Positions 1 to 64,000 of a stretch of DNA of 64,000 nucleotides are shown one piece after another. The stretch is from Bryum argenteum (lineage: Eukaryota; Streptophyta; Bryopsida; Bryales; Bryaceae), in assembly GCA_037043015.1 (NCBI GenBank), contig CM073328.1:12435495-12499494 (forward strand), in the 5' to 3' direction. Position numbers and translations under genes: made by a program. Position 1 is the first letter of the stretch. Each line of letters opens with the position of its first letter. Below the pieces are notes generated by a model. That model worked only from the letters and a program-made list of their open reading frames with translations. It did no database searches and was not told the origin of the DNA.

Positions 1-239
1 TACCTCTTGTGAGCCAGAAGGAACGAATCCTAAAAGAACGCCTTGACTGATGGCCATAGCTGTCACCGAACCGCCCTAAAACCCCAAGCAACATCAGTTA
101 CGATCATGCTCACTCACGTAGGAGATAAAAAATCAAATTGAACTCTCTATACCTGGTGATCAATGTGCGCACCGAGGGGACAGATGCGATAAGGCGACAC
201 AGCCACTTTTACATCCTTGAACTGCGCGTCGGCCATGGC

Positions 240-830
240 TGCTACTTCCTTCTTCACCTTCGTTAACTTCAAGAAACATGTGCGACAATTCAAACCTTAG
301 CCAATGCCTCCTCCTCTCTCGATAAAATTTTAGAAATTCGACATCTAAAGGTCGCTTGACCTCCAAGCTGTAGCCAATTCATAATTCCGAGCACGATACT
401 ACAACTTTACTAATTAAAATCTCTATCCACTTTCTTCTTCACCTCGTTAACTTCATAAAAGTGTGCGACAATAAATCATGCCAACTGCAACTTCTTATTC
501 TTTCTTTCTCGTTGCACTTTAACGAATCCTACATCTAAAGGCCGTCAATAAGGATAAAAGATCGAATAAACTTCAAGCCGTAGCCAATTCATATTTTGGA
601 AAGCAGAAACATTGGATCTCGCACCATACTACAACTTTTACTTATCAAAACCTCCATCCAATTTATTCTTCACCTCCGTTAACTTCACAAACACGTGCGA
701 CAATTCACCTTCTTCTAAAACGATGCATTCCTAGGGCTTAAATCCGTCAATTAACATGGAAAGATCGAATACCGTTCAAGCTGTAGCTAATTCGCGAATC
801 AGCACTGAATCTAGCGCCATACGAAAAAAT
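240..830. repeat. Diverged tandem repeat, about 3 copies of ~210-230 bp
   Basis: The phrase GTTAACTTCA followed by GTGCGACAAT recurs near 263, 448 and 678, and AAGC(C/T)GTAGC(C/T)AATTC recurs near 365, 573 and 778. Together these define a ~205-230 bp unit repeated about three times with substitutions and small indels. No convincing protein is encoded; the short minus-strand frame at 160-366 has no recognisable domain. The unit could be an old promoter duplication or a remnant of a larger repeat. Confidence 0.6.
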
Positions 831-1911
831 TTAATGATCAAGCCAGAATTAAGAAAGAAGAAGGTGCAACGATGGTAGCAGCAACACAAAATCAAATGGA
901 TTTCAGGTAGCATTGTGTGCTACCTGTGAAGGAGAAGGCCAAGGTGCTGGAGTTTCGGCCATGGCAGGTTCCTCGAATGGATTATTCCTTTTATTTCCTC
1001 AAATGCGAGTGCCTATTTGTAGTGAAGAAGAAGGCCACACGAAGAGTCTGGCCTTCGAATACGCAACATACTAAGTTCCATGAGTTCCAAATCCACCGTG
1101 CAAGTCTGCGTCAATCTGCTCACGACGATGAAGAGCACTCTCATACGATGGTGCTGCTCTGTTCAGGGGTTGACGGGACTCGGAATTCGTTCGATAACTC
1201 GACGAATTCAGTTGGTCTCGTCGACTCATTCCGTCGAAGCCTTGGCGGACGAATATTTCTGAGAGTACGACGGAATGTTCCAGAAGACTCTAAAGTAAGT
1301 AAAACACAAACGAAAACATGAATTCCCACAAACGTCTCGGTCTCTTTTTGAGCTAGAAACATCCTATTTTATGTGTTGTAAATGTCTATGAAGAAAACAT
1401 ATTCCGGTCTATTTTTACGCTAGAGACGCAAAAAAACAAATGTAAAGTGTTGTAAATGTCAATGAAGTTAAGATATTCAAATCTCAAAGTACAATATTGA
1501 TATGGACTTATGTGAATCGAAGAATGCATATTCGTACTCAATAAAGATGTTGAATTTCTGTCATTCCCACTTTGAAGCGAAAAAGTTGCCACCAAATCAA
1601 TTACCAAACAACAAAGTAGAAAGTGGTTCACCTTCACCTTCAAAAACATCCTTAACCAAAAAATTCATTAAGAAAATTCTTGACTCAAATGATTGCAACG
1701 GATATTTAACTAATTATCGACAAATTCCGAACTTATGGATATTTTGACTAAAAACATAAGTATCAAAATGTATGCCAAATTAGTAAATAATAGAAAACGT
1801 TTATAAACTATGAGAAAACGAGCCAGAAAATCAAGTAAGATATATTACATAGACCATGTAAAATAATAAAACTATCTAAATTACCTAAAAGGTCAATAGA
1901 AGGAAAACCGG
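831..1911. other. Intergenic, no gene recognised
   Basis: Short open frames occur between 917 and 1321 on the plus strand, including an ATG frame at 1080-1262. They overlap in different registers and show no domain or splice structure I can support. The part after 1380 is AT-rich and looks non-coding. Confidence 0.4.
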
Positions 1912-1948
1912 TAAACCCTAAACCCTAACCCCTAAACCCTAAACCCTA
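1912..1948. repeat. Interstitial telomere-type repeat (CCCTAAA)n
   Basis: About five near-perfect copies of the plant (Arabidopsis-type) telomere heptamer AAACCCT lie in a row, one lengthened to AACCCCT. Such short internal tracts arise by repair or telomerase addition at breaks, or are promoter telo-boxes. The tract is far from any recognised start codon. Confidence 0.8.
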
Positions 1949-2004
1949 GACTGTAGACTGTAGATCCCATCCCCAACCCATACCGTATTAGCTGAAATGT
2001 TGTA

Positions 2005-2970
2005 TCGGACGGCCGCTGATAAAAGACCCCGGATAATATCGAAGTAGTAGTAACTTATCACAACAGAATAGATCTCAGCTTAGAAACGGAATTCAAAAAT
2101 ACATTGCACATTGATCCATATAAAAATTGATTGAATATGATTGAGAGGGATACAGTAATATAATGTCTTGGATAGCAAAGCCCAATATCGGCCGCCAGCC
2201 GAGAAAATGAAGAGTAGAGAAATGGGATGAGTACATCAATAGTGACAAAGAACTCTAGCATTTTGACAAAGAAGAATATGCCGTAGCGGAAATATAACAG
2301 GTTCGGAGAAACTATAGACATGGAAAGTAGTATTCAGGTGGAACAGTGACTGGAGAGAAGTGTTGGCCGACAGCCGATAGGAGGTGGGAGTTGCTGGTGC
2401 GAAAGCATTTGAGTGAAGATCTGTATCGGCCGACACTCAGCAACTCCTGCAACTCTTGGCAAGCTCGATCTATCAGCAAGGCATTGCAACTATTCTTGTG
2501 ATGAGCCGGTGCAGCACTGGCACTCGTAGTAATAGTCGCAATCGGTCTTGGAATCGAGATTGTCCAAGGAAGAATATCCTTGATTGTTGAACTTGGAGCG
2601 CCAGAAAGAAGAAAGTCGGTGATGGAGACGCGTTGATGCTTATCGGCTGCGAGCCGACACCACTGCGATTCACCTATGTTAAATTAATGATTTGTTTCAA
2701 TACCTTGATGTTGCTGAAGATTGAATAAAAAGTTGTAATATTTATTGAAGCGAAGTTAGAGCTGTCGGCTGCGCGCCGACACCACAAGGTAGTGGGTCCA
2801 GCTTCATGTAGAATATTCCTTTATTCCATTATTGAAACGGATTTGTTTCCTACTCTGACACTGTATTCAATTTTAAATTCCGCGAATTACTAATACTTTC
2901 TACCATTTACATTTTATGCCTTTCTTGTTTTGTTCCGTGCGCCTCTAAGGTCTGTCGGACAGAAGCCAAT
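2005..2970. repeat. Dispersed GCCGA palindromic motif, about six copies
   Basis: Short imperfect palindromes built on TCGGC...GCCGA recur near 2012, 2188, 2365, 2428, 2643 and 2763, with a weaker one near 2955. Two end in GCCGACACCAC. The surrounding DNA is AT-rich, so these GC-rich palindromes stand out. No gene is recognised in 1950-3380. Confidence 0.5.
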
Positions 2971-3386
2971 TGATTTTTGGACTGTCAAATTGTCCATAAT
3001 TAGTTAAATACCCGTTTTGCTCTAGATTGGTGAAAAATGCCTAAAAGGTAAGTGAAGATGATACAATCTCTCAAATACCATGTTGTTTTTTCAGTATAGT
3101 TTTCAAGGATGTCTTCAAAGTAGACGTACTAGAGAGTGATCAATTCTTCCATTGGAGTAGTGTGCACCATGGACACAACATCACAAAGAATGTAATTGAT
3201 TTACGGTTTAAGCGCTTCCACGATTAAGGAGTACTAAAAAGAAAGTATACATGGGTAAGAGCAAGATATGGGTACCGCCTCCAAAAATAGTGTGATTTTT
3301 TTGAGTTACTTTTTTGGTAAAAAAAATATAATGAAAATGAGATGGTATAATAGGTGACATGGCTATAGTTATATACATAGGGTTAA

Positions 3387-3970
3387 CCCTTGATTGTCAC
3401 CGGTGACCAAACTGGTCACCAAGGTCATTGTTTTTGCTTTTGGGGTCCGACGCGGTGGTAGGGTGCAAATCTTGTCCAAAGGCACCTCTATTCTTTTGTT
3501 TTTCCGAATCCAATGCTCCTTCCCAATCGCCTTCTTGAGGTTTGTGTGATCTGCACGAAATTGTAGGGGCCACGTGATCCCATGGTCAATGCTCTTTGAC
3601 TTGGCCTTTCTTTATATTTTTTTGACGATTTTTTTCAAAATAATAAAAAATCTTTATCTTTATCCCTATACCATGCTCTATGATGCCATTTTTCAGAAAA
3701 AATGACCCAAGGGGGAAAAACCAAAAAAGCAATATGATATTTCTCACTCATGATCAGCAACCAAAACATTTTTTTTCTCAACGGTGCCATTTTTTGAGAT
3801 TTTACCCGATGTGATCGATCTTTTTTGCATTGGTCACATCACCAAGTTACCTTGATAACCACCGTTTCCGATTCTCAAAATTGTTTTACCTTCAGTGTAG
3901 AAATAAGGCCAGAAGATAATGAGGTTGCATTTCTCTCCAATTTGTGGAAAACAAGGATGTCAATTAAGGG
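3387..3970. mobile_element. TTAA-flanked non-autonomous element, 584 bp
   Basis: The left end reads TTAA then CCCTTGATTG; the right end reads CAATTAAGGG then TTAA. The terminal inverted repeat therefore matches 9 of 10 bases and both flanks are TTAA, the piggyBac-superfamily target. Just inside the left end is a perfect palindrome, GGTGACC-AAACT-GGTCACC. No protein is encoded, so it would need a transposase in trans. Confidence 0.65.
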
Positions 3971-4096
3971 TTAAGAAAGGAATTTCTGACACATATATAA
4001 AGAATTACACATAGGTCATGCATAATGAGACGCATCTTAGTAGTATCCATATCATGCCCTTATTCACATAGAAAATGATCAAGACATTCTTGACAA

Positions 4097-4180
4097 CATG
4101 GACGTAGCATCGAGAAGAAATGTGCATGGACGTAGCATCGAGAAGAAATGTGCATGGACGTAGCATCGAGAAGAAATGTG
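4097..4180. repeat. Perfect 28-bp tandem repeat, 3 copies
   Basis: A 28-bp unit beginning CATGGACGTAGCATCG is repeated three times without a mismatch. Perfect identity implies a recent expansion or ongoing homogenisation. Confidence 0.9.
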
Positions 4181-4511
4181 ATTGTTGTATCTCGCACTGG
4201 AAGTGCTTTGAGAGCTTTTGCCATTAAAGGCATCACAGACTGTAACCCTCATCATCAAGCCAGCTAAACAAAATTACATCAACAAAAAGAAGTTTCGAAC
4301 GCCACCAAAGTGACACTCACTTTGATGAAGTTTTGTACCATGGTAGCCCCTATGCGACCCGCGGTTGCCCATGTCGGACCTGTCCATCCCAAGTCGGGCG
4401 GTCGTCCCGTGGAACTCGCGGATCACTATAAATCAGTGCTACAAGCGTTTCTCGCGCGCAAGGGAGGGGGAGGGCTAAAGAACCTCATAAATTTTTGATG
4501 TATAGGCTTGA

Positions 4512-4771
4512 CCCCTAACTCTCCTTAAAACCCGAAACGGGTTTCAGAGGTTCCCGAAGGAGAGAAAATCAGCCAACTTTGACCATTATAATCTCACAGA
4601 TGAGGAAGAATGAACGGTTCAAATTTGGTGTGTGAGAATACTGTCAAGTGAACTTTGAGATCTTATGGTTGAATCCTTTAAATAATGCTTAGATTGAGAT
4701 TTCTTGAGCTTAATCTAAAGAAAGGTCAAATTTTGTGACTTAGACCGTTTTGCAACAAGGAGATTTAGGGG
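4512..4771. mobile_element. TTAA-group element, 260 bp (group C)
   Basis: The left end is CCCCTAACTCTCCTT preceded by TTGA; the right end is the inverted AAGGAGATTTAGGGG followed by TTAA, a 14/15 inverted match. An inner palindrome AACCCG-AAA-CGGGTT lies near the left end. Its length and interior match the outer element at 26201-26724 once that element's insert is removed. It is non-coding. The left target copy has one substitution (TTGA for TTAA). Confidence 0.7.
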
Positions 4772-5186
4772 TTAAATTGCCAAGGATCAAGTTCCCTGTA
4801 GTAATTTGAGATCACAGGCCCCATTTTTGAATTCAAATAATTAGAAACCGTCGTCGGGGGGTTGAAATCTAAAATTTGAAGGATTTTGAAGAAAAAGTCC
4901 CATTGGCTGATGGGGCTCCAGAAAATGTTGGTAGCACTAGTTCACAGGTAGCCCGGACTCGCAGTCACTCAAAGATTACATTATTTCTCAACAATTTTGA
5001 AGCTAGTACTCCAGTTAGGGTGCCATTGTAATTGATACTTTTTGTCATTTCTTACAGGCAGCTATCCTTTTGCACCAAACCTAACAAATTCTTTCCCACT
5101 CAAGGAGATTTTTATACTCCAACATTTACAGTTCTGTTATGACAATTACCTAAAGTATGACATTAAATATTTCCACTGCCAATTAA

Positions 5187-5698
5187 GGGCATCCTCAATG
5201 GACACGGAATACACTCCCTCTAAACCAAATTCTATCTTTTGACTGATTTAAAATTAGAAATTAAAATTATCATCATTAGAAGCGCATGTAAATAAACGTG
5301 AGATATTTCTCAAGAAAAGAAATTGTGAGATTGGGATGTAGGTGAAATCCCTCATTGAAAACATCACATTTTCAAAATTTAGAGGGAGTGCACCAAATCT
5401 TGCTTAAAAATGGGAAGATCCTCACACGCTCCCTCTAAATTTTAGAAATATAGAGGGAATAAGGGGGGTCACCTACTTTTTAAGCAGGATTTGGTGGACT
5501 CTCTCTAAATTTTGAAATGTGGTATTTTCAATGAGGGATTTCACATGTCCCAATTTCACAAAAAAAAATTCTTGAGAGATATCTCATGTTTATTTACATG
5601 CGCTTCTAATGATGATAATTTTAATTTCTAATTTTAAATCAGTCAAAAGATAGAATTTGGTTTAGAGGGAGCTTATTGAGTGTCCATTGAGGATGCTC
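5187..5698. mobile_element. Foldback MITE, PIF/Harbinger (Tourist)-like, 512 bp
   Basis: The left end is GGGCATCCTCAATGGACAC and the right end is its near-exact inverse, ending GAGGATGCTC. The inverted arms run about 220 bp each with high identity around a ~75-bp centre. The element is flanked by TAA on both sides, the target size of PIF/Harbinger elements. The paralogous site in copy 2 (around 17585) lacks it. Transcribed, it would form a long hairpin that could feed small-RNA production. Confidence 0.8.
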
Positions 5699-5701
5699 TA
5701 A

Positions 5702-7447
5702 CACCTACAATACTAATCACAAACTTTAGTATATTAAATACCTTGAACTCACGCCACACAAAAAGCTTGTGGTCCGCACACATATCTTACAAAGTTCCAC
5801 ACAAGTGTCTTACAGTGAACCACACAAAGGTTCTTGGATCATTCACTACATTGATAACTTCATTGTACCAACTCCTCAAAATGCACAAGAATCTTGTACC
5901 TCACAAACCATTTTTTTACAGTCCAAGCCAACATCGTTGAACCACTTTGGCAAGAGGAACTGCATGTGGCCTTCTGCGAACTATGGTACAATACGACTAC
6001 TTCATCGAACCAAGAGAAACGACGAATTCTATGTGCATCGGAAAGCCCCTTGTGAGCTTCCCCGAAGTCCAGGCTGCTTCCACAAGCTTGCTACATGTTG
6101 ATCCTTCTCACACAGCACGTACCATGGCCACACTGGGACACTGTTCCTCCAGTTCGACGGCAAGTCCTGAACGTTCACGTTATTATAAGCCTTGATCGTG
6201 AATAAGTTCTGTTTCGTGGACCCCAGTCATGATACTAGCCAACTTGCGTTTGGCACCGAACGGTGAGTATAATAATTTTTAAACCACTAAACATTGTGCC
6301 TTGAACAATGGAAGAATGGGTCGAAGAGCTGAATATCATTTTAAACTCTGGAGTGACATTACTCTTTTGACTCTGATAGTCTGATAATGTCGAGCTGGCG
6401 GTTTGGCTGGTGGGATACAAGCACCGTGACCTCGGCATCAGTGCACTTTCACTTTCCAGCATCGTCTGCTACCATTTCCAGTACTCTCCGGACGCATCCC
6501 GTGCAGACTCCGGGGAGAAGCTACGAAGGTGGACTTTTATTCAGTATTGAGTTGGCTTGTTGTCTTGAGGGCCTGATCCCTCTTCCTCTGGAGCGCTTCA
6601 TCACATAATTAGACACCCTTTGTGTTGAATAAATTTCGTTTGCGATCAGCATTTACGACTAGATATCTTAAGTACTGAGGAGATTCATGTGCCATCCAAT
6701 CTGTCGGTGTGAGCTTTGCGTGTTGCACTAGGTGCGCTGTTCATCTTCCGCGTCTAACTTATCGACGGATGCAAGGAGCAACTATGACTTGCAACTGCAC
6801 AGGTAAGGCCGTAAGGGTGACATCATGCTGTGTGGAAACGAGGAGTAAATGGGATTGAAGTTATGCTAGTGGAATAGGCCGTTGAACTTGCCGCACTTGC
6901 TCTAGCTGTTTGTGAGGAATCTCTTGATATGTGTGACACATTTCAAAGGATGCAAATGATTAGTTTTCATAATTAGGTTCTCCTTGACACTGAAGTCGAA
7001 ATCGACCACAGATATGCTGCTTATTCAACTGAAACTTCGATTAGATATAACTCAAGATCCATATGATGGAATCTGATAAAATTTGTTGCTTAGACTAATA
7101 AGGCAGTTACACATGAGTTCCTATGGTTGAATTTCCCAAACTGAGATTCTAAAAGATTTTGTTCACGGATCTCAGATTTGGCCGTCTACAGAGCTTCTCA
7201 TTTTGGGGTTGAACTTTTGCGTGTGAAAGTGATGAATGTGTTTACTTGTCCTTTGCAGAGTGAAAAAAGAGTACTGGACATGCGCGTGCCAAGAATATAG
7301 AAGTGTTTTGGACTGTCCGAAGCTACTACTAACCTCTGCTACAAGTAGCAGCTAGAACCTGATATTCAGAAGCTGCAAGAGCGGACGTATATCATATTTC
7401 AATTTGAGGTAAGGGCTGTTTCTTATCTGGACTTGTGAGGAGCTGTG
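5702..7447 (+). promoter_or_regulatory. 5' flank of the ankyrin/PGG pseudogene
   Basis: This interval aligns to 17588-19380 upstream of the intact copy, apart from a ~100-bp block present only in copy 2 around 18200-18330. It should hold the promoter and 5' untranslated exons, but I cannot place a start site. Short open frames here are not conserved as frames between the copies, which argues against coding. Confidence 0.4.
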
Positions 7448-10054
7448 ATGGATCCGGAGGATAGCTTCACTGCTGCCTGTTCCGACTCAGAGTGGTACGA
7501 GGGCTTGAAAGAATCTGGAAGTTGTTTGAAACTTTACGACCTCCTCCACGACAAGCGTGAGTTGATTCACCAGCTGGGGCCACATGGCAATACTGTTCTC
7601 CACAAGGGAGTGGATCATGGATGTGTTAAGTTAGTGCGATTCGTCCTGGTCGACATGTTCGATGAAGCTGGTATTTGTTCCTGCAAAGGGGACGAGGAGG
7701 AGAACGGACAATGTGCCTTAACGAGGGAGAAGTTGCTTCAGAAAAGAACTGATTATGGCAGCACGGCCGTGAACATGGCGATCGTGAGTGGGAGTCCGAA
7801 GATGGTTCTACTCTTGGAATGGGCGATTCGTGAGAGTAGCAAGGAAAAGAAAATGGTGAACACAGTCAAAAGAACAAGCTATCCTAAGTCTGAAGTGTTG
7901 GAGATCTTCGGCTGTAACAATGACTCGGCGTCGAAAGAGATTGGACCGGTGGCAAACGAAGTGCCCAATGTGAAAGATGACGAGATCAGCGAGAGCATCT
8001 ATTCACAAGAGGAGGGGAGCAGTGAGAAACCATATGATCGTGACATGCAACTTGAACTGTACGAAATCATCATTGCACAATTGACTGAGTGGTCTGCTGG
8101 TGAAGATGGAGTGGTCTTGAAGTTTTTGATGGACAGATGTGCAAAGAATGTGTACTTCGAATTTGTACCTGTGGAACATATATTTCTGCATTTTCTTCTG
8201 TCATTTGCTGTAGAAACAATTAAGGAGGAACTTCCAAAGCAGGTGAAAGGAGGGATGCTAGATTTCCTGATGAGGTTTCTTCGAGATATAATTGCGGAAT
8301 GCAAAGTGTGGGACGAGAAGAATAAGGCAGCTGAGACAATGCAGATGACTCTTTTCAGCATTCTTGATCCCCGAGGCCGTACAATCATGCACACTCTTTT
8401 TCATACGGCTCGCACTCACCGTTATATGCCTCTTTCTACTAGAAAGTTGGTCAAAACAATAGTTGGAATTTTGGAAGGAGTTGCTTCAGAGTCAGCAAGG
8501 CCCTGGCGATGTTATACTGCAAAGGATGGAGCTGGACGAACACTCTACCACATGGCCAGCATTTATGACTTTTGGTTTGACATGGAGTCTTATTCGGACA
8601 GCAATGAGATGAAGCCTGATCAGTATCCACATGTGAATATTGAGGTCACTCCTCTATGTTTTGACGAGTTCGAAGCCGTACAAGGGTGGAGCTTCGGAGA
8701 TCGTTTCATAAGAAGGATGATGCAATTTACTCAACTACCAATTGATTTGGCAGTATTATTCAATTCAACACGTTTTATGCGCATCTTACTGCAAGGTCAT
8801 GCGAAAGAGGGATTCAAAGGGAAGGAATTTTCATTGTCTTCACCTTTTCAAATGGCATGTGGTTTGGGAAGAACAAAATTGGTGGAACTTTTTTTTGAGG
8901 TAATTTCAGCATTGAATGCTTATAACTTTTTGTTACGAATGCTTATGTAAGAAGAGAGTTCACATGGCATTTTGTAAATCTATGTATAGTATTTGTATAA
9001 TGTACTGACTAATTGCAAGATTATCAAGTTATGGTGACATTGGACATGTTGGTTTTGTGAAATCTTGCAGCATCAAATGCAATTCAAAAATATCAAGGAC
9101 TCGGTTTTGATGGCTCGAGATTACAAACCAAAGATTACATTGTGCAAACTGTAATGGGGCAAGTTGAAGCAATACAATTGATGTTAAAATATCCCATTTA
9201 TGACCCCATGTGTCGGAAGGAGGGGATTGGAGATACTGCTTTGCACGTGGTTGTGGGAATGGTTGCACTTTGTTTAAAGTTGAGCAATCTAAATTATTTG
9301 CATTGCATCATGTGCTTCCAAACTCTCCCAAATTCAGATTTCCTAGTTGTCTTGAAGATGAGGCTCTCGAAAAGGTACCAAGGGATTTTACAAAGAATGA
9401 AAAGATCTCGCATCAATCTATTACTTCAGTGGAATTGACTTGTGGACTCCTAATATGCGGGAGAATATCCAAATGTTGGATCCTGTGCAAGCAATGACGC
9501 TAGAAGTTGGTGGTACGATAAGGTGGTCAAAGAAGTTGAAATCAAGAAGGCAAGCATCACTAGTGCGGCCAATGCAACTTCTCATTGGTGCACTTGTAGC
9601 TACAACGTCATTCATAGGACCACTTCAACCTCCACTAAGTTATTCTCCGGATGGCTATGTTGATGCCAATCCGATTTCAATCCGGATATACCTGGTGTGC
9701 AATAGCCTCTCATTTTTCTTCTCCATCGCAAGCATTTTGATGGTGGTTCTTCCGTCAATCTCAATGCCAAAGGAGTCCTTATATGATGAAATGATAAGAA
9801 GCGAGAGATCTTTGAAAGCTGCGGTAACAATGTTACTAATATCTATCATTTGTATATTGGTAAGTTTTTCATCAGCAAGTCTTGCAGTGGTATCTTCAGA
9901 GTGGCATGACAGAAAACTCATTGTTGCTAGCATGATAATTGGAGGAGGAGTTTGTGTAGTAGTGCTAGTGATATTTATGATTAGATTGATACGAATGGTG
10001 TTCCACAAGAGTAGTTGGTTGAGGAGGAAGTTTGCAAAACACATGTACTTTTGA
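7448..10054 (+). pseudogene. Ankyrin-repeat/PGG-domain membrane protein, disrupted copy
   Basis: Two exons match the intact paralogue at 19381-21981: exon 1 is 7448-8899 (484 codons, open, donor GAG|GTAATT) and exon 2 is 9071-10054 (acceptor TTGCAG). A GTG precedes the ATG in frame; I chose the ATG at 7448. Exon 1 is intact, with ankyrin-like motifs such as GNTVLHKGVDHG and GSTAVNMAIVSG. Exon 2 carries at least nine 1-2 base indels between about 9100 and 9590, including a frame change that leads into a TAA near 9151. They sum to -3, so the PGG and four-membrane-segment tail from about 9590 is back in register. There are few substitutions around the indels, so a local assembly error is as likely as decay. 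If real, the product would stop within the C-terminal ankyrin part and lack the membrane anchor. Confidence 0.8.
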
Positions 10055-10386
10055 CAAGGTGGGGATCCATTGTCAATGTTGTAGTATTAATATTTTATTC
10101 TATAAAGTGTGTATGAGCTTACAATAGAGTGTAAGAAGGTAATGGAGCATAGATAGGGATGAATGAGGGATTGATCAACACAATTGAAAAATATGATTGC
10201 TTGTGAAGTTTTGAATACAAACCAAAGTGGACTTCAACTCCAAATCTTCTTGTATTCTTGTATTGAAGCTATATTCTTGTAGTATGTACATAATGGATAA
10301 TGTAAATCAAATTGAGATTTTTTAGGCCTTCATATTCGTCATTGTGATTATAGATTTATACGGTATTGTTCTTAAATGACACTTAA

Positions 10387-11357
10387 CCCCCAAAATGGTT
10401 TGACTCTTTAGCAGCAAAAAGAACACATTGTCAGAAAACGTATTATGCATGGCAACAGAGATGAGTTATTTAGAATTCAACCATACAATTTTGTAATAGA
10501 CAGATTGCACATGATGCCCCTCAAAGTTCGAGTCATGAGGTCTTATAGATTGCGAGGTCATTATGTATTAGTACTAAAAAATGACCACAAATTTTTATCA
10601 TTTTCATCTTCAAGAGAAAATACTACCGACAGACTTATTGCAATGAAAAGTGACCAATTGGAAGTTCTTTATCTTCATCTCAATGACCTCCACGAACCAA
10701 TAAAAAGTTGTGAGAAAAATTTCTTTGCCCAAATATTGATCGTGCAGTGCTAAAAAATGCCCTAAATTTACAAAGGAAAAAATGTCAACAACTAGACCCC
10801 TGCTCAAAATTGTGTACTCTGTATTCTTTATATTTTGGATGAATTTAAGGTCCTTACCAAATAAACTAAATCAAGGCTTGAAATCAACTCAACAACCAAA
10901 GTTGAAATGCAACTATGAATAAAGGAGTTATAGCTCCCCAAAATCATCCATTTTGTTTCTTCTTTCAATGTAGAAACATTGTAGCAAATCCAATACTAGG
11001 ATGGATAATCTTACAATTAGAAAGTTATTAGAATTCACCTTACAATGATGATTATCCAAAAAAAAATAAAAATAAAATGTAAAACTACTTTTGATTTCAC
11101 ATAATTGGCATATAATGGTAAATTATTTCTCATGTTTGAAAATCCAAGAACAAGTGCTATCTTCACTAAAAAGCATGCAATCAATTTATACTTCACTTAG
11201 TGGGGCTGCAAGTTTTACCACACAAACTAGACTCAATTTGGGACACATCTCAATTTACTATTGTCCGTTACTGAGTCTCAATTAAGAAATCATGGCTCTC
11301 CCAAGTTTTTGATTTTCATCCAAAATGTCGTTTTTCAACTTTTGGCACGTTTAGGGG
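10387..11357. mobile_element. TTAA-group element, 971 bp (group A), in copy 1
   Basis: Flanked by TTAA at 10383-10386 and 11358-11361. The left end is CCCCCAAAATGG and the right end CACGTTTAGGGG, an imperfect inverted pair. Size and interior match 31540-32511 (972 bp), and the orthologous insertion in duplication copy 2 is 22293-23274. It therefore inserted before the segmental duplication. Short open frames inside are not conserved. Confidence 0.7.
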
Positions 11358-11361
11358 TTAA

Positions 11362-12410
11362 CCCCTATATGTCTTTGATGTCATCACAATGACCTTCCCG
11401 GAAGAACGGCTAAAACTTTGAAGATTCTTACTTCTCCGTTTTTGCCTTTGAGGGCTATTGTTTGGATTGAATTTGTTGAGTTAACTCCCATATCAAGCCT
11501 AGTTTATGTGGAAAACATTGCATACCCTAATCATCTAAAGAACATAATCATGTAAATAAACTCATGAAAAATTAATTTTGAATTCACATAATTGGCTTGC
11601 AAGAAGATGCCTTACTAATATTTGAAAAACTTATATCTAAAACTGCCTTCAAAAAAATGCATGCCATTAACCCTTGAAGATCTTTAGAGCAGAAATGGGT
11701 TAACTTTCTGAAAATGAAAGAGTTCAACCCCAAAGCGTCCCTAGTGTCGAAAAATAACATTTTAAATGAAGAGCAAAAACTTTGGAGAGCCATAACGTTT
11801 ACATCTTGACTATGATTTGGACAAATTCACTTGTGTTGATTTGCGAATCAAATCTTCTTTGTGTAGTAAAAATTATAGACCCATATAATAATGTACAAAA
11901 AAATGGCATGTATTTTAGCGAAGGCAACTTTTGTTTTTGAGACTTCACACATTTGGCATGTTTTACCATAGCAAGCCTATTATTTTAGATCAAAAATAGA
12001 ATTTCATGAAATTTCTTTACATAAGTGTAATAATTTAGATGCATCCAAGAAACTATCTAGTTGGGATTTTTTTAATCCAAATAACTTTGGTATTGGATTT
12101 GCAATGATAAAAGTAAAAAAATAAAAAGTAAAAATTAAAAATAAAAAAATTGCAGAGCTAAAGCTCCATCATTTACCGTTAGAGTTTGACTTTATTTTTT
12201 GGGATGGGTTCTAATTATAGTTTGCTTTTAGTCATAGAAACCTTGATCCAATCAATTAAAGATATATTGAATATAAGGCATGGATTTGAGTGCAAGAGGT
12301 TTGGTTCTGGACTATTTTTCTTTTGTAAAATATTCAGCAGTTTTCACCATTGCAAGGATACTATTTGAACCAGTAAGAGTTTTTGATCAATTTTTGGGTA
12401 CAAGAGTGTT
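11362..12410. mobile_element. Further group-A-derived sequence, truncated at the duplication edge
   Basis: A new end, CCCCTATATGTC, begins directly after the shared TTAA at 11358-11361. The interior resembles group A, part in inverted orientation. A second element begins about 11729 (CCCCAAAGCGTCCC) and is cut near 12410, where similarity to copy 2 stops; the complete version in copy 2 is 23653-24592. Non-coding. Confidence 0.55.
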
Positions 12411-12604
12411 TCGAGAAGAGGAATTGAAAGCTCGGGATCAGCTGGTGGGTCGGAGATGGGGTCGTTATTCGCATTCGACATTGCTGCCTCGTGAAGGTAC
12501 ACAAATGCATGTCGATGTAACGATGCTACATCTACCTAGTTCATAATCTACTTAAGGAAACATTGATGATCATCACACTAAAGGTTTATGACTAGATTTT
12601 ATTG

Positions 12605-12880
12605 ATGGTGTCTACCTTCCTTTGCTATGAAATTTCAAATGACTTCTGTAGTTGGTTGGTATCCACCTTCCTGTACTATGATTTTGCGAACATTGTTAGT
12701 AGTGGAAATTTAATAAATATTGTTAGGTTTAACACAAAGTGTGTGGTATTCACCTTCCTCTACTTTGGGGCTTCAAAATATTGTAACAATGAAGGTTTTA
12801 AAACATCATTATGTCCAACATAGTTACTTCAGTATTTGGTCACCTTCCTCTACTATGGAATTTCAAAACAATGCAATGAA
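12605..12880. repeat. Degenerate repeat of CACCTTCCTNTACTATG, 4 copies
   Basis: A ~30-bp phrase with the core ACCTTCCT..TACT.TG followed by an AATTTC.AA-like tail occurs near 12610, 12665, 12755 and 12845, at spacings of about 55-90 bp. It does not keep one reading frame. Confidence 0.45.
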
Positions 12881-13277
12881 TATATAAGCATCGTAATGTT
12901 CATTACACGGGTGAAAGCACACTAAGGTGGGTGTTCTATCGGACAACCCACAATACCAAAAAAGTGGTAAAAGTCAACCATGTTTTGGGAGGCAAAATTT
13001 TGGAGTACTATGGGTAATGAAAGTATAATTTAAGCTTGTTGACAGGGGCGGCCCATGGCGTCTTGTGTGCGGATTTATGAGACGAGCGCAGATCTGGTCA
13101 GTAATGGATTAATATGGTGCGTAAGCCATTAACGGCCTTGATTTTCGTGATATGGAGACTGACTATCACTAGTGGAATGTACTGGCAGACTGGTGACCGT
13201 CGGTCGTTCCATCAATTCCCTCAATGTGATTGCGACACGCCGTCCGTTGCCTCTGCATCAATGCAGGATTATGTAGG

Positions 13278-13332
13278 GGCGACCGGTGATTAGCGGTCGT
13301 CTAAACGAGACGACCGGTAATCATCGGTCACC
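13278..13332. repeat. 25-bp inverted repeat with 5-base loop
   Basis: Left arm 13278-13302 and right arm 13308-13332 pair at 22 of 25 positions around the loop AAACG. Each arm itself contains an ACCG...CGGT mini-palindrome, so two alternative folds are possible. The arms are GC-rich in a mixed-composition region. Confidence 0.75.
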
Positions 13333-16300
13333 TTTATCTCGCACCTCAAGGGCATTGGAGTTACCACTCCTAGTTTTCGCGCCTGTAGTTTTTGAGCACT
13401 TGTTGTTATTTTTGAGTTTTCTGGCGGTATTTTGCAGGTTTTTAGGTTGTTGAAGGGCGGACTAAGTGTTAGAAGTTTGCAAGTCAGTCTAGTAGTGTCA
13501 GTTTTATAAAGACAATGTTGGGTTTTTGAACTTTGAAGGTTTTTGAACTTTGACGGCTGTGACGGGTTTGGAGTTTTTTGTTTTATATCACTTTAGGTTT
13601 GTGATTGTTAAGCACCGTTTGCAAATGGATAGGAATCAGAAGGCTTCTGCATTGTTGGATGGAATTAATTGTGTAGTGTGCACTCCATATTGTATAGGTC
13701 TAGAGCACTGTGGTCGTGCTAGGGTTTGTTTGAGTGCATTTTCTTAATAAGGAGTTGTCCGAGGTTTAGCTTGTTGTGCTTTTGTAGTCTCTGTCTTTTA
13801 CTCTTTGTAGGCATTGTGTAAGCTGCGCGCTCCAATGTATGAGTAGGTGAGATGTAAGTGAGAGGTAAGGTCTCTTGTGTCACTTGTGTTGTAAAGAAGG
13901 TGTCATTGCGTCGGACTTCATTGTTGAAGTGGAAGATAGCAGTGCCGCCGATGTATCAGGGAAGCATTTTAGTCGGAGAGCGAAGGTCGGTGAATGGACG
14001 AGTTTATTGTGATTAGGGTTGCAAAACTTGCCAATGGGGTTCCTTGGAGTATGATCTGCGCGCTGAGGTAATTTCCACCTCTTTAGTCTTTGCAAGCATG
14101 TGAAATGATCTTCTTTGCTCTTTCAATTTAAATCTTGGTTTTCATTTGTAGATCTGTTTTAAGTCTGCAGATCACTTATGCATCTGCAAGTAAGGGGGTC
14201 GACACACAATTGCAAGAACACTACTTGTAATCTCAAAGAACTTCCCATTCTCATTAGTAAGTCTTTTGGACTATATTTTTGATATGGCAACGTGGATTCG
14301 GAGAGAAAGTGGATGAGGCTGTTTGCTAATTTTAAAAGCCAAAACAAGCAAAGCGGGTGTAATTAGGTTACCCCTCAATGCATTAATGCTTTGTAGTAAT
14401 CGAATGAATGTTCATTTTTACAGGGAAGGAATGACAACATTACAGCCTTTGTAACCCTCCATTTACGTTATAGAGGCTGCATGCACTTCTATATATGTCA
14501 TCCGTTTTGCTTGAAATTGATGTCTAAGTGTTGGGTGTAGTTTAGGCAATTCCCGATTGTTTAAGTGTAGCGGGAGGGTCAATAAGTCTGTAGACAATAA
14601 TAAAATGTGGATATAGGAAATGGAAATGTGAGTGGTTTAGACAACAAAGTGTAGTTTGTCTATGTGTGACACATACGAACTAATTGTTTAACTAATAAAA
14701 CACGGTTGTTACTGCAGGTAGGGTAGGCTTAGGTGAATCTCGAATGATTGTGTGTAAGATTAGGGAAGATTGTTCTTGATCAATAACAGATTCTACAAAA
14801 GTTTGTGGTCCAATATCCGTATAGATTTCCGATCATTTGTTGAGATTTGTGTATCAAGTAGACATGTTTGTGTGTGCAATTCTTAAAAGCTGCCGAGGTC
14901 AACTATATATTCAAGAAAGTTTCGTGATAGGTTCAAAGTTTTCACTGTGCATTTGCTTCACTTTGCGTTTACTTCATCAAGTTTGGTCTTCGGACTTGCA
15001 TGTTTACACTGTTCATTTGCTCACTTCTCAACTTGCGTGTTTTTAGTTGCCACAATTGGCTCACTTATTTGTTTTGTTTCGTCTTTACTTGAAAGGTATC
15101 ACTTGCTTTAGTACTGCTTCTCATTCTACCTAATGCTTCTTATGTGAATTTTGGACATTCTTAAGCTTTTAGGTTCCTCAATGGCCGGTGAAAAGAACTC
15201 AAATGTGAAACCCACTAGCGAGAGATCAGTTTCGCCTTGGAGAGCCAACACAAAAGACATGCAAGCCAATCCTGAGGAGGATCTCACCCTGTACGATGTT
15301 GATGGTGCCCTATCGAAGTTGAAGGAGCCGAGCGATTGTGCATATTGAAGATTTTGTAAACACGTTCGGGTCGGAGGGTACTAGCCAAAATCCTCACTGT
15401 TTCAAGAAAGGTGAAGTGTAGGAGGAGATTGTGAATGTCATGTTTGGTAGGCGCTGCACGAGGGGTGGGAGAACATGATACAAATGGCAGGAGTGCACTG
15501 ATAAGCAGGTCCTGTCCAGAGTCAAATATCTCCACCTGATCGTTTATCAACATGATCGAGACAACATTCCCACCTTCCTGAAGATAAAGTTTGCTCTAGG
15601 TATCGCCCGCGATTAGATGATGGGGCGAGGGAAGGTCAATTGAACTGCTTATGGCCAGGAGATGAACCATACACAACGAAGCCGGTGGGATACACAACTT
15701 GCAAAGCTCTTGCTTTGCAAATAGAAGGGGATTGAGGTCACAAAAGACTCTTTCAAAAATGTTAAGCTCAAGAAGGGATACAATCCGGGACTTATGCGGG
15801 GTGGTCCTCAAGGAGGGTAAGTGTTTGATTCTTTTAGTGCATATTAAGTCGTATTCCTTTGGTGTACTTGTTGGTTGCTTAGTATGATATTGTGATCAGG
15901 TTGGTGATATTGATATGTTGTTTGTTCAAAATCTTTCAATTTTTGGTTGCTGATATGTAGTTGGTTGTGCAACAAGAGTACCATGTGAGGTCCTTCTCTA
16001 TTTTTATCTACTGCAACAATTAGATAGAAACTCGATGTGAAACTCTCTCTTTTGATTTGGTGTGTCATGGAGAATCCAAGCTGAGTTTTGAGAATATGTT
16101 ATTAGCTTAAACGCCCAAGACCTTTAAAAACACATTGAAAAGCATGTCCCTCTCCTTTGCAAACACAATGACAAGCATGCTCAGAGCATTTAAGGGTTCA
16201 GACGAGGAGGATATGAAAATTGTGCATGTAAAAGTCACATTAGAAAATTGTAAATGTAAGAGTCATGCTAGAAAATTGAATGGGAATGTAAAAGTTAAGC

Positions 16301-16749
16301 TAATATATTTGAGAATCATATAAACGTCTTCTGAAGAGTAATTAGAGTGGACATTTTATACTTATCAACGATGATAGAACTCATTATGAAGATAATGTTA
16401 AACAAACATAATTCTGTATAGATTGGGGTTATTCTATGCGATAAACAGACACTCAGACGGTCCAACATATATGACATGATAGCCAAGCATACATTCACCC
16501 TCATGACCACTAATAGTCCGGTCAACATGATGATTGACTTTTTAAAATTACTCTTGATTTACTTTCCTACACATTGCATCTCTTGTGACGGCCACAACGA
16601 CTATACAGTTTAGCAATATGATGACTGAACATGGGCGACGGCGTTGACACGCTCGATCAGCCCGCGAAACTTGTAGTCGCCCATGCTCCGCAATTAGTGT
16701 TTTGTTCTAACAATTAGTGATAAAAGATTACCTTGACATATGAAATTAA

Positions 16750-17562
16750 CCCCTAAAGTCGAAAAGAGCCCGAATCGGGTCGTTTGGTGAGCCCCATACT
16801 TACAATATTCACCTCAATTGAAACCTTTTGCAGGTTAAAGAGTTTTTCCATAGCTTTCCGAAAAGCCATTTCATGCTGCTAAATTCCTCATACTTTATGA
16901 GATATTTACGGTCAAAGTCTGAAAACAGTATTTGAAATCAGCCCAAAACTGCCCAAATTGTGGTATATGCTCGTTTATTCTCAAAATTTGCCCAAAATAC
17001 ATAAGATCACTGGAAATTCAAAAATTCACCAAGAATTGAGATTTTACTTCTTTTCAATTTTTGTTTTTTGTGCTTGGAAATAAGGTTGTAAGGCATGATT
17101 TCACCGTTTGGATAGATCTTTCTTCCAATTATTCTTCACATGGAGCATTTGAAGTTGAATTTCACCATACCTCCATGTGAAAGTTAAAGCATTTCATTAA
17201 GTTTTATAGGTTGCATGAGGGTACAAATTGCATAGGCATGTTCCTTACTCACTTAGGAACAAGAATTTAAAGAGCCTTAGCTCAGATTTACTCTTAAAAT
17301 TGGTTTTCTGGGCTCACAAAAAACTTCAAACCCATTTTGCAATAAGAGAAAAAAACTTTTTTTCAACTTTGAATGTTACGATCTCAAAATTGGTAATGAA
17401 TTTGGAACTAAGTTTTGGTACACACATACATGGACAAGTTAGGTATAAGATCTTACAATTACATAATTGAGATTACGTCAAAAGTTGAAAATTTTCATCT
17501 TGCATTGAAAGAGGGTGGTTTTGAGGAGTTCTCACACTTTTGGGGGCTTTTGACTATAGGGA
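16750..17562. mobile_element. TTAA-flanked element, 813 bp (group D)
   Basis: The left end TTAA-CCCCTAAAGTCGAAAAG pairs with the inverted right end CTTTTGACTATAGGGA-TTAA, with a few mismatches. A palindrome CCCGAATCGGG lies just inside the left end. The homologous site in duplication copy 1 (around 5164, ATTAAATATTTCCACT) has no such element. Confidence 0.6.
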
Positions 17563-19380
17563 TTAAGTACTTCCACTCCCAATTGACATCTATAATACTA
17601 TTCACAAACTCTAGTATATTGAAAACCTTAAACTAATGCCACACAAAATACTTGTGGTCCATACACATGTCTCACAATGTTCCACACAAGTGTCTTACAG
17701 TGAACCACACAAAGGTTCTTGGATCTTCATTTTACCACCTCCTCAAAGTGCACAAGAATCTTGTACTTCACCTTCAATTGTTACGATCTAAGCCAGCATC
17801 GTTGAACCCCTTTGTCAAGAGAAACTGCATGTGGGCTTCTGCAAACAAATATACAATACGACTACTTCATCGAACCAAGCGAAACGACTAATTCTATGTG
17901 CATCGGAAAGCTCCTCGTGACGTTCCCAGAAGTCCAGGTTGCTACTCGTTGAACCTTCTCACACTGCTCAAACCCTGGCCACACTGGGGCACTGTTCCTC
18001 CAGTTCGACGGCCAGTCCTGAACAGTCACGTTATTATAAGCCTTGATTCTGAATAAGTTCTGTTTCGTGGACCCCAGTTCATGATACAAGCCAACTTGCG
18101 TTTGGCGCCAGAAGGGGAATATAAAAAATTATTAACTACTAAACATTGTGCCTTAAACATTGGAAGAATGGGTTGAAGTGCGGAATATCATTTTAAACTT
18201 CTGCCCTAATCAGGCTATTAGAGTAGACGAGTCCCTTTCGATGTGGCCCTTCATCCGTTATATAGATGCCATTTAGACAGCGTTTTCATAATTTGGGGTT
18301 TCGTTGTCCGAGTTGGGGTTTCAAAGTTCGAGCTGGCGGTTTGGCTGGTGGAATAGAAGCAGTGTGACCTCGGCATCAGAGCACTTTCAGTTTCCGGCAC
18401 AGTCTGCTACCATTTCCAGTACTCTCCTCACGCATCTCATGCAGACTCCGGTGTGAAGCTACAAAAGTGGACTTTCATTCAGTATTGAGTTGGCTAGTTG
18501 TCTTTAGGGCCTGATCCCTTCTCCTCTGGAACGCTTCATCACACAGACACCCTTTGTGCTGAATACATTTCGTTTGCGATCAGCCTTTACGACTAGATAT
18601 CTTACTGAGAAGATTCTTGTGCCATCCCATCTGTCGGTGTGAGCTTTGCGTGTTGCACTAGGTGGGCTGCTCATTTTCCGAGTCCTCATGATCGACGGAT
18701 GCAAGGGGCAACTATGACTTGCAACTGCACAGGTAAGGCCGTAAGGGTGACATCATGCTGTGTGGAAACGAGGAGTAAATGGGAGTGAAGTTATGCTAGT
18801 GGAATATGCCGTTGAACTTGCCGCACCTACTGTAGCTGTTTGTGAGAAATTGCTTGATATGTGTGACACACTTCAAAGGATGCAAATGATTAGTTACCAT
18901 AGGTTCTCCTTCACCCTAAAGTCGAAATCGACTACAGACATGCTGTTTATGCAAAAACTGAAAGTTCGATTGAATATACCTCAAGATCCACATGCTGGAA
19001 TCTGATAAAATTTGTTGCGTAGACTCATCAGGCAGTTATACACGAGTTCGTAGAGTTGAATTTCCCAAACTTAGATTCAAGAAGACTTTCTCCACGGATC
19101 TCAGATTTGACCAGTCGTCTGTAGAGCTTCTCATTTGGGGGTTGAACTTTTGCGTGTGAAAGTGATGAATGTGTTTACTTGTCCTTTGCAGAGTGAAAAA
19201 AGAGTACTTTACATGCTCGTACCAAGAATATACAACTGTTTTGGACTGTCCGAAGCCATTACTAACCTTTGAACGAGTAGCGGCTATAACCTGACATCCA
19301 ATAGCTGCTGGAGCGGACGTATATATATACATCAATTTGAGGTGAGGGTTGTTTCTTATCTGGACTTGTGAGGAGCTGTG

Positions 19381-21981
19381 ATGGATCCGGAGGGTAGCTT
19401 CACTGCGGCCTGTTCCGGCTCAGAGTGGTACGAGGGCTTGGAAGAATCTGGAAGTTGTTTGAAACTTTACGACCTCCTCCACGACAAGCGTGAGTTGATT
19501 CACCAGCTGGGGCCACATGGCAATACTGTGCTCCACAAGGGAGTGGATCATGGATGTGTTAAGTTAGTGCGATTCGTCCTGGTCGACACGTTCGATGAAG
19601 CTGGTATTTGTTCCTGCAAAGGGGGGGAGGAGGAGTACGGTCAATGTACCTTAACGAGGGAGAAGTTGCTTCGGAAGAAAACTGATTATGGCAGCACGGC
19701 AGTGAACATGGCGATCGTGAGTGGGAGTCCGAAGATGGTTCTACTCTTGGAATGGGCGACTCGTGTGAGTAGCAAGGAAAAGAAAGTGGTGAACACAGTC
19801 AAAAGAACAAGGTATCCTACTGAAGTGTTGGAGATCTTCGGCTGTAATAATCACTCGGAATCGAAGGAGATCGAACCGGTGGTGAACGAAGTGCCCAATG
19901 TGAAAGATGACGAGATCAGTGAGAGCATCTATTCACGAGAGGAGGGGAGCAGTGAGAAAACATATGATCGTGACATGCAGCTTCAACTGTACGAAATCAT
20001 CACTGCACAACTGACTCAGTGGTCTGCTGGTGAAGATGGAGTGGTTTTGAACTTTTTGATGGACAGATGTGCAACGAATGTGTACTTCGAATTTGTACCT
20101 GTGGAACATATATTTCTGCACTTTCTTATATCATTTGGTAAAGAAATGATTGAGGAGGGACTTCCAGAGCAGGTGAAAGGAGGGATGTTAGATTTCCTGA
20201 TGAGGTTTCTCCGAGATATAATTGCGGAATGCAAAGTGTGGGACGAGAAGAATAAGAGAGCTGAGACAATGCAGATGACTCTTTTCAGCATTCTTGATCC
20301 CCGAGGCCGTACAATCATGCACACTCTCTTTCATGTGGCTCGCACCAGTCTTTCCTTTTCTTGTGCAAAGTGGGCTGAAACAGTCGCTGGAATTTTGGAA
20401 GGAGTTGCTTTAGAATCAGCAAGGCCCTGGCGATGTTATACTGCAAAGGATGGAGCAGGACGAACACTCTACCACATGGCCAGCATTTATGACTTTTTGT
20501 TTGACATGGAGTTTCATTGGGGCAGCTATGAGTTGAAGCGTGATCAGTATCCACATGTGAATATTGAGGTCACTCCTCTATGTTCTGACGAGTTCAAAGC
20601 CCTACAAAGGTGGAGCTTCGGAGATCGTTTCGTAAGAAGGATGAAGTACTTGTCTCAACAACCAATTGATTTGGCAGTAGTATTCGATACAACAAATTTT
20701 TTGAGCATCTTACTGCAAGGTCATGCGAAAGAGGGATTCAAAGGGAAGCAATTTTCATGGTCTTCACCTTTTCAAATGGCATGTGGTTTGGGAAGAACAA
20801 AATTGGTGGAACAATTCCTTAAGGTAATTTCAGCATTGAATGCTTATAACTTTTTGTTACGAATGCTTATGTAAGAAGAGAGTTCACATGGCAATTTGTA
20901 GATCTATGTATAGTATTTGTATAATGTACTGACTAATTGCAAGATTATCAAGTTATGGTGACATTGGACATGTTGGTTTTGTGAAATCTTGCAGCATCAA
21001 ATGCAATTCAAAAATATCAAGGACTCTGGTTTTGATGGCTCTGGAGATTACAAACCAGCATTACATTGTGCAGCTGTAATGGGGCAAGTTGAAGCAATAC
21101 AATTGATGTTAAAATATCCCATTTATGACCCCATGTGTCAGAAGGAGGGGATTGGAGATACTGCTTTGCACGTGGTTGTGGGAATGGTTGCACTGTTTAA
21201 AGTTGAGCAATCTAAATTATTTGCATTGCATCATGTGCTTCCAAACTCTCCCAAATTCAGATTTCCTAGTTGTCTTGAAGATGAGGCTCTCGAAAAGGTA
21301 CCAAGGGATTTTACAAAGAATGAAAAGATCTGCATCAATCTATTACTTCAGGCTGGAATTGACTTGTGGACTCCTAATATGCGGGGAGAATATCCAAATG
21401 TTGGATCCTGTGCAAGCAATGACGCTAGAAGTTGGTGGTACGATAAGGTGGTCAAAGAAGTTGAAATCAAGAAGGCAAGCATCACTAGTGCAGCCAATGC
21501 AACTTCTGTCATTGGTGCACTTGTAGCTACAACGTCATTCATAGGACCACTTCAACCTCCACTAAGTTATTCTCCGGATGGCTATGTTGATGCCAATCCG
21601 ATTTCAATCCGGATATACCTGGTGTGCAATAGCCTCTCATTTTTCTTCTCCATCGCAAGCATTTTGATGGTGGTTCTTCCGTCAATCTCAATGCCAAAGG
21701 AGTCCTTATATGATGAAATGATAAGAAGCGAGAGATCTTTGAAAGCTGCGGTAACAATGTTACTAATATCTATCATTTGTATATTGGTAAGTTTTTCATC
21801 AGCAAGTCTTGCAGTGGTATCTTCAGAGTGGCATGACAGAAAACTCATTGTTGCTAGCATGACAATTGGAGGAGGAGTTTGTGCGGTTGTGCTAGTGATA
21901 TTTATGATTAGATTGATACGAATGGTGTTCCACAAGAGTAGTTGGTTGAGGAGGAAGTTTGCAAAACACATGTACTTTTGA
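19381..21981 (+). CDS. Ankyrin-repeat protein with C-terminal PGG domain, intact copy
   Basis: Two exons: 19381-20823 (481 codons, donor AAG|GTAATT) and 20995-21981 (acceptor TTGCAG, 328 codons plus stop), giving about 809 residues. The ATG at 19381 follows an in-frame GTG and is the first ATG. Ankyrin-like helices occur near residues 47-77 (GNTVLHKGVDHGCVKLVRF), 110-135 (GSTAVNMAIVSG), 455-480 (SSPFQMACGLGRTKLVE) and 500-560 (KPALHCAAVMGQVEAIQLML, GDTALHVVVGM). From about residue 645 a PGG-type domain begins (ALVATTSFIGPLQPP), with four hydrophobic segments and a basic tail (SSWLRRKFAKHMYF). Plant ankyrin-PGG proteins such as the ACD6 family are membrane proteins linked to defence and stress; that role here is inference. 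The middle third (about 150-450) has weak or no ankyrin match, unusual for the family. Its neighbour copy at 7448 is broken. Confidence 0.85.
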
Positions 21982-22292
21982 CAAGGTGGAAATCCATTGT
22001 CAATCTTGTTGTTTTAGAATTTCATTGAATAAAAAGTGTATGAGCTTACAATAGAGTGTAGGAAGGTAATGGAGCATAGATAGGGATGAATGAGGGATTG
22101 ATCAACACAATTGAGAAATATGATTGCTTGTGAATTTTCTATTACAAACCAAAGTAGACTCTAACTTTAAATTTTACCCCTCATAGTCTTGTAGTTTGTA
22201 CGTAGTAAATAATGTGAATGGAATTAAGATTCAGTATGTTTCTGTGATTGTGATTAAAGATCTTCACAATAGTGTTCTAAAATGACACTTAA

Positions 22293-23274
22293 CTCTAAGT
22301 GGTTTGACTCATTTGTAGCAAAAAGAACACATTCTCAAAAGAAACTGTCATAAATAGAAACAGAGGTGAGTTATTACAGATCCCAACCGTACAATTTTGT
22401 AGTAGGCAGATTGCTCATGATGCCCCTAAAAGTTTGAGTCTTGAGGCCTCAGAGATTGCAAGATCATAACGCATTATGACTCACAAATGATCACAAGATT
22501 TCATCATTTTCACCTTGAACAGAAAATGCTTCCAATAGATTTATTGCAATGAAAAAGTCACCAAGAGGAAAGTTGTTAACCTTTATCTCAGTAACCTCCA
22601 TGAACTACAAAAAACTTTCAGAAAAAATTCCTTTGCGCATATAATGGTCTTGCAATGGTGAATATTGCCCTATAGTTTACAAAGAAAAAATAGTTCAAAT
22701 CTAGACCCCTTGCACAAAATTGCATACCATGTATCCTTTATATATAGGATGAATTTAAGGTTTCTACCAAATAAACTAAACCAAAATTGGAATCCAACCC
22801 ATCAACCCATCAAGTTGAAATCCAACTGTGGATGGAAGAGTTATTGCTCTTTAGAATCATCCATTTTGTCTCTTTTTTTAGTGTAGAAACATCGTAGCAA
22901 ATCCAATACTAGAATGGATAATCTTTTAATTAGAAAGTTTTTAGAATCCACCTTACAATGATGATCATGCAAAAAAAAAAAAAATTTAAAAAATCATGTA
23001 AAACTACTTTTGATTTCACATAATTGACATATAATGGTAAAACATTCGCCATTTTTGAAAATCCAGTAACAAGAGCTACCTTCATTGAAAAGCATAACTT
23101 CAATTCATACTTCACTTAATGGGGCTACAAGTTTTACCACACAAACTAGACTCAATTTGGAACACAACTCAAGTAATTTTGTCAATTACCGAGTCTCGAG
23201 AAGAAATCATGGCTCTCCAGAGTTTCTCGTTTTAATCCAAAATGACGTTGTTCAACATTTGGTAGATGTAGGGG
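22293..23274. mobile_element. TTAA-group A element in copy 2, ~982 bp
   Basis: Flanked by TTAA at 22289-22292 and 23275-23278; the right end is ATGTAGGGG. It is orthologous to 10387-11357 by position relative to the duplicated gene, so it was duplicated along with the gene. The left end has decayed to CTCTAAGTGG. Confidence 0.65.
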
Positions 23275-23652
23275 TTAACCTCTATATGTCTTTGATGTCA
23301 ATACAATGACATTAAGGAAGAACAACTAAAACTTTGAAGAGCCATACTTCTCCGTTTCAAGTCCATTATTTGGATTAAATTTGTTGGGTTAACTCCCATA
23401 TCAAGCCTATTTTATGTGGAAAACATTGCCTACCCTCATCATCTCAAGATCATAATTATGTAAATAAACTTATGAAAAACTATTTCTAAAATTTACATGA
23501 TTGGCTTTCAATGATAAAACATGCCTAATGTTTGAAAAACTTATATATGGAACTATCTTTAGAAAAATGCATGCAATGAACCCTTAGAGATCTTTAGAGC
23601 CAAAATGGGTTTGTGAAATTGAGTAGCCCAAACCAAAGGGTATAATCCTTAA

Positions 23653-24592
23653 CCCCAAAACGTCCCTAGTGTGAAAAATAACAGTTTGGATGAAGGCTAG
23701 AGACTTCGAAGAGCCATACGTTTTCATCCACACCATGATTTGGACAAATTTACTTGGGTTGGGTTACAATTTGAGTCTTGTTTGTGTAGTAAAACTTATA
23801 GACCCATACAATAACGTATAGAAAATGGCATGCATTTTAGTGAAGGCAACTTTTGTTCTTGAGACTTCACACATTTGGCATGTTTTATCATTGCAAGCCT
23901 ATTATGTGAGATCAAAAATAGAATTTTCATCAAGTATTTTCACATTAGTGTCATATTTAGATGCATTCTAGTTGGGAGTTTTTGATCCAAATAACTTTGG
24001 TATTAAAATTGCAATGATAAAAAGTGAAAAAATAGATTATTTTTGAGTGGCTAGAGCTCCTTCATCCAGCGTTTGATTTTGACTTTATTTAGAGATGATT
24101 TATAATTATAATCTACTTTAAGTGATGAAAACCTTGATCCAATTGAAGAAATATTGAATATAAGGCATGAATATGAGTGCAAGGGGTCCAGTTTTGGACT
24201 ACTTTTCCTATGTAAAATTTTCTGCAGTTTTCACCATCATATGGCTAATATTTGAGCCAAGAATTTTTTTGATCAATTTTTGGACACAAGAGTGTTTTTG
24301 AGATGCAGATGAACAATTTTTACGTTGGTGATTTTTTCCATGCAAATCTCTTGTTGATAGTATTTCACTTCAAAGTGAAAATGGTGGTATTTTGTAGTTT
24401 GTTTTGCGCACTTATGTGTTCTAAATTCGCAATCTATGAGGTCTCATAAGTCAAAACTTGGTCCACATGATCTAAAAAACATTTTTTACAGGTTTGTACG
24501 ATTGAGATCTAAGTAGCTTATTCTCATTTTCATATATGAGAATTTTTGAAAAATGTGTTTTGGCTAAAAGTACCCCCAAGTACATTCAGGGG
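23653..24592. mobile_element. TTAA-group A element, 940 bp, inverted
   Basis: Flanked by TTAA at 23649-23652 and 24593-24596. The left end CCCCAAAACGTCCCTAGTG matches the inverted right end of 31540-32511, so it lies in the opposite orientation. The right end is ACATTCAGGGG. Its counterpart in copy 1 is truncated near 12410. Confidence 0.65.
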
Positions 24593-24596
24593 TTAA

Positions 24597-26196
24597 TCAC
24601 GCCAATAAGATGACAAGAAGCAACTTTGAAGAGCCATAACTTCTTAGTTTGGAGTCCATTTTGGTTAAAATCACTTGGGTTGAGTCCCAAGTTGAGTTTC
24701 ATTTGTGTGGTTACAACTAGAGACCTATACAACAAAGTGAGAATTGATGGCATGCATTTTAGTGAAGGCAACTCATCCTTTTGGGTTTTTAAACATAGGG
24801 CATGTTATACCATTGCTAGTAAATTATATGAAAATCAAAGTTTAAGTTTTTTTCTCATGGAGATGAGTACATAGGAAATTTGGTATTTCACTTGTAGTAA
24901 AGGGGTATTATTGGAGGGGGAATTTTGATGACCACTATCAATTGATGGTCCATGTTTTTACCTAATATTATAATTCATGGTATTTTTTTTGTCCCGTGCA
25001 ATCTCTTACAATCCTAATAGAGGGGCAATTTTTTATACCCTTACTTAATATGCAATAATTGATCCTAAAGATATTTACTAGGCATATTCTTATCTTTCAG
25101 GGTATCCTAGGAAAAAATTCATATACATGACACATTATTTATAAACGCATCTTAATTATAATTGAGTGTCCAATGATTTGTACACCCTATTTTATCTCAA
25201 AGTGTTCTCTAATCTTTAGACACCATGATTTTATACCTCCCTACATTATGCTGCATGTTGTTTGGTAAAAAAATCTAAGTGACCCCCGAGAAGTTTTTCA
25301 TGATTATTTTGCAAAAGAATGATTTCAAGATGAAACTCAACAACTTTGTAGTTGGAAGATTCATATTTTGTGTGGTTCAATTCGGTATTAGATTTGCAAT
25401 GATGTTTCCATTTTGAGAAAATTGAAATAAAGTACACCATTTTTTAGGAGAAGTTTCTCATTCGTTCACCAGTGCTATTGGCATGAAGGTAAACATCTTT
25501 GTATTTGGTGATTATTTTCATAATTGCAATGACTCTATTTGTGGCATTTTTAGTTCAAAGTGAGGATGTTGAGATTTTGTGATGTTTTTTGAATATAATA
25601 CGAGGACATTACTCACAAATTAATCAAAACATAATATTTATTTTTCATATTTAGAGGACACTAGTATATACTAGTTTAAATATAATCCCTAACTTTCCTT
25701 GGTGTTTTTTGGGAGCTTAAAACCTCAAAACGGCAATTATCTATTTTTATGCACTCCCGGGGGTGCGAACAAATCGTTTTTCTTTTTTTAAGACTTCCAA
25801 CCGTAAGATCTTGTACCTAAGACTATTTATAGTTGTTGTTCCAAAATTTGACCGTTGGATGTTTACCGTTTGAGAGATCATAACATCCAAAGTTTGTCTC
25901 CCAAGTTTTTTTGGGCATTGCAAAGATTGGTTTTGAAAATTTTGGAGAGTGCCCTTCTAAAATTGGTATACTTTTTGACTTGGATCACTTTGAAATTTGA
26001 GTAGTGATTTAGTAATAAACATCTTTCCAAAAAAAATTCAAATATTTTTTCTTTTTTAAGCTGCCCTTTTTAGACTTGAAACCTAAACTTTTTTGCATGA
26101 AGGTTTTAACATTGGAATTTGACTTTGCAAATTTTACCACATACATTTTTCAGTATAAGGAGCACCCAATAAAAATCATGGGCAAAAATATTACTC
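24597..26196. other. AT-rich intergenic DNA with group-A fragments
   Basis: The first ~150 bp resembles the inverted interior of group A (GAAGAGCCATAACTTC). The rest shows no gene, RNA or clear element. Short open frames are below chance significance for DNA this AT-rich. Confidence 0.4.
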
Positions 26197-26200
26197 TTAA

Positions 26201-26724
26201 CCCCTAAAGGTCCAAGAAAGCGGAATTCGCTTTTTGGAATTTCCGGAGGGAGAAAATTCAGCCAACTTTGACCATTATAATCTCAAAATTGGAAAAAAAT
26301 TAACGGTCCAAATTTGACATTCGAGAAGAGGATCAAGTTAACCCCTAAACGACCACGGCCACCGATTCGACGTTTACGGTCAAGGCAAAAAAAATTTACA
26401 GTCAACTTCAAACGTTATTATCTCACATCTAGTGATGATCCAACGGTTGAAAATTTTCACACTACTACCAATGGTAGTTTTCTTCAAGATCCTACGGTTG
26501 AAATTATCAAAAATTTCCAAAAATATTGGACGTACCCCCATTAGTACATAGTGGTCTATGTTGGGATTTCAAGCTTCCAAAACATCGTGGTTCTTTAGGG
26601 GTTAAAGTCAAGATCCTACGGTTGGATCTTCTAATCAATGCTTATATTGAGTTTCTTTGCACCTGAAGTAGAAGAAGGTTCTTTTTGATAATTTAAACAA
26701 TTTTGTATCAAGGAACTTTAGGGG
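26201..26724. mobile_element. TTAA-group C element, 260 bp net, interrupted by another
   Basis: The left end CCCCTAAAGGTCC and right end GGAACTTTAGGGG form a 12/13 inverted repeat with TTAA outside each (26197-26200, 26725-26728). Removing the inner element (26342-26601) and one TTAA leaves exactly 260 bp, the same length as 4512-4771, whose interior aligns across the junction (AAGAT-CCT-ACGGTTGGATC versus GAGAT-CTT-ATGGTTGAATC). A palindrome AAAGCGAATTCCGCTTT-like motif follows the left end. Confidence 0.8.
26342..26601. mobile_element. TTAA-group C element, 260 bp, inserted in 26201-26724
   Basis: The left end CCCCTAAACGACCACGG and the inverted right end (CGTGGTTCTTTAGGGG) match at most positions. 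TTAA at 26338-26341 and 26602-26605 is the duplicated target inside the host element. The group C copy at 4512-4771 is uninterrupted at the matching point. Confidence 0.8.
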
Positions 26725-26728
26725 TTAA

Positions 26729-28011
26729 CTACTTCAACTAGGCTGCCCGAAAGTGCAAAAACCTGTTTCGGGCTTCAAGGAAAGTTAGGGGATAATACAC
26801 TAGCCTCTACCAGATTTTGGCAGTAAGTAAGTAATGATTTCAAAAAACAAAAATCTTTGTATTTTCAACCAAATAATAACCGAAATCTTTCAAAATCACA
26901 TGAGATTAATTTCTTTCATTTCTTGAAGCTTTATGTACTCTATACTTTTTGAAACTTTTAGATATAAAAAGCAAACATTGATAACCACTAAAAACACGGC
27001 GATGTAATCGATATGTGAAAAATAATAATGAAATTAAACTCAAGAAAAGCCAAATCTTGTAGAGGTTACGGTACATTGTAATCTTGCAATCTATAAAGCC
27101 TCTTGACTCAAAATTCAACCCACATGATGTACAATATGTCTAGTACAACAAGATAGTACGATTGAGATTTGAATAACTAAGTACCTTTGTTTCCAATTAT
27201 AACACTTTCACAAACTTAAGTAATGTAAAAACTTATGTTACTCTAAATGTACATTACGCCATAAATAATATGTTCACTGTGAGAATATGAATAATGTGCT
27301 TACCCTTCCCATTTCAACACTATTTGTCAATTCATGGGTAGTTAGTGTTGGCGGTTGCATGTGTTGCCATCCTAAACCTTAACCCTCCCCTCAAGTTTCA
27401 ATTCCTTCCTCACACTACACATCCATACCTCAAAATATCACAATGTCAAAATGTTACTATTCTTCACAAATAGTGTGAGAAATTACAGTTAATGCTTTTT
27501 ACACAAACAAGTTTTTTATTATATTTAGAGTGATGCTCGAAATTACTGTGAGACACACTAAATACACTATTTAGTGTGCCGTTTTCATAGAACCTGAACC
27601 TTGTACTGAACGAATCTTTCGTACTTCCTGCGTACTTGTCAACTGTACTCAATAATCAGAACACTACAATTTCAGTGTCCTGAATGGAATGACTTTTTCT
27701 TTTCTTTGATTCCAGTGTGAATGGGAGTATGAATGGTCCACGCTCCGAAAGTCCGCACCCACCAGTCAATAATGACTCTCGTCTGCCATGCCACCATCCA
27801 GTCCTCCAGGAAAAATGGCCGGAAAGTATATACGAAATTCTTACAAGCAGTGTCAATGCACCCGAAACTCTTGGCAGTTTCGAGGAGCATATAAGATTGC
27901 AGTGTGGGGGATTGTAGGATAGTACTGGAGATCGAGAGTATCAATTGGGTTGAATATTGAGCCTGACTGAGGTTTTTAGAAGGAAAGAGATCGATCGGTG
28001 TTTTTGGAGCT
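26729..28011 (+). promoter_or_regulatory. Intergenic and 5' flank of the AIM24-family gene
   Basis: An inverted element remnant (GCCCGAAAGTG...TTTCGGGC then GTTAGGGG) lies at about 26740-26795. Beyond it the DNA is AT-rich and non-coding until about 27700. The last ~120 bp before the ATG at 28012 should be 5' untranslated leader. I cannot place a TATA box with confidence. Confidence 0.35.
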
Positions 28012-29916
28012 ATGGCGACGAGCTTGCAGCAGTTTCTGGCGGAGACGAGAGACCAGCAGCAAAGCAAAGGCGCTGCCTTTGAAGTGGAGAAGAGCTGCTT
28101 CTTGCAAGTCAATCTCGGTACCCCCGGCGCCACTGGCGCTGTTTTGAACCAGGTAGTTACTTTATTCTCCGTCGGACTAGATGTCACCCTTGTTCTATGC
28201 TCTTGTTATGTTATGGTTGTGACCATCGGTTCTACGAGCTTCTCTGCAGTATTCATTTGTTCAGCTTTGATCGTATTTTGAAGCTTAAAACCTCAGGTTG
28301 TTTGAAGCTTTTAATGCCTGTTCAAGCAGGGCAAATAAAAGTGTAGAAACGACTGTAATCTGACGTTGAAGGGTTAAACTGGTGATATTTCATGCATCGT
28401 TAGGGCATGGAGTTGTGTGGTTACATGAGATTCGTTCTGTTTTTCTCTACCAAAACTTAGTCATTCACTTTTAGTAGTTTTCCTTACTCTGCTTTTAAAA
28501 CCCACCGTATTTCCTTCCTTCTAGTGCTCAATTTTTAACTAAACTCCACAAATCTAAGATTTCAACATTCTGTGACGGGGAGCTTCAGATTCCTCTAGAG
28601 ACATCTCTATACGAATCTGCCATGTGATGGTCTCTATTTCGATTTTGTGCTCAAACCATATGTTCTTGAATGCTGCCTATCAGCATCATAACTGGAGATA
28701 TTTCGCAAAGGGACAAAGATCTTGATTGATTTTAAATGAATGGAAGGAACAATGGTGGATTTTATAAGAAAAAGTTTGCGAGGATCATTTAGATCATAAG
28801 GCACTAGTGGGTGTGTGCAGGTATGGATAAAGACAGGCTCAATGGTAGCCTACCAAGGCGACATAAAGTTCGAGCGTGAGGGAATGATGGACCACGGATT
28901 CAGCAACATGCTCAAGAAGTCCTTCACAGGCAATTCCTTCTCACAAAATCCATTTCAATACTTTCAATGCTTGCAACTACCTGAAAATCAAACCTTCCAA
29001 ACTTTCCTTTTTAGTCTTACGAACAGTTCGATGCTCACTATAACTGTAACCCATGATCATTCATCGATGCAGGTGAAGGCGCAACTCTGACTAAAGCCAG
29101 CACGAAAGGACGAGCCCAGCTCTACCTCGCCGACCAAAGCAAGCGCGTGACCGTCCTCTTCCTGCAGGGAGAGTCGATCGTAGTGAACGGCGATGACCTC
29201 CTCGCATTCGAGCCTTCTGTCACCCACAAGATCACCATGATGAAGAAGCTGTCGTCCATTGTGTCTGGCGGGTTGTATAATGTGACTTTGCAGGGGAAAG
29301 GGTTTGTGGCTATTCTTAGCCATGGACAGCCTCTGACTCTCATGGTTGCTCCCGGGTATCCGCCTGTTTACACTGACCCGCAAGCTACCGTTGCTTGGAG
29401 TGGTGATCTCACCCCAGATTTCAAGTCAGTGCTCGCTCACCCCTTGGCACAATCAATTCTTATTATGCTAACAATTCAATAGCAGGCGTAGAGCAGCTTG
29501 AAGATTTTTGTTCGAACTGTTTGGATTCTGTCCGAGAGAGTCCAGAAGGATGGTTAAACTTTAACGATTAGTCCAGAAGTAACACATCAGGGCTGAATTC
29601 CCCAATGAATGTATGAGAATGTACAAGTACTCAGATCCCTGGTGTTGATATTGATTCTAAGCAAAAATCTAAAACCTGCACTAGTCTAGATTTTCTTGAA
29701 TGAGTCCAGGTTTAGTTCACTATGACGTTTATTTGCTAGAATTGGGTTTCTGATGACTAAGTTGAGGTGTGGTTTTTCAGGTCTGATGTGGGATTGAAGA
29801 CATTGCTGGGGCGTAGCAGCGGCGAGACATTCCAGATGAAATTCGATGGCTCTCGAGGACAGGGATTTGTTGTCGTGCAGCCCCATGAAGAGATTCCACC
29901 CCCGGCTACCGTCTGA
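28012..29916 (+). CDS. AIM24-family protein (TRAP-like beta fold)
   Basis: Four exons: 28012-28152, 28821-28929, 29073-29424 and 29781-29916, joining in frame to 245 residues. The protein follows the AIM24 family along its length: [20 protein letters not shown], then [61 protein letters not shown], and a glycine-rich C-terminus ending near [13 protein letters not shown]. In yeast AIM24 is mitochondrial and affects MICOS integrity; plant homologues are mostly uncharacterised, and no clear targeting peptide is seen at this N-terminus. Intron 2 needs a GC donor (ACAG|GCAATT), because the family's TGEG motif fixes the join to GTGAAGG at 29073. The other introns are GT-AG. The length is usual for plant members. 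Confidence 0.92.
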
Positions 29917-31528
29917 TCTGTCTGGTTTAAGTTTCAGTTCCGTTTCTAGCGTTTTTGTACAGAGAATTGTTGTTAGTAGATTCCGAAGCTGTCGGAGAGA
30001 ATCGATTTGCTATGGACTTGCAGTTTGGGAACTGTGAAAATGACTTTTGCTTTGGTGTGATTCTTCGTCTCCAATGCAAAATATTGCGAAGTTTTGGATG
30101 CAATTTTGGGGAGGTATGGGGTAATGAGAAACACTTCTTCGGGGAATATTGAAGGTTTGAATACTCATGGTTTTTGGGCAAGTTTTGAGGAAGAATGTAT
30201 CACACTTTTGGACAGTTTTGACTCTACTTGAATGTGTTCGAGCATCTACTGCTCCTTTTCTTTTCTTTTTTTTCTTTTTTTTCTTTTTTAACTCGGAATT
30301 CAAATTTTAAGTTTCACCAAATTTGGAGAATTTATGTTTTCCAGATTTTTGTTGATTGTACATGTGAAGAGAAAAAGAAGACATGTTTTGACCGTTTGGA
30401 TTCTCCTTTTTTTAGTATCAAGAATCGGCATTTGTGTTTGAGAATCAAGCTTTCACCTAGGTCTCTTACACCCTCCGAGGTTAAAAATGAGGGGAATAAT
30501 CATACAAGGGAATGCATGTATAAAATAATTTCTAGATAGGGGTAAAATGACAATAATTTAAAACTTTGCTAAAATGGGAAGGAAAAGTGACCCATTGTTG
30601 CTTCAAAACGTTAAAAAAAAATGGAGATGTTTCATTAGCTTCAATCCGATTACCAAGGATGCCAAACTGAGGCTTTTTGGTGCACCGAGTTCCCCTCTTT
30701 GCAAATATTTTGTAAATATTTTGTGATAATTTTTTGTTATAGAAATAGGCATATTCTTCCAGTAGGTTCCTTCATGAGGGGAATTCTCATATAGGGGAAT
30801 AATTTGGTGAATAGGGGAAGGATGGATAAAACATTGACCTTGGGGTTTGCAAAGAACGCATGAAGACCATCTTGAAATGGTATGCCATATTTAACTAAAT
30901 CTAGACTTATTCAGGGATTAATGGTATGTCATATTTAACTAAATCTAGACTCATTCAGGGATTCTAGACTGGAATAAACTTTGAACTACTCAATTTTGTG
31001 AAATAATTTTGGATTATATTGATTTTTTATTTTTTTTCCATGAGATCCAAGTATTTTTAGATTCTTGTCATATCCCCAAATCACATTTTGGTATTCTCAA
31101 AGTGTCTCCGCACATGGCCAACGGGGATCCCCGATCGATCGGGAACTTTTCGACTTCCCCCAGTCCAGAACTAGTTAAATAAGTCATCGGTGTTGTCATT
31201 CAATAAATGAATAAATGTACATGGTGCTCTTCCATTGGAATGAAATCATATTCTTGGATGCTTCTCTTTGCGATTCTAAACTCTGTAGATTGTTAAGCAG
31301 CTGTTTCGACTTACCACTCACCGATCTTGCTCAACCAAAATTCTCATAGTTTACCAATGATCAAGATTGATTCACCAAGTGCAGGATAGTGAGATTGGAA
31401 ATACAGTTTGAGTCCAAGGAAGTTCATCATGCATGCTACCTTATTGATTTTTCTTTGAGCCGGCAGAGCAGGGTCGAGGGGGTGATTCTTCCCGTATCTC
31501 AGCGATCCTTCCCGTATCTGGCATTACT
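29917..31528. other. 3' flank of AIM24 gene and AT-rich intergenic DNA
   Basis: The first ~300 bp is probably 3' untranslated. A pyrimidine tract of repeated CTTTTTT lies at about 30249-30290. No further gene is seen. Confidence 0.4.
30877..30963. repeat. 44-bp direct tandem duplication
   Basis: Two adjacent copies of a unit starting ATGGTATG(C/T)CATATTTAAC differ at only a few bases. Simple recent duplication in non-coding DNA. Confidence 0.85.
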
Positions 31529-31532
31529 TTAA

Positions 31533-32864
31533 CCCTTAACCCCTAAACGTCCTTGGGGTATTTTTAGCCAAAAACTCATTTTCAAAAAAAGTGATATAGA
31601 TGAAAATAAAGATAAGCTATTCAGATCTGAACCGTACAAACTTGTAGTAGACTTGTAGTAGATCATGTAGACCAAAACTTGACTCATGGGACCTCATAGA
31701 TTGCGAGATCATAACATATTAGTGCGCAAAACAGGATACAAAATATCATCATTTCCACTTTGAAGTGAAAATACTACCAACATGAAATTTGCAATCAAAA
31801 AATCAGCAACTAGAAAGTTGTTCATCTTCATCTCAAAGTCACTCTTGTACCAAAAAAATTCATCAAAACAAAATCTTGGCTCAAATAGTAGCCTTGTAGT
31901 TGTGAAAACTGCCAAAAATTTTACAAAGGAAAAATAGTCCAAAACTAGACCCCTCGCACTCAAATTCATGCCTTTTCTTCAATATATCCTCGATTGGGTC
32001 AAGATATCTACCACTAAAAATAGACTATAATTGGAATCCATCCCAAAAATAAAAAGTCAAAATCTAACGGTGGATAAAGGAGATCTAGCTCTTCAAAAAT
32101 CATCCATTTTTTCACTTTTTCATCGTAAAAACATCATTGCAAAGCCAATACCAAAGTTATTTAGATCAAAAAACTTCCAACTACAAAGTTGTTGGGATGC
32201 ATCTAAATATCAAAACTATGAAAAAAAAATCATGAAAAACTATTTTAGATTTCACATAATTGGCATGCAATGGTAAAACATGCCAAATGTTTGAAATCCC
32301 AAAAACAAAAGCTGCCTTCACCAAAATCCATGCCATTTATTCATACTTTATTTTATGAATCTGAAATTTCTACCACATAAACTAGACTTGATTTGTGACC
32401 TAACCCAAGTGATTTCGTCAAAAACGGAGTTTGGATGAAGAAGTTATGGCTCTTCAAAGTTTCTGCCCTTCATCCAAAATGTCGTTTTTCGACACTAGGG
32501 ACGTTTAGGGGTTAAACGCCCAAGCAAGCCCGAAGGACTTCTTTCCAACAGCTCTCTAGCTTTCACTGTACTCAACTATTCACTTGTATTTTGATGTCAA
32601 GCAAGTCACCTTCTTATGATACATTCAAAATGTAGAGTTTTACGATTCCAATCACAATTTGTATGAGTGGTTTTGTGCTTTGAAAGGATTGTGGTAGGTA
32701 GGTTGGGGTTATACATAACCTTCTCGGAGGTTGCAAGCTCATCATTGATTGGTTCATTCATGATGCCCAAGTTCAAGAAGTGCACTATTCATGACGCCCA
32801 AGCCCAAAAGATGTTGTGATCCAATTTTGGACTGCCCTATTGAGACCCCATGGGCGTTTAAAGG
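31533..32864. mobile_element. TTAA-group B element (~356 bp net), split by a group A element
   Basis: TTAA flanks lie at 31529-31532 and 32865-32868. The left end is CCC-TTAA-ACGCCC once the 972-bp insert at 31540-32511 is removed; the right end is GGGCGTTTAAAGG. The joined element aligns along its length with 34077-34438, including GTAGGTAGGTTGGG and CATCATTGATTGGTTC. Non-coding. Confidence 0.8.
31540..32511. mobile_element. TTAA-group A element, 972 bp, with perfect 13-bp TIR
   Basis: The left end CCCCTAAACGTCC and right end GGACGTTTAGGGG are exact inverses. TTAA lies immediately outside at 31536-31539 and 32512-32515, inside the host group B element. A small hairpin, TGTCG-TTTTT-CGACA, lies just inside the right end. 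The interior has no coding frame. It is the best-preserved member of its group here and likely one of the youngest. Confidence 0.88.
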
Positions 32865-32868
32865 TTAA

Positions 32869-33384
<516 letters not shown>

Positions 33385-33389
33385 AGCCA

Positions 33390-34540
33390 GTGTGGCCCTG
33401 GCATCAGAGCATGCTTAGCCCGCATTGTGGGTCGAAGAGTGGAGCCTTGTTTGGACTGTAAGGAACCCTAGCCTACAAACTATCCTTGTAACCCGGTCAA
33501 GAGGGTTGAGGTATCCTAAATTCTAGGACACCATAACTCCAAGTTATCATGTGCTTTCATTTACATTTTAGTGTCCTCGTTATCTAATGGAAGAGTGCCA
33601 CATGGTATAGACTTTATTGGCACAAAATAATTTTTATTATAACCGGCTTGTCAGCAAATGTGATTGGTGAGCGGCTTTTTCCTCTGCCCTGTGTGGTGGC
33701 CTCGGGTAGGGTTGCAACGCCCGGCCGAGCGGGTCCTGCAAGCTTTTTATGCAGCCTAGCGGCTTGGCCTTAGAGCATGCCTAGCCCTGAGCGTCCAGGC
33801 GGGCCGCTGGGCTGCGGGAAAACCTTGGAGGTGCAGCTCCGACGGGCCTAGCAGCCCTAGCCCAAGCCAGTACATAGGCCACATGAAAAGGTCTTCCACC
33901 AATCACATTTGATGACAAGCAGATTAAAATAGAAATTATCTCTTGCCACTGAAATCTCTGCCATGTGTCACTCATTCATTGGTTAACACTTAACAGGGAC
34001 GCTAAAATGTGAACAAAGACACGGGATAACTTGGAGTTTTGGTGCTTTAGAATTTAGAAGACCTCAACCCTCTTAACCCTTAAAGGCGCTTGTCAACTCC
34101 TCGGGCTGTTTTCCAACAGAATCTTGCCTGCAGCTCTTTTGAATCTCAATTTTTCACTTATTTTTTTATATCATTCTGGTCACCTTTTTGTGATGCATCT
34201 ACAAAGTGAAATCTTACAATTCAAATCTCAATTTGTATGAGTGATTTGTGCTTTGAAAGGATTGTGGTAGGTAGGTTGGGATTGCACAAAACCTTGTAGG
34301 AGGTTGCAAACTCATCATTGATTGGTTCATTCATGCTGCCCAACTTCGAAAAGTGCACTATTCATGTTGCCCAAGTCCAAAAGTTGCTGAGATCCAATTT
34401 CACGCTACCCATTGAGGAGTGAAAGGACCTTTAAGGGTTAACCAGGTTACAGGGATGGTCTGTGGGCTGGGGCTCCTCACACACTAAATGTGGCTCCACT
34501 CTCCGGCCCATAGTGCGGGCTGGGCATGCTTTAAGCACAG
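33390..34540. mobile_element. Foldback element with ~300-bp inverted arms, interrupted
   Basis: The left arm (about 33395-33690) pairs with the right arm (about 33885-34540) once the group B insert at 34077-34438 is removed. Matching blocks include AGAGTGGAGCC, ATCC(T/C)TGTAACC, AAGAGGGTTGAGG and AAATGTGATTGGTG. Many arm differences are C/T or G/A transitions, as expected for decayed methylated DNA. The GC-rich centre carries no gene. I see no clear target duplication. Confidence 0.65.
34077..34438. mobile_element. TTAA-group B element, 362 bp
   Basis: Flanked by TTAA at 34073-34076 and 34439-34442; the ends CCCTTAAAGG and CCTTTAAGGG are perfect inverses. It sits in the right arm of the foldback; the left arm has the uninterrupted site (GGTCAAGAGGG near 33496). 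Confidence 0.85.
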
Positions 34541-34801
34541 GGCTAGGCATGCTCTCACATTCCAAACCGGGCTTCACGCTCCGACATACAGAGCGGGGTG
34601 GGCATGCTCTCAGGTCAGTTCATCCCGCCATATCTGGGTGGATTCATCCACGCTCCGGCCTACAGAGCGGGGTGGGCGCTAGTCGCGAGGCAGTGAGGCT
34701 GGGGCGCTACAGTAGTCGCGAGGCAGTGAGGCTGGAACGCTACAGTAGTCGCGAGGCAATGAAGCTGGGGCGCTAGTCGCGAGGCAGTGAGGCTGGGGCG
34801 T
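34495..34801. repeat. GC-rich minisatellite, ~33-bp and ~70-bp irregular units
   Basis: From 34681 the unit AGTCGCGAGGCAGTGAGGCT is repeated four times at spacings of 33, 33 and 28 bp. The preceding part repeats GAGCGGGGTGGGC and GGGCATGCT phrases. Open frames on both strands follow the repeat and are not genes. Confidence 0.75.
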
Positions 34802-34939
34802 TAAGGTGGAATCATCGGTGAGTGTAGGAGGGCGGAACAGGTCGGACCTACCACAAGCATCCACGCTTCCACAGTCTAGCCTGTTACGAGCCTGCATGCA
34901 AGGAAGGATGTTGCTTGCCCTTTTCCACGAAAAAGCTGG

Positions 34940-35500
34940 TTCAATTATAAAAAGCCCCTCGCAGCCTCAAGCATTGTCAAAGCTTTGACTACATAAGCTG
35001 GGGCCAACGCCCAAAGCCACCACAACCCTCCCGGCCTGCACACACACCGCCCTGCTTTCTCTCCATCCCTGGTCCATGCCTGTTCATCGCTACAGACCTT
35101 CAGGACTGCACCTAAGTATATTGATAATTTCTCACCACCAGTGTCTGGGCGATATTCAATCCGATCTCTGTTGCCGATGACCTTGTACTTTCCATTCTTG
35201 CAGCGTCACATGTGAGGCGTATTAAAGATGTCACATGAGCTGAATTAGCCTTTCACTAGAGTAATGTTGGCATTCGGGTCCACCCTTGCCATAGATTTCT
35301 TTCAGGTAGGCTACTGAAAGGTTCAGTTAAGGATCGTCGTACGTGTGTGAGTTTGAGATTTGTACGAAATTAGAGAAGTGTAGTACATGCCGACTTCTAT
35401 GTAGAGTTCATAGCTCTCGAGCACATTCTGAAGGATCATACACTGAGAGACATCCACGAATAAACCTGCGAGCGTACATTCCCGAAGCACTGTACGTATC
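34940..35500 (+). promoter_or_regulatory. Candidate promoter and leader
   Basis: A TATA-like TTATAAAAAG near 34946 is followed by a C-rich, G-poor stretch (about 34985-35110) resembling a plant 5' leader. It would drive transcription to the right, toward 35501. This rests on composition and motif only. Confidence 0.35.
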
Positions 35501-35725
35501 ATGGACTGGGACAATGCAGAAAATGGGCTCAATCGCCCTGCCGCCCCACAGGCAGCCCACTTCCCAGCTCCACAGGCAACACCCCTCGATGCTCCACAAG
35601 AGGAAGCTCCCTTCCAAGCTCCACCAGCTCCCGTGGAAATTAACTTCGGCGGCAACATCTGGCTGCCGAATCCGCTGCGTGAAGACCACCTCTTCATCAC
35701 CAGCTTACCAGTGCTTACTGAGTGA
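35501..35725 (+). CDS. Possible small proline/alanine-rich protein, 74 aa
   Basis: A frame from the ATG at 35501, with an in-frame stop upstream, encodes an acidic, Pro/Ala/Gln-rich N-terminal half (PAPQATPLDAPQEEAPFQAP) and a C-terminal half VEINFGGNIWLPNPLREDHL. It is unrecognised. Codon regularity and the putative promoter upstream are the only support. A longer overlapping plus-strand frame (35343-35981) has the composition of a shadow frame. Confidence 0.3.
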   Translation: MDWDNAENGLNRPAAPQAAHFPAPQATPLDAPQEEAPFQAPPAPVEINFGGNIWLPNPLREDHLFITSLPVLTE

Positions 35726-37510
35726 ACGTACTCTGCTGTTCGATCCGCTCTGTTCTGGAATCTTATTCTCGATGCTCACAATCCTGATTGAAACTTCACA
35801 TCTCTGGCCTCATTGTTTCGAATCTCGAGCTTGGCGTACTGCAGCAATGAACCAGAATGGATCGAGGGTGGAGTTGGAAAACAGGGCGGCACTTGCGCTC
35901 AGAGAAGCTACACGCTTTACTGAGCTCTTCGTCTCTTGCGTGGTGAAAAAAAGAAAAAGAAAAGAAAGTAAGGAAGAATAATATGGTATGCTGGACGATT
36001 CTTCGCAAAGTTGGTAGATATGCCATGCATGATGCACAGTGTATAGTATTCAGTACTTCTACTTGCTTCTTGTTTGATGTTTCAAGTTCGGTTTGTTCTT
36101 GCCTATGACCAGTGGTTATAGCCTTTGGAATACAGGGTTGAAGTTGGTACTCTATTCATATTGACGACTTTAGATCTTAAAAGTCTAGTATGCAGTTTGA
36201 GGTGGAAAGATGATTCTCTTGTAAATCTGAAGTAACATATATAGTTGTTCACTCGATCACTGTAGAAGCTAGCCAGCTTGATACGAATGTACAACCGAAG
36301 TTGGCAGATTGATGTTTCTCACATGTAACCCAGTTATAAGTTAAGTGACTATACTGTATCTGCTATTCTCACTAGATGATAATCAATTCTGTGTTCTTGA
36401 CATGGACCCACTAGGATAATGATGGAAAATGCTGTTTTACTTTCTGAGGTGTTTTTACCTTTTCCGTCACAAATCGAGCCATTTGAACAGTGAGTACAGT
36501 AACTTACTGGAGAGTACCGTAGAGTGGGTCGATCAGCGGCAGGATAAAAGGCGAGCATCCGACCGGGGGACGTGTCTCCTCACTACAGCTAAAACCGCTG
36601 CCGACCGATGGTCAGCGACGACACGTGACTCCCATAAGCCCGCCACCGTCGTCATCGCTCCTTGCTCGCTCGACATTGTGCTTTTCTTCTACAAATTCTC
36701 TTCTTCTTTGTTGCATAGAGAGTTTTGCCATTCCTAAGAGCAGACACATTCTTTGGAACGGTTGCGAACAAGCTATTCTGTGCGGAAAACTGCTCCTTAT
36801 AAACTGCCGAATAAGAACTTTCTGAAAGGAGCTCATCATTGTTGTAGAAGTTGCGGTCCGAGGTGGCTTCAAGTGAACGGCCCCTCGTTTTTTCCTGTGG
36901 ACGAATGCTTAAGTGCGAATCAGCTGTTTCGAAGAAGATTGCTCCTTCTTGTCTTGGAAATCGGTGAAGTGGACTTCCCTGTGTGCATTGTTACTGCACG
37001 CATTTCGTGTCTGTAATCGATTTTTCGGAGTTAAGCATTTCAGTGCTTCATGTTAGAGTAGTCGATTTGCATTTCTGTGGATATGGTGTATAGCTTCTTA
37101 CTTGGCGACTCTGCCATTGGTAGCAATTCTGTGAGAGTGGAGCTCGTCAATGTTGTAGGATTTGTTCACAAGCATCTATGCCAAAACGCTGCGACCATCA
37201 CAATGAAGTTTGTTTACGTTCATCCTTAGACAAATGTAGCCAAAAATATCTCTGCTTTCCTGTACTTCGTGTCATCGAGAAAATTCACATAAAATGTTTG
37301 TCTGAGCAATAGGGCTACAGCACACGAGTGGCAAATACGCAAATTTGACCACGGATCCGTCTGACAGCTATCATTTACGCCGTGCACCTATTCAAATGGG
37401 TGCACAAGCATGCAACGCAATGTCTATCCCACCTTCAAGTGGTATACGATAGTTCATATTAACATAACACACCGTCTACCTAGAGACTTTACACCGTTCA
37501 CCTCCTCACT
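35726..37510. other. Intergenic, no gene recognised
   Basis: Mixed composition with many short overlapping frames. A GC-richer block at about 36500-36680 with GGATAAAAGG could be a promoter, but no product is visible downstream. The right end abuts the 3' end of the RING ligase gene. Confidence 0.35.
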
Positions 37511-40508
37511 CTAAGCATCGTAAATTCTTCGCACCGTTCGGATGGTTGTCCGACATATCGGACATCTGTTTGAATCCCCTCTTTGTATTCTGCAATTGTA
37601 TCCAACGCTCAACATCAGCCAAAAAAGGAGCCATCTTACTCGATAGAAAGAGCCGAAAGAGAAGTCTAAGAAGCAATTCGCTAGATAGAAGAGCCAAAAT
37701 AAGAGGAATATAGAAAGAATTTTACTGGATAGAAAGAAGATGGGTCGAAGAGACTGACCTCATTCCACAGGAGTAGCAGGTGCAGCGATGACCACAAGGG
37801 TCGAAGAAGCTGTCCTTCGGTGCATCCAAACATATAGTGCAAAGCGAATTCTCCGGAACTCTTTCATTCTCGTTGGTTTCGTCGACTTGCATGGCGCTTG
37901 GATCAACCGGGGCAGATGGTAATTGTGCACCATCATCGCCTACAAGAGGAGTCCGCTCCTGAGGTGTGAAAGCGCCTTGGCCGGCTTGCCGAAGCTCAAA
38001 AGCTCTCGTAAAGAGCGCTCCCGCAGCAACCATACCTATGTACATAAGTTCCAGTAAGAATTTAAACCAGTTGAAGCTCAGGATGATCAAAGAATTCATT
38101 CATTTGAAGAGAATGTAGCTTCAACTCACCCCAAAATAAGACGTATGTGATCCAACGAGGTACGTAGGTCAGTTTCGACTTCCAGACATCCACTCCCAAC
38201 TGCAATCATTTCAACAGCCACACGTACAGTAAGAATCAGAAAGCTTTGCATCTCTTACTAATATAAGCTTAAAGACCTGAAAATAAGATATAGATGAAGA
38301 GATGTGCAAGGACAGATACATTTGGCTAATAACCCACTGTAAGAGCAGAGACTACATACCTGATTAACCACTGGAGAAGTGAGCAACACGTAGGTAGACC
38401 GTCCAAGTGGGACGGGAAACTCGCAACTGTCTACTAACTGAGAAGAGCACACAAGGTCCGCATTCTTCTCAGAGTACAGTGCGTAGCGAAAGTCCAACTT
38501 TACGGAAAACTGAAACACCAAGAACAACAGAAACGTGAGGGAACAATGACTAGCAAGTCGAACTATAGAGTTAACATCAGTACTTCATAAAACTTCAAGC
38601 TCTTTAGTAGTATATCTCATAGTTAAGCACGAGCGCGATTCTCAATCTGAAAATATCACTCCTAAAGAATGATAAACATTAAACAGGTTGCTATCAATGT
38701 AAAGCATCCCATACATAATGATGAAACAAAGAGCATGGAAACATGTGACTCACTGTCAGCCTTCGATTGTTCAAATTGCCAAAGACTACGCAATAATCGT
38801 CGTCTTCTTCCACGTCCAAGCTCAATGATCCTTTCTCTGCACAATGATATAATGAAATCATAAATGAATTTGTTTATTCATCTACCATTGCAATTGAAGA
38901 CTAAATTGCAGTCAATTAGGAGCTAACAACTAGTATCACTGCCACGAAGGAAGTTTCAAGCTTAATCTCCTGCAGTTGCATACCGCTGATACGTTTCCAC
39001 CTCAACGCCAAACCCGGATTTCCAGGATCGCCTTTCCAATCCTGAAAGCCATCTTCACCTGCACAAGAATTACATCAGATCTCAATATCGTAGATAAGCT
39101 TAAGATAATAAGAACTTGAAAAAATCACGTCTGTTACAAAAGCTTCAGCAATGACCAGTGACAAATAGGCAGAGGCAGGAGAATGCACCTTTGACGATAG
39201 CAACAATTAAGCTGTCTGCTCCGGACTTGATATCCTTCAAGGTACATGATACCTGAATACTCGATCTTTTATTCAACCAGAATACGTGTCGCTGCAAAGA
39301 TAATGTTTCAGAATGCTCAGTCATTGCAAGACCATCACTACAGCCTTAAACATGCTCAGTTGCAGCAAAAAAACATTTGTAGATGGAACATGCCAATAGA
39401 TGCGAAGAATACCTGATGCGATCTGCTGTCAACGACGATATCGTCGATTGTCCTCCTATCAGAAACTGGCGATGCAAGTTCGGGCATGGTCGAAAATGAA
39501 TAAGACACTGGACCTTTGTCCCGGAGATTTTGTACCTGGAATAGCCCACCAATTGGCGTAAGGACCTTACGAACGGATTGAATCACAGTTGTTGTGCATG
39601 GATACATGACATTCCGCTCTGGACTAACCCAAGATGCACTGTCGACAGTTGAAGAGTGTCATAATCAAGCATCCTAGCAAGTGGATTAATGCTAAGTTTA
39701 CATTTGCATCTCATTCCCAAGAGCTTTCGGATCATATAGAACAATATACGCATTTATTAAGACCATCTAAAGAAAGTGTGCAGCTAAACATGGATCACCC
39801 CAGAACTTGTGACGACTATGCAAACAATAAGTAATGATGTTGTTAACATGAATCAAGAATCTGTCCCATAGACACAGATAGAAAATAAGTTCCCACCTTT
39901 ATTTCCTTCACGAATAAGGAATTCGCCTTTATCACCCGTGAATAGAACATGCCCATCTCCAGAGTTTGATTTCCGTAGAGGCCAAATAACATCCACATCG
40001 ACACTGCAGACAGTCATTGACAACTTTCAGGATACGCAAAGGGGAGTTCGTCCAAAAAGAGAAATCTAGTTATTATACGCATCGCTTTCTTGATTGACTC
40101 AAGATACATTTCAGAAACCACTCCATTAAAGAAAGGAAACCCTCTGCTTCTTTAGAGCGCAAAATGTATTGCTGAAAGAATGGCGTAAGACGTTAAAAAA
40201 ACCTCCGCAAGCACACAGAAAGTTCTGGAGGAAGGATGCTTACAAAAAACTGCAAAAATTGCGAACACGGCGAAGAAGCCGTAGCCAGCTTGCGACCCCT
40301 CCCTCCGCTGTTCTTGTTCAGAGCTCCACGTCCCTCGATTGTTAGGATATGAGCGACCCCAGTATGAGTCGTAGTAACTCGGCGGGTCATCCATCGTTCT
40401 TCGACGGGGTTCTTCACTTGCATCTGGAGCAAAGGGCTCTGACCTTCCAGTTGAACTGTAGGCAGATGATACCCCGCCATCAAATGTTCCGCCACTTGAT
40501 CTTCCCAT
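37511..40508 (-). CDS. Transmembrane RING-type E3 ubiquitin ligase, APD family-like
   Basis: Ten exons on the minus strand join in frame to about 470 residues: 40508-40244, 40003-39897, ~39616-39413, 39291-39189, 39058-38984, 38836-38754, 38509-38360, 38199-38130, 38035-37759 and 37589-37511. Order: a disordered N-terminus ending PPSYYDSYWGRS, membrane segment 1 (FFAVFAIFAVFLSMWMLFGLYG), a large non-cytosolic domain with WLNKRSSIQV and EEDDDYCVVFGN, membrane segment 2 (WITYVLFWGMVAAGALF), then a C3HC4 RING (CTICLDAP...CGHRCTCYSCG...CPICRTTI) at the very end. This layout matches Arabidopsis APD1-4, endomembrane E3 ligases acting in pollen mitosis II and vesicle traffic. The RING would face the cytosol. 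The exon starting ~39616 uses a weak acceptor (CCAGAG) chosen to keep frame. The start ATG could lie further upstream, since the frame is open to an acceptor near 40546. Confidence 0.85.
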
Positions 40509-42060
40509 ACCACCTCTGTATCTTGCACGTTCTTCCAGATTTCCTGCAATATTCAGCAGAAGAAACTATGTCATGAGCATGTAGAAGATCATTGCAAACT
40601 CATTCCAGGCAGACAGGCAATAAAATGTATGTGATCATTAATATCGGTGTTTCTTTCACCGGAGACTTCTCACATTCACCCAAATCAGGTCAAACTTGCC
40701 AGCATTCGGCATACGGCAATCAATGAAGAGAACAATCTCACTGCGACAACAGAAAGCTCTTAATAGCTATAACTCCTACCCCATTACCAGCACCAGTTGA
40801 ATCCTTCAATAATACACTCTAAAACCCTAACTCCCATGATAGAGGACAAACTCCAAGTCTCTGCACTCCAGCTCAGAGTCACAACGACAGAAGCCCTAGT
40901 CATTTTTAGTTCCGATCAAACCCTGTAAGATGAATCACAATCCTGTATTTTAGAATTTGCACTGATAGGGATCACATTCTAATTACCCAAAGGAACTTGC
41001 TGACTAAAATATGCAAAACCTTGGTTCTCAAATATATTAAGTGATCCAATTTCTATTCGTAGTCTAGGGTTAACTACTCACTGATCCCCTTCTTCAATCG
41101 GTAGAATGTCAGCTGGCTTTCCACTCGTTCAAAGAAAAAGAAAAAAAATTGTACTCAACGAATACTCAAATAACAACCTGATATCTTTCAGAGTGATTGA
41201 TGCAAGCAGAGATCTGCGTCTCATTATAAGTGCCAATCAGCAGTCAATTCATCGGACTTAAATTACTCATTGACCAATTCAACAAAGTAACAGAGTCTAG
41301 TACCTTCACTTCCATCCATTAATAATTCGTTCAACGAACGTCGTCCCAAGCACAATCGTTACAGACCACTCATAAGATCGACCTCGAAGTTTACAAGCCA
41401 AAATATCTGCTGCTCGTCGAATAATACGCTCATATATTCCAAGAAACGCGATCTCTAACAAACTCAACCGCTACAACACAAACACCTAGCGAGAATGAGC
41501 TACAGCAGGAAATCACAATGCCAAAACCTATATCCGGCGACAGATTACTATCCAAAATTCCAACACTCCTAACAACTGCTCCGACCTCGTGAAACTCTCT
41601 ATCTAAAGCTCACCACTCTACTTTCAATTATTCAAACGAAAGAAAGACAGAGAGAATAAGTCGATCTTGAACTCCCACACACACAACGAGATACACCGAC
41701 CTACAGAATAAAAATGAAAATCTTGTAACCTAATTCAACCACTACCTCAAAAAACAGCAGATCAACAGATCAAACGAAAGAATAGGAAGATCAAGAACAG
41801 AATTCAAAACAGCTGTCAAAGCGAAACACCGTGCTAGAGAATAAGAATGAAAAGCCTTATAACCTAATTCGATATTGCAGTCTTGAAAGACTCAAAAACT
41901 CCGATAGCTCTCTCCTTCACTTGCGAGATCCAACAAAGGAGACTAGGGCAGTGGCTGCAAACTGTGAGAGGCAAAAGTGGGTGAAAGGAGAGAGATTAAG
42001 CACCAATTCGGCGCCCGTGAAGTTGCATAACCATTTTCATGGGGCAAAGCTTCTAAGCAT
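40509..42060 (-). promoter_or_regulatory. 5' leader region of the RING ligase gene
   Basis: The frame of the first coding exon is open upstream to an acceptor near 40546 (ATTGCAG on the minus strand), so a leader intron is likely. A pyrimidine-rich minus-strand stretch around 41900-42020 looks like a transcribed 5' untranslated exon. Nothing else is seen between. Confidence 0.4.
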
Positions 42061-44465
42061 CACATCCAGCTGACAAGTGGAACATGAAAAGAAACGGCCC
42101 GGCGGGGGTCGGGCATGGTCGGCAGGGCAACGTGTTGCCTACGGCGTCGGGCTGGTCTGCCTGTCCATCCTCTCGGGGCAGCATTCAAGCTCCAGTCCGC
42201 CCTTTCGAGAGAGATGATGTTCCCCACTCTGTTCCCCAACTCATACCCGGATGCTATCCGGTCATACCCGGTTTCTATTTTGAAGGGATATGAGAATCTG
42301 GATTGAAGTCCGGCCATGTGGGGGCTTCTTATTTGTTGATGTACGTATGATGTGCGTCGGGTCCGACACCTGAATTGGATATTTGTGACAGTTCCCGACC
42401 AGTTAAGTGATGACACGTGGATGCGGACCCTCCCCGTGAGATCCAAGCTAATTTATTGAGTTGGGAAATTACATGTAGTGCACATGGAAACTTAAGTAGG
42501 AGCACCTATAACCAACCACTTAAAGAATTTTGGAATGGATTTTCCAGATATCAAGAGAAGAGAAAGTAAAAAGCTAATAGAAAATTTACTATACCAATTG
42601 TATTGAATTTACTGTATTATAATCTTTGATTAAAAACTTGGTTAATATAGAGGGTTGTTGACAAGTTTTAATCACTTTATTAAATTTAGTAAGAACCCAT
42701 GTACAAGTTTGCACTATTTATGTGTGCATTCTCAATTCTTTAAATGTCTACTCTGGTTTGTGAAATTAGGATTCTCCACACTAATTAGTTGACATTTGCA
42801 CTGAATAGACATCAACTATTAAGATAACTTTTATGTACAAATATAATAAAAAACATTGTAGAAAATGAAAGTTGGTCTACAAAATTTCTTTTCATGGATA
42901 GATATATCAATAAATAGTGTTGGGTGTGCGTAATGGTGAGTTTGGTAAACATTTCCTCAAGAAGGCAACCTAGTTATAGTTTTTGGTGTAAATAGTCAAA
43001 TATCACCTAATTTTTATTGTAATGTAAAAACTCAATCACATTTAAAGACTTTCGGTCGAAAAGAGTTTAAAGTGATTACGTTTATTGTGCCACATCCCTT
43101 GGTTGTGTGCTTTGTGTACACTTTCTACAATCATCTTTGGAATAAGACACCAACTTGTGTGAATTGAAATCATTTGCCTATTGCAAAGTTTTGATGACCA
43201 CTTCTCATTTGCCCTTCTACTTACAAAGCTCGTTAATGGCCCTCACCTTTGCTTGAAGTGCCAAATTTGTATAATGACATTCCCTGCATTGAGAGGTTAC
43301 ATAATTTCTGCAAAGTCACAAAACTTCATTCAAATTTTATTGAAATTTTGGCTTTACATATTTGAAAATTCAATTTGTATTTTTTGGGAGTCGTGGACTT
43401 TGGAAGTCTAAAAACGGTGACTTTAAATATTAGAAAGTTATGAAGATGCAATATTTACGATTTAAGGCCATGTGGTTCATATGATTGATTAATCACGTCA
43501 AATAGAATGCACTTCACAACTTGACACACGTATTTATTGAGAATTATGGGGGAAAAAATATTGAAAACCAAACCAAAACGCGTAAGGATACATTTATCCA
43601 TGAACCAAATGTGGATAGTGTGATTGATTAATCAAATATAACCAAATGCTAAATTGTAATTGATTGCATGCTATCAATTGATTGAACATTTCTAACCAAA
43701 CAAAATCTTTAATATAGAAGCCTTATACGTTCCGTGTGTAAAGGCCACTTACGTATGATTTAAAAAAATAAATCCATTGCTCTCTTTCTCCCTTACGAAC
43801 TCTTGCTCTCCATTGTGTATTTACACTTTGCGACTTACAAGGATAACATTTTTTCTCCAAATCTATCAACTCCATTGACAATCAGTCAACTCGATTGACA
43901 ATTAGACAACTTGATTTTGTCTTTATGTGAAATATGGCAAGTATTATAGCCATCGGCTCTCAAATGCGGTCATTACATGACTCTATTACATGATGTTTCA
44001 AACAAAGACTTTGTTTAGTTCCGTAAGCAAGATCCTCTCTATAATATTAATGTTTGCTACCAATTACTCAAAATGTCTGAGATGAGTTGTTGAAAGTGCT
44101 CCAATCGCACATGGAGATGCAATGCACGTTGCAATCATTTTCAATGAAACCGTGGACCATGGCGCTTGAACAAACCAAGTTCAGCTCGTGCTCACTCTCC
44201 AAGCTCTCGAAGTAGTTTGCTCCAAACCTTTCAACAACTCCATTGCCGCCAAACATCTCGCTCCTCGTGTTGTGAATGGAGCATTCAACAACAATAACGA
44301 TTTTTGAGGAAGGAAGAACCACAAGAAAGCTTGAAGACAAGTGTCTTTGTTGGGCATTTGAAAATTATGCTTGCAGTGCCCTTGTTGTTCAAAAATCAAC
44401 TTTTGTAATTCACCACGAAAATAGAACAACAATGATTAAATTTCAATGTGTGCCCATGCGGGAGT
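42061..44465. other. Intergenic, no gene recognised
   Basis: A GC-rich patch at 42080-42300 contains repeated CATACCCGG phrases. The remainder is AT-rich with no frame, hairpin or repeat I can support. Confidence 0.45.
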
Positions 44466-45030
44466 TTAACCCTTAAGCGGGCCGAATGTCGATTTTCGAC
44501 ATTCTGGATGACACCGGGGATGTTTGAAGTCTTCCCGTCTTCTCATCCTCGCGATTTTTCACCCGTCATTTTTTGTAACCGGCTGGTAAATGGGTTTAGT
44601 TTACTATGAGCTTTACCCCCGTATTATATGGGGTTTACACATTTTCCAAGCGTGATTTCAGTGGAAGTCATTCTTTGCATGGAGTATATTTCTTCAATTT
44701 CTGTGTGAAATTTTGCCATTTGGGCATTGGAATGGGGCAGTTGGGCATTGGGTGCATTTTGCAAAAGAAAATAAGTTGGAAAGACGGATTACATAAGTAA
44801 GTCATTATTTGGAAAGAAGTGGGGGTGATTAGTGAGTTATGAGGACTGTCATGGTAGTTGAGCTGCCGTTTTTGACTGCATCTCCAACCAAAAGGGTCCA
44901 GCCCTTGGGCTTTGCTTACCAATGGCAATTTTCAAATGCAAACATGTTCCAAACAAGTATTGATGAAGCAAATTTTGGGATATAAAACCATCCCATCATC
45001 AATGCCCTATTGACCAAATGTAACACAATC

Positions 45031-45240
45031 TCACATTCAAATTTGAAACACCCAAAATCTTACCTAGAAAATCACAATCCTAAAACAATCCATGATTGCA
45101 AGTTGTTTGAAATTCAAAAATGTAGCATATTTGAACATGCACCATGTCACATTCAAATTTCAAAGCCACAAAATCACACCTACAAAATCACTCCTAAAAC
45201 ACCCATCAATGCCAAAGATTTGAAATTTGAATTTCAAAGT
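45031..45240. repeat. Degenerate ~115-bp tandem repeat, two units
   Basis: TCACATTCAAATTT followed by an (A/C)CACAAAATC-like phrase and CCTAAAACA occurs twice, starting near 45031 and 45147. It lies in the probable 5' non-coding part of the piggyBac-like element. Confidence 0.5.
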
Positions 45241-45315
45241 AAATAGAGTTGTCAACAAATCTGCCCCACTTGCCATTGATTTGCTCAATTCCTACCTTTC
45301 TCTATCACCCATAAA

Positions 45316-45712
45316 ATGGCAACACAAATGGAGACCTTGCTTTGCGCTGCAAAAGAGGAGTTAGTGACGTGGGGAAGAGAAGAGAAGGGTTTAGGAGAAC
45401 AACAACTTGTCTTTTTGTTAGAATTGTTGAATAGGGATGTGCTTTTGAGTTTGCCATGCTCTTCCAAGGTGGAGAAGTGTGACACACCCCAAGGCATACG
45501 CCATTTGTTTTATCACCATGTAAGCAACATTTTGGGGTGGAAGGAGAGAGTGCCTGAGGGAGACAAGAGAGGAATTAGTCCATTGTTATATGGTTTAGTT
45601 AGGCAAATTTGGCCTAATGAGCAAAATGCCAACAACCAAGAGCAAATCAGCAGCTCTATCAAAGGAGATGGAGGGGGCTCTACATGTGCAAGAAGAAGTC
45701 AACAGTTACCAG
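45316..45712 (+). CDS. Possible first exon of the piggyBac-like transposase gene
   Basis: An ATG frame encodes 132 residues (MATQMETLLCAAKEELV...), helical and charged, and ends at a strong donor, CCAG|GTAAGC. An acceptor at 46114-46115 (CAAAG|TGATT) would join it in the same frame as the transposase upstream region starting at 46116. The protein is unrecognised. The ATG has a favourable AAAATGGC context. It could instead be a separate accessory gene or an element-captured fragment. Confidence 0.4.
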
Positions 45713-46115
45713 GTAAGCTCCTACTCACCTCCTCTTTGCACACATCTAGATTTTCACATTTTGAGTCCTCTTCACATACTAATTTACTAATTTATTGCAT
45801 GGCCATGAGGTTTCATACTACTTCATAACTTGTAGAGGAGAAGATAACTTACATTTGGAGAACAGTTGGTCCCTTCATCAAATCAATCCATGTCACATTG
45901 CTTCCATAACTTGGCAAAAATGCTCCCTTGTCATGCATGTTGCCTCTGGTATCAATCAAGCATAGGAGGTTATAATGAAGAATAGTAAATTGAACTCAAC
46001 AACCTAAATCTAGCAATTCAATCAACTAAGTTGAAAACTAAGCTTGTAATTGAAAACTAAGCTTGTGATTGAAAACTAAGCTTGTGATTGTAAGCTTTTT
46101 ATTACCTGATCAAAG

Positions 46116-46738
46116 TGATTCGGTGGGGGCTCCAGGAAATCCAGGGACTCCTGGTCCGGCCAAACGGAAGCGCCTCCGTTGCAAGCCTCTCCATCGGCGG
46201 AGGCAACAGAGGTCACGATCAAGCAGCAACAAAGGTAGCCAAGGTTGCACCGCTGGGGAGGTTGGAGAGCATACTGGAGATGCCAAGGGAGAGACTCAAT
46301 ATCACGAAGATCATGATGGCAACACTCGCCGACAGGGGAGGAGCTCAACTTGTGTTACGGACGACAAGCCAAAGTCAGGAATCACAAGGCGGGAGGCGGA
46401 TGGTAGTACGACCGCCGTGGAGGCCTGTAGGGCGCCGCAACACAGACAGCTTGATCGGGACGGAGATCACTAGGCCCGAGCGACATCAGACCAGCGGAGT
46501 CGGGGCAGCCGGGACCTCACCATCCGGTGTAGCGGCGTCGAAGGGGCTGGGCCACACGCCGGGGACCTCCAGATCGGGCGCAGCCGCCTTGGGTATGCCG
46601 ATGGCGACGGGGTCTTCAAAGTCGGGGACCTCAAGATCGAGCACGAGGGATCTGTCGACGGCCGCAGTGCCTGCCAGGGAAGCGGGACCGGCTGCTTCAA
46701 CAAGAAGTCAGCGCAGCCAAGGGACAAAGACACATTAA
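46116..46738 (+). pseudogene. N-terminal extension in frame with the transposase, closed by TAA
   Basis: A frame of about 207 codons, rich in Gly, Ser, Arg and Thr, is open from about 46115 to a TAA at 46736-46738. The same frame then continues open into the transposase at 46793-49456. Its composition resembles the disordered GC-rich block at 47320-47700 inside the transposase. So it may be the natural N-terminus broken by a single stop, or non-coding leader. No domain is recognised. Confidence 0.4.
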
Positions 46739-46840
46739 CAACCAGCAGAGTCCACTGCGTCCAAGAGCCGGAAGGGACTATCAACCTCGAAGTTGCCTAT
46801 AACACACATCAAGCACCCGAGAAGGAGAAGCACAGAAGTC

Positions 46841-49456
46841 ATGAAAATCATAAGTCCGCTAGTCCATGAGAACTTACCTTCGAGACTTGCTCCAAGAAAG
46901 AGAAACCGTGTAGATCTAGGTCGCGGCATACGAAGATCAGGGCTCGGATCTGGCAAGGATCCGAATTTGCCACGTCAAATTGTTGACCCTGTAGAAGTTA
47001 GAGTACTCTTGAGAAGTCTGGATCGAGATTCTAATGTCATAGAAGAAGATGATGATAGTGTGGAGCAGTGGGTGAGAGGAACAGCCATCAGGAGCTTTGT
47101 GTGTCCTGTGTCATCTAGATTAATCTATGTGGTTGAAATTGACGATGAAACTAGGGAAATTCCTTTTGGTGAGATTGCAAGCATTTATGCTCATTATCAC
47201 GTGCAGGAAGGTGAAGAAGAAGAGAGTTTTGAAGAACCTGGAGATAAAGCCGTTGGTAATGAGAGTGAGTTTGAGGACACCGATTCAGAAGATGAACTCG
47301 ATCTTCTGCTCACCATGGACGATCTTGGCAACGGGCAATTGCAACAACACGGTCACGACGGCGTCCACTTGCAAGAATGCACGGGCGGGGCTACACCCCA
47401 GACGGTGAGTGCGGACGGCGATCACGGTGAGCAGAGTCCGCAGCACTTCAGCGGAGGGGGCATCGTGGGAGCCAACCCCAACGGCACCTTATCGAGATCC
47501 AGTGGAGGAGATCCGCGCATGGCGGATCCAGCCAACTCAGCAGAGGGCGCGCCTTCCGTGGCAGCGTCACTTGACTCACGCGCCGGGCTCCAAGGCGGGC
47601 CCCATGCAGGCCGTGTGGAGCCACAAGTCTCCGAAGCCAGGAGCCAGCAGAGCCCAGTGGGGACTGAGCCCGTTGGTAATGGTGGGCTAAGGGTCCCCTT
47701 AGAGAGCCCCCAGTGCAGCATGGGTGTTTCTGAAAGGGAGGGGGCATGTTCTTTGGATACTTCCGAGCGTATTTCTGAGCCCCAACCCCTGCGTACAATG
47801 GTAAGTGAGCCCTCTAATGGGGAAGGGGCAAAGGAAAGGAGGTTCCAATTGGGCCAAGAGATTGGAACAATGGGCCAACGTTCAAGGAGTGTTCCAAGGA
47901 TGAATATTGGGGCCAATTTGTATCAAAGTATACCCATGATGATGTTGTGTTCACGGGTCCTAGTGAGGGTCCGCCATATGTTTTTAGGAAAATTTCCCCC
48001 CTTATTAGACTTGTTTCACAAATTCTTCACAAAGAAGACTTTGAGGAAAATAATTAGAGAGAGCAACCGTTACGCCTCCTCTATTGATCCGGCTACCAGT
48101 TTCACTAGAGGGCCCAAAGAATGGTGGAGTTTATCGGTCCCGGAGTTGGAGGCGTGGTTGGGAGTTTGCATACTAATGGGGTTGAAAATAGAGCCTAACC
48201 GTAGGTGCTATTGGAAGAGGAGTGTGCCTTTTTACTATTGCCATACGATTGCTAACACCATGAGCATGAAGAGATATGAGGGTATATCAAAATGTTTACA
48301 TATCCATGATGACTCTATGGCCCCTACGGATAAAAACGATCCTACTTATGACAAGTTAGTGAAGTTGAAGTGGCTCATAGAGGAGGTGAGACTTCAATGC
48401 CTTGCAAATTGGAATCTTGGCCAATTTGTAACCGTTGATGAGCTCATGGTTAGGTACAAAGGAATGTATGGTCATGGCATGAAGCAGTATATGCCAAACA
48501 AGCCGGTCAAATTTGGATTCAAGATTTGGGCGGCGGCGGATTCAAAGTCCAAGTACCTTTACAACTTCCAAGTCTACACGGGGGCCGATTTGAAGAAAAA
48601 TCTACACACGGCGAAACCGGGAGAGGCGAAAACGGGTTACGAAGTTGTGATGGGGTTGATGGACGGATTGCACGGGTGGGGCCATGTGGTCGTCACCGAC
48701 AACTTCTTCACATCCCCAAAGCTTTTTGTAGATTTACACGACTTGGGGACATATGCCACCGGCACCGTGCGTGCCAACCGAATCGGCTTGCCAAGCGACT
48801 TGGTGGACAAGCGACAGTGGGCGAAACAACCCCAAGGGAGCTCCGATTGGCGCATGCATTGCACCGGTACGTTATGCTCTCTTGTTTGGGTGGACAAAAA
48901 ACCGGTGTTGTTGTTATCAACCCATGCCCCGCCTTTGTCACCGGATCCCGATGTACATCTTACAGTGCCTCGATATTCCCGGGGGAGGACGGAACACATA
49001 CCCACCTATCCGATACATTTGGAGTATACTCGTATGATGCGAGGCGTGGATGTGAGTGACCAACTTAGAGGAGTTTACACGGCGATATCCAAAACCCATA
49101 AGTGGTGGCACCGTATATTTATGTTTTTGGTAGACCTAGCGATTACAAACTCATGGATAATTCATAAACGGGAGAGCTTGGAGTTGGGAAAGCCTCCCAT
49201 GGATCATTTGGAGTTTGTGACGGCGTTGGCATTCTCACTCATGGAGCGTTGGAGACAAAACTGTATGGGTGTGGTTTCTCTATGTTCATACACCCGGGGC
49301 ACTCATGGGCTTGAGAAGGTTCAAGGCGGTAGACACCAATGTGCACATTGCAAAGACCCAAAAAAACTAACCAATCTTGTGTGCAAAGATTGTGGCGGCC
49401 TATGGTACCATATGGGTGATTGTTTCACCAAATGTCACTTCACCGTAAGGAGATGA
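46841..49456 (+). CDS. piggyBac-type transposase (DDE_Tnp_1_7) with cysteine-rich tail
   Basis: A single open frame of 871 residues from the first ATG (46841); the frame is open back to the TAA at 46736. Residues ~1-355 are disordered, with an acidic patch (EDTDSEDELDLLL) and a GC-rich Gly/Ser/Pro stretch. The transposase core spans about 375-785. Its DDD triad is D533 in VTVDELMVRYKG, D620 in VVVTDNFFTS, and D737 or D740 in MMRGVDVSDQLRGVY, with the conserved KTHKWWHRIF following. The last ~45 residues form a zinc-binding cysteine-rich domain (CAHC, CKDCGGLWYH, C..C), which in piggyBac proteins recognises the terminal repeat. All catalytic acidic residues are present, and no frameshift or stop interrupts the core. 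The protein is long (piggyBac is ~594 aa) because of the N-terminal extension. piggyBac elements excise precisely and target TTAA; the neighbouring TTAA elements fit as non-autonomous partners. Confidence 0.9.
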   Translation: MKIISPLVHENLPSRLAPRKRNRVDLGRGIRRSGLGSGKDPNLPRQIVDPVEVRVLLRSLDRDSNVIEEDDDSVEQWVRGTAIRSFVCPVSSRLIYVVEIDDETREIPFGEIASIYAHYHVQEGEEEESFEEPGDKAVGNESEFEDTDSEDELDLLLTMDDLGNGQLQQHGHDGVHLQECTGGATPQTVSADGDHGEQSPQHFSGGGIVGANPNGTLSRSSGGDPRMADPANSAEGAPSVAASLDSRAGLQGGPHAGRVEPQVSEARSQQSPVGTEPVGNGGLRVPLESPQCSMGVSEREGACSLDTSERISEPQPLRTMVSEPSNGEGAKERRFQLGQEIGTMGQRSRSVPRMNIGANLYQSIPMMMLCSRVLVRVRHMFLGKFPPLLDLFHKFFTKKTLRKIIRESNRYASSIDPATSFTRGPKEWWSLSVPELEAWLGVCILMGLKIEPNRRCYWKRSVPFYYCHTIANTMSMKRYEGISKCLHIHDDSMAPTDKNDPTYDKLVKLKWLIEEVRLQCLANWNLGQFVTVDELMVRYKGMYGHGMKQYMPNKPVKFGFKIWAAADSKSKYLYNFQVYTGADLKKNLHTAKPGEAKTGYEVVMGLMDGLHGWGHVVVTDNFFTSPKLFVDLHDLGTYATGTVRANRIGLPSDLVDKRQWAKQPQGSSDWRMHCTGTLCSLVWVDKKPVLLLSTHAPPLSPDPDVHLTVPRYSRGRTEHIPTYPIHLEYTRMMRGVDVSDQLRGVYTAISKTHKWWHRIFMFLVDLAITNSWIIHKRESLELGKPPMDHLEFVTALAFSLMERWRQNCMGVVSLCSYTRGTHGLEKVQGGRHQCAHCKDPKKLTNLVCKDCGGLWYHMGDCFTKCHFTVRR

Positions 49457-50884
49457 ATATGTAAGTTTGTCTTCCCAACAATCTTTGTGTTAGTTTATTT
49501 CTAATTTATTTTATCCTATTTGTGTTAGTGTTTGTATGAACTACAGTGAGCACTCCAAAGACTACTGAATTGAATTTGGAGTCACTCCAGTGATTTTTGG
49601 TCCTTTGCAGTCACTCCAGGGACTAACTTAGTGGCTCACATTTTGAGCACAGGGACTCTTGGTCGATGGAGTACAGCTCCAATTTTTTGGAGTCACATTT
49701 TTTGCATCAAAGGGAGGTTCACAAGGGACGAGGGCTGTAGAGGATAAGGGGCGACATCCGGCCTCAATCATGCGGCGAGCAAGGCAGCGGCTCCACCTCA
49801 AGGGAGGGCAGGGGCATTGAACCAGGGGGGGTGGGGCCTCCACATCGGGCCCTTTACAGATGCCGAGCCTTCAGGGCATCGGCCGGCCCATGCGGGGCTT
49901 CAGGCGCCTCTGCCCAATTCGGCGGGGGGGGGGTTCAACCTCTTACGGCTGACAATATACGGGGGTGCAATTATGACTGCCCCCTGGTGTCATGCAGCAG
50001 TTTTTGGAGGCTAGTGCACACTGTAATCATTTTTAGCATGGCACGATGGATTCTCCATCCTATTTTGGTATTTTTTTAATGTACTTTTCCCTTGTGTCAG
50101 GCACCCAACGGTTTGTAAGAGTCATCTTTTTGTTGTTTTCTTTACAAAGGTCTGCCCGCCTTACACTTGGTTATGTCCATGGAGGACAAGAGCGTGGGTG
50201 GGCAGACTTGGAATAGTATTGGGCAAAAATGGTTTTCTCAAGGTACTTGTGTTGCAAGGCAGATTGTGTGAGAATGGAAGGGGTTATGTTTGTTTTTTTT
50301 TTTTTTTTCAGAAATACCTTCCTAAGTTCATGCCACACCTTTTTCTAGTTTACCAATTTTGCTTGTGAGGCCATTTTCAATATGACTTTTCAATGCAATG
50401 TCCAAGATTGGCCACTGCCCCTCCATTTTGAGCAGTCACTTTCTTCCTTGAATCATGTGGATCAAGCCTCACTCCAATTTCAAATGGCCTAAAATTTTGT
50501 ACACGTACTCTTTGGACAAAGGAGATCAAGATCCTATGGTTGGATTTCAAATTTACTGCCCCACCTCTTATCAAATGAGTTTGACATTTTATGTACTTTC
50601 GGACCCCTTTCCATCTGCCCCAATGGAACGAAACGTTTAGGGGTTAAGATGACTTTGTTGAATAAAATCCAATTTGCTTAAAAAAACTATCTTACTTATC
50701 GGCAAGAGGGATGAGTTACCTTATATTGTATAACGAATGTAAGGGTCACAAAAGCCCTTCTTTGCATTTAATTTTTGAAATGGTATAAATTATCATCCCC
50801 AAAGCATTTTTGGGGAGGGGTAAAGAGTACATCCTATTTGTTAATATATGGACCTTAAAATTTATGTAGCATTGCAAAAACTAT
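49457..50884. other. 3' region of the piggyBac-like element, non-coding
   Basis: Recurring GGAGTCACTCCAG phrases lie at 49550-49640, a GC-rich block at 49800-49950, and a poly-T run near 50298. At 50370-50643 the sequence resembles the right half of group C elements and ends TTTAGGGG-TTAA, a possible transposon end. No further gene is seen. Confidence 0.45.
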
Positions 50885-51170
50885 GTAATGTGTGTAGCGT
50901 ATCAATGTCTTTAAATGCCTTTAAATGTGTGTAGCATGTCAAAAGCATTCAAACATGTGTTACGTGTTAAAAGACTTAGAAAGCGTTAAGCGTGTGAAGA
51001 GCCTTGTAATATGTATAGCGTGTTTAAAGACTTGATAGACACGTAGTGTGTCAAGATACCTGAAACGCTTGTGACGTGTCCGGAGACTAAAAACGTGTGT
51101 AGCATGTTTAGAGAGTTAACACGTGTTTAGTGTGTGGAGGACTTCAAAAATTCGTGTAGTGCTATACAAA
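50885..51170. repeat. Degenerate ~30-bp minisatellite, about nine units
   Basis: Units built on GTGTAGC(A/G)TGT followed by an A-rich AAAAGACTT-like spacer recur with heavy substitution. Minisatellites are frequent in subterminal regions of DNA transposons. Confidence 0.6.
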
Positions 51171-51695
51171 AATGTCTAAGTTGCAGGTAAAAATCATAAA
51201 AAGGTGCTCTACTTTGTAACGTAGCTTCATATCAAGTTGTTGCACTTTTACATATTAAATCAACACTTACAATGCAAGAGTTAAAAGTCTTGGCATAAAA
51301 TTGCCACTTATTTATTTGTCAATCGATACATCGCTTGTATAATAATGATTCAAATGGAAGCATTGGCATTTAACAATATTTTACTCTATATGTTGGTAAC
51401 GTTGGAGTTGAAAAAATTTGTATTTAATTTTGTTTTTTAAAATAGGGCACGTAAGGAAGACTCCACACAAAGTCGTCACTTTCTAAGCTTGGAGGGCAAC
51501 ATCCATGGCAATCAACAATTCGAACTCCTCTTCTCTAAGTTTGACTTTGAGATTAAAAGCACGCGTAAAAAGACAATGCAAAATATGGGAGGGGTGCTAA
51601 ATTTCAATGTAGAATTAAATATTATTGACCTCTTTTGCAACTTAAATCTCGAGGAATAGAAGCTAAATATACCATTAGCCTCTTTTTATAACGTG

Positions 51696-51805
51696 ACTCT
51701 TTGATCCTTGAGGTAAAATGTGAAATAGAAAATTGATTATGAAGCTTGATACTCTTTGATCCTTGAGATAGAATGTGAAATAGAAAATTGATTATGAAGC
51801 TTGAT
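51696..51805. repeat. 55-bp direct tandem duplication
   Basis: Two copies starting ACTCTTTGATCCTTGAG differ at only two or so positions, so the duplication is recent. Non-coding. Confidence 0.85.
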
Positions 51806-52366
51806 AGGATGATGATGATATGTGTAGATAGATAGAAACTCTGGTCCTTTCTAAGGGGCCAGCGTGAATGAAGTGTTCGTTCGTAATGCTAATATCCCGA
51901 TGGCCACCGGTCAAGGAGAAATTGGAAATGATATGTGCATGTTGATAAGATGGCATGCTAATATTTCATGCTCTTCGTGTCAAGTGTTTCATAAAATAAT
52001 AATAATAAATATAATCGATTAGATAATTGCAGTCTCACTAGAAACTAAAATTTTAAGTTACCTCACCACCTTCCTCTCAAGCAAAAGTTCATGTTACTTA
52101 CACAACACAATTGGAAAATATTTAATTTGTCTCCATAGCATGAAATTCCTCATAACACTCAGCAGTGATTGACCATGTGTCTCCCACAACTCTCATGACC
52201 CCATTATCAAACTCACATTCTTCCAATATTCTTGCCAAGTTCAAACAAAGATCTATCTTCCACCTTGAACGTTGATTAGGAAACTCAATAAGAAACCACT
52301 CCTAACCAAAGAATACAAAAGAGTAAAAATCTATTGGTCACTCAAGACTGCACCCAAGTAACCTAA

Positions 52367-52973
52367 CCCCTAAATGGTTTGACTCATTTGTAGTAAAATG
52401 AACACATCCTCAAAAGCATTGTCATAGGTGGAGGTAAAAGTGTGTTATCCAAATCTCAACCGTACAATCTTGTCGTAGACATATTGAACATCATGTGGGT
52501 CAAATTTTGAGTCATGAGGCTTCATAGATTGCGAGATCATAATGTATTAATACTCAAAAATGATCACATAATTTCATCATTTTCACTTTAAAGTGAAAAT
52601 GCTACCATTAGACTTATTGCAATGAAAAAGTCACCAATTAGAATGTTGTTCACCTTCATCTCAGTAGCATCCTTGAACAAAAAAAAACCATGAGAAAAAT
52701 TTCTTTGTGCAAATTATGGCCTTGCAATGGTGAAAACTGCCCTAAATTTTACAAAGGAAAAAATGTCTAAAACTAGGCTGCTGTCACTGAAATGCATGCC
52801 ATTAATTCATACTTCATTGTATGGGTCTGAGATTTTTATGACATGAACTAGACTTGATTTGGGACCCAACCCAAGTGATTTCGTCCAAAACGGAGTCCGG
52901 ATGAAGAAGTTATGGCTCTCCAAAGTTTCTGTCATCCAAAATGTCGATTTTCGACATTCGGCCCGCTTAAGGG
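52367..52973. mobile_element. Group A-like element, 607 bp, flanked by CTAA
   Basis: The left end CCCCTAAATGGTTTGACTC matches the group A element at 10387. The right part matches the right part of 31540-32511 but ends CCCGCTTAAGGG. CTAA occurs at 52363-52366 and 52974-52977. It is therefore either an internally deleted group A element at a CTAA target, or the right end of the 8.5-kb element from which group A right ends derive. Confidence 0.6.
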
Positions 52974-53243
52974 CTAAGATACAATTTTGGAAAATTATTA
53001 TAAATTTGCAATTGAAAATGTACTTTGTACGTGAAACAAGAAGTAAGAGTAGTCAGTAGTAGATGGTCTATGAATTACTTTAAACTTTTTTAATATTGTT
53101 ACAAAAAAAGAATTAATCATTTTACCCTTGTATTGTAGTACACTTGAATGTGATTCCAATACAGTTTAGGATTCTCTCAAATCTAAGCATTTTTTAGTTC
53201 ACAATGATTTATTAAACTTATGAAAATAAATCATTGTGACTGG

Positions 53244-53460
53244 GCAATGGTTCGTGGCAGCTACCAAGGAGGCACCCTAGAATTCGTGGAGACCCTCCCC
53301 CCAAGGCCATTTTTGATGAATTTGAATTCAAAAATGGGGTTTGCGGCCCCAAATTACCCTTGGAGCATACTCCTTGGCAATTTGAACCAATACATTAAAA
53401 AATAGGGAGCTCCTTTATCCCTCCCTCATCCTCCTTGGTAGTTGCCACGAACGCTTAGCA
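53244..53460. mobile_element. Mutator-like MITE, 217 bp, with 11-bp target duplication
   Basis: The direct repeat ATTGTGACTGG lies exactly at both edges (53233-53243 and 53461-53471). Inside it, inverted ends share GTTCGTGGCA and CTACCAAGGAGG with one mismatch between. A 9-11 bp target duplication is typical of Mutator-like elements. Non-coding. Confidence 0.8.
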
Positions 53461-53479
53461 ATTGTGACTGGAAATTTGC

Positions 53480-55700
53480 TAACTGGTGGTACCCGACTGT
53501 ACTGTAAGGTTGAGTGTCCTATAAGCACCAACTTAAGAGATCTGACCTATTTTTAGCACTAGTAAACTCAAAATAAATTATGACCACATTCGAAATAGGT
53601 TTTCAGGAGGATTGCAAAAATTTGCAACATGTAATTCGCATTTGTGAATTTTATTCAAAATTCCAAAATGCTAAGTAAGGTTCGACCCATAAGCGTTATA
53701 TACAAATGAGGTACATCTGTATTTGCACAATCTACAAATGAGATACAACGCCATTTTAGGTCCCCTGGCGCTTTTAGGTAGTCCAACCGTATATTGTGAC
53801 CCAAAAGAGATTTGGAGGATTTGATAAGTTAGAGCTACAGTTGATACTGTACTTGTCCACTTGCCCGACACAAGGAAGGGCATGCACTCATTCATTCATT
53901 GTCCTTCGCTAGAGTTGAAGAACAACTCTTCAGAATCCTGGCTGGAGTGAAGTTTGGAATAAACAAAGGAAGCCACACTCTTTTCTCACACATGATTATT
54001 GTGGTCTGTGGGACACATGGACTGGCAGGAGCATAGAAATTGCTGTTGAAGAAGAGAAACTCCAACCTATTTAGAGGTCGGCGTGAATAAAGTGTTCGTT
54101 CAACCTATACTTGGATGTATGCCCCGAGGCCATCACACCAATGGCAGGACTACTAACCCCTCTCGGGGTGAAGGCTATGCTAGTTCCTTACGTGGGCACT
54201 AGTGCCTTAAAGATACCCGACATGGTATACCCCCAAACGGTTTCAAGGAACCCATACAACGAGGTCCAAGAACCCCCCACCATAATTGGGTGGACCATGG
54301 TGGTGAGCACCACGCTAGCATGGGGAGTAAAACCCACAAACTCCTCATTGGGGGCCATAAGCCCTTACCACCAAGTCAAGGCTTGTGGTGTCTAAATTGT
54401 TGTTGATATATTGTTCCCAGTAATGAGCCATTTCTGATCTCTCGTAACTGGAATAGGAAAAAAAGCAACGTGAATCTCCGCTCCATAATAAGGTAACCAA
54501 AAATGGCACAATTTTTAGCACGGCAAAGCTATAGGGCTATTACGAATGCTAGCACTTTCGTGGGGAAAATTAAATTGAAGCTAAAGCAAGTGAAATCATT
54601 ATTTTTGGACTTTTCTGCAGTGACTTGTGAATTTTTGAAGTTGGAGATATAGGAGTGCCTAAAATGATGCCCTAAAGTGACATGCTATATTGTTTGCAGC
54701 AATTACATGGTTTTGTTGTATAGAGAAGCTATTATGTACATGTGAGTGAAGATTACTAGGGTTCCATTTTTGGCATTGTGTCATTGTATACCGTTCTACT
54801 ATGTCTCTCAAAAAACAATTTGTTATAGAAAAGAATATAGAAAAATCCTCTAAAATGGAGCAAGCTCAATAATGGAGCTCTTCTAATTTTCACTCACTCG
54901 GAGGTACATAGTAGCTTTCCAATCCGACAAGACCATGTATTGAGAGCAAATATTTCAAGGTGCCATTTTAGGAATATCTATAAGTCCACTTTCAAAAAAT
55001 CATAACAAATTGTCAAGAGGTCTGAAACTAATGATTCCACTTGCTCTATCTCCTCACTTACTTTCCCAATGAACAAAAATTGCTTCGGCTGTTAACTTTG
55101 CTATAGGTCTTCCATGTTGAAAATTGAGCAATTATTGAGGAGTTTATATTGTGTTTGGATTTAAGTTTTCATAATTGGTGAGGTCAACAATTGAAGGTAT
55201 AACTATGGTTCTTTTATGTTTTAGCATGTCTTTAATTCAAGAAGGTGAGTAGCCTCAAAATTCACCAAGAAGTAAGAGTTTTTTTTTTTTTTTTAAAATA
55301 ATTTCCGATTTTTTAAACATGTAGAAAAGTAGTAAGCATGAATTATCCGTTTGGAATTTTAATCCATTAATTTTGTACATGCCTTTTTAATTTTTGAAAA
55401 TGAGGCTTTGTATTTAAAATTCAGCATGCCTCCATGTGAACAATCAAGCAATTCTATAGGTTTTATAGGTGAAAAAATTGGTTTACACACGTGGGAGTGC
55501 ATAGCGATAGAAAGGTCTCAAGTTCCCAAAAACACAAGGAAATTTAGGGGTTTAAAATCATTAGTTTGAACTGTAAAGCTCCCAAAAACACAAGGAAATT
55601 TTAACTTTAACATGATTATAATATGTTTCTCAAATGGCATATTGAGCTCAAAATGTGAGTGAATTGACCACGAGACGGTACCGATGTCTGCTCAGAGTAG
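53480..55700. other. Intergenic, no gene recognised
   Basis: A 94-codon plus-strand frame at 54111-54395 has no domain. The phrase GTGAATAAAGTGTTCGTTC near 54085 echoes one near 51866, marking a small dispersed repeat. The rest is AT-rich. Confidence 0.4.
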
Positions 55701-57552
55701 AGCTCCGTAATTTCTGGTTAGAGGAGATCTGTGAGTTAATCATTGGAAGGCATTTTCAGGCAGTAAGTGGAAGCTGGCCTTGCTGCGGAGCCCCTGTTAA
55801 CGTCATTCAGTGATTTGTGTGTAGCGTGTGGGGAGAGTAGTGTTGGATTGGGCTCGACCTGCCATTTCTGCTTTGATCTGTTGAAACGAGTGTTCAAGAC
55901 TGCAAATCTGTGAAAGCAAATCTGAAATGCGACTGGGGCTTGGCGTTGGAACTCCGATCTGCGGCTCTTGAGCGCTCCAGATACATGCTCAAAACAAGAT
56001 CTAGGTTGGTACAAGGAAGACGAACACACGCTTACACTCATTACTCACGGTACGCTCCTCTGCCAGATCTTCACAATCTCTCACAATTTCACCCCTCTAG
56101 ATACCATTAGCATAGATCTGTCTATACATTTGTTTCTTGCAAGGCTACTCGCATCAACTTAGAACACGGAGTAGTCGCTCTGAATCAAGTAGAATTTGAA
56201 ATTTGTGTGTACGAAACCATGCATTGCAGTAGACAGTAATAGAAATTCTCAATAGAGAGGCTATTTTCGAGGTCATCAGTGAATTCTCAGTCTGTGTCTA
56301 GTTGGCGCTTCAAAGCTAGAGCTTAGAATGCTGCAAAGCATGCTCACTTTCAATCACAGTGAATTCCCCGTTTGTGTCTAGTTGACGCTTCAAACCTAGA
56401 GCTTAGAATGATGCAAAGCATACTCACATTCAATCGCGGTACGAACATTTTTGCATGAACTAGAAAGCTGTAGATCGTGGTACAGATACTTGCAGCTTGG
56501 TGTTTCTTTTTCCAGATCGCACATGTAGGAAATCTAGGCCTTGTCTATGCACGTATAAAGTCTACTCGCGCCTCTAAGATCCGAATCTACAACACAATCG
56601 TGCTGGTCTCGTGAATCTAGAAGTGTTGATCCGCAACACAATCAGTCAATTGGTTGAAGGATATACCAGATCCGAAAGGCCTGCTTTCAGAACTCAAGTT
56701 GCCCAACGTCTCAGTGGATGCACTAGATCAACTGCCGATTAGTCTCGGCCGGGGTGGAAGCTAGTAAGCACAGACAACCGTCAGTGAAGCGAAACAACCA
56801 AAGTCCTCTCGAAGCTCTAGAGCGTCTCTGTTGATTCAAGTTGACTATCACCACAAGTTGATCATTGCAAGGGAGTAAGCGCTCAGCTCGCCAACCACAC
56901 TACCAAGATCTCATCCGACACTGCCAAGATCTGAAGCACATCCGTCACAGACAACTTCTCACGCTTCGGTAGTCCTGCACCTGCACAAGTGGATACGACC
57001 TTGAGCACAATCGACACGCCAGTAACAACGCGACCTCGGCCATCGAAGCTGCCATCGACTTGCACCATCGACCACTGCCATCGAACTTACACTGCTGCCA
57101 TCGACCGCCGCAGATCACCAAATATCGAGCTCGCTACAGCCAGTGAAAGAAGAGCACCTCAACCCTTACTCAAGGCCCGCACTACATCGTCGCAACAACA
57201 CACCGCAGGAGCGCATCACCGCAGCACCCCACCGACGTCACTCCACCACCGCACCACCACAGTGCACAACGTCCTAACGGTACAGCTCCTAACTTGGTAC
57301 TATCGCTTAAGAAGCTCTGCCCAAAGGACTCTTCACCTCCTCAAAGATCAAGAGGGGAAGGTAAGTACTCCAGGAGGTACGTTACTGTAAAACCCATCCC
57401 GAGTGTTTTGATTCCGCACTGTCATTACATACCTTTTCTTCCCTACTCCTCATTTCTATTGTTTCTATTCTTTATAAGTGATTTGCATTGTTTTGCATTG
57501 TTTTTATTGTTTGCATTATTTTGTATTGTTTGCATAGGTTTGCATTGTTATC
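55701..57552 (+). promoter_or_regulatory. Long leader region upstream of the ORF1-like gene
   Basis: GC content rises compared with the flanks, and many short frames but no long one occur. It includes the 80-bp tandem pair at 56279-56438 and a CCATCGAC-rich stretch at about 57035-57110. A long repeat-bearing leader ahead of a gag/ORF1-like gene resembles a LINE 5' untranslated promoter region, but this is inference. Confidence 0.4.
56279..56438. repeat. 80-bp tandem repeat, two copies
   Basis: Two units of 80 bp, each starting GTGAATTC and containing GTGTCTAGTTG and CTAGAGCTTAGAATG, differ at about a dozen positions. Tandem monomers are common in LINE promoters. Confidence 0.85.
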
Positions 57553-59175
57553 ATGTCTTTCTCTATCATGGATCACTCTAGTGTTAAAAAGAACCTTGTC
57601 TTTGTGGATGAAATGGATATTGAGACACCGGTTGAAAGTTTGAAAAGACTCACAAATGAGAAAACCAACAAGGCTAAGAAAAAAAGAACAACCAATGATC
57701 TAAGTTCTAACATGTACTCTACTAACCCGGAGGCGGAGGGATTTAAATTTTGGATGGGATTTCATGTCTTGGAGACTCTTGCCAAGGAGGAGGGATTGGA
57801 GGAACTTGCATGGGAGGAGCCCATCAAAGATATGATTACTAGAGGCTTCTTGGAAAAAGAGGCAAAAGAGACTAGAGGAGCAAGAATGGCTTACCCAAGA
57901 ATCCCTCAAACGTTGTATCCTAGCACATGGAGTGGAGGTGAAGGGCAACATTACAATGTCACCCAACTCCCCCAAGATATCAACATCAACAAGGAAACGG
58001 GTTTGGCTTTTGATTTCCATGTTGCAATTCATTTTGAACAACCCAAAATCCAATTGTTGCATGATCAAGTGAAAGAATTGGTGTTGTTGAGGCTTAAAGC
58101 CATGGACATATCATTAGGAGAGAACCTCATAGACCCCATCAACATAGTTTGCTTAAGTGTCAAGCAAGGTGGTAGGAAAGGTGTTTGGGCCGGCATCATT
58201 AAATTATACTTGTTAAAACCGGAAGTGGATGCAATTGCTTTGTTGAAAGGTCTTAGACCCTTCATTCTTGTTATTGATGGGGTGCATATGATTGGGAAAG
58301 TTTGCAAAAGCTTTCACAACATATCCACCAATACTAACTTAAGTGTCAAAATTAAGAGCGATTCTTTGAAGGGATTGATGGGAGCACAAGTTTTCAAAGA
58401 GGTGCTTTGGAGTAGCTTCAAGAGGGGTCATGCCTTGGAGATTATGGGAGTCCAAAAAGGTAAAGAGGAGAGCTTTGCCTTTTTGGTGGCAACAACACCA
58501 ACACAAGCTTTGAAGATCCAAGAATTTCAAATCACCCTAAGGAGTGAGATTGTGGAAGCTAAGAAGGCCATTAGAGGAGAGAAGATGACGGAGGAGTCCA
58601 AAGCTAAGAAGGATGCCTTGTCTTTGACTCTCTCTCACCTTCCAATCCTCATGAAAGTAGAAGAGACAAAGGAAGCAATCTTGAGAGTAATGGGCTCTAA
58701 CAATGTGTTGTCTATTTGGTTTCACAAAGAGGATGGAACAAGGCACAATGGTAGCGCCAATGTGCATTGTTCCAATCCAATTGTTTATAGACAATTTGTG
58801 AAAAAAACCCTCCAAATTGGAGGGTTTTTTGTGGAGTTTGCTCCATACAGGAGGAGCTTGGAAGGTGTGGAGCCTCCAACCTTGGAGCAAGTCAAGGGTT
58901 TTGGCTTCGAAGATGTGAATGTTGCAATGGTAAACACCATTGAGACATTCAAGATGCTTGAGAGCAAACCTCTTACCAAGAAGGAGATTGTGAGTCTCAT
59001 GGAGGAGGTGGTGGAGGAGAGCAACAAGAAGATGCGAAAGGAGACTAAAGAATTGATAGAAGAGAAGAATGATGAGATGAGACAACAAATAAATTCTATT
59101 CAAGAGACCCTTCAAATGACTCTCTCAACCATTCAACAAATCATGAAGACCAAATCTCCACTTTTGAAGTTTTGA
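57553..59175 (+). CDS. ORF1/gag-like protein of unknown type, 540 aa
   Basis: One uninterrupted frame from the ATG at 57553. I do not recognise the family. A basic, NLS-like patch (KAKKKRTTN) lies near residues 40-48. Residues ~150-400 alternate strand- and helix-like segments (NIVCLSVKQGGRKGVWAGI, LLKGLRPFILVIDG), compatible with nucleic-acid-binding modules. A second conserved-looking stretch is IGGFFVEFAPYRRSLEGVEPP (about 420-440). The last ~65 residues form a charged coiled coil (EEVVEESNKKMRKETKELIE). A coiled coil plus RNA-binding-like domains, no intron, a long repeat-bearing leader and a LINE nearby suggest a retrotransposon ORF1. Its base composition is unlike the A/C-rich LINE at 61036, so they may be different elements. 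Confidence 0.5.
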   Translation: MSFSIMDHSSVKKNLVFVDEMDIETPVESLKRLTNEKTNKAKKKRTTNDLSSNMYSTNPEAEGFKFWMGFHVLETLAKEEGLEELAWEEPIKDMITRGFLEKEAKETRGARMAYPRIPQTLYPSTWSGGEGQHYNVTQLPQDININKETGLAFDFHVAIHFEQPKIQLLHDQVKELVLLRLKAMDISLGENLIDPINIVCLSVKQGGRKGVWAGIIKLYLLKPEVDAIALLKGLRPFILVIDGVHMIGKVCKSFHNISTNTNLSVKIKSDSLKGLMGAQVFKEVLWSSFKRGHALEIMGVQKGKEESFAFLVATTPTQALKIQEFQITLRSEIVEAKKAIRGEKMTEESKAKKDALSLTLSHLPILMKVEETKEAILRVMGSNNVLSIWFHKEDGTRHNGSANVHCSNPIVYRQFVKKTLQIGGFFVEFAPYRRSLEGVEPPTLEQVKGFGFEDVNVAMVNTIETFKMLESKPLTKKEIVSLMEEVVEESNKKMRKETKELIEEKNDEMRQQINSIQETLQMTLSTIQQIMKTKSPLLKF

Positions 59176-59434
59176 TTGAAAGCTCAAAAAATGTGGATTG
59201 ATGGAAGATGAAAGGGAAGTACTTATAAACTTATATGGTAAAAGTAGATTCTACATTACCCTTGGTAGATATAGGGTATACAGTATAGTACACACATATA
59301 AGTATTTTGTAGTATTTATAGTAGAATATGCACGGTATACCTCCATATGTATGGTTTTTAAATACGTATACTTTCTAGTATATTTATATACTAAATATTA
59401 TCCTACAAATACACATATGTATACGTATACGTAT
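59176..59434. other. A/T-rich spacer between ORF1-like gene and satellite
   Basis: Probable 3' untranslated region with many short TATAC phrases that grade into the hexamer array. No gene. Confidence 0.4.
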
Positions 59435-60740
<1,306 letters not shown>

Positions 60741-60759
60741 CACAATCATAAATACAAAT

Positions 60760-61035
60760 ATTTTAGTACTTGAACTTCATGGGAACCCCAAGCTCATACT
60801 ATGGCTACTAAAGAATCTCAAGTTTATACTTGGGCTACTTGGGGATAACACATTAAACAAAACAACAAGAACACAAATCTACACATTACACCAAAAACAA
60901 ACCTATCTCCCCCACAAACCAAACGGAGCTCGGCCTCCCGGCCTCGCCAAAAAATTAATACACCAAAACACACCCCATCTCATAAATAATACAACAAAAA
61001 CCAACCCAACAAAACAAGATAAATACACCAAACAA
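60760..61035 (+). promoter_or_regulatory. Probable 5' untranslated region of the LINE
   Basis: From about 60850 the top strand becomes A/C-rich and G-poor like the coding part downstream, which suggests it belongs to the same element. A GC patch, GGAGCTCGGCCTCCCGGCC, lies near 60927. The exact left end is not visible. Confidence 0.4.
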
Positions 61036-62945
61036 ATGGAAAATCCCAAGATACACAAAACATATTGGTCCCCCTCTCAAACACATACAACCTATACCCA
61101 AACACAATCAAAACCTGAAAATCCTAAAATGCCCAATCCTAAAACAAACACCATATCACATCTTGCCAGACCAAAATCCAAAACTCCCAAAGGCAAATTC
61201 ATCCCAAACTATTTATTCCTCCTACTCTGCGGAGACGTCGAACCAAACCCATGCCCCATGCCAAATATTCTACACACCCACCCCGCCAAACACAGACGAC
61301 ACAACAACACATACTTCATTCCGAGGACAATCATATTATATCCAGAATACAAACCCCTCGCAAAAATATTCTCCTCCACAATCCAAACCACACACCCCGA
61401 CCACCCAACAAGTATAAACAAATACCCATGTCTAACACGTTACATACATAACCACCCCCAATACCCACCGCCAAATTTTCTATACGCACTAATTACCACC
61501 ATTGGTCCTCTATTAACAATGTGTGAACAACATATATTATCAAACCCAACTCTTGAATGGACTACATCATTACTTAACAAACTTTCCCGTTTACCAAATA
61601 TCCCCTCCCGTCACTTAAATAATCCTCACCCCTACACTAAATTTTTAGAAACACACCAACACAATATTACACCCTCTCGCACGATACACAATGAATTATA
61701 TAATTATATCACAAACATAAACAACAATGCAAACCTACAAACATTAATGGTTGAATTTCCATACATACCAAAAGAACTACTAATCGAAGCCTTAAAATGT
61801 AAAACACACATTCCTGAGTACTCACACCCACCACGACTTCCGCCCACTCCCCCTCTTCAAACCCAATCCCAAATTACTACATACCAAAGCACACTTATGA
61901 CTACCTGGAATGCAGCTTCACTCAATACTGCACTTCCCAACATCCACCAGCTCCCGGATAACCTTCCCGCCATCATTACCATACAAGAAACAAAACTCAC
62001 TGCAAATAAATCCACAAAACACATACAACGTATGCTTCCACAATATAAACTCATCTTCAACAACACACACGCCCTCACTAGATGTATACAACAAAGATTA
62101 AGATACACACCCACTAGAGGCGGCCTTCTCACCCTAATACACTACAAATATGCTTCCCCATGCAATGTCACCAAGATCCCAACACCAGCAAACATCTCAC
62201 CATATTTACAAATCATACATATTGTGAACAAACCACTCATACCATGGATTCTTATCCATCTCTACATGCCGTCCCATCCCGAAGATATAAGACTAATCCC
62301 CTCCATTCAGCAAACAATCACTACCCAAATACAAACACATCCAAATCACACCCATATTCTTTGTGGCGATTTTAACAGAGACATCGCACTCATAGGGAGA
62401 CAAAACGAACATACCACAACACCACCACAAGACGAAGACATTCAATGGCGCACCTTCACCGATAGTCTCAATCTAAAGTACATTCTTACAAACAGCCCAT
62501 TCTCCAAACAAGGCGGATACAACTATACAGAATCGAGTCTTATTGACGGTTACTACATAAACTCCACCAATCACCATCTTTTCACCTCCACTACCAACCA
62601 CACACAAAACCTTAACTCAGACCACTCGCCAGTAAATCTTCACATACCTCAACAAACACTAATAGCCCGCCCTCCACCAATATCAATTAAAACAACCCCT
62701 CGTATTCTAAACCCCATCCCCCAAGCCAACTTAGACTCATTTAATACTGCATTCTCTGAACAAAACGCATTGTCTATTAACAACCTTACCACTATTTTAA
62801 AACAAGAACAACTCACTAGCACTGAATGGACCACTGCATGTACACAATTAGACCTCCTCATAAACTGCACCACAGAAACATTGCTAAAAACTTGTACCGC
62901 CCCCCCTATCCTCACTCTCACACCACAAACTAACCATCAGGGTGG
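61036..62945 (+). CDS. LINE ORF2, N-terminal part: 2A-like motif and AP endonuclease
   Basis: The frame from the ATG at 61036 encodes a basic, Pro/Thr/Asn-rich N-terminus, then a 2A-like motif YLFLLLCGDVEPNPCP (residues 59-74), then an apurinic-type endonuclease from about residue 295. Endonuclease motifs in order are TWNAASL, IQETKL, RGGLLTLIH, WILIHLYMPS, ILCGDFNRD, SLIDGYYIN and LNSDHSPVNLHI, covering the catalytic N, E, D-N and SDH residues. The enzyme nicks target DNA to prime reverse transcription. Active 2A peptides end NPG-P; here the glycine is cysteine (TGC at 61252-61254), so ribosome skipping should fail. The frame stays open to 63099, but homology moves to another register near 62900-62945, so a frameshift lies there. 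The top strand is strongly A/C-rich. Confidence 0.85.
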
Positions 62946-64000
62946 ATTTCTGGAAGAGACACCTCTCTACATACCACTTAATTCGCAAAACAATCTACAT
63001 AGCCAACAACAACGACACTTGGAGAACACACCCAATAATACAAGAAACACAACAACACACACATGCAAGCATACCACCCCCCCCCCCGGACACAGATGAC
63101 ACAAAAAACGATTGGCTAAACACACTAGCAGATTTAGCCAAAACCGCAAACAAAAAAGCAAGGGCCATAACCACGAAATACACCCGCCAATCCATCAAGA
63201 AGGCCATAACAAAATATAGACAACTTTATAACACTAGCTCCAAGAAAATAAACAACCGTGTCTTCAAAAACCTAGAAACCCCACCACTAGACTGCATCAC
63301 TACTCACAACAATGAAATCCTGACTAGCCCAGAAGACATAGCCCAAGAAATCTTCTTGCAGCAGTCCATCACCAACCGCCCAACCATCCCAACATGCTAT
63401 TATCAACCAGAACATCCCCAAAACTGCACATGTGCAGTCCGCCAATACCCGTCGCATGATTTAGATGGATTTATTCTTGAAAAGAGAGGTACCCCAGAAA
63501 CTCCGCTACACACATACTACAATCGGGAAACTTTTGACATCTGCTTAAAAAATCTCTCGCAAAACAAAGCTCCTGGCCTAGATAAAATCCCTAACTCCAT
63601 TCTTAAAAATATGCCTGACTCATTCCACACCCTTCTACACCTCTTCTTCTTCCACTGCTATAAACAAAAACAAATACCTGCATCTTGGAAAAGCAGTCTT
63701 ACTATACTTCTTTAAAAGAAATGTGACCCCTCACTTCTCCCCAACCATAGACCCATTGCCCTCGCAAATACAATATACAAACTCTTTACTAGTACCCTTA
63801 CGTTTATTCTATCAGCATACGGCAAATGCCACCAAATTCTTCATGACAGCCAAGAAGGCTTTCGAGCTGAAAGAAGTACCTCTAGGCAAATCCAACTCCT
63901 TACGGCCACACTTGAAGATGCCAGAATCACAAACCAAGATATTTACATAATGTACATCGACTTCAAAAATGCATTTGGATCCTTAGACCATGCTAGACTA
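62942..64000 (+). pseudogene. LINE ORF2, reverse transcriptase part, broken and cut by window end
   Basis: A register shifted relative to the endonuclease continues the polyprotein (VDFWKRHLSTYHLIRK...). Reverse transcriptase begins about 63520 with LSQNKAPGLDKIPNSILK and SWKSSLTILL, is interrupted by a TAA at 63713-63715, and resumes in the same frame with LLPNHRPIALANTIYK, SQEGFRAERSTSRQIQ and IYIMYIDFKNAFGSLDHARL up to the window end. The last motif contains the first catalytic aspartate. With one frameshift and one stop, this copy cannot make a full ORF2. The rest lies beyond the window. Confidence 0.85.

Follow-up and report, generated by a model that had tools for sequence, protein, structure and literature searches.

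We analysed a window of 64,000 nucleotides (the whole stretch of DNA), in which two independent piggyBac-type insertions most probably lie 1.7 kb apart: a decayed transposon of 6.2 kb at 44470–50643 and a separate MITE of 607 bp at 52367–52973. We assign this reading a probability of about 0.85. The features of the locus, with the evidence for each, are as follows.

44466–44469, no strand: TTAA target-site duplication on the left flank of the large element (sequence; all seven other long copies also have TTAA there)
44470–50643, plus strand: piggyBac-like element of 6174 bp (ends common to all ten fetched relatives)
44470–44512, plus strand: left end CCCTTAAGCGGGCC, with subterminal palindrome GAATGTCGA..TCGACATTC (sequence; the outer end of the MITE agrees with it at 39 of 43 positions)
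45316–45712, plus strand: putative conserved coding exon ahead of the transposase frame, 132 codons plus one base, before a GTAAG donor at 45713 (open in all eight long copies; dN/dS; aligned donor)
46736–46738, plus strand: TAA in frame with the transposase, ahead of the ATG at 46841 (CAA in L029 and L030)
46841–47362, plus strand: N-terminal region of the transposase frame (dN/dS 0.29–0.35 in four pairs)
47823–48001, plus strand: segment that the window copy reads outside the family frame, bounded by two compensating 1-base indels (all seven other long copies keep it in frame with the core)
48008–49456, plus strand: catalytic core and tail; the triad aspartates are encoded at 48437, 48698 and 49049 (Pfam; 6x67/9c0f alignment; dN/dS 0.09–0.10 in four pairs)
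49340–49438, plus strand: Cys/His-rich C-terminal tail (sequence pattern; a second, weak domain match, to the piggyBat tail)
50622–50643, plus strand: right end of the large element, ..CGAAACGTTTAGGGG (same end in L029–L038)
50644–50647, no strand: TTAA target-site duplication on the right flank of the large element (sequence)
52363–52366, no strand: CTAA target-site duplication of the MITE (sequence)
52367–52973, minus strand: MITE of 607 bp, facing the other way from the large element (present at all 20 fetched loci, counting that of the window)
52974–52977, no strand: CTAA target-site duplication of the MITE (sequence)

The window contains ankyrin/PGG-type genes, which we take to be associated with plants, and CCCTAAA repeats near position 1925; the surroundings thus have the plant-like look that the original prediction had described. 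Two similar ankyrin/PGG-type gene regions, at 7439–10054 and 19372–21981, likely represent a duplication. The endonuclease domain of a LINE-like retroelement was found at 60700–63099, adjoining a long tract of short-unit repeats at approximately 59380–60745. The fetched relatives of the large element lay on seven contigs (C2, C3, C4, C6, C7, C8 and C10, with the window on C8) of the 258.8 Mb genome of 25 contigs, which makes a stray contaminant contig unlikely.

In the original prediction, positions 44470–52973 were taken as a single 8.5 kb piggyBac element with 43 bp inverted ends, TTAA on the left, CTAA on the right and a coding-complete transposase inside. The inverted match is real, 44466–44513 and 52930–52977 being 90% complementary over 48 nt, and the transposase frame is open, but the matching ends do not bracket one element. 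A wide query covering 44000–53500 was used to separate the two units; matches from the first base of a left-end query beginning at 44470 are no proof of a boundary. With the wide query, all ten relatives of the left end (L029–L038, seven long copies and three short derivatives) started at 44461–44466 and stopped at 50647–50650; that is, homologous copies end at 50643, which had itself been named beforehand as evidence against the larger element. The 19 other MITE loci matched the window only from 52353–52364 to 52977–52980, the supposed right end being part of a 607 bp unit present there without the rest. Furthermore, each of the two units carries its own matching target-site duplication, and the pairing of TTAA with CTAA joins the ends of two different insertions. 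These observations leave the single 8.5 kb element with virtually no probability, and illustrate how neighbouring insertions can pass for one element with an imperfect target site.

The seven other long copies of the large element measured 5886–6386 bp, and TTAA flanked both sides of all eight long copies, that of the window included. The number of independent long insertions is seven, not eight, since L032 and L033 share flanking DNA. These two copies lie approximately 36 kb apart on G000:C2, and their identical-looking flanks suggest that one of them arose by duplication of a chromosomal segment, not by transposition. The short derivatives L036–L038 are 941 bp long, with ends as in the large element. 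The termini of the large element, CCCTTAA.. and, on the opposite strand, CCCCTAAA.., are alike only over the outer bases; they begin with CCC and are related in inverted orientation, as in the piggyBac superfamily. Uninterrupted related sites were detected for L035 (window positions 32240–32439, 80.5% over 200 bp), for L029 (74% over 174 bp) and, weakly, for L031 (69% over 110 bp); none was found among the sequences compared for the other five of the eight long copies, including that of the window. Of 422 left-end candidates, 40 were scored, and three of these, with the window included, were 99–100% alike.

The eight long copies fell into three subfamilies: the window copy with L029 and L030, which differ by 1.6–1.8%; L031–L034, which differ by 2.2–3.3%; and L035, at 33.5–34.1% from the remaining long copies. 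The first two subfamilies are 23–24% apart.

The MITE was 607 bp long in 17 of the 20 loci (window included) and 608 bp in three. Its flanks were TTAA/TTAA at 18 loci and CTAA/CTAA at two, the window copy and L017; the latter pattern suggests insertion into CTAA, since the same mutation would otherwise be needed on both sides. Mean identity over the 20 copies was 99.5% (range 98.7–100%), a value biased upward by the choice of best-scoring copies. When 40 of 3318 candidates were scored, all 40, that of the window included, matched the 201 bp MITE end with about one difference at most, giving at least 40 near-identical MITE right ends. No frame of 120 aa or more was present inside the 607 bp element, which is thus short and non-coding, occurs in many copies and carries its own target-site duplication, as expected of a MITE. 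Uninterrupted related sequence across the insertion point, at 70–90% identity, was found for seven of the 20 MITE loci (L012, L015, L016, L017, L018, L019 and L022), and the insertions of L016 and L019 lie in older relatives of the MITE itself; no related empty site for the window MITE was found among the sequences compared. The close identity of the sampled MITEs and of the nearest long copies indicates that the family moved recently, in agreement with the recent activity originally proposed.

Other MITE-related sequences were also observed. Older relatives, approximately 74–78% alike and some with TTAA-type ends, lie in the window at 10388–11357, 22295–23262 and 31560–32511. At G000:C2:30742802-30743794, two MITE right ends face outward approximately 993 bp apart, too close for two complete 607 bp copies, and this spacing suggests a fused or double-ended element.

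The transposase frame of the large element extends from stop to stop over 46739–49456 (905 aa), with an ATG at 46841. It matched the Pfam family DDE_Tnp_1_7 (PF13843, E 3.6e-72) and the solved transposases of piggyBac (6x67, E 5.2e-26) and piggyBat (9c0f, E 4.9e-21); a third structure match, to a collagenase at E 0.93, was discarded as noise. Residues 268, 346 and 447 of 6x67, its catalytic residues, aligned with the aspartate codons at 48437, 48698 and 49049. The piggyBac-like identity proposed for the frame at 46841–49456 was confirmed by these matches, and the frame does lack a stop. The N-terminal region (46841–47362) matched no Pfam family at E≤10. The large element has the TTAA duplication, DDD core and, by sequence pattern, cysteine-rich C-terminal domain of the piggyBac superfamily, and we judge it to be a new family of this known superfamily.

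Between subfamilies, dN/dS was determined for four chosen pairs of the 28 possible. The core gave 0.09–0.10 in the coding frame and 1.82–3.72 in the other frames, and the N-terminal region gave 0.29–0.35 versus 0.83–1.74. Controls outside the coding sequence gave 0.82–1.26 upstream and 0.47–1.18 downstream; because one frame of the downstream control (50100–50600) fell to 0.47, little weight can be placed on a single ratio near 0.5. No clear selection was detected by dN/dS in the stretches 47363–47661 and 47662–47820. The middle of the element, at approximately 46145–46895, is fast-evolving (dN/dS 0.49–0.67), and all three of its frames aligned to L031 and L034 when L031, L034 and L035 were displayed. 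The ratio of approximately 0.1 in the core indicates that the transposase was, as judged from sequence comparison, under purifying selection between subfamilies. Such strong selection on the core would also suit a piggyBac-derived host gene, retained for a cellular function and no longer a transposon, but the gene sits inside intact ends and target-site duplications, and its dispersed copies are each broken differently, so that we give domestication hardly any credence and regard the large element as a transposon.

Upstream of the transposase frame, the putative exon at 45316–45711 gave a dN/dS of 0.15–0.18 in the four pairs, compared with 1.14–1.94 in the other frames. A GTAAG or GTGAG donor is aligned at its end in all eight long copies, and the exon is probably spliced to the transposase. 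It matched no Pfam family at E≤10, and its best match among solved structures (E 0.73) was not meaningful. Of all parts of the large element, this conserved exon is the most unusual.

The window copy had been described as coding-complete and as possibly live. Although its frame is open, the absence of a stop is misleading: approximately 58 codons immediately before the core (47823–48001) lie in a frame that the seven other long copies do not use there. A base is missing near 47822 and an extra base is present in the C run at 47996–48001, and the segment between them gave a dN/dS of 0.08–0.21 in the family frame versus 1.21–2.75 in the frame of the window. Compensating frameshifts can give a broken frame an open look. 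In addition, the two closest copies have CAA in place of the TAA at 46736, which would be harmless if translation starts at 46841 but disruptive if the frame joins exon 1. The other seven long copies are also disturbed: L029 carries an insertion of approximately 0.8 kb, L030 a stop, and L031–L035 stops or frameshifts. The insertion in L029, the copy on C7, spans its positions 4596–5371 within the transposase, and among the sequences compared it had only a 138 bp match elsewhere (L013, 77%). An undisturbed family-like frame was therefore present in none of the eight long copies sampled.

Both indels of the window copy adjoin homopolymer runs and could be assembly errors. In that case the window copy might be a live source, with translation starting at the ATG at 46841 and a working transposase being made; the indels do compensate each other and fall at or next to runs of G and C, the core is undisturbed with its triad present, and the close copies differ by so little (1.6–1.8%). 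Several observations argue against such a source: in the alignment L031–L034 lack a counterpart of the ATG at 46841, a neighbouring base also differs at the second indel, core dN/dS within the close group (window, L029 and L030) was 0.8–2.2, from few changes, and every other long copy is disturbed. We therefore consider a live source at this locus improbable. Unless the indels are assembly errors, the window copy lacks the uninterrupted family-like transposase frame of an autonomous element, and normal transposase is probably no longer produced from it; it is probably a decayed copy, not a coding-complete one, of a family that was nevertheless recently mobile.

The cut-and-paste chemistry of piggyBac is known from the enzymes studied. 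The anatomy of the locus fits standard piggyBac transposition, with end binding, excision, and insertion at a duplicated 4 bp TTAA or, rarely, CTAA. The sequence at 44470–50643 would descend from an autonomous element, the ancestral gene of which would have encoded a DDD transposase, with the upstream exon probably joined to it by splicing. This transposase would have bound the element ends, excised the element and placed it in a TTAA site that was duplicated in the process, and the window copy would have decayed since its insertion. One end of the MITE is alike to that of the large element at 39 of 43 positions, with the subterminal palindrome, and its second end is weakly alike, mainly in the outer 8 bases (76% over 25 nt). 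From these ends we infer that the short non-coding element at 52367–52973 may have been moved in trans into CTAA by the transposase of 44470–50643 or a sister of it; given the weak likeness of the second end, the actual mobilizer may be another family.

The large element resembles the piggyBac of Trichoplusia ni (PDB 6x67/6x68) and piggyBat (9c0f) in its DDD triad, Cys/His-rich tail, TTAA target and ends starting with CCC. It differs from both in its much longer frame, with approximately 380 residues before the aligned domain, in its conserved upstream exon and in its low similarity outside the core. A search of viral_contigs with two short peptide patterns gave six pattern matches and no confirmed viral relative.

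The presence of piggyBac in plants is not in itself new. In the portions of the literature consulted, the use of TTAA by piggyBac and the function of insect piggyBac in rice are cited (PMC5505980), 1230 piggyBac fragments are given for the fern Ceratopteris (PMC6890710), piggyBac is listed among angiosperm MITE superfamilies (PMC10004981) and tabulated with the superfamilies 'found in all taxonomic groups studied' (PMC4438587), and a haptophyte alga is reported to carry piggyBac families (PMC5963040). In open-access PMC, as judged by titles and the starts of abstracts, no paper devoted to a piggyBac family of bryophytes was found, which is weak evidence of absence; PMC10619864 contains just the term 'piggybacking'. 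The plant piggyBac annotations in the parts consulted (PMC6890710, PMC10004981 and PMC4438587) share the superfamily name as counts or lists, whereas the present account brings together the ends, the target sites, the transposase and a related MITE.

We tentatively raise the possibility, which we hold to be less probable than not, that a piggyBac lineage is still mobile in a land plant. Its transposase would include an additional conserved exon joined by splicing, a source elsewhere in the genome would mobilize the MITEs in trans (at least 40 near-identical copies, possibly far more), and target choice would have loosened from TTAA to admit CTAA. The piggyBac of animals is in wide use as a vehicle for gene delivery, and the literature consulted mentions plant members only in counts or lists. 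With exactly placed ends, three subfamilies that have diverged and a young MITE, a recently mobile family in a plant-like genome would make it possible to look for a transposase native to plants and to test the conserved extra exon.
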